A model generated the notes under the pieces. It had not been told where the DNA came from. It made no database searches and saw only the letters and a list, made by a program, of their open reading frames with translations. Of a DNA stretch of 64,000 nt, positions 1-64,000 are shown piece by piece. This stretch comes from Synechococcus sp. JA-2-3B'a(2-13). GTDB taxonomy: Bacteria > Cyanobacteriota > Cyanobacteriia > Thermostichales > Thermostichaceae. Every line of letters starts with the position of its first letter. Position 1 is the first letter of the stretch. The stretch spans positions 1,517,001 to 1,581,000 of the forward strand of contig NC_007776.1 of the NCBI RefSeq assembly GCF_000013225.1, written 5' to 3'. The position numbers and the translations under genes were made by a program.

Positions 1-1803
1 TACGCCGGCCTGACGTTGCGTCTACTGGAAGAAGCTGAGGCCAGGGTGGTGGTGCTAAACCTGCCCAGCAGCTTTGTGGTACCTCAAAACCTGGGCAACG
101 AGAACTTAGATGCCCCTCTGCGTCAGGTGGTGCAGCGCTACCCAGATCGCTTGGTCTTGGCCACCCGCAGCAGCGAGAGCTTTGGCCGCTCCGAGATTAA
201 CATCTACAACCATTTTCTGCCCTTCTCTTCTCTGCGGCTGGAGTACCTGGTGCCGCCAGAGCATGTGCAGGGGGTGGTGCAACATCGGGTAGACAGTGCC
301 GGGATCCTGCGCCAGGCCCAGTTGCGGGGGCTCTACCTGCGCCGCGACAGCCAAGAGGAGCAGATGTTCGCCTCGGTCGAGGCTCTGGCTTTTGCCAAAT
401 ACGACCCGGAGCGGGCCAGCCGCTGGTTTCGCGAGCGGGGGTTGCAGCCGATCCAATTCAACCCCCTCGGATCCCAGCACGGGATCCCCATCATCCCCAT
501 CGAACGGGTTTGCCCTCCAGCTGTTCTCCAGGCAGGATCCGGGTCTGTTGCCCCGATGATCAACCCCAGCCAAGCCTGCCGCGGCCAAGAAGGGATCCCT
601 CCCCTCGATCCCGAAGTTGCCGACCAATTGCGGGACAAAATTGTCCTGGTGGGTTTTGTGGGCGGCTACCCCGAAACCTTCCCAGTGCGGACTGCGGATG
701 GATCCCAGATTGCGGCGGTGGAGCTGCAGGCGCAAGTCCTCTCCAGCCTGCTCACCGGGGAGGTCTACCAATCCGTGCCGGGGGGGGTGGCGGTTGCGGT
801 GGTCTTGCTGCTGGGAGTGGGAACGGGACTGCTTTTGGTGCTTTATCGTCCCCCCCTACGTTCGCGTCAGCGGTGCGGAGCACTTTTGAGCCCTTGGGGC
901 TGGAAGCAACAGCAGTTTCTCCTGCGGCCTGTGGTGGGGCTTGCCGTTTACGAAGGGTGGGCTGTGGCCCAGTTTCTACTGGGGCGTTGGGTTTGGCCTC
1001 TCGTCTTGCCGGCCCTGGCCAGTGGGCTAACGGGGGTGAGCCTGCTGCTCACTTTGGTCATTGTGGAGAATCAAGAACGGCTCTTGGCCCAGCAACAGGA
1101 ACTGGAGCGCCTGCGCCGAGCCGAACAGGAGGCCGCCATTGACCAGGCTCGCAAGCTGCTCTACCGAGTAGCCACCGACATTCACGATCGCGAGCTGCAG
1201 GAGCTGAAGGTGGTGATGGACAACTTGGAGAGCTTGCAATGGCAGCAGCACCAGGGAAAAGCTCCCGATCCCACCGTCTACGACCACCTGCTCGAGCAAC
1301 TGGAGAGGATCGGACGCGGGATCCGGAATCAGCTCAACGATGTGCGCACCCTAGCCGCCAAGCTGCGCATCTCCCCCAGCTTGCGAGAGGGGTTGCATCG
1401 CGGCATCGAGATCTATCTGGACGAGCTGATCCAAGCGGGCAGCCTGACGCTGTCTGTGGAGCGCCAACTGCAACCTCTGCAGGAGCCCAACACCGGCGAG
1501 TGGTTTGATCAGCGAGAAGACATCTTGCGCTTTTTGCGGGAGGCCATCGGCAATGTCATCGCCCATGTACAACCCCCCAAAGGCAATGCTTCCTTTGTCA
1601 AGGTGTCGCTGGCCCAAACGGAGCGCCACTGCTGCCTTTCCGTGGTCAACGATGGTATCGAGTACGCTCCCGGCCTCAGCGGCGGCTACGGCAGCAAGGC
1701 CATGAACACCATCGCCCGCTATCTACCCAAGGGATCTTGGCACCGCACCCGCACCCCGGAAGGCCATACCCATGTCGAGCTGCACTGGGAGATGCCGCTC
1801 TGA
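1..1803 (+). CDS. CHASE2-domain sensor histidine kinase (5' end outside window)
   Basis: The frame is open from base 1, so the true start lies upstream. What remains is about 600 residues. The first ~255 look like the later part of a CHASE2 periplasmic sensor domain, ending in the typical VELQAQVLSSLL stretch. Membrane segments follow at about 255-278 and 305-350 (counted from base 16), then a coiled linker and a dimerisation helix with the likely phospho-acceptor His in DIHDRELQELK, which resembles the HisKA_3/NarX type more than classic HisKA. The ATPase part shows an N-box-like LREAIGN, a VVNDG turn and a GGYGSKAM glycine loop. It is inferred to be a membrane kinase sensing an extracytoplasmic signal; the ligand is unknown and no response regulator lies beside it here. 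A short dispersed repeat (859-883) encodes part of the loop between the membrane segments. Confidence 0.85.
   Translation, partial: YAGLTLRLLEEAEARVVVLNLPSSFVVPQNLGNENLDAPLRQVVQRYPDRLVLATRSSESFGRSEINIYNHFLPFSSLRLEYLVPPEHVQGVVQHRVDSAGILRQAQLRGLYLRRDSQEEQMFASVEALAFAKYDPERASRWFRERGLQPIQFNPLGSQHGIPIIPIERVCPPAVLQAGSGSVAPMINPSQACRGQEGIPPLDPEVADQLRDKIVLVGFVGGYPETFPVRTADGSQIAAVELQAQVLSSLLTGEVYQSVPGGVAVAVVLLLGVGTGLLLVLYRPPLRSRQRCGALLSPWGWKQQQFLLRPVVGLAVYEGWAVAQFLLGRWVWPLVLPALASGLTGVSLLLTLVIVENQERLLAQQQELERLRRAEQEAAIDQARKLLYRVATDIHDRELQELKVVMDNLESLQWQQHQGKAPDPTVYDHLLEQLERIGRGIRNQLNDVRTLAAKLRISPSLREGLHRGIEIYLDELIQAGSLTLSVERQLQPLQEPNTGEWFDQREDILRFLREAIGNVIAHVQPPKGNASFVKVSLAQTERHCCLSVVNDGIEYAPGLSGGYGSKAMNTIARYLPKGSWHRTRTPEGHTHVELHWEMPL
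859..883 (+). repeat. Short dispersed repeat, type A, inside the CHASE2 kinase gene
   Basis: CGTTCGCGTCAGCGGTGCGG followed by AGCAC. It forms two adjacent small stem-loops, CGC-GTCA-GCG and GTGC-GGA-GCAC. It is read here as RSRQRCGAL. Confidence 0.85.
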
Positions 1804-1808
1804 AAGAC

Positions 1809-2172
1809 CTACACAGCACTGAACAGAACAGATTTTTGCTCAGCGCTGTTGCTTTCTTCCTGCTTCAGCAACCCTTGACTAGCGGTAGGTTTTAGACCTA
1901 CCACCCCGCCAGAGGAGTCTCCACAGGCGTTAGCTTGTCGGGGTGTGGGGTTAGCTAAGCCCCGCACTGTACCCGTAGCGTCAGTGTCGGGATACAGATA
2001 CCCCCACATGGTGTATGGTGAGAGTAGTTGCACAAAACGGCTTTTGCCGGAATCTGGTGCAGCTACGCGGTGGGACATCCCGTGTCTGCTCGCAGAGGGT
2101 TCTTGCGTAGGCTCCCCAATGAAGCGAGAAGCCCACACTGTACCCGTAGGGTCAGTGATGGGAGTATGTCAC
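1809..2172. mobile_element. Decayed IS200/IS605-type remnant(s)
   Basis: The minus strand of about 1820-1945 encodes a stretch (NACGDSSGG...KQEESNS) resembling the C-terminal tail of TnpB proteins. Two copies of an imperfect palindrome, CTG-T-ACCC-GTA-GGGT-CAG, lie at about 1964-1990 (one base changed) and 2137-2160. The second is embedded in GAAGCCC...GGGAGTATGTCAC, the form of many IS605-family right ends. A perfect 7-bp hairpin (GGTAGGT/ACCTACC) is at about 1884-1902. A third copy of the palindrome lies just upstream of the intact tnpB at 5641-5667. The remnants seem to come from more than one element; exact borders are not resolved. Confidence 0.5.
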
Positions 2173-2308
2173 TTCCCCCAGAGCTTGGGGTACATTTCAA
2201 ACGGTAGCTGGGGTCTAGAAACATAAACCTAACCACCCGCTCCCTGCACACTCGCACAACTGCCTAGCGTTTGCACATCAGGTTGTAGAGAATTGTGCAA
2301 CAAAGTGA

Positions 2309-2334
2309 GGACTCCGTCCCACTATCGCGAACAG
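2309..2334 (-). repeat. Short dispersed repeat, type B
   Basis: On the minus strand: CTGTTCGCGATAGTGGGACG then GAGTCC. The second stem is GGAC-GGA-GTCC and the first is CGC-GATA-GTG with a G-T wobble. Intergenic. Confidence 0.75.
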
Positions 2335-2382
2335 TCAATCGGCGATTAGAGACAGCCCTCTTCCTAGGAAGCGTTCTTTGGC

Positions 2383-2673
<291 letters not shown>

Positions 2674-2800
2674 CGTTAATGCCCAACGCTCCGAGCTGCC
2701 GGGCAGAGTTCAACCAGGCCAGGAACAGCCTGTAAGCAGGGTTGTGGCTCTTGTCCCAGTACAGGGGAGCTGATAATAGCAAGGGGACTGGAGGACAACC

Positions 2801-3283
2801 ATGTCGGTGCTGGAACAGTTAAATATGCTGCTGGATGGCCAGCCGGTGGCCAGCTTGGCGGTGCTGGAGCAGGGATCCCCGGCGGTGTCGTTGGTGCCTT
2901 TTGTGGTGCAGCGGGATCCCTTGCGCTTTGCCATTGTCATCAGCGATCTTTCTGCCCACACCCAGGCTTTGCGGGCGGATCCCCGGGCCGCGCTACTCAT
3001 CCACGAGCCGCCCACCCCAGGGGATCCCCGCAGTAACCATGCCCTGTCGCGGGTGATGGTGAGCGGAGAAGCCCAGTTTCTCAGCCGCGAAGAGGCGCAA
3101 GCGCAGGGGTTTGAGGCCCTCTATCGCGCCAAGTACGAGATTGCCGAGATGATCCTGGGCTTGGCGGATTTTCACTTCTGTCAGATCGTCCCCAAAACTG
3201 GTAGCTTCATCCAGGGGTTTGGCCATGCATTCCGGCTGAGGGGCCCCAACCTGGATCAACTGGAGCACCTTGGTCGGGCGTAG
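2801..3283 (+). CDS. HugZ-like / pyridoxamine-5'-phosphate-oxidase-fold protein
   Basis: 160 residues with the split beta-barrel pattern of FMN- or haem-binding PNPOx-fold proteins: an N-terminal strand region (VASLAVLEQGSPAVSLVPFV), a central VIISDLSAHTQAL-like turn followed by ALLIHEP, then VMVSGEAQFL and a C-terminal FHFCQIVPKTGSFIQGFGHA. The last segment is typical of the HugZ/heme-utilisation subgroup, where a late His contacts haem. It is probably cytosolic. No haem-uptake gene lies nearby, so the substrate is unknown. ATG start at 2801; no operon partner on this strand. Confidence 0.8.
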   Translation: MSVLEQLNMLLDGQPVASLAVLEQGSPAVSLVPFVVQRDPLRFAIVISDLSAHTQALRADPRAALLIHEPPTPGDPRSNHALSRVMVSGEAQFLSREEAQAQGFEALYRAKYEIAEMILGLADFHFCQIVPKTGSFIQGFGHAFRLRGPNLDQLEHLGRA

Positions 3284-3350
3284 ATTATGAGAATTCCAAG
3301 GGCAGCCCGCGCCATCCTTGAGCCCAGGGAAGCTCTTGCTGCGCCGCTTC

Positions 3351-4289
3351 CTAGCTCCCCTCTTCTGGGGGGAGAGAATGGAGTCCTTTCTCAGGTTTTC
3401 GGGTGGGATCCCGGATCCAGTCCAACAGCAGCGGGTTGACCAGCTCGGGGGCTTCATCCTGGGGGCAATGGCCGACCCCCGGCAATGGGATGAACCCCAC
3501 CACGCAAGGAAACTCTGCCAGGGCCCGCCCCAGAGCAATGGGTTCCCAGGGATCCGCTTCCCCCCACAAGATCAAGACGGGACAGGTGAGCTGAGGCAAG
3601 AGATCTTCAGCCAAAGGCCCCTGAGAATAGCGCACAAAGGCCAAAAAGACCTCTGCCGCCCCCGGCTCCAAAGCGGGTTTGAGCAAAAGCTGGATCAGCT
3701 CCTCGGTAACCGCTTCTTTGCGCCCGTAGGCTTGGAGGAGGATATTGCGAATGGCCCTAGCCTGGGCCACCTGAGCAAAGAAGAAACGACCAAAGGGGGG
3801 CCACCCCAGCAGGGATTGCAGCAAAGGGGTGAACCGGCGGCGCAGCCAGGAGACCTGGCCCCGTTTCCGCTCGTGCAACAGCCGCAGCGAGGGATCCAAC
3901 ATCGCTACCCCTAAAACCTGGGCCGGATCCAGAACCGCCGCCTGCAAAGCCACAATGCAGCCAATCGAGTTGCCCACCAGATAGACTGGCTGGCCCACCA
4001 CCTCTCGGACAAAGTCTGCCACCAGGGATCCCCAGGTCTCAAAGGTGTAGGGCAAAGGGGATCCCGGCAGGGGCTTGGCGGATCCCCCAAACCCCAACAA
4101 ATCGACCGCATACACCTGACAGTGCTGCCCCAGCTCCGGCAAATTTTTCCGCCAATGGTCGCTGCTGGCCCCAAAGCCATGGATGAGCAACACGGCTGGG
4201 CCTGTGGATCCCGACTGTTGGTAGCGAATGGGCTGGTCACGCCAGAGCCAGCGATGCTCTGTGTTCGCGTTGGCGCTGCATGGCAACAT
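3351..4289 (-). CDS. Alpha/beta-hydrolase fold protein
   Basis: 312 residues. LLIHGFGAS forms the oxyanion-hole turn at about 35, GNSIGC is the nucleophile elbow (Ser), LILWGEADPW precedes the likely acid, and GVGHCPQDE holds the catalytic His. All three triad positions are present. The overall pattern matches cyanobacterial and plastid hydrolases related to haloalkane dehalogenase and pheophytinase-like esterases; the substrate cannot be read from sequence. The cap region (about 150-230) is rich in Arg, Leu and Gln. No operon partner: the downstream neighbour is convergent and the upstream one is a mobile element. Confidence 0.85.
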   Translation of the reverse strand: MLPCSANANTEHRWLWRDQPIRYQQSGSTGPAVLLIHGFGASSDHWRKNLPELGQHCQVYAVDLLGFGGSAKPLPGSPLPYTFETWGSLVADFVREVVGQPVYLVGNSIGCIVALQAAVLDPAQVLGVAMLDPSLRLLHERKRGQVSWLRRRFTPLLQSLLGWPPFGRFFFAQVAQARAIRNILLQAYGRKEAVTEELIQLLLKPALEPGAAEVFLAFVRYSQGPLAEDLLPQLTCPVLILWGEADPWEPIALGRALAEFPCVVGFIPLPGVGHCPQDEAPELVNPLLLDWIRDPTRKPEKGLHSLPPEEGS

Positions 4290-4330
4290 GGGGGTGCAGT
4301 GTAGGTTTGAGTCAGCGTTGCGATCCTAAC

Positions 4331-4357
4331 CGTTCGCGACAGCGGGACAAAGTTCTT
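4331..4357 (+). repeat. Short dispersed repeat, variant, beside the TnpB element
   Basis: CGTTCGCGACAGCGGGACAA followed by AGTTCTT. First stem CGC-GACA-GCG; second stem GGAC-AAA-GTTC. It lies between the hydrolase start and the TnpB right end, so the guide portion of the omega-RNA overlaps it. Confidence 0.65.
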
Positions 4358-4370
4358 GTGATCGGGGCAA

Positions 4371-4520
4371 GTAAACTACCCGGCTCCGACCGCTAAGCGG
4401 TACGGAGCGGGCTTTCAGTAGCCCTGAGCCTGCTCTGCTCTACCAGAGAACAAAACAGGCCCGAACCTCTAGGCTGGTTTACGGCAGCCCCCAAGAGCGC
4501 AATTACGTTTGCACCATTCA
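4371..4520 (-). ncRNA. Omega-RNA / right end of the TnpB element (inferred)
   Basis: The 3' end of tnpB runs into a right end with a strong hairpin (4383-4408, stem GCTCCG/CGGAGC with inner CCGC/GCGG) and stops at CGGGTAGTTTAC (4371-4382), the usual 3' boundary of omega-RNAs of IS1341-type elements. The tnpB stop codon sits in the hairpin loop. In the known mechanism the RNA is processed from the 3' part of the tnpB transcript and the flanking genomic bases act as guide; here that would be 4351-4370 read on the minus strand. The 5' limit of the RNA is a guess. Confidence 0.6.
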
Positions 4521-5610
4521 AGTCCGCATCTCCTTCCCATCCACAGTGCCCACACTTAAACGACTTACCACTGCGGTAGGATTGCGCAGGATCGGGATGG
4601 ATGTGTAAACACTTGTGACAGGTCTGCGACGTGTAGGCAGGCGGCACAAGAACCAGAGAAACCCCTGCAACTCTCGCCTTGTATTCCAGAAACTGGCGTA
4701 GCTGGTAGAACGCCCAACTGTTGGTTCTGCGCCGTTCGGCCTTGTTGCGCGGCTGTTGATTGACCCTTTCCCGGATCCCTGTCAGGTCTTCCAGGGCAAT
4801 AGCGCTGTTTGTGGTCTTTGCCCTAGAGACAATAGCTTTGGAGATGCGATGATTGACCCACGTTTGAAAGCGTCTCTCCTTGCCAGACAGCCGTTGCAAC
4901 AGTTCTCTGCATCTGCGCCGCGAACTGCGTGTGCCCTTACTGGCTTTGCGTTGGAGTACCGCCCTCAACCGGGAGTAGCGCTCTCGGACTCTGTTCAACT
5001 GCTGTCCATTCCAGTTATCTCCTTCCGATGTATGGGCAATATCTGTCCTTCCCAAGTCCACCCCGATCACCTTGTCGGTATCTTGTTGCTTGGGTGGCTT
5101 TTTCTCTACGCAAATCTGGATGTAGTAGGAGCCATCTTTGCGCTTGACCAGGGTGGCAGATTTGGGGTTGGAACCAGCCAGCATCCCACGCTGGTAGTTG
5201 CCAATGGCCAGTTCAAAGCGTTCTCTCCCTTCCACCGTGGTCAGCGACACCGTCCAGTCTTTTTGACGGAACGAAAAGATGCGAGCGTCGTAGGTAACAA
5301 AGCCGCTCTTAAACTCCTTGACGGGACGCTTTTTCTGCTTAGCCACTTTGCGGGAACCCGCTACCCGTCTGCACACCTGTTGGTCGCGTAAGCGGGACGT
5401 AGTCCTTGCCAAGTTACTGGACAAGCCAAACCGGGCTCGAATCTCGTAGTAGCAAAGGGATTGCAGCTTGACCGCGTTGACGATCTTCTCCGGCGTGTTC
5501 TGGTTGACCCAATTCAAGGCTTGGCCAAAAGCCTCCAAAGTCGCGTCCAATTTGGCGGCTTGCGACTGGGCTACCTTGAGCTTGCAGGAGACGGTCAGGA
5601 CTTGGGTCAT
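4393..5610 (-). CDS. tnpB: TnpB, IS200/IS605-type RNA-guided nuclease
   Basis: 405 residues from the ATG at 5610 (MTQVLTVSC). An in-frame extension to 5643 would run into the palindrome and is unlikely. All three RuvC motifs are seen: VIGVDLG (first Asp), AIALEDLTGI (Glu) and GDADLNGA (last Asp). The zinc ribbon CHKC...CGHC lies before the last motif. The N-terminal helix-turn-helix-like part and Arg-rich middle are complete, so the nuclease looks intact. No tnpA lies beside it, making this a tnpB-only (IS1341-like) element that would need a transposase in trans. The 3' end overlaps its omega-RNA. Between the alpha/beta hydrolase and the spermidine-synthase fusion it is an obvious insertion. 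Confidence 0.93.
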   Translation of the reverse strand: MTQVLTVSCKLKVAQSQAAKLDATLEAFGQALNWVNQNTPEKIVNAVKLQSLCYYEIRARFGLSSNLARTTSRLRDQQVCRRVAGSRKVAKQKKRPVKEFKSGFVTYDARIFSFRQKDWTVSLTTVEGRERFELAIGNYQRGMLAGSNPKSATLVKRKDGSYYIQICVEKKPPKQQDTDKVIGVDLGRTDIAHTSEGDNWNGQQLNRVRERYSRLRAVLQRKASKGTRSSRRRCRELLQRLSGKERRFQTWVNHRISKAIVSRAKTTNSAIALEDLTGIRERVNQQPRNKAERRRTNSWAFYQLRQFLEYKARVAGVSLVLVPPAYTSQTCHKCLHIHPDPAQSYRSGKSFKCGHCGWEGDADLNGANVIALLGAAVNQPRGSGLFCSLVEQSRLRATESPLRTA

Positions 5611-5640
5611 GGTTCTATTGTAACCTCGCATTCCTCCCGG

Positions 5641-5667
5641 CACTGACCCTACGGGTACAGTGCGGGG
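5641..5667 (-). repeat. IS605-type subterminal palindrome upstream of tnpB
   Basis: Minus-strand CCGCACTGTACCCGTAGGGT then CAGTG: hairpin CTG-T-ACCC-GTA-GGGT-CAG with one bulged T, the form of hairpins recognised by Y1 transposases. The same sequence recurs at about 1964-1990 and 2137-2160. It may be the left end of this element or a relic of a second one. Confidence 0.55.
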
Positions 5668-5870
5668 CTCCTGCGATTTCTAGCTGAGAGTACTGGCGGA
5701 GGGTGGCCCCCTTCCACCCGTTGGCGCACTTGAATCGAGGAACAAGGATCGGCCTTCCTCTGAGTTGGGTGATCCCAAGGGGCACCACCAAGCGGCTACA
5801 ACATCCCATCTCAAGCTTCCGGGAGAAAGTGGGGAATACTGGCAGTTGAGGGTTTTGCGGTGGGTCGGCT

Positions 5871-8192
5871 TTGGTTTGGCTAGTTGGCCTCAGCTTGTTT
5901 GGTAGCGCTTTTTGCCTCTTTTGGGGACAGTTGCTGCTGGGCAAGTTGCTGTTGCCGCTGTGGGGGGGATCCCCCCTGGTGTGGAATACCTGCCTGGCCT
6001 TTTTTCAGGCCACCCTGCTGCTGGGCTACCTGTGGGCAGACCGGCTGGGGCGCGGGCTCAATCCCAGGATGGGGGTGCTGATCCACGGGATCTTGCTGCT
6101 GGTCGGGCTGAGGCTTCTGCCCTTTCAGCTGGGGATCCCCGGCCAACCGGAAGGATGGTGGCCCCCTCTCGCTCTGTTGGCAAACTTGACTTTGGGAGCT
6201 GGGGTGCCGCTGTTTCTCCTGTCGGCGACGACGCCGTTGCTGCAACGGGGGTTGGCGGCAAGAGGGGTCGCGGGGCAACGGGAGGCTTTGGATCCCTATT
6301 TTCTCTATGTGGCCAGCAATGCCGGCAGCTTGGGCGGGCTGCTGGGGTACCCGCTGGTGTTGGAGCCTCGTCTGTCTTTGGCTTGGCAAACTCTCCTGTG
6401 GACGGGATCCTACGCGCTGGTGGCAGCCCTGGTGCTGCTGAGCGGGGTGGGTCTGCTGCTCAGTTGCAACGGCGTTGCCGAGCCACAAGAACGTGGGGCG
6501 GATTCCCAGGGATCCAGCGCTGCTCTGGGGAATTGGGCTGTTTCCTGGCGAGAGCGTTGGCGCTGGGCGGGGCTGGCTTTTTTGCCGGCGGGCCTGTTGG
6601 TGGCGGTCACCACTCTGTTGACCACCGACGTGGCGGCGGTGCCCCTGTTGTGGGCCATCCCCCTGGGGATCTATCTGCTGACATTCATGCTGGCTTTCGG
6701 GGGGATCCACCCCAATAAGGGGGTTTTGGGAACGACAGCTCTTCTGGCCTGCGGGGCGGTGGGGACACAGGTCTTGGGCTGGGTGAGGCCGGGTTTTTTG
6801 CTTTTGCCGCTGCATCTGACCACCTTTGGGCTGGTGAGCTGGGGCTGCCACAGCCGGTTGGCTTGCCGTCGCCCGCCGGTGGAGCAGTTGACGCAGTTTT
6901 ACCTGTGGCTGGCTTTGGGGGGGAGCTTAGGGGGAATGTTCTCTGCTCTCTTGGCACCGCAGGTGTTTGAGACAGTGCTGGAATATCCCCTGTTGCTGGG
7001 GATGTCGCTGGCAGTGCTGGGGGCTCAGGGGGGGCGGGTGGGCCTGTGGCTGGGGCTGGGGCTGCTCCTGCCTTTGCTGCTGTTGCACTTTCAACCGCAG
7101 GCGTTGCTGCAGGTGGGCGCTGGGGTGGGTTTGGCGTTGGGCTGGGCGGTGCTGGCGCTGTTGGTGTCAGGGGAGAGCCGTTCACAGCAGCAGAGCGGAG
7201 CCCCTGGCTGGCAGGCCAAGGTCGGTTGGGTGGGAGCAATGGCGGGGTTGGTTGTGCTGCTGGGGCAACCCTGGCTGCAGCCGGGACTGCAGGTGATCCA
7301 CAGCGAGCGCAGCGCCTTCGGCCTCAACCGGATCGTGGAGTACCGGACTGAGCAGGGATCCTTTCGTGGCCTTCTGCACGGCACCACTCTACACGGCAGC
7401 CAAAACTTGGATCCGGAAAAAGCGCTGGAGCCGCTGACCTATTTTTCTCGGTCTGGGCCGGTTGGGCAGGTGTTTGCGGCGTTCAGAGCCCAGACTGTGG
7501 ATCCCATGCCCGCCATTGCCGTATTGGGGCTGGGGATCGGCACGTTGGCCGCCTATGCCGAGCCAGGGGATGAGTGGACGTTTTTCGAGTTGGATCCCAC
7601 CGTGGTCGATTGGGCGAGCCGCTATTTTTCCTATCTCCGGTGGGCTCAGGCACGGGCGCAGGTGCAGGTCATCCTCGGTGATGCCCGGCTCAGCCTCAAG
7701 GGGATCCCAGAGGGCAGCTACGACCTGATGGTGATGGATGCCTTCAGCTCTGACGCAGTGCCGGTGCATTTGCTCACGCAAGAGGCTTTGGCCCTCTACC
7801 TCAGCAAGCTCAAGCCCCACGGCTGGCTGCTCTTCAACATCACCAACCGCCACCTCGACCTGGCCCCGCTGTTGGCTGGCCTGGCCGGATCCCTGCAGCT
7901 TCACGCTTGGCACCAAGACCACCGGGATCTCTCCCCTGAGCAACGCCAGGCGGGGCTGGCCCCTTCCCACTGGGTGCTGTTATCGCCGCGCGACGCTTCG
8001 ACGACCGCCTCAGCAGGGCGGAGCCCTTTGGCCCAAAACTCTGGAGTCCTGCAGGAACTGGATCCCTGGCAGCCCCTTTTGCCCCAGGCCGGGGATCCCG
8101 TCTGGCGGGATGATTTTTCCAACCTGCTGCAGGTGATCCGTTGGCCTTGGATCCCTTTGCCGAGAGGTATTCAGATCCCCAGTTCTGGATAG
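5871..8192 (+). CDS. Membrane protein fused to a spermidine-synthase-like domain
   Basis: 773 residues. The first ~470 hold many hydrophobic helices, starting with the conserved GKLLLPLWGGSPLVWNTCL stretch of the fused-spermidine-synthase family; the last ~300 are a class I methyltransferase-fold polyamine-synthase-like domain (VLGLGIGTLAAYA, FFELDPTVVDWA, LMVMDAFSSDAVP, then LLFNITNRH). In this family the enzyme part is anchored in the membrane and the true product is mostly unproven. The start is uncertain: the only in-frame start near the conserved N-terminus is TTG at 5871, with a stop 22 bases before it. It sits directly beyond the TnpB insertion, and the promoter region may have been changed by that insertion. 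Confidence 0.82.
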   Translation: MVWLVGLSLFGSAFCLFWGQLLLGKLLLPLWGGSPLVWNTCLAFFQATLLLGYLWADRLGRGLNPRMGVLIHGILLLVGLRLLPFQLGIPGQPEGWWPPLALLANLTLGAGVPLFLLSATTPLLQRGLAARGVAGQREALDPYFLYVASNAGSLGGLLGYPLVLEPRLSLAWQTLLWTGSYALVAALVLLSGVGLLLSCNGVAEPQERGADSQGSSAALGNWAVSWRERWRWAGLAFLPAGLLVAVTTLLTTDVAAVPLLWAIPLGIYLLTFMLAFGGIHPNKGVLGTTALLACGAVGTQVLGWVRPGFLLLPLHLTTFGLVSWGCHSRLACRRPPVEQLTQFYLWLALGGSLGGMFSALLAPQVFETVLEYPLLLGMSLAVLGAQGGRVGLWLGLGLLLPLLLLHFQPQALLQVGAGVGLALGWAVLALLVSGESRSQQQSGAPGWQAKVGWVGAMAGLVVLLGQPWLQPGLQVIHSERSAFGLNRIVEYRTEQGSFRGLLHGTTLHGSQNLDPEKALEPLTYFSRSGPVGQVFAAFRAQTVDPMPAIAVLGLGIGTLAAYAEPGDEWTFFELDPTVVDWASRYFSYLRWAQARAQVQVILGDARLSLKGIPEGSYDLMVMDAFSSDAVPVHLLTQEALALYLSKLKPHGWLLFNITNRHLDLAPLLAGLAGSLQLHAWHQDHRDLSPEQRQAGLAPSHWVLLSPRDASTTASAGRSPLAQNSGVLQELDPWQPLLPQAGDPVWRDDFSNLLQVIRWPWIPLPRGIQIPSSG

Positions 8193-8208
8193 GAATCCGG
8201 CTGCTATC

Positions 8209-8250
8209 GCTACGCGACCCTTCGGCAAACGTGTTAGCGTTGCGGAGCAG
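8209..8250 (+). repeat. Two abutting short dispersed repeats
   Basis: ATCGCTACGCGACCCTTCGG then CAAACG (a second repeat family, also seen inverted at about 14250-14275), followed at 8230-8250 by GTGTTAGCGTTGCGGAGCAG, a degenerate relative of the two-stem repeat. Intergenic, before the FMN reductase gene. Confidence 0.5.
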
Positions 8251-8379
8251 AAAAGTTAAGGAAATCTTTACAACTCGAAGTTGGTATGAGTTATGATTGT
8301 TTGCAACGTAACTGATGTCTGCTCGGGAGTCCGGCCCATGTCTCCTCTACAAGCCCTCACTGGCAATCCTCAAACCACC

Positions 8380-8955
8380 ATGGCTGAAACCTCTGCGGCT
8401 CGTTTCGTGGCAATCGGGGGCAGCTTGCGGCCCAATTCCCTGACGTACCAGGCGCTGGAGGTGGCGCGGCGCGAGTTTGAGAAGTTGGGGATCCCGTTGC
8501 ACATCCTCGATCTGCGGCAGATGAAGTTGCCCTTTGTGGATGGCTCGGAATCCTATGCAGATTATCCCGATGTGGCAGTCCTACGAGCAACCATGAAGCG
8601 GGCGGATGGGATCATCCTAGCCAGCCCGGAGTACCACGGCGGCATCAGCGGCAGCCTGAAAAATGCACTGGATCTGTTGAGTTTTGAGCAACTGGAGGGT
8701 AAGGTCTTTGGGTTAATCAGCGTTTTGGGCGGCGAGAGCAACAGCAATACCCTGAACCAGATGCGCTTGATTGTGCGTTGGGTGCATGGCTGGGTGATCC
8801 CAGAGCAAATCGCCATCGGTCGGGCTTGGAACGCTTTTGACGAGCAAGGCAATCTCAAAGACGAGAAGCTACAACAGCGCTTTCAACACTTTGTCCAGAG
8901 CTTGGTGACCCATACTCACAAGCTGCGAGGGATCCCAGTGGTGAAGCCTTCCTGA
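8380..8955 (+). CDS. NADPH-dependent FMN reductase family protein
   Basis: 191 residues from the ATG at 8380 (MAETSAARFVAIGGSLR). Longer in-frame starts at 8293 and 8338 add a non-conserved leader. GGSLRPNSLT is the FMN phosphate-binding loop, ASPEYHGGISGSLKNALDLL is the second flavin contact typical of the family, and ISVLGGESN follows. Members are cytosolic flavodoxin-fold quinone, chromate or azo reductases using NAD(P)H; the physiological electron acceptor here is not known. A copy of the 279-bp mobile element begins 33 bases after the stop codon. Confidence 0.9.
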   Translation: MAETSAARFVAIGGSLRPNSLTYQALEVARREFEKLGIPLHILDLRQMKLPFVDGSESYADYPDVAVLRATMKRADGIILASPEYHGGISGSLKNALDLLSFEQLEGKVFGLISVLGGESNSNTLNQMRLIVRWVHGWVIPEQIAIGRAWNAFDEQGNLKDEKLQQRFQHFVQSLVTHTHKLRGIPVVKPS

Positions 8956-9590
8956 AATTACAGTCATTCCAAACTAGATTGAGACACTCTGATACATTTA
9001 CGCTGAACACTGCTGAACATCACTGTTCAACTATGCAGCGATAGCATTCTGTTTGTTTCCAAACAGAATGGCGGTATCCCGCAAAGCTTTGAGTAGAATA
9101 CCCAAAGCGCAGTTTCCGTGTCGTCTTACTACCAATTTTCTGCTTTGCTTTGGCTACCATGTTGGCAGACTCGAAAGTAAACAGAAAGATCAACTGGTAG
9201 TAATCCGTACTGAACATATTATACATTATTTTCAGTATAGTTGAGCTTATTATTGACTAGAGTCATGCTCCAAGCGTTCCGCGACCAACCCCAGGGAAGT
9301 TAGGAAGCCATGAAGGACGGCTGCAGACAGACTACACTGGGGCTGGGTGAGAGATGAAAACCAAATCTTTCACTGCGTCGAGGATGGGGCGAACGCCCGA
9401 CGTCGAGAATCCCTGCCCCTTGGGGCGGAGAGTATGCCAAAGTTGTTCCAAACAGCAACAAGTCCGGGCTCTCTTCTTCTCACCTGTTGCCTCAGCGTTG
9501 CCCAGCAACAAATAAGGCTCAGATCCGACGGAGATCTGGCTGAGAGGGCATTGACTTGCAGAGGAACCCGCAGAATAGCTCCACACAGGT
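8956..9590. other. Gap holding mobile element copy 1 and a GAF-gene leader
   Basis: Bases 8989-9267 are the 279-bp element. The remaining ~320 bases before the GAF protein gene contain no recognised gene or RNA; a small GGGCG-AA-CGCCC hairpin is present at about 9387-9399. Confidence 0.5.
8989..9267 (-). mobile_element. 279-bp non-autonomous element, copy 1
   Basis: Nearly identical to copies at 13667-13945 (inverted) and 49412-49714. Read on the minus strand it begins CATGACTC directly after a GGAG and ends TATCAG. There are no terminal inverted repeats; instead it has hairpins: GACT-AG-AGTC near one end, TGAACA-TCAC-TGTTCA near the other, and an 11-bp stem CATTCTGTTTG/CAAACAGAATG. It holds a 68-codon open frame (9020-9226) but no transposase. 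Unduplicated GGAG and subterminal hairpins point to mobilisation by an IS200/IS605-type Y1 transposase in trans. Confidence 0.8.
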
Positions 9591-12545
9591 ATGGTTCAGT
9601 CTGTTCCCCCTCATTCCGATAGAGCTGGGCCAATATCTCCCCTGGTGGCCCTGCAAGCAACCTTGCAGCAGATGCGGGAGCAGAGCGATGCCAACACCCT
9701 CGTTCAGCTCACGCTGGAGTATGTCAAGGCGGCGTTTGGGGCGCCGCTGATCTGGCTGGCCTTTTACGACTATCCAAATCACCAGTTGGTGGGTCAGGGG
9801 GGAGTGACCCTTCTTGAGGATCAAACCCTACTGCGGGCGGTGCATCCTCTACAGCCGGGGGAGATCCTGGAGCAGGTGGTGATCGAGCAGCGACCGATCA
9901 GCCTGCCCGACCTCTCTCAGGAACCGCGCATGGGCATTTGGCAGCGGGAGGCCAGGCGACTGGGCGGGATCCAGGGCTGTTTCATTTATCCCTTCTCGGC
10001 CTACGGCCCGCTGTCGCGAACGGCAGTGGGACGGCGGCGCTGCTTGGGGATCCTGATGTTGGGATCCCAAATGTGGGGGGTTACCACCCATGAGGACGAA
10101 AAGGCTCTCCTGGGGATTTTGCTGGGGCAGTTGGCAGCCTCTCTGCAGGAGTTGGAAAACGCTTGGCAGCAGCAGACCGAAAAGCGCCTTGAGGATCCAC
10201 TCCTGAGGTTGGGAACAGCGATGCGCCAGGTGAGATCCCTGCAGGAACGGGTCAGCCTGGTGAGGCAGGAGTTACAGTCTTTTCTGGGCGCTGTCCACAT
10301 TCAGGTGTATTGGCACGAGCGCGGCCAGGGGCAATTCGTCCCCCATGGAAGCGCCCCCAAAGCTGTTGGCAACAGCGGGGGGACGGAGTCCTCTCAGCCC
10401 CCTGTTCCCAAAAGGGCTAAAGTCGGAGCAGGGCCAACAGGGGAGGTCAGCCTTTCGCTGCGGGAATTGGGGGACATGTACTACACCCTCGCCGATGGCC
10501 AGGTGGTGGTGGGCGGCACAGGGACGACTCGCTCTGAGGTTCCCCCCAAGCTGATGCAGCAGTTGCGGGCCCAGGCCGTTTTGGCGGCCCCGATTTTGCT
10601 GGAAAAGGATCTGCTGGGGTTCATCTGGGTGCAATCGGATGTGCCCCGTACCTGGCAAGCCGCTGAGCGACAGTTGGTAGCTGCTGCCGCCAATGGGTTG
10701 GCCTTGGCTGCCCCCATAGAAAATCTGGATCGCCGCATTCGCCAGTTGGCCGATGACCAAGAGTTTGTGCAACAGGTGGGCCGCTCGCTTTACAACCCGG
10801 CGGAGCTGCAACAGGCTCTCCAGCAAGCCGTTGTCGGCCTGGCCCAGCGCCTGAAAGTCGGTGCAGTGGCCGTGTTGACGGTGGATCCCGACAGCCCCAT
10901 CCCCCGCCTCTTCTACGAGTACCGCAGCGTCGCGGAGCAACAGGGCAAGCAGACTTTGCCGCAGCAGTTCAGCCCTCTGAGCGACCAGGACTGGCAGGAT
11001 CTCATGCGCAGCGAGGTGGTGGTGGCAGAAAACTACGACCAAGATCTGCGCCTGCTCTCTTGGCGGCAGGAACTGGCAGGAGTTCGTTCCCTGATGCTGA
11101 CCCACACCGGGGTCGGCGGTACCGCCACCACACCTGTGGAAGGGCTGCTCTTGGTGTTGCATCCCCAGCTACGGGCCTGGAGCCGGGAAGAGCGGCAACT
11201 GCTGCGGGGGATTGCCCAACAGGTGGGGGTGATCCTGCGGCAAATTCGGTCAGAACAACGCCGGCAACGACAAGAGCAATTGCTCAAGGGCCTGATCACC
11301 ACTTGTTCAACCTTGCCAAACTTGGCCACCTTGTCAGATCTGTACACCACTACCACTCGACAGACGGCCCAATTGCTGGGGATCCCTCTGGCGCTCATGG
11401 TTAGTTGGCAGCCGGGGGAGAGCCGGGCTCAGCTCCAGGGGCCTTTTACTACCGCTGCCGGGACGGAGACCGGCTCCACCGAGATCGACCTGCAAGATCC
11501 CCTACTGGCCTACGCGCTGCAGTCGGCAGAACCTCTGCCGCTCACCCAGGAGCAGATCCCCCCTGCCAGCCGCACTTGGCTCAGTCGCGTCAGCGGTGCG
11601 GAGCACTTTGCTGCCGGCCTGGGATCCTGGCTGCTGGTGGCGCTGGGGGAGACAAACTCCTCGCAGGCGGGAGCTTTGGGAGTTTTGATCTTGGGGGCAG
11701 AAGCGGGCAAGGTTTGGGATCCCGACGAGCGGGCGGCTGTGATGTTGATCGCCCAGACCTGCGGCTGGACGCTGCGGCGCTTGCTCTGGATGCAAACTTT
11801 GCAAGAGCAGCAGGAGGTGCTCAGGGAGTTGAACTGGTACAAACACCGCCGCCTGATGGACATGCAGAATGCCCTTCTGGACAGCCTGCGCCGCCTGGGT
11901 CAGGTGCCGGAGATTCCCGGAGACGAAGCCACCCGCTGGCAAAAGGTGGTGGAGATCGGCAGAGGGCTGCGGGATCTGACCGTCTCCACAGGGCCGTTGT
12001 TGCAGTCGGAAACTTGGCAGGTGCAGCCGCAGTTGCGGTCGGTGCCCTTGGCAACCTTGGTGCGCAAAAGCCTACGCCGAGTGGAGGCCCTGACCCAAAA
12101 ACGCAAGTTATGGCCGCGGGCCCATGGGGACATGAGCATTGCCGTCCAGGGGGATCCCGAACGACTGGAGATGGTGCTCTGGGAGGTGTTGACAGCCGCT
12201 ATTTTGCGCAGCCCGGAAGGGGGGCGGCTGGATCTGTGGAGCCAAGCCAGCGTTCGCGATAGCGATGCGGAGCCCTTTGGCTATGCAGAGCTGCTGGTGG
12301 TGGATCAGGGCAGCTTCGACCCTCACCTGATGGCCGCCCTTCAGTTGGATCCGAACCAGGTGATCTACGCGGATCCTCTGCTCAAGTCGCCTCTATCGGT
12401 AAGTCCTGGTCTGGAACTCAGCCTGTGTCAACGGGTGGTGCAGCGGATGGGGGGCCAGCTCTCCTTTTACCTCTCTTCCGATGGGCGTTGTGTCTCTCGG
12501 CTGCTCCTGCCGATGGGCAGCGACGAGCCCCATCCCCCTGGGTAG
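9591..12545 (+). CDS. Multi-GAF sensor protein with a kinase-like C-terminus
   Basis: 984 residues, no membrane segment. Reading in order there are about four GAF-like units (roughly 25-175, 220-380, 395-550, 570-745), then a helical linker and a region shaped like a HATPase (about 830-980; MVLWEVLTAAILRSPEGGRL as N-box, LLVVDQGS, then LELSLCQRVVQRMGGQLSFY). The dimerisation helix reads KHRRLMDMQNALLDSL and lacks a clear H-E/D phospho-acceptor, so kinase activity is uncertain. It is probably a cytosolic sensor; a GAF cysteine for bilin is not obvious. Three short dispersed repeats interrupt it at about 10365, 11584 and 12251. It lies between two inverted mobile element copies. Confidence 0.8.
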   Translation: MVQSVPPHSDRAGPISPLVALQATLQQMREQSDANTLVQLTLEYVKAAFGAPLIWLAFYDYPNHQLVGQGGVTLLEDQTLLRAVHPLQPGEILEQVVIEQRPISLPDLSQEPRMGIWQREARRLGGIQGCFIYPFSAYGPLSRTAVGRRRCLGILMLGSQMWGVTTHEDEKALLGILLGQLAASLQELENAWQQQTEKRLEDPLLRLGTAMRQVRSLQERVSLVRQELQSFLGAVHIQVYWHERGQGQFVPHGSAPKAVGNSGGTESSQPPVPKRAKVGAGPTGEVSLSLRELGDMYYTLADGQVVVGGTGTTRSEVPPKLMQQLRAQAVLAAPILLEKDLLGFIWVQSDVPRTWQAAERQLVAAAANGLALAAPIENLDRRIRQLADDQEFVQQVGRSLYNPAELQQALQQAVVGLAQRLKVGAVAVLTVDPDSPIPRLFYEYRSVAEQQGKQTLPQQFSPLSDQDWQDLMRSEVVVAENYDQDLRLLSWRQELAGVRSLMLTHTGVGGTATTPVEGLLLVLHPQLRAWSREERQLLRGIAQQVGVILRQIRSEQRRQRQEQLLKGLITTCSTLPNLATLSDLYTTTTRQTAQLLGIPLALMVSWQPGESRAQLQGPFTTAAGTETGSTEIDLQDPLLAYALQSAEPLPLTQEQIPPASRTWLSRVSGAEHFAAGLGSWLLVALGETNSSQAGALGVLILGAEAGKVWDPDERAAVMLIAQTCGWTLRRLLWMQTLQEQQEVLRELNWYKHRRLMDMQNALLDSLRRLGQVPEIPGDEATRWQKVVEIGRGLRDLTVSTGPLLQSETWQVQPQLRSVPLATLVRKSLRRVEALTQKRKLWPRAHGDMSIAVQGDPERLEMVLWEVLTAAILRSPEGGRLDLWSQASVRDSDAEPFGYAELLVVDQGSFDPHLMAALQLDPNQVIYADPLLKSPLSVSPGLELSLCQRVVQRMGGQLSFYLSSDGRCVSRLLLPMGSDEPHPPG
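10365..10393 (+). repeat. Short dispersed repeat, type B, inside the GAF gene
   Basis: GGCAACAGCGGGGGGACGGA then GTCC; the second stem GGAC-GGA-GTCC is intact and the first is degenerate. It is translated as NSGGTESS within a Ser/Pro-rich spacer. Confidence 0.55.
11584..11606 (+). repeat. Short dispersed repeat, type A, inside the GAF gene
   Basis: GTCGCGTCAGCGGTGCGGAG then CAC; both stems intact. Translated in frame as RVSGAEHF. Confidence 0.8.
12251..12273 (+). repeat. Short dispersed repeat, degenerate, inside the GAF gene
   Basis: CGTTCGCGATAGCGATGCGG then AGC. First stem CGC-GATA-GCG intact, second stem decayed. Translated as SVRDSDAEPF in the ATPase-like part. Confidence 0.6.
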
Positions 12546-12569
12546 GAAAAAGCTGTGTTGCCGGTCACC

Positions 12570-13553
12570 TTAGGGGGACAAGGTTCTGAGCAGCCAAAAC
12601 AGGGGCAGTAGAGACAGTAGGCCGCGATCCAGCCGCCGCAGTTGTAGGCGGTGCCAGCGCAGGGGATGGTCTGGGCCGGTCAGCCCACGGGCCTGCATTG
12701 CCATAGCCGTCTGTTCGGCACGCAGGAGCAAGTTTTCAAAAAAGCGCTCCACCAAGGCCAGCAGGGTTTGCATCCCGCCCCGGAAACTTAGGGATCCCCA
12801 GCGCACATCCCGAGTTCGCACCGCCCGCGCCAAGTTTTGCACCTCTTCCATCACCAAAGGCAGAAAGCGCAGCGCCAAGGTGAGGGTGAGAATTACTTCG
12901 GCAATCGGCCATCTCCAACGCTTGAGAGGCTGCAACCATTGGCCGATCCCCTCGGCAATTTCTTCGGGGGCCGTGGTCAACAGAAACAAATGGGTGGCGT
13001 AGAGCAACGTAAAAATGAGGGTGCCCAGCCGCAGCGCCACCGATAGAGAACGGCGGGAGACCTGAAAGGTTCGCCCCAACAGGGAAAATTGAACAAGGCG
13101 GTAGCGGTAAGGGGTTTGCCAAGCACGGGTTTGCTCCCGCCAGGCACGGTCTGGGGATCCCTGTTCTACGGCCAAGTCGAAGTGCCCTGCACCGCTAACG
13201 GGAACAGCGGGGATCCCGGTCAGCCCATAGCCCACCACCTGCATATCCTGCCGTTGCGGTTGGGGAAAAACCCCCAATCCATCCGGCGCCAAGCTGGTGA
13301 TCCCAAAGGTGAGCAGGCTCAGGGCCAGCACCAGGGAGAGTTGGCCCGACCAAACCCGGCGCGGCAGACGGGCCGCCACAGTTAGCAGCAGAAGAGCCAC
13401 CACCACGGCCAAGCGCCAACCATTGCCGGCCAAAATGGGGCTGAGGAGAAAGCTGAGCAGCCAGGCCAGCTTAACCCGCGGATCCAGGCAATGTAGCCAG
13501 GTGCGAGGCTCTTCCAGATAAATCCCCAGCGGGGCATTCCGCAGAATATCCAC
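12570..13553 (-). CDS. Energy-coupling factor transporter T subunit (EcfT/CbiQ family)
   Basis: 327 residues with about five membrane helices. Near the C-terminus it carries ARTRDVRWG and MAMQARGL, the two Ala-Arg-Gly-type coupling motifs through which EcfT contacts the ECF ATPases. The N-terminus (MDILRNAPLGIYLEEPRTWL) is typical of cyanobacterial members. No A or S subunit is nearby, as is usual for group II ECF systems where T and A genes are scattered, so the vitamin or metal carried cannot be told. It converges with the GAF gene (24-base gap). Confidence 0.9.
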   Translation of the reverse strand: MDILRNAPLGIYLEEPRTWLHCLDPRVKLAWLLSFLLSPILAGNGWRLAVVVALLLLTVAARLPRRVWSGQLSLVLALSLLTFGITSLAPDGLGVFPQPQRQDMQVVGYGLTGIPAVPVSGAGHFDLAVEQGSPDRAWREQTRAWQTPYRYRLVQFSLLGRTFQVSRRSLSVALRLGTLIFTLLYATHLFLLTTAPEEIAEGIGQWLQPLKRWRWPIAEVILTLTLALRFLPLVMEEVQNLARAVRTRDVRWGSLSFRGGMQTLLALVERFFENLLLRAEQTAMAMQARGLTGPDHPLRWHRLQLRRLDRGLLSLLPLFWLLRTLSP

Positions 13554-13666
13554 AACAGTTGAGAAGGAAGCAGACTATACCCCTTAAAAGGGCGGGACCG
13601 AGAACTCCGTCCCCGTAGCGCGGTCGCAGCAGCGTTGCGGAGCAATAACAGCTGGCAGCAAGGGAG

Positions 13667-13945
13667 CATGACTCTAGTCAATAATAAGCTCAACTATACT
13701 GAAAATAATGTATAATATGTTCAGTACGGATTACTACCAGTTGATCTTTCTGTTTACTTTCGAGTCTGCCAACATGGTAGCCAAAGCAAAGCAGAAAATT
13801 GGTAGTAAGACGACACGGAAACTGCGCTTTGGGTATTCTACTCAAAGCTTTGCGGGATACCGCCATTCTGTTTGGAAACAAACAGGATGCTATCGCTGCA
13901 TAGTTGAACAGTGATGTTCAGCAGTGTTCAGCGTAAATGTATCAG
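13667..13945 (+). mobile_element. 279-bp non-autonomous element, copy 2 (inverted)
   Basis: Starts CATGACTC after GGAG (13663-13666) and ends TATCAG two bases beyond the stop codon of zipN. It differs from copy 1 by few bases; one falls in the 11-bp stem (CAGGATG for CAGAATG) and changes Glu to Gly in the 68-codon frame at 13708-13914. Inverted relative to copies 1 and 3. Confidence 0.8.
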
Positions 13946-13947
13946 AG

Positions 13948-16038
13948 CTAGAGCCGTTCCACCAGACGGGTGGAGCCCGACTGGGCGGCGACCCATCCCC
14001 CGGGCGCGCCATCTCGCTCGATGCGCAGCCAGACGGGCACCTGTCCCTCCCCAGCCTGCACCTCCACCACCCGCAGCAGGGCTTGGCGTGGGGCTGTCCC
14101 GACAATGGCTCCCGTCAGGCTGGGTTGCTGGCGAATGTTGAGGCCATCGTTGGAGACCACCCGCACCTGTTGTACTCCTTGCCACTCCGCCAGAGGGCCA
14201 GTTAGCTCAGGCGGGGGAGCGGGTTCTGTCTGGCCGGGATTGTCGTTCGCGGAGGCGTCGCGTAGCGATATGTCAACCGGCGGCTGCTCAATTTGCACCT
14301 GGGGTTGCTCCAGCGGTGGTGCCGGCGGCGGCGTGAAGAGGCCCCGCAGCATTTGCCAGATGACCAGCAGGGAGAGAATGCCCACACCAACTACCCCGGC
14401 CACTCGCGTCAGCGGTGCGAAGCCCACGGCGGGAAGGGCAGGACGCTTACGGGATCCCAAGCGGCTGCGGCGGTAACGCTCCACATCCTGCAAACCGATC
14501 GCGCCAGCGGACCTTAGGCCCTGGACTCCGTCCCCCTGAGGGGAACGGTCTTGGGCGCGTTCGCGACAGCGGTGCGGAGCACTAGAACTCTCATCCGCAA
14601 GAGCAGAGACGCCCGCCTTGGGGGTGCTGCGGTAAGAGGGCAAATCCGAGAGGCGCGGGGGTTCTGGCACCCCCTGTTGCCAAGGGGCGGGTGGGCGATA
14701 CAATTCCTGGGTTGGCTCAGGACCCACCACGGCAGGCAAATGAGGTGGGGGATGGGGGGCTTGTTCGCGACAGCGGTGCGGAGCACTGGGAGAGAGCATC
14801 CCTGCCGGCGGGTCTTCGCGGCTGGGCATTTCGTCCAGGTAAGCTTGTACTTGGGGGTTGTCGAAGTAGGCTTGCAACGTCACTTGGGCGGCTTCCAGAC
14901 CGCGGAACTCCGGGAACACCTCCTCCTGAAACCATTTTTCTGTGAAGCGGCACAGACCCGGCAGATGGTCGGGAGAACCGGCGGAGTGTTCTTCGATAAA
15001 CTGCAAGGCCTCTACTTCTTGGGTGGAGCGCAGATGGGCGAGCGCGTCTTCGGTCTGCCCCAGCAACAGACTACAGATGGCCTGCTCCAGATGCACATCC
15101 TGCCGCTGCGCCAGACGAGCCAGGTAGCCGCGAGCACGCCGCACCAGAGCCGGGCGGTTTTCCAGATAACCTGCCGCCAGCAACACCTGCACGGCCAAGT
15201 AGGCGGCCACCATCGAGGGACGCTCAGCCTCCCGCTCGAACAACTCCTGCTGTTCTTTGAGGGTGAGGTGGCGACGTACCCGTTGGATAAAGCGCAGGAA
15301 ATCTTCGGTGCTGAGGCCAGAGCCATCTTGCCCCATCCCCTCGATGCCGCCCCGTTCGTCCAGCATGGCTTTGAGGAGAGCCAGTCCCTGCTGCCGCTCC
15401 CCATTCGCATCAGCGGTGCGGAGCACAAGAGTCTCTCTTCCGGCTGGGGCGGGAGCATGGGCCTCGTGGCTGAGGAGTTGCAAAATGCGATAGGGACGCA
15501 GCTTGCCCAAATCGATACGGATCTCCGCTTGCATCTGCGGAAAGGCCTGATACTCCTCCAGCTCCGCCAAGCCCGCCTGTAGGGAACGCGCCGCCTCTTC
15601 ATAGGATCCCTGTTGCCAGGCTTCTCGACCCAGTTCCAGACGAGCGATGGCCCGCGCCAAAATGGCATCGGAACGAGCAGGGTGGCCCTGCTCCAACAGG
15701 TGTTGAGCCAAGTCCAACGCAGCCTGGTACTCTCCGGCTTCGCAATACAAGCACAGCACTCCCGGTAGGTGCGCCTCCTCCACCGTCAAGGTGGGATCCG
15801 TTGGCATGAGGTGTTCGTCGTAGTTTCGTCGTGCCTCAGGGTTCAGCAGCACAGAAGCCGCCTCTTGGATCATCTGGGCGCGAGCTTCCACAGCCTGTGG
15901 CGAGAACCCCGACAGCCAGGAGCGCTCGCCCGGCTTGAGATCGATCCGCTCCCGGTATGCCTGTTCAATCTGATGCTCATCTGCCCGTGCCGACAGCATC
16001 AAAACCCGATAATAGTCGAGGGGCACCCGCACCGTCAT
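13948..16038 (-). CDS. zipN: Cell-division protein ZipN/Ftn2 (ARC6-like), unusual C-terminus
   Basis: 696 residues. The N-terminus is the divergent J-domain of ARC6/ZipN (PLDYYRVLMLSARADEHQIEQAY ... NYDEHL, read in pieces), followed by helical repeats (about 90-430) with the family stretch LPGLCRFTEKWFQEEVFP. A Pro/Ser-rich linker runs to one membrane helix at about 560-585 (VGVGILSLLVIWQMLRGLF). ZipN anchors FtsZ at the midcell membrane. Normally a DUF4101/IMS domain follows the helix; here the last ~75 residues read as an SH3b-like domain (GLNIRQQPSLTGAIVGTAP, VWLRIERDG, GGWVAAQ). Several short dispersed repeats lie in the gene (14403, 14523, 14557, 14763, 15402), mostly in the linker. Confidence 0.88.
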   Translation of the reverse strand: MTVRVPLDYYRVLMLSARADEHQIEQAYRERIDLKPGERSWLSGFSPQAVEARAQMIQEAASVLLNPEARRNYDEHLMPTDPTLTVEEAHLPGVLCLYCEAGEYQAALDLAQHLLEQGHPARSDAILARAIARLELGREAWQQGSYEEAARSLQAGLAELEEYQAFPQMQAEIRIDLGKLRPYRILQLLSHEAHAPAPAGRETLVLRTADANGERQQGLALLKAMLDERGGIEGMGQDGSGLSTEDFLRFIQRVRRHLTLKEQQELFEREAERPSMVAAYLAVQVLLAAGYLENRPALVRRARGYLARLAQRQDVHLEQAICSLLLGQTEDALAHLRSTQEVEALQFIEEHSAGSPDHLPGLCRFTEKWFQEEVFPEFRGLEAAQVTLQAYFDNPQVQAYLDEMPSREDPPAGMLSPSAPHRCREQAPHPPPHLPAVVGPEPTQELYRPPAPWQQGVPEPPRLSDLPSYRSTPKAGVSALADESSSAPHRCRERAQDRSPQGDGVQGLRSAGAIGLQDVERYRRSRLGSRKRPALPAVGFAPLTRVAGVVGVGILSLLVIWQMLRGLFTPPPAPPLEQPQVQIEQPPVDISLRDASANDNPGQTEPAPPPELTGPLAEWQGVQQVRVVSNDGLNIRQQPSLTGAIVGTAPRQALLRVVEVQAGEGQVPVWLRIERDGAPGGWVAAQSGSTRLVERL
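14250..14275 (-). repeat. Second-family dispersed repeat inside zipN
   Basis: On the minus strand ATATCGCTACGCGACGCCTC then CGCGAA, related to 8209-8234. It encodes residues of the linker beyond the membrane helix. Confidence 0.5.
14403..14426 (+). repeat. Short dispersed repeat, degenerate, inside zipN
   Basis: CTCGCGTCAGCGGTGCGAAG then CCCA. First stem intact, second partly lost. Lies just before the membrane helix codons. Confidence 0.6.
14523..14547 (-). repeat. Short dispersed repeat, type B with altered first stem
   Basis: Minus strand CGTTCCCCTCAGGGGGACGG then AGTCC: first stem CCCC-TCA-GGGG, second GGAC-GGA-GTCC. Both arms of the first stem changed together compared with CGC/GCG copies. 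Confidence 0.75.
14557..14582 (+). repeat. Short dispersed repeat, type A, inside zipN
   Basis: CGTTCGCGACAGCGGTGCGG then AGCACT; both stems intact. Only ten bases after the previous inverted copy. Confidence 0.8.
14763..14786 (+). repeat. Short dispersed repeat, type A, inside zipN
   Basis: GTTCGCGACAGCGGTGCGGA then GCAC; both stems intact. Read on the gene strand as SAPHRCRE. Confidence 0.8.
15402..15426 (+). repeat. Short dispersed repeat, type A, inside zipN
   Basis: CATTCGCATCAGCGGTGCGG then AGCAC; stems CGC-ATCA-GCG and GTGC-GGA-GCAC. Read as [10 protein letters not shown] on the gene strand. Confidence 0.8.
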
Positions 16039-16059
16039 GGTTTTTGTCCGCGCTCTCCT

Positions 16060-16084
16060 GTTCGTGCCAGCGGGACGGAGTCCT
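16060..16084 (+). repeat. Short dispersed repeat, type B, upstream of zipN
   Basis: TGTTCGTGCCAGCGGGACGG then AGTCC, 22 bases before the zipN start codon, so it probably lies in its leader. Second stem GGAC-GGA-GTCC intact. Confidence 0.7.
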
Positions 16085-16166
16085 TGGACAACTTACCCGC
16101 ATCGACTTAACTGTAGTCCTTTTCGTGGGTAAAAGGGATCCCCCCTCGGGAATCGCTGCTCCGCCC

Positions 16167-16661
16167 CTACCAGTTCCAGCTACCCGGCTCTCCTTTGAAA
16201 GGGCCTACGACCTTTGAGGTGATCCAACCGCCGTAGAAATCTCCGGGTTGAGGCCGGACTCGTTCTCCACCTACCCGGCACTCCTGCACACGGCCTGGAT
16301 AAAAGGCAAGGTAGTCGCGGATGGGCAAAAACGCCGGGCTGGGATCCGGATAGCTCCAGGCGGCATCTACGGCTGTTTGGGATCCGACCTGAACTGTCCA
16401 GTAGCAGGCAGCCCCTTTGAACTCACAGAAAGAGGTGCGAGAGCTGGGGCGGAGATACTGCAGTCGAACGTCGGTGGGGGGAATGTAGTAGGTGGGCGGG
16501 TGGCTGGTTTCCAGGACGCGGTAGCAACGGCGGCTTTGGGCAATGAGCTCGCCATTGAAGAGAACTTCCACCAGTTCTGTGGTGGGCTCCAGACGAGGTG
16601 GGCGCGGATAGTCCCAGACAGATTCTTGTCCTGGATGGGGAGAAATCGGTTGGGGAGACAT
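16167..16661 (-). CDS. DUF427-family protein
   Basis: 164 residues with the DUF427 signatures ESVWDYPRPPRLE near the N-terminus, VEVLFNGELIAQSRR, then AWSYPDPSPAFLPIRDYLAFYPGRV. The fold is a small beta-barrel of unknown function, sometimes linked to nucleotide or ligand binding. It lies 19 bases downstream of a CRP-family regulator on the same strand, so the two are likely co-transcribed. Start ATG at 16661; no signal peptide, so cytosolic. Confidence 0.85.
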   Translation of the reverse strand: MSPQPISPHPGQESVWDYPRPPRLEPTTELVEVLFNGELIAQSRRCYRVLETSHPPTYYIPPTDVRLQYLRPSSRTSFCEFKGAACYWTVQVGSQTAVDAAWSYPDPSPAFLPIRDYLAFYPGRVQECRVGGERVRPQPGDFYGGWITSKVVGPFKGEPGSWNW

Positions 16662-16680
16662 GGGTCAATATCTTCAATAT

Positions 16681-17388
16681 CTAAAGCAGACGGGTGGCCT
16701 CCAGCAGTTTGGCGTACTGGATCAGCAGCAAAGACTGTTGCTCCGGCAGCGGCTGAATAACCCCCTGCTGCTGCAGACGGCTCAGTACCGCCAGGGCTGT
16801 CTCCCGGCTAACTTGGCTGATATCGGCCAAATCCTGGGGGGGAGGGTAGACAATGCGCATCCCCTGGGGGGTCTTCTCGCCAAAAGCTTCCGCCAGTTGC
16901 ACCAGCGTATGCACCACTCGCAGCGGGGGGCTCTGCTGGTCAAGATCCGCCTGCAAGTTGGCCAGGCGCAGGCGACGGGAGAGGCTGCAGGCCAGCTGGT
17001 AACACAGTTGCGGCTCCTGCAGCATCAGTGCTTTGAAGGTTGCCGCCGGGATCCCGGCCACCCGCAGCGGGGTTAGGGCCAGCACATCTCGCGAGCGGGG
17101 AGCTTCGTCCAGTACCGCCATTTCCCCCACCCAAGCGCCCGGCCCCAGCAAGGCAAGGGTTTTGGTGCTGTCTTGCGCCCGCAAAGCCCGCCGCACCTTA
17201 GCCCAGCCGGCGAGGATCAGATAAACTACGCTGCCCCAGGCATCTTGCATGAAGAGGGCCTGTCCCGCCGGGATATCCCGCAGCTTGACCTGGGATCCCA
17301 ACCATTGCAAGGACGTCGCCGAAAGTTCGGCCAACATTGGCACCGCCTTGAGCTCGGAGAGAAGGGCAACAGGAGCATCGGAAGCCAT
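16681..17388 (-). CDS. CRP/FNR-family transcription regulator
   Basis: 235 residues: an N-terminal cyclic-nucleotide-type beta-roll (about 15-130; AGQALFMQDAWGSVVYLI, GPGAWVGEMAVLDEAPRSRDV), a long dimer helix, then a winged helix with the recognition helix in QDLADISQVSRETALAVLSRL. The GEMAVLDEAPRSRD turn is close to the phosphate-binding cassette consensus (GE...R.A/S), so a cyclic nucleotide ligand is possible. No Fe-S cysteines like FNR. It precedes the DUF427 gene in a probable two-gene operon; its regulon is not visible here. Confidence 0.87.
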   Translation of the reverse strand: MASDAPVALLSELKAVPMLAELSATSLQWLGSQVKLRDIPAGQALFMQDAWGSVVYLILAGWAKVRRALRAQDSTKTLALLGPGAWVGEMAVLDEAPRSRDVLALTPLRVAGIPAATFKALMLQEPQLCYQLACSLSRRLRLANLQADLDQQSPPLRVVHTLVQLAEAFGEKTPQGMRIVYPPPQDLADISQVSRETALAVLSRLQQQGVIQPLPEQQSLLLIQYAKLLEATRLL

Positions 17389-17642
17389 GGCGGGTCGGAC
17401 GTTTCACCATACCGCAAGCCCACTGTAGCCCAGTTACCAACTCAAGAGCTATCCTGCAATCCACCACCCCGCCATGTGCGCCAAGATCCAATGAGGAGGC
17501 GGTCTTGCCGGTACGGCCCTCAGAGCCTCTGGAGCTACCCTCGGTTTGAGGGTGGGGGGAACCCAAACTCTGCCATTTCGTCTGGGCAACAGAGGTTCTG
17601 TCTGGGAGGGGATCCCTCCGCTGTTGTTGTTAGAACTTATGG

Positions 17643-18311
17643 ATGCCTATGGATGCTGCCCTCAGCGACATCAGTGGCCAGCGCTGGTCGGTCTTGGTGA
17701 AGAACGTGCCTGTGCGGCCCGAAAAGCTCGCTGATGTGGATCTGGTGCTGATCTGTCAGCAGGGATCCCAGCCCCATCGGGAGGCTTTTGCCGAGCTGAT
17801 GCGTCGCCATCAGGCCCATGTGGACAAGGTGCTCTACCATCTTGCTCCCGACTGGCACGACCGGCATGATTTGGCCCAGGAAGTTTGGATCCGGGCCTAC
17901 CGCCACCTGAAACGCCTACAGGAGCCGGCAAAATTTCGCAGCTGGCTGGGGCGGATCGCCACCAACCTGTTTTACGACGAGCTGCGCAAGCGCAAACGAC
18001 AGCAGCAGCCCCTTTCTCTGGATGCGCCGATTCAGATGCGGGATAGCGAGATGGAATGGGAGCTGCCCAGCGAGAGCCCCAGTCCCCATGAGCACCTCGC
18101 CACCTGCGAGTTCTACGAGCGATTGCACCAAGCCGTCCGCGACTTGCCGCAGGCCTTTCGCCAGACAATCCTGCTGCGGGAAATTCAGGGGATGGCTTAT
18201 GAGGAAATTGCCGAGATCACAGGGGTGTCTTTGGGCACTGTTAAGTCTCGCATTGCGCGCGCCCGCGCCCGCCTACAATCCACCCTAAAACCCTACCTTA
18301 ATGGTGAATGA
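17643..18311 (+). CDS. ECF-type RNA polymerase sigma factor (SigG-like)
   Basis: 222 residues. Region 2 reads AFAELMRRHQAHVDKVLYHL ... DLAQEVWIRAYRHLKRL, and region 4 reads LPQAFRQTILLREIQGMAYE then EIAEITGVSLGTVKSRIARARARL. No region 3 or 1, so it is a group 4 (extracytoplasmic function) factor. ATGs at 17643 and 17649 are both possible. The stop overlaps the next gene's start by four bases (ATGA), a sign of translational coupling to the anti-sigma. Together with the Spy-like gene downstream it forms an envelope-stress operon. The likely signal is a periplasmic one passed through the membrane anti-sigma. Confidence 0.92.
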   Translation: MPMDAALSDISGQRWSVLVKNVPVRPEKLADVDLVLICQQGSQPHREAFAELMRRHQAHVDKVLYHLAPDWHDRHDLAQEVWIRAYRHLKRLQEPAKFRSWLGRIATNLFYDELRKRKRQQQPLSLDAPIQMRDSEMEWELPSESPSPHEHLATCEFYERLHQAVRDLPQAFRQTILLREIQGMAYEEIAEITGVSLGTVKSRIARARARLQSTLKPYLNGE

Positions 18312-18922
18312 CCATGGTTCGCGGCAACCCCAACCCCGACCCCAGGGATCCCCAGCAAGAGCTGCCGGTGGTGGATGAGCGTTTTGAACAGTTGAGCGCC
18401 TACTTGGATGGGGAATTGTCGTCTCAAGAGGCGCGGCAGGTGGAAGATTGGCTGGCCAGCGATCCTCAGGCGCGGCAACTGTACAGCCAACTGGCAGCTC
18501 TGCAGGCCGGTTTGGCCAATCTCAAGGCCCCAACCTTGAACTCCACCCAGACGGAGCTGTTGATTAGCCGTGTGTTCGCTGAGCTGGATCGGAGGCCGGT
18601 GCTCGACCTGGGCTGGCGGCAACGTAAGGGCACCCCTTGGGGACGGGTGGCAGCGGCTGTAGTGGCCTTGGCAGGGGCGGGCTGGGTGGGATGGCGTTGG
18701 TCTCATCCCCAGCCTTTGGTATCGCTGGAAGATCCGCCGGTGCGCGTGGCCATCGTGCCTGCCTCTGCTCGTGTTGCCCAACGCTATCTTTTCGAGGCGG
18801 GGCAAAAACAAGATGCCTACTCGATTTTGTTTGAGGCAATGCCCGACCGTGGATCTCGCTCCGCCAACGGGACCGGAGCCGTTCGCATCAACGGGACGGA
18901 GTCCTTGGTGGGCTGGGAATGA
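18308..18922 (+). CDS. Membrane-anchored anti-sigma factor
   Basis: 204 residues. The N-terminal ~75 residues (FEQLSAYLDGELSSQEARQV, SDPQARQLY) match the RseA/anti-sigma N-terminal helical domain that holds an ECF sigma factor; one membrane helix lies at about 115-135 (VAAAVVALAGAGWVGW); the rest is periplasmic. No zinc HxxxCxxC motif. Start either ATG 18308 (overlapping the sigma stop) or ATG 18314. The extreme C-terminus is made by a short dispersed repeat (18880-18904) that gives VRINGTES, which probably replaced or extended the original tail. Confidence 0.85.
   Translation: MTMVRGNPNPDPRDPQQELPVVDERFEQLSAYLDGELSSQEARQVEDWLASDPQARQLYSQLAALQAGLANLKAPTLNSTQTELLISRVFAELDRRPVLDLGWRQRKGTPWGRVAAAVVALAGAGWVGWRWSHPQPLVSLEDPPVRVAIVPASARVAQRYLFEAGQKQDAYSILFEAMPDRGSRSANGTGAVRINGTESLVGWE
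18880..18904 (+). repeat. Short dispersed repeat, type B, at the 3' end of the anti-sigma gene
   Basis: CGTTCGCATCAACGGGACGG then AGTCC. Second stem GGAC-GGA-GTCC intact, first stem lost one pair. Confidence 0.7.
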
Positions 18923-18957
18923 CCTGAGCAGGCTTGAGAAAGACTGAGGAGCGCAGG

Positions 18958-19587
18958 GTGGAAAAAGCAGTTCGCTGGGCTTGTGGGCTAGGAGTCTGCC
19001 TTTGGCTATGCAGTCTGGGATCCCTGTCGGCCCAGGCAGATCCCAGCAGTAGCCATCTGGCAGCGCCGTTCGCGCCGGCGGGACGGAGTCCGAAGCAGTT
19101 GCACTCCTCTCCCAGTGGACAGGAGCCTGCCCCCCAGCCCACAAACCTGCCTTCACCCGGATCCCGTCTCACCCCTGCCCCCGATCAAAACCAATGGGCC
19201 CCTCCCAAGACGGAGCTATCGCCCTTTCCGGACTTCCCCCTTCTCAAGGAGTTGGATCCGCCCCCGCCAAGCTTGGCCGACCTGGGCATCCATTGGGATC
19301 GCTTGGCCCTGCTGCCGGATCCCGAGCTGGCAGAGGAAATGGATGTGGAGTTCAGCCGCCGTCTAGCCCGCCTAAACCGGCAAATTGCCAACCAACAAGA
19401 GCGCCTCTACCGCCTTTTGCAAACCTGGGACTCCGACGAGGCCGATATCCGCCAAATTCAGGCCCAACTGAGCCAGTTGCGGACAGAACGGGATCGCCTA
19501 GCTCTGGAACACCTGTTGATGCTGCGGCAGCTGCAAGAGAACTTCGCCCTACCTCTACCCGACCGCTCGGCTGCCAGCTCTCCCTGA
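18958..19587 (+). CDS. Exported Spy/CpxP-like helical protein
   Basis: About 210 residues from the GTG at 18958, chosen because GAGGA lies 7 bases upstream and it puts a clean signal peptide first (AVRWACGLGVCLWLCSLGSL, cut near AQA). After a Pro/Ser-rich stretch comes a long amphipathic helical pair (about 110-195; FSRRLARLNRQIANQQERLY, DIRQIQAQLSQLRTERDRL) of the type in Spy, CpxP and CnrX-like periplasmic stress proteins. Its place directly after an ECF sigma and its anti-sigma supports a role as periplasmic sensor or chaperone in that circuit. A short dispersed repeat (19067-19091) contributes FAPAGRSP to the linker. Confidence 0.7.
   Translation: MEKAVRWACGLGVCLWLCSLGSLSAQADPSSSHLAAPFAPAGRSPKQLHSSPSGQEPAPQPTNLPSPGSRLTPAPDQNQWAPPKTELSPFPDFPLLKELDPPPPSLADLGIHWDRLALLPDPELAEEMDVEFSRRLARLNRQIANQQERLYRLLQTWDSDEADIRQIQAQLSQLRTERDRLALEHLLMLRQLQENFALPLPDRSAASSP
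19067..19091 (+). repeat. Short dispersed repeat, type B, inside the Spy-like gene
   Basis: CGTTCGCGCCGGCGGGACGG then AGTCC; stems CGC-GCCG-GCG and GGAC-GGA-GTCC both intact. Confidence 0.8.
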
Positions 19588-19652
19588 GGAGTCCTTGGGT
19601 TCGGGTTATGATCTGAGGGAGGGGCAGACGCAACCCCCAACGGAGCTGAGGG

Positions 19653-19967
19653 ATGGCCAAAGTGCCCAGTAACCCAGACATTGAGCAATTAGCTGCTGCC
19701 ATTGGTAAAGAAGTTTACATCGATGTGGCCCGCTGGCATCTTTACCTGCGCGATGCCCACCTGCATACTCTTTTGGCGGAGCGACTGGCACCCCAGGTGA
19801 TGGCAGGCAAGGTGGATGAGGACGCCGTCACAGAGATCTTGCAAGGGATCCCGGTGAAAGTGGGGGGTGGGCGCAAAGAATTGCCCCTGGCCGATCTCCT
19901 GCCGATGCAAAGCCTGCTTAACCTGCTGGACGTGCTGGAGGAGTTCAGCCGCAAATGGGCCCAATAG
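19653..19967 (+). CDS. DUF3181-family cyanobacterial protein
   Basis: 104 residues, soluble and mostly helical. It matches the small cyanobacterial DUF3181 family by its IEQLAAAIGKEVYIDVARWH opening, LRDAHLHTLLAERLAP, and the LPLADLLPMQSLLNLLDVLE ending. Function is unknown; the family is confined to cyanobacteria and plastid relatives as far as I know. ATG start with GAGGG seven bases upstream. It lies in the same direction as the SLH lipoprotein gene that follows. Confidence 0.8.
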   Translation: MAKVPSNPDIEQLAAAIGKEVYIDVARWHLYLRDAHLHTLLAERLAPQVMAGKVDEDAVTEILQGIPVKVGGGRKELPLADLLPMQSLLNLLDVLEEFSRKWAQ

Positions 19968-20012
19968 AGACCAATAGAGAAAGGTAGAGCGGTGCATCAT
20001 CAGTCTAAACCT

Positions 20013-21086
20013 ATGCGGCCTGGCCCCTGGCTCAAGCTCGGCAGCCTTATTCCGCTGCTCTGGCTGTTGTCGGCCTGTCAGGGAACCGAGTGGGGAGAAC
20101 GGCTGGAGCGCGCTGTACGCCCAGTAGGTCTGCCCACAGCCCAACCTGAGCTGCCGGCATCTCCCTCGCCTCAACCTTTGCCGGGATCCATCCCACCCTC
20201 TATCTCGATCCCCACTGCTCCCACCCCTTCCTCACCCCTGCCCAGCCCGGACAGCAGCCGCTTTACAGACTTGGAGCCCGGATCTCTGGTGGCCCGTTCG
20301 GTGGGATACCTAGATCGGTTGGGAGTTTTTGCCGATATCTCCAGCAGCGAATTTCAGCCGCAGCGCAGCGTTCGTCGCGGAGAATTTGCCCGTTGGCTGG
20401 TGTTGGCCAACAACGCCATCCACGCCGATGAGCCCAGCCGGCAAATCCGCCTGGGATCCCCCTCGGAACGCCCCCTCTTTTTGGATGTGCCGGAAGAGGA
20501 TCCCAACTTTCGCTACATTCAAGCCCTGGGAGCTGCCGGCATAATTGCCGGAGATGCCAATCGAGAGTTTCGCCCCAACAGCCTGCTGTCGCGGGCAGAG
20601 TTGATCCGCATGAAGGTGCCTCTGGACTTACCTCCCGGCCAGATCAAGGGATCCCGAGCGGAGCTGGAGGAGCGCTGGGGGTTCACCGATGCGGCGCAAA
20701 TTCCTCCTGAAGCCATTCCTGCTCTAGTAGCCGATCGCAGCCTAGAGAATGCCTCCACCGTGCTGCGCACCTTTGGCCCCATCCGCACCTTCAACCCCTT
20801 CGAGCCGGTCAGCCGCGGGGAAGCTGCCATTGCCTTATCGGCTTTTGGGGAACGAACGGCCCAAGACGCCCTACCCCAGCCGCCAGCCCTGCCAGACCCA
20901 ATCCCTGAGCCTCAGCCTTCTCCCCCTGCCGCAGAACCGCAACAAACGGCCTCTCCTGAGCCGGATCCCAACCCTGCCTCTCCCTCGAATGCCGTTGATG
21001 AGCCCTCTGCGCCGGCCCGCCCCCGTTCCTCGGAAGTTGCCCCAGGGGAGGGCAGGATCGTTACCCCACGCCAAACCCAACCCTGA
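20013..21086 (+). CDS. SLH-domain lipoprotein
   Basis: 357 residues from the ATG at 20013; a GTG at 19992 would add seven residues. The signal ends in a lipobox LLSAC, so the mature protein is lipid-anchored. A Pro/Ser-rich spacer is followed by an S-layer-homology-type region (about 95-280; YLDRLGVFADISSSEFQPQR, YIQALGAAGIIAGDANREFR, SRAELIRMKVPLDL, RTFNPFEPVSRGEAAIALSA), then a Pro-rich tail. SLH units bind peptidoglycan-linked polymers, so it probably ties membrane to wall. A second SLH protein is at 53638-55323. Confidence 0.85.
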   Translation: MRPGPWLKLGSLIPLLWLLSACQGTEWGERLERAVRPVGLPTAQPELPASPSPQPLPGSIPPSISIPTAPTPSSPLPSPDSSRFTDLEPGSLVARSVGYLDRLGVFADISSSEFQPQRSVRRGEFARWLVLANNAIHADEPSRQIRLGSPSERPLFLDVPEEDPNFRYIQALGAAGIIAGDANREFRPNSLLSRAELIRMKVPLDLPPGQIKGSRAELEERWGFTDAAQIPPEAIPALVADRSLENASTVLRTFGPIRTFNPFEPVSRGEAAIALSAFGERTAQDALPQPPALPDPIPEPQPSPPAAEPQQTASPEPDPNPASPSNAVDEPSAPARPRSSEVAPGEGRIVTPRQTQP

Positions 21087-21389
21087 GGTGAGAGGGATCC
21101 CATTGGCGTATGCTGTTGGGCTCTGTCAGCAGATAGAACGCCTCAGAACCCCAGCAGGGATCCCTGCTACGGCTCTTACAAGGAGCAAAAGGAGCCATAA
21201 CAATAAAAACTATCCCTAACTCCCTTCAGGAGAGGGGCTGTACAGCGCAGAGGACTTCCGCCCCCATTCCCCAGGCGGCTCTAGCTCTTGCCAGTCCCCT
21301 GAGCGCCCCTCTGCTGGGGAAAACCCTTGCCGCCCATAGCCTATAGAATGGGGGAAGCCAGCCTTGGAAAACCTGCAGGGATCCCAACT
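21087..21389. other. Gap upstream of ycf4
   Basis: About 300 bases without a gene. It contains a 16-bp perfect palindrome AGCAGGGATCCCTGCT (21153-21168), an extended form of the genome-wide GGGATCCC octamer. No clear promoter or RNA was seen. Confidence 0.4.
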
Positions 21390-21959
21390 GTGTCCGCCAT
21401 TGTTCCTGAAATCCGTTCTGCGGATCTGCTGCGCTACACCGTGATTGGGTCGCGGCGGCCCAGCGTGTACTTTTGGGCGGTGGCGCTGACGGGGGGAGGG
21501 CTGGGCTTTACCTTGGCCGGCCTTTCCAGCTATCTCCACCGCAATTTGCTCCCCTTTTCCGATCCCGCCAGCCTGGTGTTTATTCCCCAGGGCATTGCCA
21601 TGCTCTTTTACGGGGTGCTCGGATCCCTGGCGGGGCTATACCAGTGGCTGAGTTTGTATTGGAACTTGGGAGGCGGCTACAACGAGTTCGACCGGCGCAC
21701 GCAAAAGATAACGCTGGTGCGCCAGGGCTTTCCGGGCAAAAACCGTGAAGTCCGCCTGGAGTATGACTTTGCCGATGTGCAAAGCTTACGGGTGGAGCTG
21801 AGAGAGGGGCTTAACCCCCGCCGAGCCATCTACTTGCGGGTGAAAGGACGTGGCGACATCCCCCTCACCGGAGTGGGCCAGCCTCCCCCCCTGACGGAGA
21901 TCGAAAACCAGGCAGCCGAGATCGCCCGCTTTCTCAACGTCAGCCTAGAGGGCATTTGA
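21390..21959 (+). CDS. ycf4: Photosystem I assembly protein Ycf4
   Basis: 189 residues from the GTG at 21390 (SAIVPEIRSADLLRYTVIGS), which gives the usual Ycf4 length; ATGs at 21327 and 21348 would add an unconserved leader. VIGSRRPSVYFWA opens the first of two membrane helices, the second follows as IPQGIAMLFYGVLGSLAGLY, and QWLSLYWNLGGGYNEFDR is the family signature. The C-terminal half is a stromal-side (cytosolic) beta domain. It helps assemble photosystem I on the thylakoid membrane. It is not adjacent to the psa genes in this window. Confidence 0.93.
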   Translation: MSAIVPEIRSADLLRYTVIGSRRPSVYFWAVALTGGGLGFTLAGLSSYLHRNLLPFSDPASLVFIPQGIAMLFYGVLGSLAGLYQWLSLYWNLGGGYNEFDRRTQKITLVRQGFPGKNREVRLEYDFADVQSLRVELREGLNPRRAIYLRVKGRGDIPLTGVGQPPPLTEIENQAAEIARFLNVSLEGI

Positions 21960-22170
21960 TTCCCTGCGGTGCCATTGCTTTGACCCCGCCCTGCTGGTCG
22001 CTTGAGCGAGACGGAATCCCATCCTTGGGCAACAGTGAAACCATTGAGGGGGATCCAGAACTGTGGAGTCGAATAGAGAGTTGTCGAGATTGTTTTCAAT
22101 GTAGCGGGATCTCTTCGAGGAATGATCTACCCTTGATGCCAGCGCAGTTGTTGCCTGGGAGAAGCCTGTG

Positions 22171-23403
22171 ATGGCCAACCTGAACCCCTTCATTCCCCTA
22201 CAGGCCAAGAAGCTGGGGTCTATTCTGTTTCGCCTCTGGCTAACTCTTCTGCTCTTATTGGGCTTGGCCTTGCTCACGTTGCTGCTGACCCCCCATTCCG
22301 CTCATGCTGCCCGTGGGCCCCTGTATCGCTTGGGTCGTCCAGAAGGGGCGGTCTCGATTGTGGCTTGGGCAGGCTATATCGAACGGGGGGAAACGGATCC
22401 CGCCTATGACTGGGTGACCGGCTTTGAGAAAGAAACCGGCTGCCAAGTCAGCGTTAAGGTGGCGGCAACCTCCGATGAGATGGTAGCCCTGATGAATGAG
22501 GGCGGCTTTGATCTGGTGACGGCCTCCGGCGATGCCACCCTACGCCTGATCAAAGGGGAACGGGTACAGCAGATTAACCCCCGCCTGATCCCCAGTTGGG
22601 AGACCATCGACCCGCGCCTGCGGGATGCTCCCTGGCATACCGTGGATGGCAAGCATTACGGCGTGCCCTATCAATGGGGATCCAACGTGTTGATGTACAA
22701 CACAAAGGTTTTCCCGGAACCCCCCACCAGTTGGGATGTGGTGTTTGAAGAAAAAATCCTGCCAGACGGCAAATCCAACAAGGGCCGCATCCAAGCCTAC
22801 GATGGCTCCATCTACATTGCCGATGCCGCCCTCTACCTGAAGGCCCACCGCCCAGAATTGGGCATCACGGATCCCTACGAGCTGACCCGCGAACAGTTCA
22901 ATGCTGCTCTAGCTCTATTGCGACAGCAGCGGCAACTGGTTGGACGCTACTGGCACGATGCGGCGGTGCAGGTGGATGACTTTGTCAACGAAGGGGTAGT
23001 GGCCTCCAGCTCTTGGCCCTTCCAGGTCAATCTGTTGCGATCCGAAGGTCAACCTGTCGCCAGTGTGATACCGGAAGAGGGAGCCACCGGCTGGGCAGAT
23101 ACAACCATGCTCAGCGCCACTGTCAAACACCCCAACTGTGCCTACCTGTGGATGGAACATTCTCTGAACCCGGAGGTGCAGGGGGATCTGGCGGCTTGGT
23201 TTGGCTCGGTGCCGGTGGTGCCCGCCGCTTGTCAGGCCAGCGAGCTGCTGGGGCCAGAGGGATGCAAGACCAATGGCATCGACAATTTTGAGCGCATCTT
23301 CTTCTGGAAAACTCCTGTGGCCGATTGTGGCGATGGACGTATGGATTGCGTGCCCTACTACGAATGGGTGACCAACTACATCGCTGTGATTGGCGGGCGC
23401 TAA
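22171..23403 (+). CDS. PotD-like periplasmic binding protein (spermidine/putrescine type)
   Basis: 410 residues from ATG 22171 (GTG 22168 is adjacent). A hydrophobic signal segment (LWLTLLLLLGLALLTLLL) ends near AHAA. The mature part has the family-1/PotD pattern: VSIVAWAGYIERG, FEKETGCQVSVKV, MNEGGFDLVTASGD, GVPYQWGSNVLMYNTK, then WADTTMLSATVKHPNCAYLW. It should bind a small cationic or organic solute for an ABC importer, but the permease and ATPase genes are not beside it. A Pho box starts 10 bases after its stop, belonging to the next gene. Confidence 0.85.
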   Translation: MANLNPFIPLQAKKLGSILFRLWLTLLLLLGLALLTLLLTPHSAHAARGPLYRLGRPEGAVSIVAWAGYIERGETDPAYDWVTGFEKETGCQVSVKVAATSDEMVALMNEGGFDLVTASGDATLRLIKGERVQQINPRLIPSWETIDPRLRDAPWHTVDGKHYGVPYQWGSNVLMYNTKVFPEPPTSWDVVFEEKILPDGKSNKGRIQAYDGSIYIADAALYLKAHRPELGITDPYELTREQFNAALALLRQQRQLVGRYWHDAAVQVDDFVNEGVVASSSWPFQVNLLRSEGQPVASVIPEEGATGWADTTMLSATVKHPNCAYLWMEHSLNPEVQGDLAAWFGSVPVVPAACQASELLGPEGCKTNGIDNFERIFFWKTPVADCGDGRMDCVPYYEWVTNYIAVIGGR

Positions 23404-23412
23404 TGGAGCAAT

Positions 23413-23459
23413 CTTAACGAGATCCTAGACTCTTCTTAAAAATTTATTAACTGTAATAT
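23413..23459 (+). promoter_or_regulatory. Pho box upstream of the first phnD-like gene
   Basis: Four 8-base units at 11-base spacing: CTTAACGA (23413), CCTAGACT (23424), CTTAAAAA (23435), ATTAACTG (23446). These follow the cyanobacterial PhoB (SphR) box pattern of CTTAACCT-like repeats separated by 3 bases; the second unit is poor. A TAATAT sits just after at 23454. Confidence 0.6.
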
Positions 23460-23482
23460 GACATAAACACAAAAAATGAATG

Positions 23483-23519
23483 AACCATCTCAATGAATTT
23501 GAGATGGTTTTTGCTTTTC
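23483..23519 (+). terminator. Hairpin with T-run between the binding-protein genes
   Basis: An 11-bp perfect stem AACCATCTCAA / TTGAGATGGTT with a 5-base loop, followed by TTTGCTTTT. It could end transcripts of the PotD-like gene, but it lies downstream of the Pho box, so it would also be in the leader of the phnD-like transcript. Confidence 0.6.
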
Positions 23520-23612
23520 AGGCAAGACTTCTAGGGCCTAGAGGAGGAATTTTTACCTCTTCTGGGTTCGTCAGATGCTCTTGTTGATTGCCATAGTTGG
23601 GAGCTTTTATTC

Positions 23613-24620
23613 ATGATGACACTATCTTCTTTTGGAACTCGGATCCCGTTGGGAAAGCTGGTGATGGGAGCTGGATTGGCGGGAGCTGTCACCTTGGGGT
23701 TGGGCAGCAGCCTTTCTCAGGCTCGTCTAGACTGTCCCCGCCCTCCTCAAATGGATGCCCGCTACTGTGATCGGGTGGGGGATCTGGTTGCCGATTTGCC
23801 GGAGGATCCCTCGGAGTGGGTAGATCCGGAAGTGCTGTTGGTGTCTTATACCTCCTCAGAAGAGCCAGCTGTCTATGCCAATACCTGGGCTGAATTCACC
23901 GCTCACTTAGAGGAAGTCACCGGTAGACGGGTGCAATTTGTCCCTGCCGATTCTCAGGCTGCTCAGTACGAGGCAATGCGCGCTGGACGTCTACACATTA
24001 TGGGTACCTGCACAGGCTGTACTCCTGTAGCCGTGAATGTTGCCGGCTTTGTGCCCTTTGCCATTTTCCAACAAGAAGATGGATCCATCGGCTACGAGAT
24101 GGAAGTGATCACTCATGTGAATAGCGATATTCAAGCCCTCGATGATATTGCCGGTCGTCGTGTAGCTTTTACCCATCCTTCCTCCAACTCCGGTTATATC
24201 AGTGCTCGCATTTTGATCAAACAAGAGACAGGCTTGGATGATGAGGCAGGAGACTACATCGCCGAGTTTTCTGGCAGCCACCAAAACTCCATTTTGGGTG
24301 TGTTCAACGAAGACTACGATGCCGCCCCCATTGCCAACGATGTGCTTAATCGCATGTGCCTCAACGAGCAAGTGGATTGTAGCCAGTTCCGCAGCCTCTA
24401 CAAATCGGAGACCTTCCCCAGCGGCTCTTTCGGCCATGCCCACAATCTCCACCCTGAGCTGGCAGAAAGGATCCGAGAAGCCTTCTTTACTTTTGAGTTT
24501 GAGGGCACAGCCATGCGACAAGCTTTTGACCGGGTAGCTTTTGCACCGATTACTTATCAAGAAAACTGGGAGATCATCCGTCGCATTCAGGAAGAAGAGG
24601 GCGTGGAATATACGCTTTAG
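23613..24620 (+). CDS. phnD: PhnD-like phosphonate-type ABC binding protein, copy 1
   Basis: 335 residues with a signal peptide (LVMGAGLAGAVTLGLGSSLS, cut near QA). The mature part has the PhnD-type pattern: LLVSYTSSEEPAVYANTWAE, VEFVPADSQAAQ-like segment, GRRVAFTHPSSNSGYISAR (Ser-rich ligand loop), and VFNEDYDAAPIANDVLNRM. Six cysteines are shared with copy 2, including GTCTGC where classical PhnD has a different loop, which suggests disulfides and perhaps another ligand (phosphonate, phosphite or phosphate). It is periplasmic and should work with PhnC and the two PhnE proteins downstream. A Pho box upstream points to phosphate-starvation control. Confidence 0.85.
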   Translation: MMTLSSFGTRIPLGKLVMGAGLAGAVTLGLGSSLSQARLDCPRPPQMDARYCDRVGDLVADLPEDPSEWVDPEVLLVSYTSSEEPAVYANTWAEFTAHLEEVTGRRVQFVPADSQAAQYEAMRAGRLHIMGTCTGCTPVAVNVAGFVPFAIFQQEDGSIGYEMEVITHVNSDIQALDDIAGRRVAFTHPSSNSGYISARILIKQETGLDDEAGDYIAEFSGSHQNSILGVFNEDYDAAPIANDVLNRMCLNEQVDCSQFRSLYKSETFPSGSFGHAHNLHPELAERIREAFFTFEFEGTAMRQAFDRVAFAPITYQENWEIIRRIQEEEGVEYTL

Positions 24621-24628
24621 GCAGTCCT

Positions 24629-24658
24629 CAGGGATCCCCTGCCCAGAGAGGATCCCTG
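24629..24658 (+). terminator. Hairpin after the first phnD-like gene
   Basis: CAGGGATCC / GGATCCCTG, a 9-bp stem with a 12-base loop, nine bases after the stop codon. The T-run after it is weak, so termination is uncertain. Confidence 0.4.
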
Positions 24659-24752
24659 ATTTACATAGTTCTGAATCTAGAGCTGAATCTAGAGAAATCG
24701 CACTGGCTGGTTCCGTCCATACCCCATCTCGACGAGTATGTGATAACCCACT

Positions 24753-24808
24753 CTTAACTTCCTATTAAACCTGTCTTAACTCTACAGGGGTCAAACAGCG
24801 CTACTATA
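24753..24808 (+). promoter_or_regulatory. Pho box and promoter of the second phnD-like gene
   Basis: Three 8-base units at exact 11-base spacing: CTTAACTT (24753), ATTAAACC (24764), CTTAACTC (24775). A -10-like TACTAT follows at 24803, 20 bases after the last unit, so the box would take the place of the -35. This is the clearest regulatory site in the window. Confidence 0.72.
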
Positions 24809-24969
24809 TTATTGAGTTTCGTTAGGCGACGTGAGTTTTGCAGATCTTCTTTGGGTTCTGTAGCTTATGAATTCACATCAAGTCTCTTGATTAGCTGGAT
24901 CTTCTCGCCCACTTTTGTGTTTTTTAGCTGATAACGGTTTGCTTCATCTTGCATTCGGGGGTTTTTGCA

Positions 24970-25947
24970 ATGTTGGCGTTTTGCTCTGTGGCTCGTCTGT
25001 TATCCAAAAGCCTTGCCCTGGCTGGTTTGGTTGCTGTGCTAGTGGGTTATCAATCTGCTCAAGCTCAATCTTGCCCTCGTCCGGCAGGCATGGATGAGCG
25101 CTATTGTGATGCCGATGGGGATCTGGTGGCGGATACTCCGACGGATCCCGCTCAAATTGTCAATCCTGACACTTTGCTCATCTCCTACACTTCTTCCGAG
25201 GATCCCGCCGTTTATTCAGAAACCTGGCAGGAATTTACCGACTACCTCAAGCAAGTGACCGGTAAAGATGTGCAATTTGTGCCAGTTGATTCCGAGGCCG
25301 CCCAAACCGAGGCAATGCGGGCCGGACGTTTACACATCATGGGCACCTGCACCGGCTGTACCCCCCGCGCTGTGAACCAAGCAGGCTTTGTGCCTTTCGC
25401 CGTTTTTGCCAAGGAAGATGGTAGCTTTGGCTACGAAATGGAAGTGATCACTCGCATCGATAGTGGCTTGGAAAAACTAGAAGACATCAAAGGCCGCCGC
25501 ATTGCTTTCACCCAGCCCTCCTCCAATTCCGGCTACATCAGCGCCCGTATTTTGATCGAGGCGGAAACTGGCTTTAAGGACGGTGTGGACTACGAAGCCA
25601 CTTTCTCTGGGGGGCACGAAAACTCCATTTTGGGTGTGTTCAACGGAGACTACGATGCGGCCCCCATTGCCAACGATGTGCTCAACCGCATGTGCATCGC
25701 CGGACAAGTGCAGTGCGATCAGTTTCGTACCCTCTACAAATCGGCTACTTTCCCCAGCGGCCCATTTGGCTATGCTCACAATTTGGATCCACAGCTGCAG
25801 GAGAAAATCCGCGAGGCCTTCTATACCTTTGACTTTGCAGGCACTAAGTTGGCAAAAGCCTTTGACCGAGCTTCCTTTGCTCCCATCACCTACAAGAAAG
25901 ATTGGGAAGTGATCCGGCTGATTCAAGAAAATGCCCCTCCCCAATAG
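24970..25947 (+). CDS. phnD: PhnD-like phosphonate-type ABC binding protein, copy 2
   Basis: 325 residues from ATG 24970; a TTG seven codons earlier is less likely. A signal peptide (SLALAGLVAVLVGYQSAQA) precedes a mature protein closely related to copy 1: TLLISYTSSEDPAVYSETWQ, HIMGTCTGCTP, IAFTQPSSNSGYISARILIE, GVFNGDYDAAPIANDVLNRM. All six cysteines are kept. It lies 141 bases upstream of phnC and is probably the first gene of the phnD-phnC-phnE-phnE unit, driven by the Pho box at 24753. Two paralogous binding proteins feeding one transporter would widen substrate range or affinity. Confidence 0.87.
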   Translation: MLAFCSVARLLSKSLALAGLVAVLVGYQSAQAQSCPRPAGMDERYCDADGDLVADTPTDPAQIVNPDTLLISYTSSEDPAVYSETWQEFTDYLKQVTGKDVQFVPVDSEAAQTEAMRAGRLHIMGTCTGCTPRAVNQAGFVPFAVFAKEDGSFGYEMEVITRIDSGLEKLEDIKGRRIAFTQPSSNSGYISARILIEAETGFKDGVDYEATFSGGHENSILGVFNGDYDAAPIANDVLNRMCIAGQVQCDQFRTLYKSATFPSGPFGYAHNLDPQLQEKIREAFYTFDFAGTKLAKAFDRASFAPITYKKDWEVIRLIQENAPPQ

Positions 25948-26088
25948 GTGGGCTGAACAGAATCGGGATCCCTTGTTCAGGGCAAGCCATAGGGGATCCC
26001 TTCTGATTTCAAAATTCTCTCAAGATTGCAAACATCTGGTTCTAGAAGGCCCGCAATTGCAAATGTCCACTTCAAGTAGGTTATCAAG

Positions 26089-26898
26089 ATGCTACGTATC
26101 GACTCCCTCAGCAAACGTTACCCCACAGGCGATATGGCCCTGAAAGGGGTGACCTTAGAAGTTCCCGATGGGCAGGTGATGGCCTTGATTGGTCCTTCGG
26201 GTGCTGGGAAAAGTACGCTGCTCCGTTGCATCAACCGCTTGGTGGAGCCGACCAGTGGCAGCATTTGGCTCAATGGAATCGACCTCACTCGCTTGAACAC
26301 CCGGGAGTTGCGGCAAGCACGACGCAAAATCGGCATGATCTTTCAGGAATATGCCCTCGTGGAGCGCCTGACCGTGATGGAAAATGTTCTTTCGGGTCAG
26401 TTGGGCTACGTCAATTTTTGGCAAAGCTGGTTCCGCAAGTTTCCCCAAGCCACCATCGACGAAGCCTTCCGCTTACTGGATCGAGTGGGATTGTCGGACT
26501 TTCCCGATAAGCGGGCAGATGCTTTGTCTGGGGGGCAACGGCAACGGGTGGGAATCGCCCGGGCTCTCCTGCAAAACCCAGAGCTGCTATTGGTGGATGA
26601 ACCGACCGCCAGTTTGGACCCGAAAACCTCCCGCCAAATTATGCGCCTGATCAACGAGCTGGCTTCAGAGCGGGGCCTATCGGTGATCATCAACATTCAC
26701 GATGTGCCTCTAGCGCAAATGTTTGCCCAGCGGATCGTCGGTTTGCGGTTTGGGGAAGTGGTGTATGATGGCCCCCCCAATCGCCTCACCCCCAGCGTCT
26801 TAAACGAAATCTACGGCGAAGAAGATTGGAATGCTTCTGGCCCAGCCCAAGACTCCGAAGAAAACGAAGCCGTCTCGGCTGGAGTAGCCACCCACTAA
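26089..26898 (+). CDS. phnC: PhnC-type ABC transporter ATPase
   Basis: 269 residues. Walker [10 protein letters not shown] near residue 35, Q-loop [20 protein letters not shown], signature [15 protein letters not shown], Walker [13 protein letters not shown] and the H-loop in [15 protein letters not shown]. The NVLSGQLGY stretch after the Q-loop is typical of phosphonate importers. It couples ATP hydrolysis to uptake through the PhnE pair. ATG start at 26089. The gap to the next gene holds a tandem 10-bp triplication and part of a dispersed repeat. Confidence 0.93.
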
Positions 26899-26910
26899 GG
26901 GATCCCTTGC

Positions 26911-26952
26911 AGAAGTCAGTAGAAGTCAATAGAAGTCAGTAGTGCGGAGCAC
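26911..26952 (+). repeat. Tandem 10-bp triplication plus fragment of a dispersed repeat
   Basis: AGAAGTCAGT, AGAAGTCAAT, AGAAGTCAGT in a row (26911-26940), then AGTGCGGAGCAC (second stem of the type A repeat) up to 26952, five bases before the phnE start. It fills the phnC-phnE gap. Confidence 0.7.
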
Positions 26953-26956
26953 ACCC

Positions 26957-27766
26957 ATGGCACAGGCAACGACACTGAGCGGGCGCCAATGGTCGCCACC
27001 ACCTTTGATTAAAAATCCTTGGGTTCGCTGGGGACTGATTCTTGGGGCGGTCATTTACCTGATCTTTGCGCTTTCTACTCTCAATTTCGATCCAGCCCGG
27101 GTAGCCCGCGGTATGCAGCGTAGTGGCCGTCTCTTGTTGGCCTTTTTGCATCCCGATTTCACCACCCGCGGCAACTTGATTGTCACCGGGATGCTGGAAA
27201 GTGTGACCATGGCCGCCATTTCCACCGTGGCAGGATTTATTGTCGCGGTTCCGGTGGGGTTTGGGGCCGCACGCAACTTGGTGCCAATGCCGGTCTACCT
27301 GGTTTGTCGTGGCCTGATTGCCCTGTCGCGCACCTTCCAAGAGGTGATCATCGCCATTTTGTTTGTGGTCATGTTTGGCTTTGGGCCTTTTGCTGGAGTG
27401 CTCACCCTCACCTTTGGGAGTTTGGGTTTTTTCAGCAAGCTTTTGGCAGAAGACATCGAAGAAATTGATGCAGTACAGGTGGAGGCGATTCGCTCCACGG
27501 GGGCTTCTTGGCTCCAAATGGTCAGCTACGCGGTGGTGCCGCAGGTGTTGCCCCGCATGATCGGCTTGACTCTGTATCGTTTCGACATCAACATTCGGGA
27601 GGCGGCCATTCTGGGGATTGTCGGTGCCGGTGGGATTGGCTCTACCCTGAACACCTCCTTACGTCGCTACGACTATGACACGGCCTCTGCCATCATCCTT
27701 GTGATTATCGCTCTGGTGATGGTGGTGGAATTGAGTTCTGGTTGGATTCGCAAGAGGGTGCAATAA
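26957..27766 (+). CDS. phnE: PhnE-type ABC permease, first
   Basis: 269 residues from ATG 26957 (MAQATTLSG); a GTG at 26942 would start inside the repeat and is unlikely. About six membrane helices. The BPD_transp_1 coupling region reads EAIRSTGASWLQMVSYAVVP, and FVVMFGFGPFAGVLTLTFGS is typical of PhnE. Its stop overlaps the start of the second permease (TAATG), so the two are translationally coupled and likely form a heterodimer in the inner membrane. Confidence 0.92.
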   Translation: MAQATTLSGRQWSPPPLIKNPWVRWGLILGAVIYLIFALSTLNFDPARVARGMQRSGRLLLAFLHPDFTTRGNLIVTGMLESVTMAAISTVAGFIVAVPVGFGAARNLVPMPVYLVCRGLIALSRTFQEVIIAILFVVMFGFGPFAGVLTLTFGSLGFFSKLLAEDIEEIDAVQVEAIRSTGASWLQMVSYAVVPQVLPRMIGLTLYRFDINIREAAILGIVGAGGIGSTLNTSLRRYDYDTASAIILVIIALVMVVELSSGWIRKRVQ

Positions 27767-28578
27767 TGCCTGTTCTGGAAAGCAGTGGGATCAAGACCTG
27801 GCAGTGGCGCAATCAAAAGCAAACTTTGCTTGAGTATGCCTTCTGGTTGGCTCTGCTGTTACTGATGTTTGCCTGCGCTAAGTTCATTGCAGACCGTACC
27901 ACCTGGGGCTTTGTGCTGGATGCACCGCGCCAGGGAAGAGAAATGCTCTCGCGGGGGGTACCGCCCCGTTGGGACTACATGTCACAGCTTTGGCGCCCCC
28001 TTTGGGATACCCTCACCATTGCCACATTGGGTACGGCCCTTTCCTTTGTGATTTCGGTGCCGGTGGCCTTTTTGGCAGCCCGCAACACCACTCCCAATTT
28101 GCTGGTGCGCTACATCGCCCTGTTCATCATCGTCGGCACCCGTTCGGTTAACTCCCTGATTTGGGCTTTGATCCTGGTGGTTGTTCTTGGGCCAGGGGTC
28201 TTGTCCGGAACCTTAGCCATTGCCCTACGCTCTGTCGGATTTATGGGCAAGCTGATCTATGAAGGCATCGAAGAGATTAACGAAGAACCAGTAGAAGCGA
28301 TCCGTTCCACGGGGGCTAGCGGTGCCCAGGTACTGAGCTATGCCATTTGGCCGCAGGTGATCACCAACATCCTCGGGGTAACAATTTACCGTTGGGATAT
28401 CAATTTGCGAGAGTCTACGGTGGTTGGATTGGTCGGTGCCGGTGGAATTGGCCTACAGCTAGATGCTTCCATCAACACCCTGCGCTGGAATCAGGTGAGC
28501 ATGATCCTGCTTGTGATCTTCGTTTCTGTGTTCATCAGCGAGTGGATCTCCGCCAAGGCCCGGCAAGCCCTGACTTAG
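27766..28578 (+). CDS. phnE: PhnE-type ABC permease, second
   Basis: 270 residues from ATG 27766, which shares one base with the stop of the first permease. About six membrane helices, the same coupling motif (EAIRSTGASGAQVLSYAIWP) and the INLRESTVVGLVGAGGIG stretch of PhnE. Completes the transporter with PhnC and the PhnD-like proteins. No C-P lyase genes (phnG-M) follow here, so the transporter may serve another reduced-phosphorus pathway or a lyase encoded elsewhere. Confidence 0.92.
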   Translation: MPVLESSGIKTWQWRNQKQTLLEYAFWLALLLLMFACAKFIADRTTWGFVLDAPRQGREMLSRGVPPRWDYMSQLWRPLWDTLTIATLGTALSFVISVPVAFLAARNTTPNLLVRYIALFIIVGTRSVNSLIWALILVVVLGPGVLSGTLAIALRSVGFMGKLIYEGIEEINEEPVEAIRSTGASGAQVLSYAIWPQVITNILGVTIYRWDINLRESTVVGLVGAGGIGLQLDASINTLRWNQVSMILLVIFVSVFISEWISAKARQALT

Positions 28579-28638
28579 CCCAGGGATCCGGATAGGCTAC
28601 GGTGAAGGGCAGTTTGCAACAGCACAACTGTATGACTC

Positions 28639-29347
28639 ATGACGGAAGAACTGTTTCGGGCGGAGGCCTATCTCACCACCTGCCAGGCTCGGGTAATTGC
28701 CCTTGTGGATAACGGGATCCAGTTGGATCGGACGGTATTCTATCCCACCGGCGGTGGACAACCCGGCGATACGGGATTCCTGATTACATCGGACGGTCGT
28801 GTCATCCCGATTGTCGATACCCAAAAGGGGGAAACGGGCATCCTCCACATCCCGGCAGAGGGATCCCCACCCCTCAGTCTGGGGGAGTCAGTCAGCGCCA
28901 GCATCGACTGGGAACGTCGCTATCGGCACATGCGCATGCATACGGCTCTACACCTGCTCTGTGCAGTGGTAGAAGGTGGCGTTACGGGGGGTCAGGTGGG
29001 TGAAAGCAAAAGCCGATTGGACTTTAACATCCCTGGAGAAAAACCCGACAAAGAAACCCTGACGGGTGCGTCTCAATGCTTTGGTACAAGGTAACCACGC
29101 CGTGAACCCCCGCTGGGTTAGCGATGAAGAACTAAAAGCCAATCCCAGCCTGGTGCGCACCATGTCGGTCAAGCCCCCCACCGGACAGGGGCAAGTGCGC
29201 TTGCTGGAAATTGAGAATGTGGACTTGCAACCCTGCGGCGGCACTCATGTACGGGCGACAGGAGAAATTGGCAAGTTGGTGGTGAGCAAGATCGAAAGCA
29301 AAGGCAAGCAAAACCGACGCATTGTGGTCAGCTTGGTGGATCCCTGA
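28639..29347 (+). pseudogene. AlaX-type alanyl-tRNA editing protein, frameshifted
   Basis: Two overlapping frames together give a full AlaX of about 236 residues. The first (28639-29094) has VFYPTGGGQPGDTG and the zinc motif HTALH; the second (from about 29066) has RLNALVQGN..., VRTMSVKPPTGQGQVRLLEI and the second zinc motif CGGTH. The frame breaks at a GGG run (29064-29066): dropping one G restores ETL-TVRLNALV. AlaX proteins hydrolyse Ser- or Gly-mischarged tRNA-Ala in the cytosol. Either a real recent frameshift, a sequencing error, or slippage. All zinc ligands are kept, so decay would be very recent. Confidence 0.82.
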
Positions 29348-29358
29348 AAAACTACAGA

Positions 29359-30942
29359 CTACCCTTGGCTGGGCTGAGTCAATGAACCCAAAGATCCATC
29401 GACTGCCACCTGAAGACTCGCCGACTCTGGAATGGGCGCTTGTGCTGTCGGGAACCCTAAGAACGGGCTTTGCTCCACCGCCTGGATGGACAAGGTAAAC
29501 AAGGGGTTGGAGAGAATCCCGGCAAAGATGGTGGCCACCAGAGTCAACACCATACCGACCCGCAGAGCAGGCATACCTTCTGCCTGCCAGTTGGTCTCGG
29601 GGTAATTTTGCACCGAAACCGACATCTCTTGCGGCTCTTTCACCACAATCGTTTTCACCACCCGCACGTAGTAGTAAATGGAGATAACACTGGTGACCAA
29701 CCCCACCAACACCAGGGTATAGGCCCCCGCCTGCCAACCGGCCCAGAACAGGTACAACTTGCCGAAGAAGCCCGCCAGAGGCGGCAACCCACCCAACGAA
29801 AGCAAACAAATGCTCAAGCACAGGGTGAGGAAGGGATCCTTCTGGTAAAGGCCGCTGTACTCGTTAATTTCGTCGGTACCGGTTTTCAGGCTGAACAGGG
29901 TAATGCACAAGAAGGCCCCCAGGTTCATGACCAGGTAGACCAGCAGATAGAAGATCAAGCTGGCGTAGCCTGCTTCTGTGCCCACCACCAGACCAATCAT
30001 GACGAAGCCCGCTTGCCCAATCGAGGAATAGGCCAGTAGCCGTTTGAGGCGGGTTTGGGCAATGGCCACCACATTCCCCAGCACCATGGTCAAAATGGCC
30101 AGCACCGAGAGCACCGCCCGCCACTCTTCCGTCATGGCCGGAAACACGGTGGCCAGAAAGCGCACCGCCAAGGCAAAGCCTGCCGCTTTGGATCCCACCG
30201 ACAAAAAGGCCACCACCGGCGTTGGGGATCCCTCGTAGACATCAGGAGTCCACTGGTGAAAGGGCACTGCCGCCAACTTAAACCCGATACCACCAATGCA
30301 GAGGACCAAAGCGATGATCCCTGCTAAGCCGGCATCCCCCATAGAGGAGGCAATGGCTTCCAGCTTCGTTTGCCCACCCGAAAGGCCGTAGAGCAGCGAC
30401 ATACCGTAGAGAAAAATGGCCGTGCTGCTGGCCCCGATCAAGAGATATTTCAGGGCTGCCTCCGAAGAACGCGGATCCCGCTTGGTATAGCCGGCCATCA
30501 GGTAGCTGGCGATGCCCAGGGTTTCCAGAGATACAAACACTAGGATCAAGTCCGTCGCCCCGGAGAGGAACATGCCCCCCAAGGTGGCCGTGAGCAGCAA
30601 CACATAAAACTCGCCTGTGGGGGCTCCCGACTGGGCGATGTAGCGTTCTGCCATCATCACCGTCAGCACCGCCGTCCCCACCACCAGGCCACGGAAGAGA
30701 ATGCTGACGGGATCCGCCGCAAAGCTGCCCAAGAAGCTCTCCAACTGGGGCTGCTGCCACTGCAACACCAAGGTCACCAAGGCCCCGATCAAGCCAAAGA
30801 TGGAGAGGGCTGGAAGACTTTTGCGCGCCGCCGAACCACCGACCAAATCCACCACCAAGACGAGCAAGAGGGTGAGGGTAACCACCACTTCTGGCCAAAT
30901 GGCACCGGCATACAGGTTTCCGGTTGGGGCAAAGACATCCAT
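29359..30942 (-). CDS. ndhB: NDH-1 subunit NdhB (NADH dehydrogenase subunit 2)
   Basis: 527 residues with about 14 membrane helices, full length for the cyanobacterial protein. Conserved parts include [60 protein letters not shown] and [16 protein letters not shown], holding the proton-channel lysines. NdhB belongs to the membrane arm of NDH-1, used in respiration and cyclic electron flow around photosystem I in thylakoids. It converges with the AlaX gene (11-base gap) and stands apart from other ndh genes. GTG or ATG choice: ATG at 30942 fits the family N-terminus. Confidence 0.95.
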
Positions 30943-31066
30943 AGGAGAAGACTATGAAGAGAGATTAAGGGGATCCACAGCCAGCATACCGCGATTTCTG
31001 GTCTCTCTCCCCGCTTCAGGCATCTCTTCTCCCAATCGTCTCCATCAGCGCTCTCAATCTACAGGC

Positions 31067-32365
31067 TCAGTAGAGCTTGGCGCTGGAGGTAAGCACCAAC
31101 TTCAGGCGGGCGTGGATCAGATCCAAGTCCGCCAGCCCCAGGTCGATCTCCCCATCGATGACGATGCCGGTGTGGATCAGCCGATCCAACAGTTCCAGCA
31201 CGGATCCCTCGCGGTGGGGTTGTCCGGGGTAGTAGTCCCCCTGGCGGGGCAGGAGGGTGCCCAGATCTCCGAGCTCCAGGTTCAAATCCGCTGGGTCGAT
31301 CTCCAACAGGCTGCAGATTTGTCGAATTTGCTCCCGCAAGGCTTGTAGGCTGCTGCCGGCCCGCTCAATCTGCTCTGCAGAAAGGCGCTCAGCCTCCATT
31401 TGCCGCACCACCTGCGCCTCCATCAACTGCCGCAACAGCTCCACCAAGGTCAGCACCAGAGAGGCCAAACCAGCTTCCGGGCGTTTCCGGCCAGGGGTGG
31501 GCCGAGTCTGGCTCAAGTCTTCCCAGCTGGCGGGACTGATAGAAAAGCGCGGCGGGGGAGGAGAAGCAATCCAACGGTCAAAGGGCTGACAAAGCTGTTC
31601 CAGGCTGAGCAAATGGAGACGGGGATCCCGAGCGGCCTCTTCCCTTTCCTCTGGTAGGTTGTAGCCCCAGTCGGCCAAAAACAAGAGAACCTGCTCCAGC
31701 TCCGGCACCCTCTGCACCTGGCGCAGCGTTTGCAGGCGATCCTCCACAAACCACAGCTCCTCAGCCGGCAGTTGGGCGGCAGCCAGTAGCCGCTGTAAAG
31801 TGGTGGCCTTGGGGGCGCGCACTTCCTTGCCCAGAATGCGGTGGCGCGGCAGTTGGATCCCTGCTCGGCCCAAGAGCTGCTGGATGAACCGTCCCTCTTT
31901 GGTGCTGAGGATGGCCAAGCGCGGCTCCCCGGCAGCCTGAAGCTGGCGCATCCAGGCCGCCACCCCCGGATAAAACCGGTGCAGCCCCAGCCACCCCTGC
32001 AGATCCTCTGCAATCCAGCGATCCCGCACCCGATCCAACGCTTGGATTAGAGAGAGGGCAGGGATCCCTGACTGCTGCAACAACCGCTGCCGCCAGCTGG
32101 GCCAGTCTTGGCGCAAGTCTTCCTCCCGGATCCCTTCCTGTAGCCCCCACAACAACAGAGGCATCTCCCAGCCGGTCTCAATCAGCGGGCGCAGACGGTC
32201 AAAAGCAGGACGCAGCGGCTCTAGCTGAGCAGGAGCCAAGCCCCACACCTGAGCACAAACGCGGCAGGAAGAGGCAAAATACTCCGCCCGCCCATCGCAG
32301 AGCACACCATCAAAATCCAGAACCAGAATGCGGGGGGACATTCGCCGGGGCCTAGCGAACTCCAT
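31067..32365 (-). CDS. HAD phosphatase fused to gas-vesicle protein GvpK
   Basis: About 432 residues from ATG 32365 (AGGGGGAC lies 8 bases upstream; ATGs at 32413 and 32341 are alternatives). N-terminal HAD hydrolase with all motifs: LVLDFDGVLCDG (nucleophile Asp), ILSTKE (motif II), the Lys in VRAPKATTL (III) and WFVEDRL (IV). After a Pro-rich linker the last ~138 residues are GvpK: GLASLVLTLVELLRQLMEAQ, EIDPADLNLELGDLGTLLP, then YYPGQP and SVLELLDRLIHTGIVIDGEI, the GvpA-like tail typical of cyanobacterial GvpK. One uninterrupted frame. HAD and GvpK are each complete. GvpK is a minor gas-vesicle assembly protein; no other gvp gene is in the window, so its role here is open. Confidence 0.85.
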   Translation of the reverse strand: MEFARPRRMSPRILVLDFDGVLCDGRAEYFASSCRVCAQVWGLAPAQLEPLRPAFDRLRPLIETGWEMPLLLWGLQEGIREEDLRQDWPSWRQRLLQQSGIPALSLIQALDRVRDRWIAEDLQGWLGLHRFYPGVAAWMRQLQAAGEPRLAILSTKEGRFIQQLLGRAGIQLPRHRILGKEVRAPKATTLQRLLAAAQLPAEELWFVEDRLQTLRQVQRVPELEQVLLFLADWGYNLPEEREEAARDPRLHLLSLEQLCQPFDRWIASPPPPRFSISPASWEDLSQTRPTPGRKRPEAGLASLVLTLVELLRQLMEAQVVRQMEAERLSAEQIERAGSSLQALREQIRQICSLLEIDPADLNLELGDLGTLLPRQGDYYPGQPHREGSVLELLDRLIHTGIVIDGEIDLGLADLDLIHARLKLVLTSSAKLY

Positions 32366-32451
32366 ACCTGAGTCCCCCTGAGGGCAAGTTGCAAAAATGG
32401 GGCCAGAGGCCAAGTTAATTTAACCAAACTGTTCCACCGGAGTGGCCCAAC

Positions 32452-33102
32452 CTAATTGGATTCCGAGATACGAACGGACTGGATCTCCACTGGATTCAGC
32501 GGGCGATCCTGGGGGCCCGTGGGAGCCGTTGCAATTTTATCCAACACATCCTCTCCCTCGATCAATTGCCCGAAGATCGTGTAGTTGGGCGGCAGCGGGT
32601 AGTCGGCATGCATGATGAAGAACTGGCTGCCGTTGGTGTTGGGGCCGGCGTTGGCCATCGCCAAAGTGCCACGGCTGTAGGGACGTTGCACCGGCTCATC
32701 GGGAAAGCGGTACCCCGGCCCACCCCGCCCTGTACCCGTGGGATCCCCACCTTGGATCATGAAGCCCCGAATCACGCGGTGAAAGATGACACCATCGTAG
32801 AAGTGGTCGTTGGCCAAAAAGACGAAATTGTTGACGGCGAGGGGAGCTTCTTGCGGGAACAGCTCCAGAACCATTGTGCCGGCGGTGGTCTCCATCGTGG
32901 CCGTGTAGGACTTGGCCGGGTCGATCACCATCGGGGGGGGATTGTTGTAGGTTTTCACGGGTTTGCCCAAGTGTTGTGCCAGGAGCAAATCGCGAGAAGA
33001 ATGCGGGCGGGCCAAGACAGGGAGAGCACTCAGCCCCACCCAAAGCACCACCATCAGCACAGCTAACTTCACCAGGCTGGCCAACTTAGATCGCGCACGC
33101 AC
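32452..33102 (-). CDS. Cyclophilin-type peptidyl-prolyl isomerase, exported
   Basis: 216 residues with a signal peptide (LAVLMVVLWVGLSALPVLAR). The isomerase core has FHRVIRGFMIQGGDPTGTG, MANAGPNTNGSQFFI and FGQLIEG; the catalytic Arg of FHRV and the QGGD and NGSQFF contacts are present, while the Trp of eukaryotic cyclophilins is absent as usual for the bacterial short type. It should act in periplasm or thylakoid lumen on folding proteins. ATG start at 33102; isolated transcript between the HAD-GvpK and PsiE-like genes on the same strand. Confidence 0.93.
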   Translation of the reverse strand: MRARSKLASLVKLAVLMVVLWVGLSALPVLARPHSSRDLLLAQHLGKPVKTYNNPPPMVIDPAKSYTATMETTAGTMVLELFPQEAPLAVNNFVFLANDHFYDGVIFHRVIRGFMIQGGDPTGTGRGGPGYRFPDEPVQRPYSRGTLAMANAGPNTNGSQFFIMHADYPLPPNYTIFGQLIEGEDVLDKIATAPTGPQDRPLNPVEIQSVRISESN

Positions 33103-33152
33103 AATTCTTGCAGGAAAGCTCCATCCCCATCGTACCAGGATTCTGTCCTAGC

Positions 33153-33650
33153 CTAATTTTCCCCGGACTTGGATGGAGGCTTGGCTCGCCGCACCAGCCA
33201 ATAACTCACCGAGAGGGCCAACGTCGCTGCCCCCAAGCCAATGAGCTCCAACCCCCCCAGCTTCTCGAAATCAAAAATGATGATCTTGCGGGCCACCGCA
33301 ATCAAAGAGGTGACGATCACCAGCTCCACCTGCACCACCTGCTTTTGCAAGTAGGCGGTAATGTTCTCCAGAATTTCCAGCGCAATCAGAATATTTAAAA
33401 AGAGGCCGAAGATCTCGATCAAAGTGGTGGAGAAAAACCCAGTTGGCTCCATCAACAAATCTGCCACCAAGAACCGGGCCAAGTCCACCACTGCTACTAC
33501 GATTAGCCCGATCATCAAAATTGAAAGCAGCTTCGAGATCAGGCTTTCCAGGCGGGTGATGGCCCGCAAAAAGGGATCCTCCTCTTCTGTCTCGTGGGGA
33601 TTGTGCAACAGCCACTTGAGAAACCGCATCGCCAACCCCGACAGATCCAA
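33153..33650 (-). CDS. PsiE-family membrane protein
   Basis: 165 residues with four predicted helices (about 40-60, 75-98, 105-125, 132-152) in the arrangement of the PsiE (phosphate-starvation-inducible E) family: LLSILMIGLIVVAVVDLARF, STTLIEIFGLFLNILIALEI, VVQVELVIVTSLIAVARKII. The function is unknown in any organism. No Pho box was seen upstream, so the family name should not be read as regulation. Same strand as the cyclophilin gene, 50 bases apart. Confidence 0.85.
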   Translation of the reverse strand: MDLSGLAMRFLKWLLHNPHETEEEDPFLRAITRLESLISKLLSILMIGLIVVAVVDLARFLVADLLMEPTGFFSTTLIEIFGLFLNILIALEILENITAYLQKQVVQVELVIVTSLIAVARKIIIFDFEKLGGLELIGLGAATLALSVSYWLVRRAKPPSKSGEN

Positions 33651-33678
33651 ACCCTTATGTCCTGATCCTGAGACAACA

Positions 33679-33864
33679 TTATCCGTCCCAACCGTCTTGC
33701 CGGGAAGCAGGCAGGGATCCCTTGGGGCGATGATTGCGACACCGCTCAGAACAGTATTTCACCTCCGACCAACAGTCGGCCCACTTTTTGCGCCAGGTGA
33801 AGGGTCGCTGACAGGTGAGACAAATTTTGCTGGGCAAATCCGATTTCTTCCGTTGGCGTGGCAT
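33679..33864 (-). CDS. DUF2256 small zinc-ribbon-like protein
   Basis: 61 residues from ATG 33864 (MPRQRKKSDLPSKICLTCQ). CLTCQRPFTWRKKW and EVKYCSERCR supply four cysteines of a treble-clef-like zinc site; this is the conserved DUF2256 pattern. Function unknown; usual family size. It lies just upstream of the PsiE-like gene on the same strand, 28 bases apart. Confidence 0.87.
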   Translation of the reverse strand: MPRQRKKSDLPSKICLTCQRPFTWRKKWADCWSEVKYCSERCRNHRPKGSLPASRQDGWDG

Positions 33865-34149
33865 GGTGCACTGCAAAACAAGGTCAACTCTGTAGTCAGT
33901 TTAACAATCCTACCGGATGCTGACCGTTACCATCACGGGGGTGCTTGGCCTGCGCCCCACCTTAGCAAAAGCTAAATTCTGAACCTTCTGAGAAGAGAAA
34001 CCGAGTAGCCTCTTGAAATCCGGCGAGATCTCTGCCCTGTGTCTGCAGGGATCCCTGAAGGAAGTTGGGTTTGCTGAAAGGTTAGCCGCCTCCATCCTGT
34101 ACTGAGTAAAGTTCTTAACACTCGCTTGTGAACTTGAGCTTGAGTTTGT

Positions 34150-35112
34150 ATGAAATCTCAACCAAATGGGACGAATGTAGCTGTTCAGAACTCTCCTCCT
34201 CCACTGAAGCGGGTTGAGGTACGGCTCAGCAAACCCGGCAACCGAGCGACCCAAGCCTCGCTTTCGGAAGACTCAGTGGGCGTATTTTTGCGGGAAATGG
34301 CTCGCTACCCACTCCTCAATGCCGAGCAGGAAGTGAAATTGGGACGGCTGATTGCAGAGGGGGGAGCCGCCGGGGAACGGGCGAAACGGGAATTGGTTAG
34401 GGCCAACCTGCGCCTGGTGGTCTCGATTGCCAAAAAGTACTTAAATCGCGGTGTGCCGTTTCTGGATCTGATTCAAGAAGGCACCATTGGCCTGATCCGA
34501 GCCGCAGAAAAATTTGAGTACGAACGCGGCTACAAGTTTTCCACCTACGCCTACTGGTGGATTCGCCAAGGGATCACCCGCGCCGTTGCCAATCAGGGGC
34601 GCCTGGTGCGGATCCCGGTGCACATGGTAGAAAAGCTCAACCAGGTGAAGCGGATCCGGCGGGAGCTGACCGAGACCCTAAACCGTCGCCCCACCCAAGC
34701 GGAAATTGCCGAAGCTCTGGAGATTTCCCCCGACAAGCTGGACGCTCTCTTAACCCTCTTGGAAGCCGGTCGCCAAACCCTTTCGCTACATACTCCAGTT
34801 GGCAAAGAGGAGGATAGGGAGCTGATGCAGCTTATCGAGGACGCCAACAGCCTCACTCCCGAATCCCAAATGGACTTGCACCTGCTGTCTGCCCAACTGG
34901 AAGAAATGCTGGAGCAGCTCAGCCCCCGAGAGCAAGAAATCCTCAAGCTCCGCTATGGGCTGAAAGATGGCCACCTGCACACTCTCTCCGAAATTGGTCA
35001 GCTCTTCGGCCTGTCTCGAGAGCGCGTCCGACAAATTCAAGCACGAGCCATGCGCAAACTGCGCCATCCACGCCGCCAGGAAATTTTGGCAGATTGGATG
35101 ACCTCGTTTTAG
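34150..35112 (+). CDS. Group 2 sigma-70 factor
   Basis: 320 residues. Region 1.2 ([20 protein letters not shown]), region 2 ([20 protein letters not shown], then [19 protein letters not shown] with the -10 melting aromatics), region 3 and region 4 ([38 protein letters not shown]). Region 1.1 and the non-conserved domain of the housekeeping SigA are missing, so it belongs to the non-essential SigB/C/D/E class that responds to light, carbon or stress. Which one cannot be decided by eye. It lies alone, divergent from DUF2256 with a 285-base intergenic region. Confidence 0.92.
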
Positions 35113-35233
35113 GCAGTAGGCCACGGCTGCTCCACAGGCGAAACCCAGGATTCCGCAGCAGTTTATGTTCAGCAAAGCTCTGCAGAACCAGGACCAGAGG
35201 CGTGCCCCCACTTTTGGACAAGGGATCTGTCAA

Positions 35234-36928
<1,695 letters not shown>

Positions 36929-37426
36929 TCAGCGGCGGGAGCGGATGGGGCCGTTGTAGAGGATGGTGGTTTGAAAGGTGCGCCTGTCTACCCGCACCTG
37001 GGTTTCGATGCTGGGCTGGACGAAGCCGGGCTCTCCCCCCCGGAAGGTGAAGATCCAGGCGTCTTCAAACTCTTCAAACGGCGAGTCGATGGCTGCCCCG
37101 TGCATGGAAGCTTCGGCGCGATAGCGCTGCAGGCCCCCATTGGCGATCTCGGCAGCTTGGCGGGCCAGGTTTTTGGCGCGGTTGAGATCGCGGAAGTAGC
37201 GGCTGATCTCCTCAAAACTCCCCCTGGGCAGCGGTCGCTGGGGAGCAGGGGTTGCCGGCACAGGCCGGGGATCCGGCACGATGGGCAAGGTGGGAATGTC
37301 CGGGCTGGGGGGCAGCGGGGTTTGGGAAGGTTCGGGAAAGAGGGGCCTAATCCCCTGGGTCTGGGCGGGCAGCGAGGATCCCCAGAGCAGCGCTCCGGCC
37401 AGGCAGAGAGGGAAAAGGGATCTCAT
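36929..37426 (-). CDS. Exported hypothetical protein
   Basis: 165 residues with a signal peptide (LFPLCLAGALLWGSSLPAQT). A Pro-rich spacer follows (about 30-68), then a 95-residue domain with RYFRDLNRAKNLARQAAEIA and a beta-rich end (DAWIFTFRGGEPGFVQPSIE, RTFQTTILYNGPIRSRR). I recognise the general look of a conserved cyanobacterial exported protein but not a named family. It ends 60 bases upstream of pyrG on the same strand, so co-transcription with pyrG is possible. Confidence 0.7.
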   Translation of the reverse strand: MRSLFPLCLAGALLWGSSLPAQTQGIRPLFPEPSQTPLPPSPDIPTLPIVPDPRPVPATPAPQRPLPRGSFEEISRYFRDLNRAKNLARQAAEIANGGLQRYRAEASMHGAAIDSPFEEFEDAWIFTFRGGEPGFVQPSIETQVRVDRRTFQTTILYNGPIRSRR

Positions 37427-37621
37427 AGGCAGTTCCTCTACCAGTGAGTGATCTAGCTGGAATCACTACTCTACTGAGCCTCTCTCCCCAACAAGCAGAG
37501 GAAAAAGCCTGGTTGCTGTTTCCCAAGGCAGCTAAAAGAGGGAGGTCGTTGGCGCAAGGGGGACTGCCCACCTGCTGACGGTTGCTAGCATGCGGGAGGA
37601 GACCGCCTCGCAGAAGTTGCC

Positions 37622-38617
37622 ATGGAGTTCATCGATCTTGCCGAGACGGGTCTAAAACTAAGCCGCGTGGGGCTGGGCACCTGGAGCATGACGGGGGATT
37701 GGTGGGGGCCAGCAGATCCTGAGGAGGCCTACGCCACTCTCCGCAAGGCCATTGACCTAGGCATCACCCTCTTTGACACCGCTCCGGCCTACGGCCGCGG
37801 CCTTTCGGAAGTGCTTTTGGGACGGGCCATCCGGGATGCCGGCTGCCGGGATCGCCTAGTCATTGCCACCAAGGCCGGCCTGCAGTGGGTCAACGGCAAG
37901 GTGGTGCGCAACTGCAGCCTCAGTTGGCTAGCTCAGGATTTGGAAAACTCCCTCCGCCGCCTGCAGACGGAGGTCATTGACATCTACCAGGTACACTGGC
38001 CAGATCCCCTAGAGCCCCTGGAGGAAACAGCCGCCTTTTTCCAGCGCCTGCTGCAGGAAGGCAAGATCCGCGCCATTGGGGTCAGCAACTTTTCCCCCGA
38101 ACAGATGGATCGGTTTCGCCAGGTGGCTCCTTTGCACACCGCTCAGCCCCCCTACAACCTGTTCGAGCGGCAGATTGAAGCAGAGGTCTTGCCCTACTGT
38201 CGAGAGCACGGCATTCACACCTTGGTGTACAGCCCCCTCTGCCGAGGTCTGCTGAGCGGACGGATGACGCCGCAAACCACCTTCCCCCCAGGGGACATGC
38301 GCGCCGGGATCGACCCCAAGTTTGTTGAACCGCGCTACTCCCAGTACCTAAAGGCGGCAGAGGCATTGAGCCAGTTTGCTCAGGATCGCTATGGCAAGAC
38401 CTTGGCTCAGTTAGCAGTGCGCTGGCTGCTGGATCAACCAGGGGTGAGTGTGGCACTGTGGGGGGCGCGCAAACCCCATCATCTGGAGGCAATATCCGGC
38501 CTTTGGGGCTGGTCGTTGGATGCGGAAGCGATGCAGACCATCGAGGATATTTTGCAAAGGTATGTTCCCGAGTCCATTCCCCCCAGCTTTATGTCCCCGC
38601 CTGCCCGCGCTGCCTAG
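37622..38617 (+). CDS. Aldo/keto reductase
   Basis: 331 residues with the AKR TIM-barrel motifs: GLGTWSMTGDWWGP, FDTAPAYGRGLSE (catalytic Asp and Tyr), LVIATKAGL (Lys), QVHWPDP (His), GVSNFSPEQM, and a late nucleotide-binding WLLDQPGVSVALWGARKPHH. The catalytic tetrad is complete. It is a cytosolic NAD(P)H oxidoreductase; the substrate is unknown. ATG start at 37622; no operon partner, since the P-type ATPase gene begins 170 bases downstream past a dispersed repeat. Confidence 0.92.
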   Translation: MEFIDLAETGLKLSRVGLGTWSMTGDWWGPADPEEAYATLRKAIDLGITLFDTAPAYGRGLSEVLLGRAIRDAGCRDRLVIATKAGLQWVNGKVVRNCSLSWLAQDLENSLRRLQTEVIDIYQVHWPDPLEPLEETAAFFQRLLQEGKIRAIGVSNFSPEQMDRFRQVAPLHTAQPPYNLFERQIEAEVLPYCREHGIHTLVYSPLCRGLLSGRMTPQTTFPPGDMRAGIDPKFVEPRYSQYLKAAEALSQFAQDRYGKTLAQLAVRWLLDQPGVSVALWGARKPHHLEAISGLWGWSLDAEAMQTIEDILQRYVPESIPPSFMSPPARAA

Positions 38618-38640
38618 TTGTTGCTTTCTGTTCCCTTGCC

Positions 38641-38665
38641 GTTTGCGTTAGCGGTGGGGAGCACT
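38641..38665 (+). repeat. Short dispersed repeat, degenerate
   Basis: GTTTGCGTTAGCGGTGGGGA then GCACT; intergenic, 24 bases after the aldo/keto reductase stop. The second stem has one mismatch. Confidence 0.65.
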
Positions 38666-38785
38666 TTGTCGCCGGGATCCCAGTCCTACAATTGAGTTTG
38701 GCAAAAAATGGGATGTAGAGCCCTGTCCTACCGCTACATAACTGGCCAGTAGGGCGAGGGGGCTGTTAACCACGGGAGAACAAAG

Positions 38786-41380
38786 ATGGCCATCCCAGAT
38801 GCATTCGCGTCAGCAGTGCGGAGCACTTTGACCCATAAAGCAGACAGGCCAAGGGATCCGGCTGACCAGAATGGGCCCACAGCGCCTTCTCAGGCGGGAT
38901 CCCTGATTCTCCACGTGGGGGGCATGAGTTGTGCCGGCTGCGTTCGCACCGTTGAGCAGGCCCTGCTGAGACAGCCGGGGGTGGTTAAGGCCAGCGTTAA
39001 CCTGGTTACCGAGTCGGCCCTTGTGGAGTTTGCCCCTGGGATCCGGCCCGACCCGCAGCACCTGGCCCAGATTTTGACAGAGGCAGGGTTTCCCAGCCGC
39101 TACAGTTCAGAGGGTGAGGCCCTCTCCGGCGGGAGTTCCGTTCGCGTCAGCGGTGCGGAGCACTCTCAAGATCCCTCTTCCCCTCCCGGTGGGTGGGAAG
39201 AAGCCTTGGATGTGCCTGCGGATCCCCTCTCTCGGCAGCGACAGCAGACCCGACACCACATTCGCCAAGCGCTCACCGCCGCTTTTTTGCTGCTGATTTC
39301 TGCCGCCGGACACTTGGATCTCTTCGCCCGTCTGGGCTTGCCCCTCCTTAATGATGTCTGGCTGCACTGGGGCTTGGCGACCTTGACTTTTGTCGGCCCG
39401 GCTCGCGGCATTGTCCTGGATGGTTGGAGAGGGGCACGGCGGCTGGCCCCCAACATGAACACCTTGGTTACCTTGGGATCCGGATCGGCCTACCTGGCCA
39501 GTCTGGTGGGGTTGTTGGCCCCTCAGGTGGGCTGGGAGTGCTTTTTCGACGAGCCCGTCATGATGCTCAGCTTCATCCTGTTGGGACGGGCCTTGGAACA
39601 GCACAGCCGCCTGCGGGCGGCCAGCAGCCTGCAATCGCTGGTGAGCTTGTGTCCCAGTTTGGCTCGGCGGGTTCAGCTTGCAGAGAAGGCGGGATCTCTG
39701 GCTTCCAGCCCAGAGGGGAACCTGGATCTGGGATCCCAAACCGGAGAATGGTGCCCTGTCGAACAGGTGCGAGTGGGGGATTGGCTCCAAGTGCGGGCCG
39801 GCGAACAGATCCCGGTGGATGGAGAAGTCATTGCCGGCCAGGCCACGGTCAACGAGGGGATGCTGACAGGGGAACCCTTGCCGGTGCTGAAACAAGCGGG
39901 GGATCCCGTGGTGGCGGGAACGCTGAACCAATCGGGGTTGCTGCTGTGCCGGGCGACGCGCACCGGGAAAGACACCACCTTGGCCCAGATCATCCGCCTG
40001 GTGGAAGAGGCCCAAGCTCGCAAGGCCCCCATCCAAGGGATAGCCGACCAGGTGGCGGGCTACTTCACCTATGGGGTGGTCACGCTGGCCATTCTCACCT
40101 TTGGGTTCTGGTACTGGATTGGGATCCCGCTTTGGGGGAGCGGCGGTGCGGAGCACTTCGTCCTGGCGGGGTTCAGCCTGCACGCCCATCTGCATCTGGG
40201 TGACCATCCCCCTCACCCCACACCCCTGCTCAGCAGCCTCAAGATGGCCATTGCCGTTTTGGTGGTGGCCTGCCCCTGTGCTTTGGGGTTGGCTACGCCG
40301 ATGGCCATCCTGGTGGGTACTGGCTTGGGAGCCGAGCGGGGTTTGCTCATCCGAGGGGGAGATGTTCTGGAGAAAGCCCATCGCTTGCAAACGGTGGTCT
40401 TCGACAAAACCGGCACCCTCACCCAAGGGGATCCCCACCTGACGGACTGTCTCAGCCTTGACCCCTCCCTGGATCCCAATCGCCTACTCCAACTGGCGGC
40501 CACAGTGGAAAGCGGCACTCGCCACCCTCTGGCGCAAGCCATTTTGCAAGCCGCCCGCACCCAGGGTTTGCCGTTGCTCTCCGCCGGCGAGTTTCAAACC
40601 CAACCGGGGATAGGGGTTGCTGCCCAAGTGGAAGGGCAGGCAGTGGTATTGGGATCCCTGGATGGGCTGGCTGCTTTGGGGATCCCGCTGTCCCAGGAGA
40701 CCCAGGCCCAGGCCGAGGCGCTACTGGCAGCCGGCAAAACGGTGGTGGGCGTGGCTGTAGAGGGATCCCTGGTGGGGCTGCTGGCAGCCCAGGATCCCTT
40801 GCGGCCCGATGCGCAGGCAACGCTGCAACAGCTCCGGAAAATGGGCCTGCAGGTGGTTTTGCTAACCGGCGATCGGGCGGAGGTGGCCCACCAGGTGGCT
40901 GAGGCTCTGCAAGTGCCCGGGATCCGCGTTATCGCCGAGGTTCACCCGGCAGACAAAGCTCAAGTCATCCGCGACCTGCAGACCCAAGGCCAGAGAGTTG
41001 CCATGGTGGGAGATGGCATTAACGACGCTCCGGCTTTGGCCCAAGCCGATGTGGGCATCGCCCTGCACTCAGCCACTGATGCGGCCTTAGAAACCGCCGA
41101 TATCATCCTCATGCGCAACCGCCTCTGGGATGTGGTGGAAGCTATCCGCCTCAGCCGCGCCACCTTCCGCAAGATCCAGCAAAATCTCCTCTGGGCTGTC
41201 GGCTACAACCTGGTAGGGATCCCGGTGGCAGCAGGCGTGCTCCTACCCCCCTTTGGCATTGGGCTTAGCCCGGCAATCGCTGGGGGTCTCATGGCCTTGA
41301 GTTCCCTCAGTGTAATCCTCAATTCACTCCTCTTGAGGCGAACTTTTGTACCCCGTAGATCTTCGAGTAGCCGCAGCTAA
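38786..41380 (+). CDS. Copper-type P1B ATPase (CtaA/PacS-like)
   Basis: 864 residues. Metal-binding domain GMSCAGC (46-52), actuator loop TGEPLPV, membrane ion site CPC in [12 protein letters not shown] (near 496), phosphorylation site DKTGTLT (Asp near 540), HP motif in ESGTRHPLA, and [10 protein letters not shown] near 742. It pumps Cu(I) or a like ion across the plasma or thylakoid membrane; PacS and CtaA feed plastocyanin and cytochrome oxidase. Which of the two it is cannot be decided. Three dispersed repeats sit in the frame: at the extreme N-terminus (residues ~6-14), in a linker after the HMA domain (38139 + 1000, i.e. 39139) and in an outer loop before the CPC helix (40138). Confidence 0.93.
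38802..38826 (+). repeat. Short dispersed repeat, type A, at the P-ATPase N-terminus
   Basis: CATTCGCGTCAGCAGTGCGG then AGCAC. Read as FASAVRST. It begins 16 bases after the start codon. Confidence 0.8.
39139..39163 (+). repeat. Short dispersed repeat, type A, in the P-ATPase linker
   Basis: CGTTCGCGTCAGCGGTGCGG then AGCAC, a perfect consensus copy identical to 859-883. Read as VRVSGAEH. Confidence 0.85.
40138..40156 (+). repeat. Partial short dispersed repeat in the P-ATPase
   Basis: GAGCGGCGGTGCGGAGCAC: second stem GTGC-GGA-GCAC kept, first stem mostly missing. Read as GSGGAEHF in a loop between membrane helices. Confidence 0.65.
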
Positions 41381-41658
41381 AAAAGTGTTAAAAATTACGA
41401 ATGACTAAGTATCGATCGTTAAGTCTTCCGAGGTTTTACCGAGCTTCTGACACAATTTCCGCTGCGTCCAAGCCAAAAATTCGGCAACTTCGATTACATT
41501 TGATTAAAAAGATTAATCCGCTTTAACTTTTGAGGATTTGGTTGTAAGATTAGACCGAAACCAAGCTGTAAGCGCATCTTCTGGTTTCTTACTTAGCAAA
41601 GCAAAAACCGTGAAAATACTGAGAAAGCGCATCTTGCAGCGGTGAAGGGAGCAAAAGT

Positions 41659-42549
41659 ATGGCGATGCTTGGAGATCTTCAGGAATTTTCCTTATGCGAC
41701 CTGTTGCATTTAATGGAAAAGGGTAAGAAAGCAGGGCAATTATCCATCTGGGCACCCAATGGCATTCAGCGGATTTGGTTTTACCAAGGTCGGGTGGTCG
41801 CCGCCCTCACCCCTGAAGAAAAGCATCGTTTGGAAAGCCTGCTGACGCGCTTTGGCTTGGTGGACGAGCAGGTGGTCAGCCAGTTGGTCGCTAGGGGCTT
41901 GGAGGAGCCTCTGGGGCGTTGCCTGCAGCGGCAAGGGTTGATCTCGCCCGTAGATTTGGCCAAGCTCTTTCGCCATCAACTGCAAACCGGCCTCTACAGC
42001 CTCTTCGCCCTCGAATCCGGCCAGTTCAGCTTCCTGCCCAACGTGCCCATGCCCTACCGAGAAATGACTGGCCTCAGCAAAAGCGCCACCGCTGCCGTCC
42101 TGGAAGCCCTGCAGCAGCTCAAGCTGGAGCAACGCCCCGAAAAAGACCTGCCCGAACCCGATAGTTGCTTTTGGCGTACCAGCACCGAACTGCCTCTGTT
42201 CAAGCTTTCTGCGCTGGAGTGGTCGATCCTGGAGCAGGTGTCGCCTTCTCGCAAGCTGACGGCTTTGGCTCAAGCCCTGGGGGCAGACCTGCTGGAGGTG
42301 CGCTATGCCTGCGCCCGTCTGGCGAAGCTGGGGTTGATCAGTCCCTGTGAGGGCCCAACGGTTCTGGCTCGGTCTTCTTCGGCCAGTCGCTTGCAACTGT
42401 CCGAGTCGGTGGCTGAGGAAGCAAATCCTGAGCAGGTGAGAGAGAGGCTGGGGGCAAGGGTGCCTGGTCTCCAGGATGAGGGCGGCCCCGTCAAGCCTTC
42501 TCTGGTCAGTCGATTGGCCACCCTCCTCAAGGGCATGCGCGAAAAGTGA
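41659..42549 (+). CDS. DUF4388-domain protein, copy 1
   Basis: 296 residues, soluble. An N-terminal DUF4388 (PATAN-like) domain: MAMLGDLQEFSLCDLLHLME, GQLSIWAPNG, IWFYQGRVVAAL, LGRCLQRQGLIS. A helical middle (RHQLQTGLYSLFALESGQFS) and a winged-helix-like C-terminal part (LEQVSPSRKLTALAQALGAD, ARLAKLGLIS) follow. DUF4388 proteins often pair with two-component and small-GTPase signalling. First gene of a five-gene run on one strand, with a paralogue 397 bases on. ATG start with AGGGAG upstream. Confidence 0.87.
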   Translation: MAMLGDLQEFSLCDLLHLMEKGKKAGQLSIWAPNGIQRIWFYQGRVVAALTPEEKHRLESLLTRFGLVDEQVVSQLVARGLEEPLGRCLQRQGLISPVDLAKLFRHQLQTGLYSLFALESGQFSFLPNVPMPYREMTGLSKSATAAVLEALQQLKLEQRPEKDLPEPDSCFWRTSTELPLFKLSALEWSILEQVSPSRKLTALAQALGADLLEVRYACARLAKLGLISPCEGPTVLARSSSASRLQLSESVAEEANPEQVRERLGARVPGLQDEGGPVKPSLVSRLATLLKGMREK

Positions 42550-42946
42550 GGTAAACCTAACGGAAAAAAACAATCTTCTGGCTTTCTTCTGGCTTTGTAA
42601 AGAACTTGGAAGGGTCTATAACTTTTCTCTAACTTCCGCTCACAGAGAAAGCAAAAATAGGAGTTCTATCTTACGAAGCGATATGATCCAACACAAAGCT
42701 GAAACAAAGGAAACTAGAACTCTTCTGTGAAGGGCTTCCGAGTGCTGCCTAATTGTATTCCTTGATAGATTTTCCCGGATAGTAAGTGTAACTGCTGGCG
42801 CGCAGAGTACCTAGCTACAAAGAACACAGCCGTTGATACACGGTTGTTGTCCGAGAGTACATGTACAAGAATAGGGATGTCCAAAAAATCACTGAAGCAT
42901 TGATTTTTCACCCATTCCATCGAAGCGAGGTTCATAGAGAGTTCTT
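42550..42946. other. Gap between the DUF4388 genes
   Basis: About 400 bases, lower in GC than the genes, with no coding frame I can support and no clear RNA structure. It probably carries a separate promoter for the second DUF4388 gene. Confidence 0.4.
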
Positions 42947-43831
42947 ATGGCCATAGTTGGAGACCTCCAAGAATTTTCCTTGCCTGATTTGTTGCAGCTG
43001 ATCGAGAGAGGCAGCAAAACAGGACAGCTCTGTATTTGGGCGCCCAGAGGTATCTACAGGATCTGGTTTTACCAAGGTCGGGTCATTGCTGCCCTACCAC
43101 CTCAGGAAGAACACCGCCTGGAGAGCCTGCTGGCCCACTCTGGCTTGGTGAGCGAGCGGGTAGTCGAGAAGCTGGCTTCCTTTTGCGGCTCGGAAGAGCC
43201 TCTGGGGCGTTGCTTGCAGCGGCAAGGGTTGATTACCCCAGCAGCCCTGGCCAAGCTCTTCCGCCATCAACTGCAAACCGGCCTCTACAGCCTCTTTGCC
43301 CTCGAATCCGGCCAGTTCAGCTTCCTGCCCAACGTGCCCATGCCCTACCGAGAAATGACTGGCCTCAGCAAAAGCGCTACCGCTGCCGTCCTGGAAGCCC
43401 TGCAGCAGCTCAAGCTAGAGCAGCAGCCCGAAAAAGACCTGCCAGAGCCCGATAGCTGCTTTTGGCGTACCAGCACCGAACTGCCTCTGTTCAAACTTTC
43501 TGCGCTGGAGTGGGGGATCCTGGAGCAGGTGTCGCCTTCTCGCAAGCTGACGGCTTTGGCTCAAGCCCTGGGGGCCGACTTGTTGGAGGTGCGCTATGCC
43601 TGCGCCCGTCTGGCCAAGCTGGGGTTGATCAGCCCCTGTGAGGGGCCAACGGTTCTGGCTCGGTCTGGTCACTTGGAGCTGTCCAAGTCGATTGCTGAGG
43701 AGGTGAATCCCGAGCCGGTGAGGGAGAGGCTGGGGGCAAGGGTGCCTGGTCTCCAGGATGAGGGCGGCCCCGTCAAGCCTTCTCTGGTCAGTCGATTAGC
43801 CACCCTCCTCAAGGGCATGCGCGAAAAATAA
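42947..43831 (+). CDS. DUF4388-domain protein, copy 2
   Basis: 294 residues, same layout as copy 1. The first ~100 residues differ clearly (MAIVGDLQEFSLPDLLQLIE; GCGS-type changes around residue 80), but from RHQLQTGLYSLFALESGQFS on, about 150 residues are almost identical with only a few changes, and the last ~25 are identical again. Such a mosaic fits recent gene conversion between the two copies. It is followed after 80 bases by the roadblock gene, so it is the closer functional partner. Confidence 0.87.
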   Translation: MAIVGDLQEFSLPDLLQLIERGSKTGQLCIWAPRGIYRIWFYQGRVIAALPPQEEHRLESLLAHSGLVSERVVEKLASFCGSEEPLGRCLQRQGLITPAALAKLFRHQLQTGLYSLFALESGQFSFLPNVPMPYREMTGLSKSATAAVLEALQQLKLEQQPEKDLPEPDSCFWRTSTELPLFKLSALEWGILEQVSPSRKLTALAQALGADLLEVRYACARLAKLGLISPCEGPTVLARSGHLELSKSIAEEVNPEPVRERLGARVPGLQDEGGPVKPSLVSRLATLLKGMREK

Positions 43832-43911
43832 AAGCATAGGGATATTTGCAGTCATGTTTTCGGTTTTCGGGTAGAAACATTAGAAATAGTGAATCAGCAG
43901 GGAGATGTAGG

Positions 43912-44280
43912 ATGGCTAATCTGTCCTCTTTGCAGGCGATCCTCCAGAGCTATGTTGCCAACACACCGGAAGTCCAGGGAGCAGCAGTGGTCACCCCCGA
44001 CGGGCTACCTTTAGCTTCCACACTGCCTGTGGGTATGGATGAAGAGAGAACCTCTGCTATGTCGGCTGCCATGCTTTCTTTGGGCGAACGGATTGGGAGA
44101 GAGCTAGGGCGCGGAGCCATAGAGAGAGTTTTTGTACAGGGGGAAAAAGGATACGGGGTTTTAACCAGTTGTGGCCCCGATGCCGTCTTGCTGACAATTG
44201 CCAGTCATGAAGTCAAGCAGGGCTTGCTTTTTTTGGAAATTAAGCGAGTCGCGGCAAGCATTGCAGAGGCAATGAAGTAA
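43912..44280 (+). CDS. Roadblock/LC7-domain protein (MglB/CvnB-like)
   Basis: 122 residues from ATG 43912 (AGGGAGATGTAGG just upstream); a longer in-frame start at 43846 is not conserved. It is a single roadblock fold: LQAILQSYVANTPEVQGAAV, VTPDGLPLAST, MSAAMLSLGERIGRELGRG, VLLTIASHEVKQGLLFLEIK. Such proteins dimerise and act on Ras-like GTPases as activating or scaffolding partners (MglB for MglA, CvnB for CvnD). A GTPase of that class is two genes downstream, with a protoglobin between. Confidence 0.9.
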   Translation: MANLSSLQAILQSYVANTPEVQGAAVVTPDGLPLASTLPVGMDEERTSAMSAAMLSLGERIGRELGRGAIERVFVQGEKGYGVLTSCGPDAVLLTIASHEVKQGLLFLEIKRVAASIAEAMK

Positions 44281-44334
44281 GAAAATCAAATGTGGAGGCT
44301 AAGTTTTTGATTCTGTCCTGACGTTGAGGGAAGT

Positions 44335-44886
44335 ATGGCCATTAAACCTTCTGAGCTGCTCCAAGTCCTGATCTCACGCACGCAATTCACAGATGATGAC
44401 AAGAAAGTTTTGCAGCAAAGTGCTGACTGGGGCGGCAGTATCGCGGCGGAAATGTCAGACGCCTTTTACGGCTATCTGGATCGCGATGCCGAAATGGCGG
44501 CAGTGATAGCCAAGCACAACCGGCAGCGGCTGGGCCAAACCTTTGCCGACTGGTTCAAGGAAATGTTTACGGGCATGGATAACTGGGGGCCACAATACGC
44601 TGAGCGGCGCTGGAAGATTGGCATAGTTCATGTGCGCGTTGGGATCGGCCCTCAACATGTTGTGCCTGCTATGGCCACAGTTGTGCAGGAGGTCAGTCGG
44701 CGGTTGGTGAAAGAAGGCAAGCCTGAGCAGTTGCGCACCAGCTTGAGCAAGGTCTGTATGATTGACCTCTCCTTTATTGAGCAAGCCTACCTTGAGGTGG
44801 CCTATAACGCCGTGCAACAGGAAACAGGCATGAGCGAGGCTTTATTCAAACGGTTAATTGCCAATGGTGCCAACAGTTTAATTTGA
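44335..44886 (+). CDS. Protoglobin / globin-coupled-sensor-type globin
   Basis: 183 residues, one globin domain and nothing else. KIGIVHVRVGIGPQHVVPAM is the F-helix region; the His in IVHVRVGI is the likely proximal haem ligand. The distal part includes FTDDDKKVLQQSADWGGSIA and AFYGYLDRDAE. Protoglobins bind O2, NO or CO. As a free-standing sensor in a row of signalling genes it could feed a gas or redox signal to the roadblock/GTPase pair; that link is inferred from position only (54 bases from the roadblock gene). Confidence 0.87.
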   Translation: MAIKPSELLQVLISRTQFTDDDKKVLQQSADWGGSIAAEMSDAFYGYLDRDAEMAAVIAKHNRQRLGQTFADWFKEMFTGMDNWGPQYAERRWKIGIVHVRVGIGPQHVVPAMATVVQEVSRRLVKEGKPEQLRTSLSKVCMIDLSFIEQAYLEVAYNAVQQETGMSEALFKRLIANGANSLI

Positions 44887-45118
44887 GTTGTTTGAGTTAG
44901 AGTGGGCTCTTGCTTACTCTACTTGCTTAATTTCTCTACCTTCTTGGGCTGAGGTGCTTGAGTTTCTGGGATCCCTCTGGAGCAGAGCTGGCGTTGGTAT
45001 CTTTTTTAGATTATCTTAGAAGCAACCTGGAGATAGCTTTACCTCCCGTGCGGCACATCGGTGCACTCCCCCGAGTTTTATTCAGCTTTGTCGCTAGAGC
45101 TTAGTCTGAGGCCAGTTT

Positions 45119-45664
45119 ATGGGAAATATCTTGCGAATTGTTGTAACAGGGCCGGTGGGAGCTGGAAAGTCTACCTTTATTCGCACGATTAGCGAGATTG
45201 AGGTAGTAGACACCGATTGCAAAGCAACGGACGAGGTGGCAGAGCTGAAGAAAACCACGACGGTAAGCATGGACTTCGGCCGCTTGAGAATTGGAGAGGA
45301 TGAAGAAGAGATGTGGCTGCATCTCTACGGTACTCCCGGCCAGTCTCGCTTTAACTTTATGTGGGATATTTTAATTAAGCGCGCCCACGGCTATGTTCTT
45401 CTGGTGCCCGCGCACCTGCCGGGTCAATTTCGCAATGCCCAAGCCATTCAATCTTTTATGAAGGTGAGAACAAGTGCCCCCTGCGTGATTGGGATCACCC
45501 ACGTCGATCAACCCAATGCCTGGGATCCAGAAGACATTTTGTTAATTTTGGGGAATCAAGATGGCGCGATTCCCCACACCACTTTGAATGCTCAAGAGCC
45601 ATCTTCTGTTGCCAACACGTTGCTTCTGTTGGTTGAGCAAATGATGCCCCAGGTGGTTGTTTGA
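45119..45664 (+). CDS. CvnD/MglA-like small GTPase
   Basis: 181 residues. P-loop GPVGAGKST (about 10-18), switch I Thr in KKTTTVSMDFGRL, switch II LYGTPGQSRFNFMWD and a base-recognition site GITHVDQ in place of NKxD. TTVSMDFG and GTPGQ.RF.FMW match the GTPases of actinobacterial conservons (CvnD) more than MglA. No membrane segment or lipid site seen. ATG 45119; the 232-base gap before it may hold its own promoter. With the roadblock, protoglobin and DUF4388 genes it makes a plausible signal switch. Confidence 0.88.
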   Translation: MGNILRIVVTGPVGAGKSTFIRTISEIEVVDTDCKATDEVAELKKTTTVSMDFGRLRIGEDEEEMWLHLYGTPGQSRFNFMWDILIKRAHGYVLLVPAHLPGQFRNAQAIQSFMKVRTSAPCVIGITHVDQPNAWDPEDILLILGNQDGAIPHTTLNAQEPSSVANTLLLLVEQMMPQVVV

Positions 45665-45863
45665 ACAGATTTTCAGGTATCCAGCAGGCTACAGCTTTTT
45701 TTAGCAACATCGACCCCAGCCAACACAGGCGTATCTTTTGCGTGACAGGGATCCCTCCCGTGAAGCCGAAAAACGGGAGATTGGATTCGGTGGAGATTTG
45801 CCGCATAATAAAATGTCCTGAGTGCTCTTTCTGGCCAGCCATTGAACCAAGGGGATCCCTGCT

Positions 45864-46481
45864 GTGTTGCTTCTCGATTGCTCTCCCCTGACCCTTTCCC
45901 CAGAGGAAGCGCGGGAGAAACTGTTGTATCTCCTCGCCCAACTGGCCTATCGAGAAGGCTCCTTTACCCTCACTTCTGGACAGAAGAGCCCCTACTACAT
46001 CAACTGCAAACCGGTTACCCTTCACCCCCAAGGAGCTTATTGGGTGGGATCCCTGCTGCACCGACTGTTGCCGCCCGAAACCGAGGCAGTGGCCGGAATG
46101 ACGCTGGGGGCAGATCCCCTGGTGACGGCGGTGAGTTTGGCCTCCCTGAGGGCTGAGCCTGCCAACCTAGCCGCCCTAATCGTGCGCAAAGAGCCCAAGG
46201 GGCACGGCACGCAAGCCTGGATCGAGGGGCCGGAGTTGCCGGCAGGCAGTCGGGTGTGGATCCTGGAAGATGTGGTGACCACCGGCAGTTCTGCTTTGAA
46301 GGCTGTCGAACGGGTGCGGGCAGCCGGCTACCGGGCGGAAGGGATCCTGGCTTTGGTGGATCGGCTGGAAGGGGCAGAAGACCGCTGCCGAGAAGCAGGG
46401 ATCCCCTTTCGTCGCCTATTCACCCTTCCAGAAGTGCAGGCTTGCCATCGGGCCTTGACCTCAGGAAAATCAAAGGACTAG
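45864..46481 (+). CDS. pyrE: Orotate phosphoribosyltransferase
   Basis: 205 residues from GTG 45864. SGQKSPYYINCKPVTLHPQG is the substrate segment, GMTLGADPLVTAVSL a conserved loop, VRKEPKGHGTQAWIEG the catalytic Lys loop and VWILEDVVTTGSSALKAVER the PRPP-binding motif. It joins orotate and PRPP to make OMP in the cytosol. Complete domain of normal length. ATG alternatives are absent near the conserved start, so GTG is likely. Followed on the same strand by the deacetylase gene after 40 bases. Confidence 0.95.
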   Translation: MLLLDCSPLTLSPEEAREKLLYLLAQLAYREGSFTLTSGQKSPYYINCKPVTLHPQGAYWVGSLLHRLLPPETEAVAGMTLGADPLVTAVSLASLRAEPANLAALIVRKEPKGHGTQAWIEGPELPAGSRVWILEDVVTTGSSALKAVERVRAAGYRAEGILALVDRLEGAEDRCREAGIPFRRLFTLPEVQACHRALTSGKSKD

Positions 46482-46521
46482 CCTGCCCCCTTGGTGAGCA
46501 TCAAAGCTTTGGAGAGCGGAC

Positions 46522-47394
46522 ATGCTGCCCCCTGCCTACTCAGCTCTGCCCAGCCGAAATCTGCCAAGCCTACCGGATCAGGCGCGGGTGGCTGTGTACG
46601 TGGTGATGAACATCGAGCACTTCACCTTTGGCAAGCTGGGCACAGCCATTCAACCCCATCTCACCAGCTCCCCTGAGATCGCCAACTATGGCTGGCGGGA
46701 CTACGGCAATCGGGTGGGCATTTGGCGCTTGTTTGAGCTGTTTGCCGAGCTGGGGATCCCGGTGACTGCCGCCTTGAATGCAGAAATGGTGCAGCTTTAC
46801 CCCCCCATCATCGAAGGGATCCGCCAATACGGCTGGTCGGTGTTGGCCCACGGCTGGAACAACTCCACCGGCCACAGCGGCCTGGCCCGCGAAGCCGAAC
46901 AAGAGCTCATCGAGCGCAGCTTGTCCCTTTTGGAGAAGGTTTCCGGATCCCGACCCTGGGGCTGGCTGACACCGGGGTTTTCCGTTAGCGAGAATACTTT
47001 TGACCTGCTCAAGGCTGCCGGGATCCGCTACACCACCGACTGGGTAAACGACGACCAACCCTACTGGTTCCCAACTGCCGCCGGCCCCCTCTTGGGGATC
47101 CCCTACACCCTGGAGGCCAACGACATCAGCCTCTGTCTGAGCGCCCGCCTGTCGGCAGAAGCCTTTGCCCAGGCCCTCATCGACCAGTTTGATCAACTCT
47201 GGCAAGATGGGGAACGCTCCCCTCGCATCATGGCCATCGGCCTGCACCCCTTTATTGTCGGGCAGCCTCTGCGGATGGGATCCCTGAAAAAAGCCTTGCA
47301 GCACATCCAATCTCGCCCTCATACTTGGCTCACCACCGGCGATGGTCTCTACAACTGGTACGCCCAAGCCTGCCCTGCCCCCGAGGTGGCCTGA
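46522..47394 (+). CDS. Polysaccharide-deacetylase-family protein (PuuE-like)
   Basis: 290 residues, no signal peptide. The NodB-homology barrel shows YVVMNIEHFTFG, WRDYGNRVGIWRLFELFAEL, VLAHGWNNSTGHSGL (metal/substrate His region), GWLTPGFSVSENTFDLLKAA and a late IGLHPFIVGQPLRM. This matches the PuuE/allantoinase-like subgroup, which acts on small amides such as allantoin, rather than secreted chitin or peptidoglycan deacetylases. The reaction here is not proven. It lies 40 bases after pyrE on the same strand, so a shared transcript and link to pyrimidine or purine breakdown is possible. Confidence 0.85.
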   Translation: MLPPAYSALPSRNLPSLPDQARVAVYVVMNIEHFTFGKLGTAIQPHLTSSPEIANYGWRDYGNRVGIWRLFELFAELGIPVTAALNAEMVQLYPPIIEGIRQYGWSVLAHGWNNSTGHSGLAREAEQELIERSLSLLEKVSGSRPWGWLTPGFSVSENTFDLLKAAGIRYTTDWVNDDQPYWFPTAAGPLLGIPYTLEANDISLCLSARLSAEAFAQALIDQFDQLWQDGERSPRIMAIGLHPFIVGQPLRMGSLKKALQHIQSRPHTWLTTGDGLYNWYAQACPAPEVA

Positions 47395-47549
47395 CGGGAT
47401 CCCCTGGCCAGAGGGAAAAGCGCGTCTTGGCCTTGGATCCTGCTCATTTTTTAACTTTGTTCTAATTTTGTCTTGTCTGGAGCTGTCCACCGTGGCTCCA
47501 GAAGTGACAGCATAGGCGGTGAAACCACCTAGGGCAAAAGGGCTTGGCC

Positions 47550-49151
47550 ATGCGCATGGGCAGACTCAGTGGGATCCTCCTGCACCCCACCTCGCTACCG
47601 GGGCCATTTGGTATCGGCGATCTGGGGCCATCGGCTTATCGCTTTGTGGACTTTCTGGTGGAGAGCGGCCAACGCCTCTGGCAGGTTCTTCCTCTTGGGC
47701 CGACCGGCTGGGGCAACTCCCCCTACATGAGCTTTTCCTCCATTGCCGGCAACCCGCTGCTCATCAGCCCGGAGCTGTTGGTAAAAGCCGGCTGGCTAGA
47801 GCCCGACAGTTGGCAGGACCTGCCCCAATGGCCAACGATCCAAGCCGGGTCTGCCGAGCGGGTGGACTACGAAACCGTGATCCCCTTCAAGCTGGGCCTG
47901 CTGCACCGCGCCTGGGCAACCTTCAAAGAAAAAGCTTCCGGCCCCGATTGGGAAGCTTTCCAAGCCTATTGTGCTGCCGAAGCCGATTGGTTGCCCGACT
48001 ATGCCCTGTTCATGGCCCTCAAGGATGTGTACGGCGAGCAAGAGTGGAACCAATGGGATCCGGCCTTGGTGCGACGGGATCCGCCGGCTTTGCAAGAGGC
48101 TCGCGATCGCTATGCCGATGCCATTACCGAGCAGATGTTTTGGCAGTATCTGTTTGCCCAGCAGTGGGGATCCCTAAGGGAGTATGCTCATCGGCATCAA
48201 GTGCAGCTCATCGGGGATGTGCCCATCTACGTTGCCCCCAACAGTGCCGACGTGTGGGCCAACCGGGAGCTGTTTCACCTGGATGAACAGGGACGGCCTT
48301 TACAAGTAGCCGGTGTGCCGCCGGACTATTTCAGCCCCACCGGGCAGCGCTGGGGCAACCCCCTCTACAACTGGGAAGTGCTCAAGGCCCGTGGCTACGA
48401 CTGGTGGATCAAACGCATGCAGGCCATTCTCAAGCAAGTGGATTGTGTGCGCATCGACCACTTTCGCGGCTTCGAGAGCTACTGGGCCATTCCGGGCGAT
48501 GCGGAAACGGCTGTGGAAGGGGAGTGGCAAAAAGGGCCGGGAGCAGATTTCTTTCAGGCCCTGGCCGACAAGTTGGGGGAAATCCCGGTGATTGCCGAAG
48601 ATCTGGGAAACATTACGCCGGAGGTGTTGCAACTGCGGGATCAATTTGGCTTGCCCGGCATGAAGGTGTTGCTCTTTGCCTTCGGCTCTGGGCCCGATAA
48701 CCCCTATTTGCCCCATGCCTATGAGCGCAACTTTGTCGTTTACACCGGCACCCACGACAACAACACGGTGGTGGGCTGGTTTCATGACCCGGATCGCTCG
48801 GAGTGGGAAAAACAAAACCTGCTGCGCTATTTGGGCTGCCAGGGATCCGGGGGCATCCATTGGGATCTGATCCGCTTGGCCCTTTCTTCCGTAGCCGACC
48901 TGGCCATCATTCCCCTGCAGGATGTGATGGGGCTGGGGGCAGAGGCGCGCATGAACTTCCCCGGCACCACCGAGAACAACTGGGCCTGGCGCTACCGCGA
49001 GGACATGCTGCGGCAGGACATGATCCAGCGGCTGGCCGAGATGAGCGTGACCTATGGGCGCATCTCTCCTCAAGAGTTGGAGCAACGGCGAGCAGCCCTA
49101 GCCCAAGAACGGGCGGCAGGGTCTTCTCAAGCTGCCCCCAGCCTCGTCTAA
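47550..49151 (+). CDS. malQ: 4-alpha-glucanotransferase (amylomaltase)
   Basis: About 533 residues; ATGs at 47550 and 47556 both fit. [20 protein letters not shown] opens the GH77 barrel, [10 protein letters not shown] and [13 protein letters not shown] hold the nucleophile Asp, [14 protein letters not shown] the acid Glu, and [13 protein letters not shown] the third carboxylate. It moves glucan chains between maltodextrins in the cytosol, in glycogen turnover. Full length for the family. Its stop overlaps the tail of a ruined ABC ATPase gene on the other strand. Confidence 0.95.
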
Positions 49152-49411
49152 TGCTGGATCCCGCCCATCAGCAGCCCGATCCGCTCTTCGGTGGCCTCTT
49201 CAGGCCTGAGTTCTCCTACCAGGCGGCCCTCATGGATCACCAAAATGCGATCCGACAAGCTGATCACCTCATTCAAATCCGCCGATACCAGCAGCACCCC
49301 CATGCCCTGATCCCGTGCCTGCAGGATGCGGCGATGAATGGCCTCGATGGCCCCCACATCCACCCCCCGCGTCGGCTGGGCAGCCACCAGCACCTTGGAT
49401 CCACAGGAAAG

Positions 49412-49714
49412 CTGATACATTTACGCTGAACACTGCTGAACATCACTGTTCAACTATGCAGCGATAGCATTCTGTTTGTTTCCATTCGCGTTAGCGGGAC
49501 GGAGTCCAAACAGAATGGCGGTATCCCGCAAAGCTTTGAGTAGAATACCCAAAGCGCAGTTTCCGTGTCGTCTTACTACCAATTTTCTGCTTTGCTTTGG
49601 CTACCATGTTGGCAGACTCGAAAGTAAACAGAAAGATCAACTGGTAGTAATCCGTACTGAACATATTATACATTATTTTCAGTATAGTTGAGCTTATTAT
49701 TGACTAGAGTCATG
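49412..49714 (-). mobile_element. 279-bp non-autonomous element, copy 3, carrying a 24-bp insertion
   Basis: Same element as 8989-9267, in the same orientation, but 303 bases because a short dispersed repeat has landed in the loop of its 11-bp hairpin (49484-49507). It sits inside an ABC ATPase gene after GGAG (plus-strand CTCC at 49715-49718). The host frame is restored if the element is removed with GGAG kept once, so the target is not duplicated. Confidence 0.87.
49484..49507 (+). repeat. Short dispersed repeat, type B, inserted in element copy 3
   Basis: ATTCGCGTTAGCGGGACGGA then GTCC, exactly 24 extra bases compared with copy 1 at 9060/9061. Because TCC occurs on both sides, the insert could equally be 21 bases with a 3-bp TCC duplication. 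Stems CGC-GTTA-GCG and GGAC-GGA-GTCC. Confidence 0.93.
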
Positions 49715-49887
49715 CTCCCGCCCCACAACGATCTTCTGGGCATTGCCGCCAGAATAGCGGCGGGCCGTCAACACGGCCGTCGGCTGGCTTTTCTTTAGAA
49801 AGGGACATTCAGGCCCTTTCTTGAGCTCCCCGGCATCTGGGATCCTCAAGTTCTGAAAACTCCACTGCCCTCCATTGCCGCAACCGG

Positions 49888-51699
49888 CTAGTTGAGCGCC
49901 TGCACCTGATCCAGGAAGTCTGCCACCGTCAGGGATCCCAGCTCCTGTCCATGGCGCTGGCGCACGCTCACCGTTCCTGCCGCTTGTTCCTGTTCCCCCA
50001 CGATCAGCATGAAGGGGATCCGGGCCTTCTCGGCATTGCGGATTTTTTTGGGCAAACGATCGCTGTCGGCATCGATGTGGACGCGGATCCCCTGCTCTCG
50101 CAGCTGATCCCGCACTTGGGTGGCGTAGCCCAGATACTGATCGGAAACGGGCAAAATGCGCACCTGTTCCGGGGCCAGCCAGAAGGGAAAATCCCCAGCG
50201 TATTCTTCGATGAGGATCCCAATCAGCCGCTCCAGCGAGCCAAAGGGAGCGCGGTGGATCATCACCGGGCGTTGCCGGGATCCGTCCTCAGCTACGTATT
50301 GCAGATCAAAGCGCTGTGGGTTTTGGTAATCCACCTGCACCGTGCCCAGTTGCCACTCCCGATCCAGGGCGTCGCGGAAAATAAAATCCAGCTTTGGCCC
50401 ATAGAAGGCTGCTTCGCCGATCCCTTCAAAATGAGGCATCGAGAGCTTCTCTACAGCGCGACGGATGGCATTCTCGGCCCTGTCCCAGTCCTCAGGGGAT
50501 CCCAGATATTTGTCAGACTTGGGATCGCGGAAGCTGAGGCGGGCGCGAAAATCTTTGAGTTTGAGCTTGTCGAAAACCACCAGAATGAGATCGACAACCT
50601 TGAGAAACTCTTCTTCCAACTGATCGGGACGAACGAACAAGTGGGCGTCGTCCACCGTAAAGCCGCGAACGCGGGTCAAGCCCCCCAATTCCCCCGATTG
50701 TTCGTAGCGATAGACGGTGCCGAACTCGGCATAGCGCAGCGGCAAATCGCGGTAGGATCTCAGCTCTGATTTATAGATTTGGATGTGAAAAGGACAGTTC
50801 ATCGGCTTCATGACAAAGCCCTGTTCAGCCGCACGCGCCTGCTCATTCTCCGCCATCATGGGAAACATATCTTCCCGATACTTTTGCCAGTGGCCGGAGA
50901 TCTTGAACAAGTCCACACGGGCAATATGAGGGGTAACCACCGGCAGGTAGCCCCGCTTGAGCTGCTCCTGCTTGAGAAAATCCTCCAGCACCCAGCGTAG
51001 GGTAGTTCCTTTCGGAGTCCAAAGGGGCAAGCCCGGACCCACTTCATCGGAAAACAGGAAGAGACCCAGTTCTTTGCCCAGCTTGCGGTGATCCCGCCGT
51101 TTGGCCTCCTCCAGCCGCCGCTTGTATTCCTTCAGCTCCTCTGGAGTTTCCCAGGCGGTGCCGTAGATGCGTTGGAGCTGCGGCTTGGTTTCATCCCCCC
51201 GCCAATAAGCGCCGGCCACGCTGAGCAGATCGAAAGCTTTGGGGTTGAGCTCTTGGGTGTTTTCCACGTGGGGACCGGCACAGAGATCCCACCATTCATT
51301 CCCCAAGTGGTAAATGCTGATGACCTCCCCTTCGGGAATGCTGTCTAAGATCTCCAGCTTGTAGGGTTCTCCGAGGGCTTCGATGCGGCGCCTGGCCTCT
51401 TCACGGCTCACCTCCTCGCGGATCACCGGCAGGCCCTTTTTGATGATTGCCTGCATCTCTTTTTTGATGCGATCCAGATCTTCCGGCGTGAAGGGCTCGG
51501 GATGGTCAAAATCGTAGTAGAAGCCGTAGTCGGTTGTGGGGCCGATGGTCACCTGGGCCTTGGGAAACAGCTTTTGCACCGCCATAGCCAGGACATGGGA
51601 AGTGGTGTGGCGGATGCGCTCCAGTTTGGGAGACTCGTGAGTGCGCAGCAGTTTGAGGGTGCTGTTGGCCTTCTGAGGTGATTCGGCTGGCTGAGACAT
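49888..51699 (-). CDS. thrS: Threonyl-tRNA synthetase without TGS domain
   Basis: 603 residues. It starts with a short leader and goes straight into the editing domain (RHTTSHVLAMAVQKLFP with the zinc-like His pair, then DLCAGPHVENTQE), without the usual ~60-residue TGS domain. The class II core has motif 2 in YRYEQSGELGGLTRVRGFT, the zinc Cys in MKPMNCPFHI, and motif 3 HRAPFGSLERLIGILIEEYA; the anticodon domain ends it (YATQVRDQLREQGIRVHIDA). It charges tRNA-Thr and clears Ser-tRNA-Thr in the cytosol. ATG at 51699 is the only good start. Confidence 0.95.
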   Translation of the reverse strand: MSQPAESPQKANSTLKLLRTHESPKLERIRHTTSHVLAMAVQKLFPKAQVTIGPTTDYGFYYDFDHPEPFTPEDLDRIKKEMQAIIKKGLPVIREEVSREEARRRIEALGEPYKLEILDSIPEGEVISIYHLGNEWWDLCAGPHVENTQELNPKAFDLLSVAGAYWRGDETKPQLQRIYGTAWETPEELKEYKRRLEEAKRRDHRKLGKELGLFLFSDEVGPGLPLWTPKGTTLRWVLEDFLKQEQLKRGYLPVVTPHIARVDLFKISGHWQKYREDMFPMMAENEQARAAEQGFVMKPMNCPFHIQIYKSELRSYRDLPLRYAEFGTVYRYEQSGELGGLTRVRGFTVDDAHLFVRPDQLEEEFLKVVDLILVVFDKLKLKDFRARLSFRDPKSDKYLGSPEDWDRAENAIRRAVEKLSMPHFEGIGEAAFYGPKLDFIFRDALDREWQLGTVQVDYQNPQRFDLQYVAEDGSRQRPVMIHRAPFGSLERLIGILIEEYAGDFPFWLAPEQVRILPVSDQYLGYATQVRDQLREQGIRVHIDADSDRLPKKIRNAEKARIPFMLIVGEQEQAAGTVSVRQRHGQELGSLTVADFLDQVQALN

Positions 51700-51891
51700 C
51701 GGAACCTACTTTGAAACAAACAAATCAAATACTGTGTCCCTATCTTAGGCTGGGGCGAGAGCGGCAGGGATCCCCAGCTAATCAATTCCCCTGTTTGCCG
51801 AGTCAACCGCGAACCTCACCTCACGACTCGGCCCGGAACAAGGGGGGAAAGTACACAGTATCCTAAAGGGGTTGACCCCCACACCCGAGCC

Positions 51892-53619
51892 ATGATCTCT
51901 TCGCCCACCAACTTCACGGAATGCCCTGTCGCCTCTGCTCCCCCAGTTTCCGAAACCGGCCCGGCTTCTCGTCCTGAATCTTGGGCTGCCCCCGTTCTGG
52001 CGGCCATCGATGTGGGCAGCAACTCTCTCCACATGGTGGTGGTGCGCATCAATCCCCGTATCCCCAGCTTCACCATCATCTCCCGCGAAAAAGCCACCGT
52101 CCGGCTGGGGGAGTTTTGCAGCCAGACGGGCGCCCTCACGCCTGCAGCTATGGAACGGGCCCGGACGGCTCTGGAGCGGTTTTGCCGCATTGCTGAGAGC
52201 TTTCAGGTGCAGGATATTGTTGCCGTGGCTACCAGTGCTGTGCGCGAGGCCCCCAATGGGCTGGAGTTTTTGAAGCGGATTGAACGGGAGCTGGGCCTGC
52301 GGGTGGAGTTAATCTCGGGGCAGGAAGAGGCCCGCCGCATCTACCTGGGGGTGCTCTCGGCGATGGAGTTCCACAACCGGCTGCACGCGGTGGTGGATAT
52401 TGGTGGCGGCTCCACCGAGCTGATTTTGGGCAATGGCCAAGAGCCGGAGTTTCTGCGCAGCGTCAAGGTAGGGGCAGTGCGTCTGACCCAGGCTTTTTTG
52501 CACCACGACCCGCCCACTTCTGGCGAACTGCAAGCCCTGCGCCAGCACATCCGCGGCATGCTGGAATCCCCCATCGAGCAGATGAAGCGGATCCTTGCCT
52601 CTTCACAACAACAGGGATCCCTGCCTTTGGTGGGCACCTCTGGCACCGTCGAGTGCCTGGCCCAGTTGGATGCCCGCCGTCGGTTGGGCGCTCTCCCCCA
52701 TCGCCTGCAGGGGTATGAGTTCAGCCTGGAAGCCCTGCGCGGCTACATCAAAGAGCTGCGCTCCCTCACGGTGGCCGAACGGCAAAAGCTGCCCGGCCTG
52801 GGGGAAAGGCGGGGGGAGATCATCCTAGCCGGGGCGGTCATCTTGGAAGAAGTGATGACCCTGCTGGGGGTGGAGCGGATCCAGTTTTGCGAACGGGCTC
52901 TGCGGGAAGGGCTGATCGTGGACTGGATGATCGGCCAAGGGCTGATTGAGGATCGGCTGCGCTACCACAGCTCGGTGCGGCGGCGCAGTGTGCTCAAGCT
53001 GGCGGAAAAATACCAGGTGGAGATCCCCTATGCCGAGCGGGTGGCCGAGTTTGCCCTCAGCCTTTTCGATCAAACCCGCGGCATCCTGCATGGCTGGGGA
53101 TCCCGGGAGCGGGCTCTTCTCTGGGCGGCGGCCATGCTGCACAACTGCGGCCACTTCATCAGCCATGCCGCCCACCACAAGCACTCCTACTACCTGATCC
53201 GCCATGGAGAACTCTTGGGCTTCAACGAAGAAGAGGTGGAGGTGATCGCCAACTTGGCCCGCTACCACCGCAAGTCGCCCCCCAAGAAGAAGCACGAGAA
53301 CTTCCAGCGCCTCAGCGACGAGCGGGATCGCCAAGTGGTGCTGGAACTGAGCCCCCTGCTGCGCATAGCCTGTGCTTTGGATCGCCGCCGCCTGCAGGCC
53401 ATTCAAGCCCTGCACTGCCGTTTTCAGCTCCTGGGAGAAGGCCCCCGCCGCATGGAGTTGATTTTGGATCCCAGGCATCCCAAGGACGACTGTGCCCTAG
53501 AGTTGTGGAGCTTAAACGAGAAGAAAAAAGTCTTCGAGCAACAGTTCAACCTGCAGGTAATCCCCAAGCTCTCTACGCAGATCCAGCGCAGCGCCGATCC
53601 CTTTGAGGCAGCAGTTTAG
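51892..53619 (+). CDS. ppx: Exopolyphosphatase (Ppx/GppA family) with HD-type C-terminal domain
   Basis: 575 residues. After ~35 weakly conserved residues, AAIDVGSNSLHMVVV opens the ASKHA fold; VVDIGGGSTELILGNGQEPE is phosphate motif 2; PLVGTSGTVECLAQL follows. The C-terminal ~250 residues hold HNCGHFISHAAHHKHSYYLI, an HD-like segment usual in the long form. It removes terminal phosphate from polyphosphate or splits pppGpp. Cytosolic. It may work with the Pho-controlled transporter in phosphate economy, though no Pho box was seen here. ATG start at 51892. Confidence 0.93.
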   Translation: MISSPTNFTECPVASAPPVSETGPASRPESWAAPVLAAIDVGSNSLHMVVVRINPRIPSFTIISREKATVRLGEFCSQTGALTPAAMERARTALERFCRIAESFQVQDIVAVATSAVREAPNGLEFLKRIERELGLRVELISGQEEARRIYLGVLSAMEFHNRLHAVVDIGGGSTELILGNGQEPEFLRSVKVGAVRLTQAFLHHDPPTSGELQALRQHIRGMLESPIEQMKRILASSQQQGSLPLVGTSGTVECLAQLDARRRLGALPHRLQGYEFSLEALRGYIKELRSLTVAERQKLPGLGERRGEIILAGAVILEEVMTLLGVERIQFCERALREGLIVDWMIGQGLIEDRLRYHSSVRRRSVLKLAEKYQVEIPYAERVAEFALSLFDQTRGILHGWGSRERALLWAAAMLHNCGHFISHAAHHKHSYYLIRHGELLGFNEEEVEVIANLARYHRKSPPKKKHENFQRLSDERDRQVVLELSPLLRIACALDRRRLQAIQALHCRFQLLGEGPRRMELILDPRHPKDDCALELWSLNEKKKVFEQQFNLQVIPKLSTQIQRSADPFEAAV

Positions 53620-53637
53620 CCTTCTCGGGGATCCTAG

Positions 53638-55323
53638 CTAAGGGGCGATGGTAATGGGCGAGGGGCTGGTTTGGGTGGTCTTTTGGCCCCCTCTTTGCAA
53701 AATCACCTCGATGATGCCGTTGTTGACCGGCTGCATGTTGAAGGGCAACTGCTGCTGGGTTTCGTATAGGCCCGGCGCCACCTCCCGCATTTCAACTTCG
53801 GGCGTTATCCCAATAATCCGAAAAGCAGCCCGCCCCCCCGGATCCCCTCGCATGGTGACTTTGAGAATTTCTCCCATGCGCAGATTGGTGCTGTTGGTGG
53901 TGACACTGAAAATCTGGGGCAGTCCCGTGGCGACGGGTGCGGAAACCGGCTGAATGGTGGAGCGGGTTCCTCTGGAGCCATCGATGGAAAAAGGAAAAAT
54001 CTCCCGATGTTCCTGGCTGAGGCCGTCCTTGGTGAGCACAATCCTCAAGGTGGGATTGTTGGCCTGGTGGGTGGGGGCTACCACGTAGGTGCCTTCGTAG
54101 TGGTTGGGTCGTACCTCCCGCATCGGCTGGTTCAGGGCCAGATTCCCCAGATCAAACTGGGCGATCCCTCCAGATTCCCCCCAAATGGCAATGGTGAGAA
54201 TGTCCCCTTCCACCAAGTCGCGCTGGGGATCCAAGCGAATGGCCTCAATGCGCGGATAGCGATTGCTGGCTGCAGTCAGAGGGGCTGGCTGCGGCAGAGG
54301 AGCTGGGGGCGGAAATACTGATTCCACTGGCGGAGGAGCAACATTGCCCAAGGCCAGTTGAGGTAGCCGCCGTTGAACGCGGGTACTGACGCCATTGAGG
54401 GTCAACTGAATACTGATGTCGGGGCCAAAGACGGCATCCTGAGGACCAAGGCTATAAACTGCGCGGTAGTAGCCGGGCTGCACCTCCTGCATCGGCAGAC
54501 CCTGAACCACGCCGCCGATATCAACCGTAGCCCTGCCGTTGGGAGTGGCCTGCGCTTCAATGGTCAAGGTTCCCCCTGCAGGAACACTTCCTCCCTCGGG
54601 AGTGATCCGCGTTTGGAAGATTTCGGGTTGGACAGTCTCGGCCACCCGGGCTGGGGAGGGACGCAACTGGGCCACAGGGGGTGGCAAGGGCGGAAGCTGA
54701 CCGCGATATACCAGGGCCTGATGCAACAACACTGCCCCTTCTGCTCGCCTCAGCACCCGATTGGGCTGAAGACGGGCCGGATCCGGCACATTCACCAGCA
54801 GCCCCGCCTCGCCTGCCATGGCCACAAAAGCCCGCCCTACCTCCGGCACATCAGCCGCATCGGTGTACAGAGCCATCCAGCGCTCAATGTCGGCCTGGGT
54901 GGGAGCAGGCAATTGCAGAGCCCGCACCAAAATGGCCAGGGCTTCCAGGTGGGTGATATCCCCTTGCGGGCGAAACTCGTTGCCCTCGTATAGGCGCATG
55001 GCCCCCGCCTGCAGCACGGCTTGGGCAGTCCAATAGTCGGGGGTGTTGGGCTCCAGGTCGCGAATCTCCTGCACCTGGTTGGGATTGGGAATGTAGCCGA
55101 AAAACTCCGTCAGCCACTGGGCCAATTCCAGACGGGTCAGGGTGGCTGACAGGGGTTCTTGGGTGATCACCACATCTGTCTGACGTTCCAGAGCCGCCAC
55201 GTAGGGGTCGGTCCAGGCCAGCGAGGCTTGCTGCTCCACCCCTTGGGACCAAGCCGGCAAGCTGACACCCGACCAGCCCAGCGTCCAACACAAGCTCAGA
55301 GCTAGGGGCCACGAGCACCGCAT
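53638..55323 (-). CDS. SLH-domain exported protein
   Basis: About 561 residues from ATG 55323 (MRCSWPLALSLCWTLGWSGV); a start at 55332 adds three residues. Signal peptide cut near PAWS/QG. N-terminal S-layer-homology region (about 35-195; PYVAALERQTDVVITQEPLS, TRLELAQWLTEFFGYIPNPN, LEALAILVRALQLPAPTQ). Then three related beta-rich modules of ~90 residues, each with a pattern like TIEAQATPNG..., LTIAIWGESGGIAQFDLGNL or LKVTMRGDPGGRAAFRIIGI and a MREV.P..Y.GTYVV end. Probably a cell-wall-bound surface protein. It converges with ppx. Confidence 0.83.
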   Translation of the reverse strand: MRCSWPLALSLCWTLGWSGVSLPAWSQGVEQQASLAWTDPYVAALERQTDVVITQEPLSATLTRLELAQWLTEFFGYIPNPNQVQEIRDLEPNTPDYWTAQAVLQAGAMRLYEGNEFRPQGDITHLEALAILVRALQLPAPTQADIERWMALYTDAADVPEVGRAFVAMAGEAGLLVNVPDPARLQPNRVLRRAEGAVLLHQALVYRGQLPPLPPPVAQLRPSPARVAETVQPEIFQTRITPEGGSVPAGGTLTIEAQATPNGRATVDIGGVVQGLPMQEVQPGYYRAVYSLGPQDAVFGPDISIQLTLNGVSTRVQRRLPQLALGNVAPPPVESVFPPPAPLPQPAPLTAASNRYPRIEAIRLDPQRDLVEGDILTIAIWGESGGIAQFDLGNLALNQPMREVRPNHYEGTYVVAPTHQANNPTLRIVLTKDGLSQEHREIFPFSIDGSRGTRSTIQPVSAPVATGLPQIFSVTTNSTNLRMGEILKVTMRGDPGGRAAFRIIGITPEVEMREVAPGLYETQQQLPFNMQPVNNGIIEVILQRGGQKTTQTSPSPITIAP

Positions 55324-55632
55324 AGCTGTCACTCCTGTTCCAACAACATCCCCTCAGGGCCAGCTTATCTCAAACTTCCGCCCCATCCTCAAGCCCTCGA
55401 TGCCCCTTGGGATTGCGCCCTTTGGCAGTGAGACTCTGAAAACTCGGGTAAGAAGGTTCGCCGCAGGGATCCCTTAGGAGATTTTACCTATGCAAGACGG
55501 GATCCGGCTTGACAGCAAAGGGCCTAAGCAAGGGTCTCGTAACTTGTAGTTGTGCATCCAAATCCTTATCATTGTGTTATAGACTCAGAAAGTTCAGAAA
55601 GCACTTTTGCCCCTACCCTAGGGAGGAGTTTC

Positions 55633-55878
55633 ATGGCTGGCAGCACCGGAGAGCGACCTTTTGTCGATATCATTACCAGTGTCCGCTACTGGGTTATTCA
55701 CGCCCTGACCATTCCCGCTTTGTTTTTGGCAGGCTGGCTTTTTGTGAGCACCGGCCTGGCCTATGATATTTTTGGCACCCCACGCCCCAATGAGTATTTC
55801 ACGGCAGAACGCCAGGAGTTGCCGATCGTCAGCGATCGCTTCAATGCTCTGGAGGAGTTGGAGAGGCTGACTCGCTAG
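55633..55878 (+). CDS. psbE: Cytochrome b559 alpha subunit
   Basis: 81 residues from ATG 55633, with GGAGGAG 6-12 bases upstream. [20 protein letters not shown] is the single membrane helix with the haem-ligand His; [20 protein letters not shown] is the lumenal family stretch. With PsbF it binds the haem of cytochrome b559 in photosystem II in the thylakoid membrane. First gene of psbE-psbF-psbL-psbJ. Confidence 0.98.
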
Positions 55879-55954
55879 GAGTGCCCGTGGGTAAGTGGAC
55901 TATTCGTTGTTGCAATTTGTAAGTTGATTGAGCTTTTTGCGTAGGGTGATATCT

Positions 55955-56086
55955 ATGGCCACTAAATCTGATGAACCCGTTTTTTACCCTGTTTTTACCG
56001 TCCGTTGGCTGGCGGTGCATACCTTGGCGATCCCAACGGTTTTCTTCTTGGGAGCCATTGCTGCAATGCAGTTTATTCAACGGTGA
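55955..56086 (+). CDS. psbF: Cytochrome b559 beta subunit
   Basis: 43 residues. [20 protein letters not shown] is the membrane helix with the haem-ligand His; AAMQFIQR ends it. It pairs with PsbE in photosystem II. 76 bases after psbE and five bases before psbL, so clearly in one operon. Confidence 0.98.
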
Positions 56087-56091
56087 ACCCA

Positions 56092-56217
56092 ATGGCTGAT
56101 CAACCCGAAAGGAATCCCAACTCCCAACCTGTCGAGCTAAACCGCACTTCCCTTTACTTGGGTTTGCTGCTGGTGTTTGTGGTTGGGCTGTTGTTCTCCA
56201 GCTATTTTCTCAACTGA
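56092..56217 (+). CDS. psbL: Photosystem II protein L
   Basis: 41 residues. [20 protein letters not shown] then FSSYFLN is the almost invariant PsbL end. It stabilises the monomer contact and the QA side of photosystem II. Five bases after psbF. Confidence 0.97.
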
Positions 56218-56358
56218 GGCCAGGATCCCACTCTGCTCTTGGAGTTGGGAAAGAGCGCAGGGGGCAATGCTGGCTTTTGGCTAGCCCTTGCTCCCCTTTG
56301 CTAAGTTTACTGAGGATGTAATTGCTGCTAGTTCTGTCTTTTTTGGAGACCAGTTGCT

Positions 56359-56478
56359 ATGACCAGTCAAGCAAGGATCCCTTTGTGGATAGTGGCTGTG
56401 GTTGCCGGTTTGGGTGTGATCACGGTAGTTGGGCTTTTCTTCTATGGCTCCTATGTGGGCTTGGGCTCGAGCCTGTAA
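56359..56478 (+). CDS. psbJ: Photosystem II protein J
   Basis: 39 residues. [20 protein letters not shown] then [14 protein letters not shown] is the conserved PsbJ helix and tail. It is a small thylakoid membrane subunit next to cytochrome b559. It is 141 bases after psbL, farther than usual in this operon, with a GGGATCC and purine-rich stretch between. Confidence 0.96.
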
Positions 56479-57006
56479 GTTTGAGGTTTTTAGTCTGTTA
56501 GTCTGGTAGTAGCCCGCAATAGGTAGGGGTACAAAGCCGCATGGTTTTTATGGCCTAGCTGAATTCAGTTAGGCCTTTCAATGCTGTTGTATCTACCACT
56601 TTTTTCGGGGCTACCTACCACAGCGCAATATCGATCCCTTGCCCAGCAGGGATCCCACTTCATTGCAGACCTTAATACTCAACTTAATACTCAATACACA
56701 GTCCGAAAAAGCTGCCGCTATTCCTCACCACTGGTTACAACCAGGCGGTGAATCTGGACTTCTCTCTTCTCCCCCTGGAGAGGGTGAAGTTCACGTTAGC
56801 AGGTCAGGGATCATGGGCAAGAGCGCGAATTGCTGAGGACAGGTTCTGCGAGGGAATGTCTCAAACTTATGTCTCAAACTTATTTAGAAGAGCTATCTCT
56901 GTGTTAAGCGAGCATGAACTTTTTTAACGATCCGGGTGGTGGTTGCCGAGAGGGTAACTTAGGCCCCGTAGAATGAATCGCAAAATTCCAGGCAGGACAT
57001 TCGGAC
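56479..57006. other. Gap between psbJ and psaL
   Basis: It holds the psbJ hairpin, two tandem duplications, CTTAATACTCAA twice (56671-56694) and ATGTCTCAAACTT twice (56856-56881), and GGGATCCC octamers. No gene was recognised. The psaL promoter must lie here but no clear HLR1 pair was seen. Confidence 0.5.
56552..56575 (+). terminator. Hairpin downstream of psbJ
   Basis: GGCCTAGCTGAATTCAGTTA then GGCC: a 10-bp stem (one G-U) with an AATT loop, followed by TTTCAATG. Likely end of the psbEFLJ transcript; the T-run is short. Confidence 0.5.
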
Positions 57007-57477
57007 ATGGATTACATTCGCACCTTTAACGACGATCCCTGCGAGGGGCATCTTTCGACGCCCATCAGCGATTCTCCTGTCACCCGTCTGTTCATCAACA
57101 ATCTCCCCATCAACCGTCCTGGCTTATCGCCGCTGTTGCGGGGTCTAGAAATTGGGCTGGCCCATGGCTATTTCTTGGTAGGGCCAGAAATTGTGCTGGG
57201 GCCGCTGCGGGATTACCCTGAGGCAGCTAACTTAGGCGGGCTGGTTACGGCGATGGCGATTGTGCTGCTGGGAACCGCCTGCATGTCGGCCTATGGCAGC
57301 GTTACCTTCGGAAACAAGCCAGAAACACCGGGGGCCGCTCCTCTGGCTACAGCTCGGGGTTGGGGGGATCTGACGGCAGGATTTTTCTTGGGAGGTATGG
57401 GTGGCGTGTTCGCTGCCTATTTCCTGCTGGAGAACTTTGCCGGGATCGACGCCATCTTTCGAGGGCTGGTGAATTAG
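57007..57477 (+). CDS. psaL: Photosystem I subunit XI (PsaL)
   Basis: 156 residues. [20 protein letters not shown] and [20 protein letters not shown] are the conserved N-terminal parts, with membrane helices at about 50-70, 80-100 and 118-140. PsaL joins monomers into the photosystem I trimer or tetramer in cyanobacterial thylakoids. Complete, ATG start. It is followed by psaI after 38 bases, the usual pair. Confidence 0.97.
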
Positions 57478-57515
57478 TTGTCAAGTTTGTCAAGTCACTT
57501 GAGAGGAGCAAAATC

Positions 57516-57629
57516 ATGACCGGTTCTTACGCTGCTGCTTATCTTCCTTGGATTTTTATCCCCATTGTTGGTTGGCTGCTTCCTGCAGTGGGCATGGCAG
57601 TGCTTTTTTTGTACATTGAGCGGGACTAG
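57516..57629 (+). CDS. psaI: Photosystem I subunit VIII (PsaI)
   Basis: 37 residues; [20 protein letters not shown] then [12 protein letters not shown] is the typical single helix and acidic end. GAGAGGAGC lies eight bases before the ATG. It sits next to PsaL at the oligomer interface. Second gene of psaL-psaI. Confidence 0.95.
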
Positions 57630-57708
57630 TCCCGGAGTGCTTTGATACTCACTAGTGCTGATTAATTTCAATTATTTCAGGCTAGAGATCAACCCCAGAT
57701 ATTGAGGC

Positions 57709-57732
57709 AGGGATCCCTTTTTTGGGATCCCT
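57709..57732 (+). terminator. Terminator-like hairpin after psaI
   Basis: AGGGATCCC-TTTTTT-GGGATCCCT, a 9-bp stem built from two GGGATCCC octamers, followed by CTCTTTTGG. Probable end of the psaLI transcript; the rest of the gap (57630-57930) shows nothing else. Confidence 0.55.
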
Positions 57733-57930
57733 CTCTTTTGGTCAGGATGATTTCCATCCGCGCTACCAGAGTCCCGAAAGGCGAAGGCTGTCCCCTCACC
57801 TCTTTTTTTTAGGAAGGGAGCATTTCCAAAGGACTTTAGATTGGAGCAGGATCCGGCGAGCTGATCCCAAGCCAACAAGGGGAAGGGCAGCTTCTGCAAC
57901 ACCCTTTTAAGTTTTAAGAAGGAGGAGTCG

Positions 57931-58236
57931 ATGGCCAGCCTTAACTTTCCAACCCTGCGTATAGGCGATCCCATTCAAGAGGGCAGTTTCCAGGTTTTCC
58001 CTCTCTTTTCTCAGGGGGAGCAGGAAGTTGCCTATCGCCTTCCAGATCTGCAAACCCAGGAAGCAACCATCACCGAGGTGAGCGAGGCCGGAGCAGTACC
58101 TCACCTGGTTGTGGAAAACCACAGTGAGTTCCTATTGCTGCTGGGAGTACCGAGCAGAGTCCCAGCGGGGCGACCAAGGCTCAGCTCTGTTCTATGATGG
58201 GAAGGTGGTTTATCTTTCAGCAGTCTCTCGGCAGTA
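57931..58236 (+). pseudogene. Shortened ARPP-1-like protein gene
   Basis: The first ~70 residues (LNFPTLRIGDPIQEGSFQVF, ATITEVSEAGAVPHLVVENH) resemble the start of the ARPP-1 family (EVSEGG.VP.L.V.N). Then instead of the usual DGEELVGAKQNR and ~200 more residues, the frame ends at 58197. In another frame 58165-58236 reads GDQGSALFYDGKVVYLSAVS and stops, which looks like the last part of the same family. So the middle seems to be deleted, with a frame change at the join. Function unknown; start ATG 57931 with AGGAGG seven bases upstream, which is still excellent. Confidence 0.55.
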
Positions 58237-58252
58237 GTGCCAGGCTTCTCAC

Positions 58253-59716
58253 CTAAGCTGGTTCCCCCCTTGGGGGATCCCTAGAAATTGGAAAGGAAAA
58301 AGAAAGAAATTGGAAAGAAAAAACATCCTGAGTTAGCTCGGTCACCGCCTGTTTGGCTTCCTGGCGGCCTCGGCAATACCGCTCTAACCGCTCGCTAACG
58401 GAGATGGGATCCCCGACGGTCACGTGAACCCCCCGCCAGCCTAGGCGAGGGCGGGCTGGGTAGGATTCCCCTCGAAGGCGGGCCAGCACATCAAATAGAA
58501 TGAGGGCAGTTTCTGCCAGCCGCTCAAAAGAGGGTTTGCTCAGCAAATACTCTTCCTGGACGGCTACACAGCTTTCCACCAAGCGCATGTGCTGCAGGTA
58601 GAGCGTTGCCTGGTGGGCTTTCCAGTCGAGCAACCCCCGCTGCAGGGGAGACAGGGATCCAGGATGCCGCAATTCTTCTCGGTAAATCTGGATCCAGGCG
58701 ACTTCTTCAATGCGGCGGCAACGGCTGTTCCAATCCCCCTGGGGAGATAGGCCGAAGTAGGTCTCCGCAGTTTCCAGAGCTTTGTGGAGCAGCCGCCCCA
58801 GGCGAGCGTTGAAGTGGCCAGGGGCTAGCCTCTGCTCTAGCGGTGGCTCTTTATCATCTCTTTCGGAGACAAAAGGAGGTAGGTCGTAGAAGGCTTCCAG
58901 TTGTCCCAGGAGATGCTGGGCTAGGCGGCAGATCCGCTGGGTGTAGCGAAGGTTGGGGCTCCTGGAGGATCTTGGCTCTGGCTTCGGAGGCGTCAACCCA
59001 CTCAAGTGCTCAAGGCGCGCCAGCAGGCGCTCCAGCTTCGTCCAGGAGGGATCCGTGTAGTAGTACCGAATGCCAATGGGCAGCAAAATGACGGTCTCTG
59101 AGCGACCAGCTTTGGCCAGGTCCTCGGCGCACCAAAAGCACAGCTGAGCCATTCCCGGTTCCAGGGGATTGATCCGTTCGCTGTGGCCGTTGGTGGCTCC
59201 TTCTGGGGCGATTGCAAAGGGAAATTGCCCATCCAGGAGCAGTTGCCGGGCCGCCTTTAGCGCCACCCGATCCACCCTCCGACCGCGGCGTATAGGGATC
59301 CCGCCCAGGCGAGACAACAGCCACCCCAGCCATTCCCCTCCCCAGAGGGGCATGCCCCGGTCGTAGAGAAAATGGGCGTGAAGGGGTTCTCGAAGGCGGA
59401 TCCCTTGTCGACGGGCGGCTTCGGGCACCAGGCGAGATAGAACGTACAGGCCCACCAGCGGGTCATCCACCTCCACATGTCGGAAAGCCAGGACTAGGCG
59501 AATTTGACCCTCCTGGAACTGGTGGTAGAGCCGCGCCAAGATCTCCGCCCCTGTGGCCTCGATTTTGGCAATGCCGGAAGGAAGCCAGCGCCGCACCCTC
59601 ACCCGCAAGAGCAGGGGCAGGATCCCGTGGACGAGCCGTAGCACCCAGGCGCTATAGGCGGGCGGAATAAAGTCGAGGGGAGGACGGGCAAAATGGGGCG
59701 GTGGTGACAAGAGCAA
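58253..59716 (-). CDS. PlsC-type acyltransferase family protein
   Basis: 487 residues, TTG start at 59716 (no ATG near). The acyltransferase core is at about 75-240: FRHVEVDDPL is an HxxxxD-like motif, RGRRVDRVALKAARQLLLDG follows, IAPEGATNGHSERI is the PEG motif and ILLPIGIRYYY the last block. About 240 further residues are helical and not assigned. It is likely to transfer acyl groups to a glycerol phosphate or similar lipid at the membrane. The long C-terminal half is seen in cyanobacterial and plant-like members. Isolated gene; the start needs checking. Confidence 0.8.
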   Translation of the reverse strand: MLLSPPPHFARPPLDFIPPAYSAWVLRLVHGILPLLLRVRVRRWLPSGIAKIEATGAEILARLYHQFQEGQIRLVLAFRHVEVDDPLVGLYVLSRLVPEAARRQGIRLREPLHAHFLYDRGMPLWGGEWLGWLLSRLGGIPIRRGRRVDRVALKAARQLLLDGQFPFAIAPEGATNGHSERINPLEPGMAQLCFWCAEDLAKAGRSETVILLPIGIRYYYTDPSWTKLERLLARLEHLSGLTPPKPEPRSSRSPNLRYTQRICRLAQHLLGQLEAFYDLPPFVSERDDKEPPLEQRLAPGHFNARLGRLLHKALETAETYFGLSPQGDWNSRCRRIEEVAWIQIYREELRHPGSLSPLQRGLLDWKAHQATLYLQHMRLVESCVAVQEEYLLSKPSFERLAETALILFDVLARLRGESYPARPRLGWRGVHVTVGDPISVSERLERYCRGRQEAKQAVTELTQDVFSFQFLSFSFPISRDPPRGEPA

Positions 59717-60050
59717 GATTTGTTCCCAAGGTAGCTCAAGAGAAGAAGTGTAGTTAAACGCAAATCAGATTCATATCCCATCGCTCAGATTATTCATCAA
59801 GTCGCTACAGAGATCACTGGATATGCAGCCATTCTCAATCAATAATCAATATCAACAATATCAATGATTGAGATCCTTCCCCTGAGACCCCACGCCGTCG
59901 GCGCAACCGCTCTCTACTCTCCTCAAGCCCCCGACCCCTCTCTCACAAGGGGAGATGAGAGTTGGGAATCGTGGCCATGTCGTGCCCTTTACATTGCTTT
60001 CTTTGTCTTCCGTTGCAGTGAAGACGCTCTCTTCTCTCTACTTTCGTCTC
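59717..60050. other. Gap with nothing recognised
   Basis: About 330 bases of mixed composition with short AT-rich repeats (AATCAATA...CAATATCAA at about 59835-59870). No gene, RNA or clear signal was seen. Confidence 0.35.
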
Positions 60051-61643
60051 TTAACTCAAGGTGGCTACAGGCTGGGCCTCTGCCAAGAGCGCCTGAGTTT
60101 GCAGGTCGGTGATGGTGACCAACAAGCGCCGCGAGCTATCAATGGCAAATTCGACGCGAAGGCGATCCTCTCCCACGCGGCCAGGGGGCTGCAAACGGGC
60201 CAGACAAATTGGTGATGACTCCGTCGAAGTAGCGCGAACGGTTGGGGATCCAAGAGGAGCTAGGGATCGGAAATCGGTTTGCCGGGTGAGCTGCCGGCTG
60301 CTCATCCGCCCCAGCTCGTCGTAAACCACTTCCGACTGGACTACCTGGGCCACTTCGCCCACCTCCAGGCGAATCTCCGTTTGTCCGTCGTTGGCCACTT
60401 GCAGGATCAAGGGCTCAGCCCGTCGGCAGGGATAGGGGCTGCCCTGTTCGAAGAGGGGGTAGTAGATGTAGCTTTTCTGCAAGGGATCCCAGAGGCGGAG
60501 GGCATAGCTGTGGTGCAGGCGATCCTCCAGCTTCACCTGGCGGCCCACCTGCAGGGCGCCCAGGGCCACAGCATCGAAGGGGCGTTCGCAGCGCACTTTC
60601 TTTTTGCCGAAGTAGGAGCGCAGCAGCTCTTGAACTGCTGGCAGTTGGGAGCTGCCTCCTACCAAGAGCACCTGCTCAATTTGGTTCTTGCCCAATCCCC
60701 TCGCCTGGGCGGTGAGGAGAACGTCGTCTAGGCACTGGCGGATTTGATCCAAAAGCTGACGAGCTTCCAGGATCTCTTCCAGCTCCTGCCGGCTTAACTT
60801 CAACTCATGGGCAGTGAGGGCTTCGTCGTCAAACCAACTGCCCACCGCTTCCATCTGAGTGGAAAGGGCGATCTTGAGCTGTTCCGCCTGCTCCAGGAGG
60901 TTGAGCCAGCCCAGAGCTCCAATTTGCTGTCGGCTTAGCCCCAGTTGCTGCAGTAGGTAGTCGGCAATCCAAATGTCGATGTCCACCCCGCCCACATAGG
61001 CATCGGCCTTGGCGATCACCTCCGCTTTGAGGACAGGGCTACCCGCTTGGGGAGCGAGGGTGCGCACCAAGCTGAGATCCAAGGTACCGCCGCCGAAATC
61101 CACCACCAGCACTAGGGATCCCGCCTGGCCAACCGCATAGCCCAGGGCTGCTGCCGTGGCTTCATCGACAATTTGAACGGGATCCCAGCCACAGGCACTG
61201 GCCACTCCCCGCAGCCAATTGAGGTAGCGCTCAAAAGAGCCGACAGGGGCGGTGAACACCAGCTGTTGCGGCTGCAGGTGTTCTTTCGGGACAGCTTCCA
61301 TCACCGTCTGCAAAAAAGCTTGGGCCACCCTCTCGGCGTCGTAGCGCTCTCCATCTAGAACTCGCGGCGGAGGGACAAACTCCGCCACCAAGTCCCGCTT
61401 AAACCCCTGAAACAGCCGTTGCGGATCCACTGCCCCCCACCGACCGGCGCGCACGGTTTCCCCCACCAGGAGCTGGCCTTTTCCCTTCACGTAGACCAAG
61501 CTGGGAATAGCCGAGTGGTCTGGGCGAGAGAGGCCGGGAAGAGTGAGGAGACGGGGCACTGCTTGGGCGGGATCCCAAACTGCCACCACCGTGTTGCTGG
61601 TGCCAAAATCAATGGCTAGGGTCGCTTTGGGGGCAGGTGCCAT
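60051..61643 (-). CDS. Hsp70-family protein, short C-terminus
   Basis: 530 residues. The ATPase domain has phosphate motif 1 LAIDFGTSNTVVAVWD, phosphate motif 2 LVLVVDFGGGTLDLSL and the adenosine motif VLLVGGSSQLPAVQELL. The C-terminal part after ~375 is ~150 residues, with a beta-rich segment (GQTEIRLEVGEVAQVV) but no lid helices like DnaK. A specialised chaperone. A short dispersed repeat (60216-60241) contributes VRATSTES. Its start overlaps the HTH-GrpE-like gene (TGATG), so the two are coupled. Confidence 0.88.
   Translation of the reverse strand: MAPAPKATLAIDFGTSNTVVAVWDPAQAVPRLLTLPGLSRPDHSAIPSLVYVKGKGQLLVGETVRAGRWGAVDPQRLFQGFKRDLVAEFVPPPRVLDGERYDAERVAQAFLQTVMEAVPKEHLQPQQLVFTAPVGSFERYLNWLRGVASACGWDPVQIVDEATAAALGYAVGQAGSLVLVVDFGGGTLDLSLVRTLAPQAGSPVLKAEVIAKADAYVGGVDIDIWIADYLLQQLGLSRQQIGALGWLNLLEQAEQLKIALSTQMEAVGSWFDDEALTAHELKLSRQELEEILEARQLLDQIRQCLDDVLLTAQARGLGKNQIEQVLLVGGSSQLPAVQELLRSYFGKKKVRCERPFDAVALGALQVGRQVKLEDRLHHSYALRLWDPLQKSYIYYPLFEQGSPYPCRRAEPLILQVANDGQTEIRLEVGEVAQVVQSEVVYDELGRMSSRQLTRQTDFRSLAPLGSPTVRATSTESSPICLARLQPPGRVGEDRLRVEFAIDSSRRLLVTITDLQTQALLAEAQPVATLS
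60216..60241 (-). repeat. Short dispersed repeat, variant, inside the Hsp70 gene
   Basis: Minus strand CCGTTCGCGCTACTTCGACG then GAGTCA. Second stem GAC-GGA-GTC kept; first altered. Confidence 0.55.
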
Positions 61644-62206
61644 CAGCTCAATCCTCCAGGCAGGGAACGGCTGACTTTGGCTGGGCAGAGGATGTGGTCA
61701 CCGCGGCGGTAGCCGACAAAGCGAATGTAAACGGGATCCCCCTTCTGAATATCCGGCTGATCCGGCTGATGCCGTTGCGGATCGAAGGGGACGGATTCAA
61801 GGGGGCTGCCAATGGACTCATACCCCCAGTGCTGCAGCAGAGCGTCTAAGGAGCGAAACAGAGCTGTCACGTTTTGGGCCGGCCAATCGGGCTTGCGCTG
61901 GGCAATCTGGCGGACAGTGGGGTAGCTGGTGAGCAGCGGCTGCAGCAGAGAGAAGAGGACTTCTGAGGAATCGGTGGCTCCCATTTTGTCATTCCCGTTG
62001 AGGCGCAGCAGGGATCCCAAGTCCCACTGCAGGGCGGCAGCCAGCTTTTGGAGCTGCTCCAGGCGCAGGGATCCCCACTTCCCTCGGCGCACCTGATCAA
62101 GGGCGCGGCGGCTGATCCCGGCCTGGGCCTGTAAAGCCCGCCAAGAAGACAGGCCAACAACCCGCATCCGCTCCAGCAGGCAATCATCCAGAGGTTTCTT
62201 CACCAT
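61643..62206 (-). CDS. HTH protein with GrpE-like C-terminal domain
   Basis: 187 residues. An XRE-like helix-turn-helix (about 20-68; SWRALQAQAGISRRALDQVR, LRLEQLQKLAAALQWDLGSL) is followed by a helical spacer and a C-terminal segment resembling the GrpE beta-domain: VPFDPQRHQP ... GDPVYIRFVGYRRGDHILCP then AKV. No long GrpE coiled coil. The stop overlaps the start of the Hsp70 gene by one base (TGATG), so it is probably the exchange factor or regulator for that Hsp70. Cytosolic. Confidence 0.75.
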   Translation of the reverse strand: MVKKPLDDCLLERMRVVGLSSWRALQAQAGISRRALDQVRRGKWGSLRLEQLQKLAAALQWDLGSLLRLNGNDKMGATDSSEVLFSLLQPLLTSYPTVRQIAQRKPDWPAQNVTALFRSLDALLQHWGYESIGSPLESVPFDPQRHQPDQPDIQKGDPVYIRFVGYRRGDHILCPAKVSRSLPGGLS

Positions 62207-62253
62207 CGTTTTTGCCAGGGATCCCTACGATCATGCCCCAACTTGGGTCTAGC

Positions 62254-62796
62254 TCAGGGATCGGCAAGGCGCAGGGAACGGGCTATAGCTTCCACATCTC
62301 GGTCATAGCGCTCGCGCCGGCTGGCCGGGTACACGAACTCAAAGCCAGCTTGCAGCGAAGGGCGGACAACTGTTTTGAGATAGAAAATCCGCTGGCCAAA
62401 GGGCTCCGCACCGCTGACACGAACGGGCTCGTAGCCGGAGACCACAAAGAAATCCCGGCCAACAGCTTGGTAAGTAACCCGGCGTTGGTTTTCCCGGCTG
62501 CGGCGAAGTTCTTCCTGCAGGGCGCTGGCGGGCGTTGCTTGAAAAATGTTGTACCCACCCCAAACGCGCAGCTCAGCCCCGTCTTGACCGAGGAACACTT
62601 GGCCGTCGCCATTGTCGGATTCCCCTTGCGGGATAAAGTCTGCCGGGTAGTCGATGCGGTAGCCGAAACGGGCATTGAGATAGGGCCGGAAACCGGCTTG
62701 GGCAACGGGAAGGGCGGGGGCGGGAGCAATGACGGGGATCCCCGCTCCTAGGATCAGTCCGGCAAGCAGACAAGCTAGGCGAGCAGCAGACTTCAT
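62254..62796 (-). CDS. Exported hypothetical protein
   Basis: 180 residues with a signal peptide (LACLLAGLILGAGIPVIAPA). The mature part opens with ARFGYRIDYPADFIPQGESD, a pattern common in cyanobacterial secreted proteins that start with a Y.I.YP segment, then LRVWGGYN and RESRENQRRV-like helices, ending VEAIARSLRL. Not a named family to me. A short dispersed repeat (62402-62424) codes VRVSGAEPF in the middle of the mature domain. Confidence 0.7.
   Translation of the reverse strand: MKSAARLACLLAGLILGAGIPVIAPAPALPVAQAGFRPYLNARFGYRIDYPADFIPQGESDNGDGQVFLGQDGAELRVWGGYNIFQATPASALQEELRRSRENQRRVTYQAVGRDFFVVSGYEPVRVSGAEPFGQRIFYLKTVVRPSLQAGFEFVYPASRRERYDRDVEAIARSLRLADP
62402..62424 (-). repeat. Short dispersed repeat inside the exported protein gene
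   Basis: Minus strand CGTTCGTGTCAGCGGTGCGG then AGC. First stem CGT-GTCA-GCG (one wobble), second partly broken. Read in frame as VRVSGAEP. Confidence 0.7.
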
Positions 62797-63055
62797 GGTT
62801 TTGATTGCTCTAATCTGTAGCTATCCTAAGCTCTCTCACCTCCAGCCCCTCTCCTAGGGGGACAGAATTTGGTTTGTCCAAGCTCTTTCCCAAAAGACAA
62901 AGGGAATAGGAATCCAAGTTTCACTGCCGTTGAGAATGGGTCGGTTGCGCCGCTTGTATCTGGGTGCCACTTGAAATAGTAGGTATAGCATCTTTTTCGA
63001 GAGTTTGAAATAAAATACCGATTTTTGGGCCACTATTTTGTTTTGTCGACCAAGT

Positions 63056-63415
63056 TTAAGTTTGCCGATCAACATCAGGGTTTTGGCCGGAGCGCAGCCG
63101 TTCAATTTCTTCTCTTGCCCGCTGGATAGCGCTGCAATTGTCTACCGCTGCCCAGGTGGAGGCCAGAAACAGTCCGGGTAGGGAAACCTCTCCCTCGTCG
63201 TCGCTAAACAACACGCCAAGGAAGAAACACCAGCCCAGAAAAACCATCAAAGCTTTCCACCGCCGCGTGTAGAGGTAGGCTCCGAAGGCAAGCAGAATAG
63301 ACAGAAGGATCACCATCCCCTCGGACTTTTGAGAAAGGGCATAGGTGCGCCGCACCTCTTCATCTCTGCGCTTTTGATCTTCTTGCTGGAGCAACTCTTG
63401 CAGATGCTTGTCCAT
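63056..63415 (-). CDS. Small membrane hypothetical protein
   Basis: 119 residues. A charged N-terminal helix ([20 protein letters not shown]), two membrane helices ([20 protein letters not shown] and [16 protein letters not shown]) and a soluble tail ending in [10 protein letters not shown]. Family not recognised. ATG at 63415. Confidence 0.6.
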
Positions 63416-63595
63416 AAGGCCGCCTCAAAATCGGACGGCCTTATCTTAAAAATCCTGGGAAGACCCTTGTTCAAAACAACTTTTCGGGATCCCACCGCAG
63501 AAGAAGAGAGGCGAGACTGGTCATCGCCCCTTCCTTCTGTAGAATGGGAAAGCCTCTCTCTAGTTGCAGGCTACAAGGCCCGGACGGACTCTGCC

Positions 63596-64000
63596 ATGAC
63601 CTCAGCTTCTTTTGCTTTTTCCCCTCGTGTTTTGGATCCCCTTGACCCGCAGGTGCGTCCGGATCCCCAGGGGCGGTTTGGGCCGTTTGGGGGTCGGTTT
63701 GTGCCGGAAACCCTGATGAGCGCCCTAACGGAGCTGGAGGAAGCCTTTGAGCATCACTGGCGGGATCCCGACTTTCGCGCCGAGTTTCACAACCTGTTGC
63801 GGGATTTTGTTGGGCGGCCCAGCCCCCTCTACTTTGCCCAGCGGCTAACCGAATACTACGGCGGCCCGCAGATCTATCTCAAACGGGAAGATCTCAACCA
63901 CACCGGCGCCCACAAGATCAACAACGCCCTTGGCCAAGTGCTGCTGGCGGTGCGCATGGGCAAGCGGCGGATCATTGCCGAGACTGGCGCCGGCCAACAT
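63596..64000 (+). CDS. trpB: Tryptophan synthase beta chain (3' end outside window)
   Basis: The first 135 residues from ATG 63596. [20 protein letters not shown] is the TrpB opening, [17 protein letters not shown] follows, and [20 protein letters not shown] holds the Lys that binds pyridoxal phosphate. The window ends inside [10 protein letters not shown], before the substrate loop is complete. TrpB joins indole and serine to make tryptophan in complex with TrpA in the cytosol. No trp attenuator or other trp gene is in view. Confidence 0.97.

Follow-up and report, generated by a model that had tools for sequence, protein, structure and literature searches.

A 24-nt double-hairpin repeat of the cyanobacterial SDR kind in Synechococcus sp. 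JA-2-3B'a(2-13), recently inserted at many sites

A short repeat dispersed through the genome of the hot-spring cyanobacterium Synechococcus sp. JA-2-3B'a(2-13) from Yellowstone can be added to the cyanobacterial small dispersed repeats (SDRs) as a new member, and its recent insertion is shown at many sites as a net gain of 24 bp. The features that it shares with SDRs are its length of 24 nt, its 197 copies, 47 pairs of filled and empty sites, compensation in its second stem and nesting. On balance the repeat is probably a very small, non-autonomous mobile element of this kind, which would travel as folded single-stranded DNA with the help of a factor acting in trans. The window analysed is a stretch of 64,000 nt (G000:C1:1517001-1581000) of a genome that forms one contig of 3,046,682 bp. 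DNA was sampled as stretches from this host genome (860 kb), from G004 (786 kb) and from the relative G001 (800 kb of a genome of 2,932,766 bp).

The repeat unit is exactly 24 nt, TTCGCGNNAGCG-N4-GNA-N4'-T, or written out TT-CGC-GNNA-GCG-N4-GNA-N4'-T, a length set both by the clean insertions and by the 24-nt period of tandem arrays. The 197 copies are the unique scored copies in the 860 kb of host DNA. Allowing up to three mismatches, the window holds 13 matches of the GTGC type (0.01 expected) and 10 of the GGAC type (0.00 expected), and the two stem-2 classes listed in the initial annotation both occur far above chance, at positions that it had given correctly to within 1-2 bases. Its description of nearly all copies as two abutting mini-hairpins holds for most, but the copies at 10365 and 40138 have stem 2 only: GCAACAGCGGGG precedes the stem-2 motif of the former in place of an in-register stem 1, and the latter has only GTGCGGAGCAC at 40146. 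The GTGC and GGAC classes stand, but further classes lie inside the window (5383, 9997-10020 (-), 14246), and the second loop, said to stay GGA, is GNA and not always GGA. The copy with CCCC-TCA-GGGG as stem 1 is present, at 14522-14545 (-). The features of the window are as follows.

861..884 (+), element with GTGC arms, within a gene
2308..2331 (-), element with GGAC arms, intergenic
4333..4356 (+), decayed element, GGAC-AAA-GTTC
5383..5406 (+), element, GGAC-GTA-GTCC, in an IS-like gene; the other copies of that repeat are empty
8987..9271 (+), 285-bp repeat lacking the element; the site is empty at 9061/9062
9997..10020 (-), element, GGCC-GTA-GGCC; the G001 site is empty
11584..11607 (+), element with GTGC arms, in the GAF/histidine-kinase gene 9591-12545
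12253..12276 (+), element, ATGC-GGA-GCCC, whose loop in G004 holds a second, nested element
13181..13204 (-), element, GTGC-AGG-GCAC
13623..13646 (+), element, TTGC-GGA-GCAA
13663..13947 (-), inverted copy of the 285-bp repeat, lacking the element
13948..16038 (-), host gene for an ARC6/Ftn2-like division protein of 696 aa, whose linker took in several elements in frame
14246..14269 (+), element with TCGC-GTA-GCGA arms; relatives have an empty site
14403..14426 (+), decayed element, GTGC-GAA-GCCC
14498..14521 (+), decayed element with GACC-TTA-GGCC arms
14522..14545 (-), element, stem 1 compensated (CCCC-TCA-GGGG), stem 2 GGAC-GGA-GTCC
14560..14583 (+), element with GTGC-GGA-GCAC arms, inside the ARC6/Ftn2-like gene
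14764..14787 (+), element with GTGC arms, a clean 24-nt insertion common to G004 and missing in G001, G002 and G003
15404..15427 (+), element with GTGC arms and a single stem-1 change
16061..16084 (+), element with GGAC arms
18882..18905 (+), element with GGAC arms
19069..19092 (+), element with GGAC arms
38642..38665 (+), partly decayed element, GTGG-GGA-GCAC
38804..38827 (+), element with GTGC arms, in the P-type ATPase gene 38786-41380
39141..39164 (+), element with GTGC arms, in the same P-type ATPase gene (38786-41380)
49412..49719 (+), copy of the 285-bp repeat that contains the element
49485..49508 (+), element with GGAC arms, cleanly inserted (24 nt) into the 285-bp repeat, of which the other window copies are empty
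62400..62423 (-), element, GTGC-GGA-GCCC

The 285-bp repeat is non-coding, and its three window copies (8987-9271, 13663-13947 (-), 49412-49719) are identical or nearly so; G001 has many more copies, in 285-bp forms and in element-carrying forms of ~308 bp. Elsewhere in the host genome, 13 identical GGCC-type units stand in a tandem array at G000:C1:2805440-2805752, with further short tandem arrays at 2368228 and 2594331 of the same contig.

Covariation was assessed in copies picked on stem 1 alone, all other positions being free. Four stem-2 pairs were found in 73/82 of these copies in the host, 53/70 in G004 and 27/32 in G001, compared with 2.4% of random places. The stem-2 arms comprised GGAC, GTGC, GGCC, GCGC, TCGC, TTGC and rarer types, with 10-12 paired types in the host and G004 and six in G001; because at least seven arm types occur among stem-1-picked copies, descent from only two ancestral sequences is refuted. 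Among 102 distinct 24-mers standard pairs filled 94% of pair cells (79% when shuffled), and changes on both sides of a pair were found in 107 cells against 39 +/- 4.5 in the shuffled background, a number that 0/500 shuffles reached. Control structures slid along the sequence dropped to 17-52% paired cells. Stem 2 therefore beats both shuffles and slid controls, independent variation of its arms was not seen, and the initial proposal that paired arms change together is borne out for this stem. It hardly applies to stem 1: among copies picked on stem 2 this was CGC/GCG in 127/172, and just one of the remaining 45 was fully re-paired, apart from a CCC/GGG subfamily, which rules out a first stem that covaries freely. 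Stem 1 is nearly invariant, and CCC/GGG, its rarer compensated state, characterises the subfamily TTCCCGNNAGGG-TGCC-GKA-GGCA-T and is also found with other stem-2 arms.

One-step departures in stem 2 of resident copies were broken in 33 cases and G-U in 26, and there were three lone fully compensated variants (GGGC/GCCC, GACC/GGTC, AGCC/GGCT). The compensated states are mostly differences fixed between mobile subfamilies, so that independent compensation events are modest in number. Since resident copies decay while the multiplying sequences stay paired, selection would act on movement and not on site function, and the fold appears to be selected for spread rather than for a job at each site. 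The earlier suggestion that the folded form matters for spread or function is thus supported by covariation and fixed loops, with spread the favoured of the two; the same evidence strongly suggests that the fold would be needed in movement.

The loops were scored in 288 copies with the loop positions free. Loop 1 was GNNA in 87% and loop 2 GNA in 92% (background 7%), a C-G pair closed the triloop in 287/288 copies (background 35%), and base 3 of the tetraloop was a pyrimidine in 88%, so loop 1 is not of the RNA GNRA type. DNA minihairpins that combine a GNA or GNNA loop with G-C pairs have been described as exceptionally stable and as resistant to nucleases (PMC4686876), and both loops of the element match these ultra-stable motifs (GNNA, C-GNA-G). 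They do so together on one strand only, which is why the active form would be that DNA strand. Against the favoured explanation it must be counted that single-strand folding energy is modestly better than that of shuffles (z about -1.3 to -1.7) and that the loop motifs could be inherited from the founder sequence of each subfamily.

Direct comparison of genomes gave the evidence of mobility. When host, G004 and G001 DNA (280, 202 and 163 kb) was aligned, 29, 13 and 19 indels measured exactly 24 bp, with 0-4 each of 22, 23, 25 and 26 bp; nearly all of the 24-bp indels were this repeat. The 47 filled/empty site pairs are unique, and several have the support of a third genome. Insertions in the ARC6/Ftn2-like gene that are common to the host and G004 are missing in G001, G002 and G003, and G002 carries an insertion of its own in that gene, with 24 nt added in frame. 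One IS sequence with flanks ~98% identical was found with and without the element (event 30), a 190-bp flank was seen both filled and empty at 100% identity (event 35), and of the 285-bp repeats in the window those at 8987-9271 and 13663-13947 are uninterrupted, while the third is split by the copy at 49485-49508. The element has thus also entered other repeats, namely IS elements and the 285-bp repeat, as well as loops of its own kind.

The 47 unique empty sites define a target consensus C(34/47)-Y-G(35/47)^A(34/47), or CYG^A, and no target-site duplication was detectable across the 47 insertion events. The TCCA flanking the 49485 copy was considered as such a duplication and is explained by the end of the GTCC arm followed by A. 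In 77% of pairs the base that follows the core is not the one at the empty site, whereas other flank positions differ in roughly 5-30%; usually one junction base is exchanged, in most cases A to T. Copies of the TTCCCGNNAGGG-TGCC-GKA-GGCA-T subfamily have entered other copies at GG^A within the loop, a nesting that arises because the CGG^A target is present in the element's own loop.

Of the 197 copies, 105 lie in predicted genes, 75 are intergenic and 17 are at edges, genes having been called by a simple codon-usage script rather than a full gene finder. With coding sequence making up ~84% of the DNA and intergenic sequence ~16%, intergenic copies are over-represented. All six reading frames are used, the commonest being one sense frame (40/105) that encodes D/V-R-V/A-S-G-T/A-E-S-L. 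Neighbouring copies in the three genomes shared orientation in 120/160 cases at 40-1000 bp and in 52/99 at 1-5 kb. Reading frame was rejected as the cause of this clustering, since spacing modulo 3 is flat and intergenic-only pairs are also biased (11:2); pairs in the same gene were both sense in 11 cases and both antisense in 11. Arms and loop bases, too, are more often alike between nearby neighbours than between random pairs, and orientation and likeness together point to local, strand-specific deposition. A bias by replication strand was rejected too, the relation of orientation to GC skew being weak and significant in one genome of three (r 0.28, p 0.01; 0.18, p 0.12; 0.03, p 0.8); this weak relation counts against the favoured explanation. 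No published description of the loop-motif match, the RVT_1 absence (below) or the orientation bias of neighbours was found in the accessible literature.

From these sequence patterns we infer that the element may move in a strand-specific manner through single-stranded DNA. Its active form would be a single DNA strand with both hairpins folded and carrying the ultra-stable loop motifs. The folded strand would be bound by a trans-acting factor and joined by it to target DNA that is itself single-stranded, perhaps where replication leaves gaps of ~1 kb; there the folded core would be copied as an insertion. Only well-folding copies would seed new copies, which would give rise to the compensated arm changes, and copies in genes would be tolerated because 24 nt amounts to eight added codons. 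A more specific proposal, put forward tentatively, is that a 24-nt single strand of two ultra-stable minihairpins spreads without reverse transcriptase to the same strand of nearby single-stranded gaps, where it would be copied in as a folded bulge; if true, this would be a DNA movement unlike known transposition.

Other routes have been weighed against the folded single strand. Elhai et al. in 2008 reportedly proposed an RNA intermediate for the Nostoc SDRs, and a short folded RNA might likewise be joined to or copied into DNA here: RNA of the GGAC and GTGC types folds into this pair of hairpins too, with energies of -7.3 to -7.5 kcal/mol, and about half of the copies lie in genes and would be transcribed. 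It is nevertheless unlikely, as no match to the reverse transcriptase RVT_1 was found in six genus genomes and loop 1 is mostly G-N-Y-A and not the RNA-stable GNRA. Movement by an IS200/IS605-type Y1 transposase, with the element as a stripped-down REP/REPIN relative, is conceivable but doubtful; it is one possible form of the single-stranded route favoured here, and the confidence placed in the two overlaps. All six genus genomes have Y1 genes, but so does G008, which gave no hit with the repeat model. The short oriented target without duplication and the two hairpins would suit such an enzyme, whereas the mere 2 nt before hairpin 1 leave no room for the usual guide. One target base is usually exchanged, and this exchanged junction A misfits textbook Y1 insertion, a point that counts against the favoured explanation as well. 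The TnpA/TnpB element of the host does have copies at its ends, but it may be a mere landing site. The host's single full-length Y1 gene is at G000:C1:544340-544702; this tnpA and its tnpB have GCGC- and GGCC-type elements at their ends (L160 1380-1480, 3150-3200), and the tnpA stop codon falls within an element.

Two further readings were weighed. Compensated arms might come from mutation and not from selection, through polymerase template switching that perfects imperfect inverted repeats (quasipalindrome correction), in stems that are indeed short and close together and of which three copies show lone compensated variants. Broken copies are, however, common and persisting (33/59 single changes), and the fixed loops, the closing pair and the insertion itself would be left unexplained; this origin is improbable. 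That the repeats are host features kept for an RNA or protein job (terminator, mRNA stabiliser, linker peptide) is still harder to credit and very improbable, for presence and absence vary between close relatives at dozens of sites and all six frames are used, even if the intergenic excess (75/197 vs ~16% of DNA) and the favoured sense frame (40/105) speak for it.

Among known systems the closest are SDR1-8 of Nostoc punctiforme, above all SDR5, which Elhai et al. reportedly placed with the others in a size class of 21-27 nt in 2008. The element resembles them in this size class, dispersed copies, compensatory changes, nested copies, minitransposon insertion and recent mobility. With REP/REPIN sequences and their RAYT (Y1) it shares short hairpin repeats, high copy number and presumed single-stranded movement, but it has no unpaired GTAG or CGTC tag, with (CY)G-T-T lying 5' of hairpin 1, is often in genes (105/197) and packs two side-by-side hairpins into 24 nt. 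Rickettsia palindromic elements also insert in frame into protein-coding genes, but they are single palindromes of ~100 nt or longer. Cyanobacterial MITEs are likewise non-autonomous and of high copy number, and the element rides inside such repeats; it is far smaller, with neither terminal inverted repeats nor detectable target duplication. IS200/IS605 derivatives insert without duplication 3' of an intact fixed tetranucleotide; the element shows no duplication and an oriented target, CYG^A, but usually exchanges the A. A derivative of a group II intron or retroelement would go with a reverse transcriptase in the genome, and RVT_1 was not found in the six genus genomes.

It has been suggested that SDRs may be the smallest mobile elements on record, and to our knowledge the mode of their movement has so far been unsolved. 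The element offers a usable system for this question, with hundreds of copies, dozens of empty sites, several arm-swapped subfamilies and relatives elsewhere among the cyanobacteria. It also leads to a concrete prediction, namely that what moves would be a DNA strand folded into GNNA and GNA minihairpins and that no reverse transcriptase would be involved. It also represents a steady supply of in-frame 8-codon insertions into proteins.

Covariance-model matches were obtained in 30/194 cyanobacterial genomes. With a less strict cut-off, genomes of one other family gave as many as 34 matches each, and in that family the element interrupts a repeat, GGTTGGGTTG^AGGAACGAAACCC, again at G^A. In Geitlerinema/Baaleninema it is mostly at TCG^ATCGA, and on a Kovacikia plasmid a related element is exactly at GCG^ATCGC (HIP1). 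The latter matches the insertion place of Nostoc SDR5, between HIP1 nucleotides 3 and 4 (PMC4390886). The window's genome differs in being nearly without HIP1 (24 GCGATCGC per Mb), with CYG^A as target instead; GGGATCCC is abundant there at 1,313 per Mb and is the dominant octamer of Synechococcus JA-2-3B'a and JA-3-3Ab (PMC4390886). The element is probably SDR5-like, judged by insertion position, in a lineage nearly without HIP1. A HIP1-interrupting 24-mer of Nostoc and Anabaena plasmids, AACTGCTTGCAGCAGCGCTTCGCT, was weighed as a candidate for the published SDR5; its predicted RNA fold is not a double hairpin. Near-identical 24-nt inserts in Nostoc and Anabaena plasmids, A[A/T]CTGCTTGCAGCAGCGCTTCGCT, split HIP1 as GCG^ATCGC (L233 23178, L235 7075) and are likely a Nostoc SDR.

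Other repeats were seen in the window. A family of ~35 bp (CCCGCACTGTACCCGTAG...) lies around an IS-like gene at 1958-1992, 2132-2164 and 5634-5669, and a gene pair at 41659-42549 and 42947-43831 is a tandem duplication with stretches 72-93% identical.
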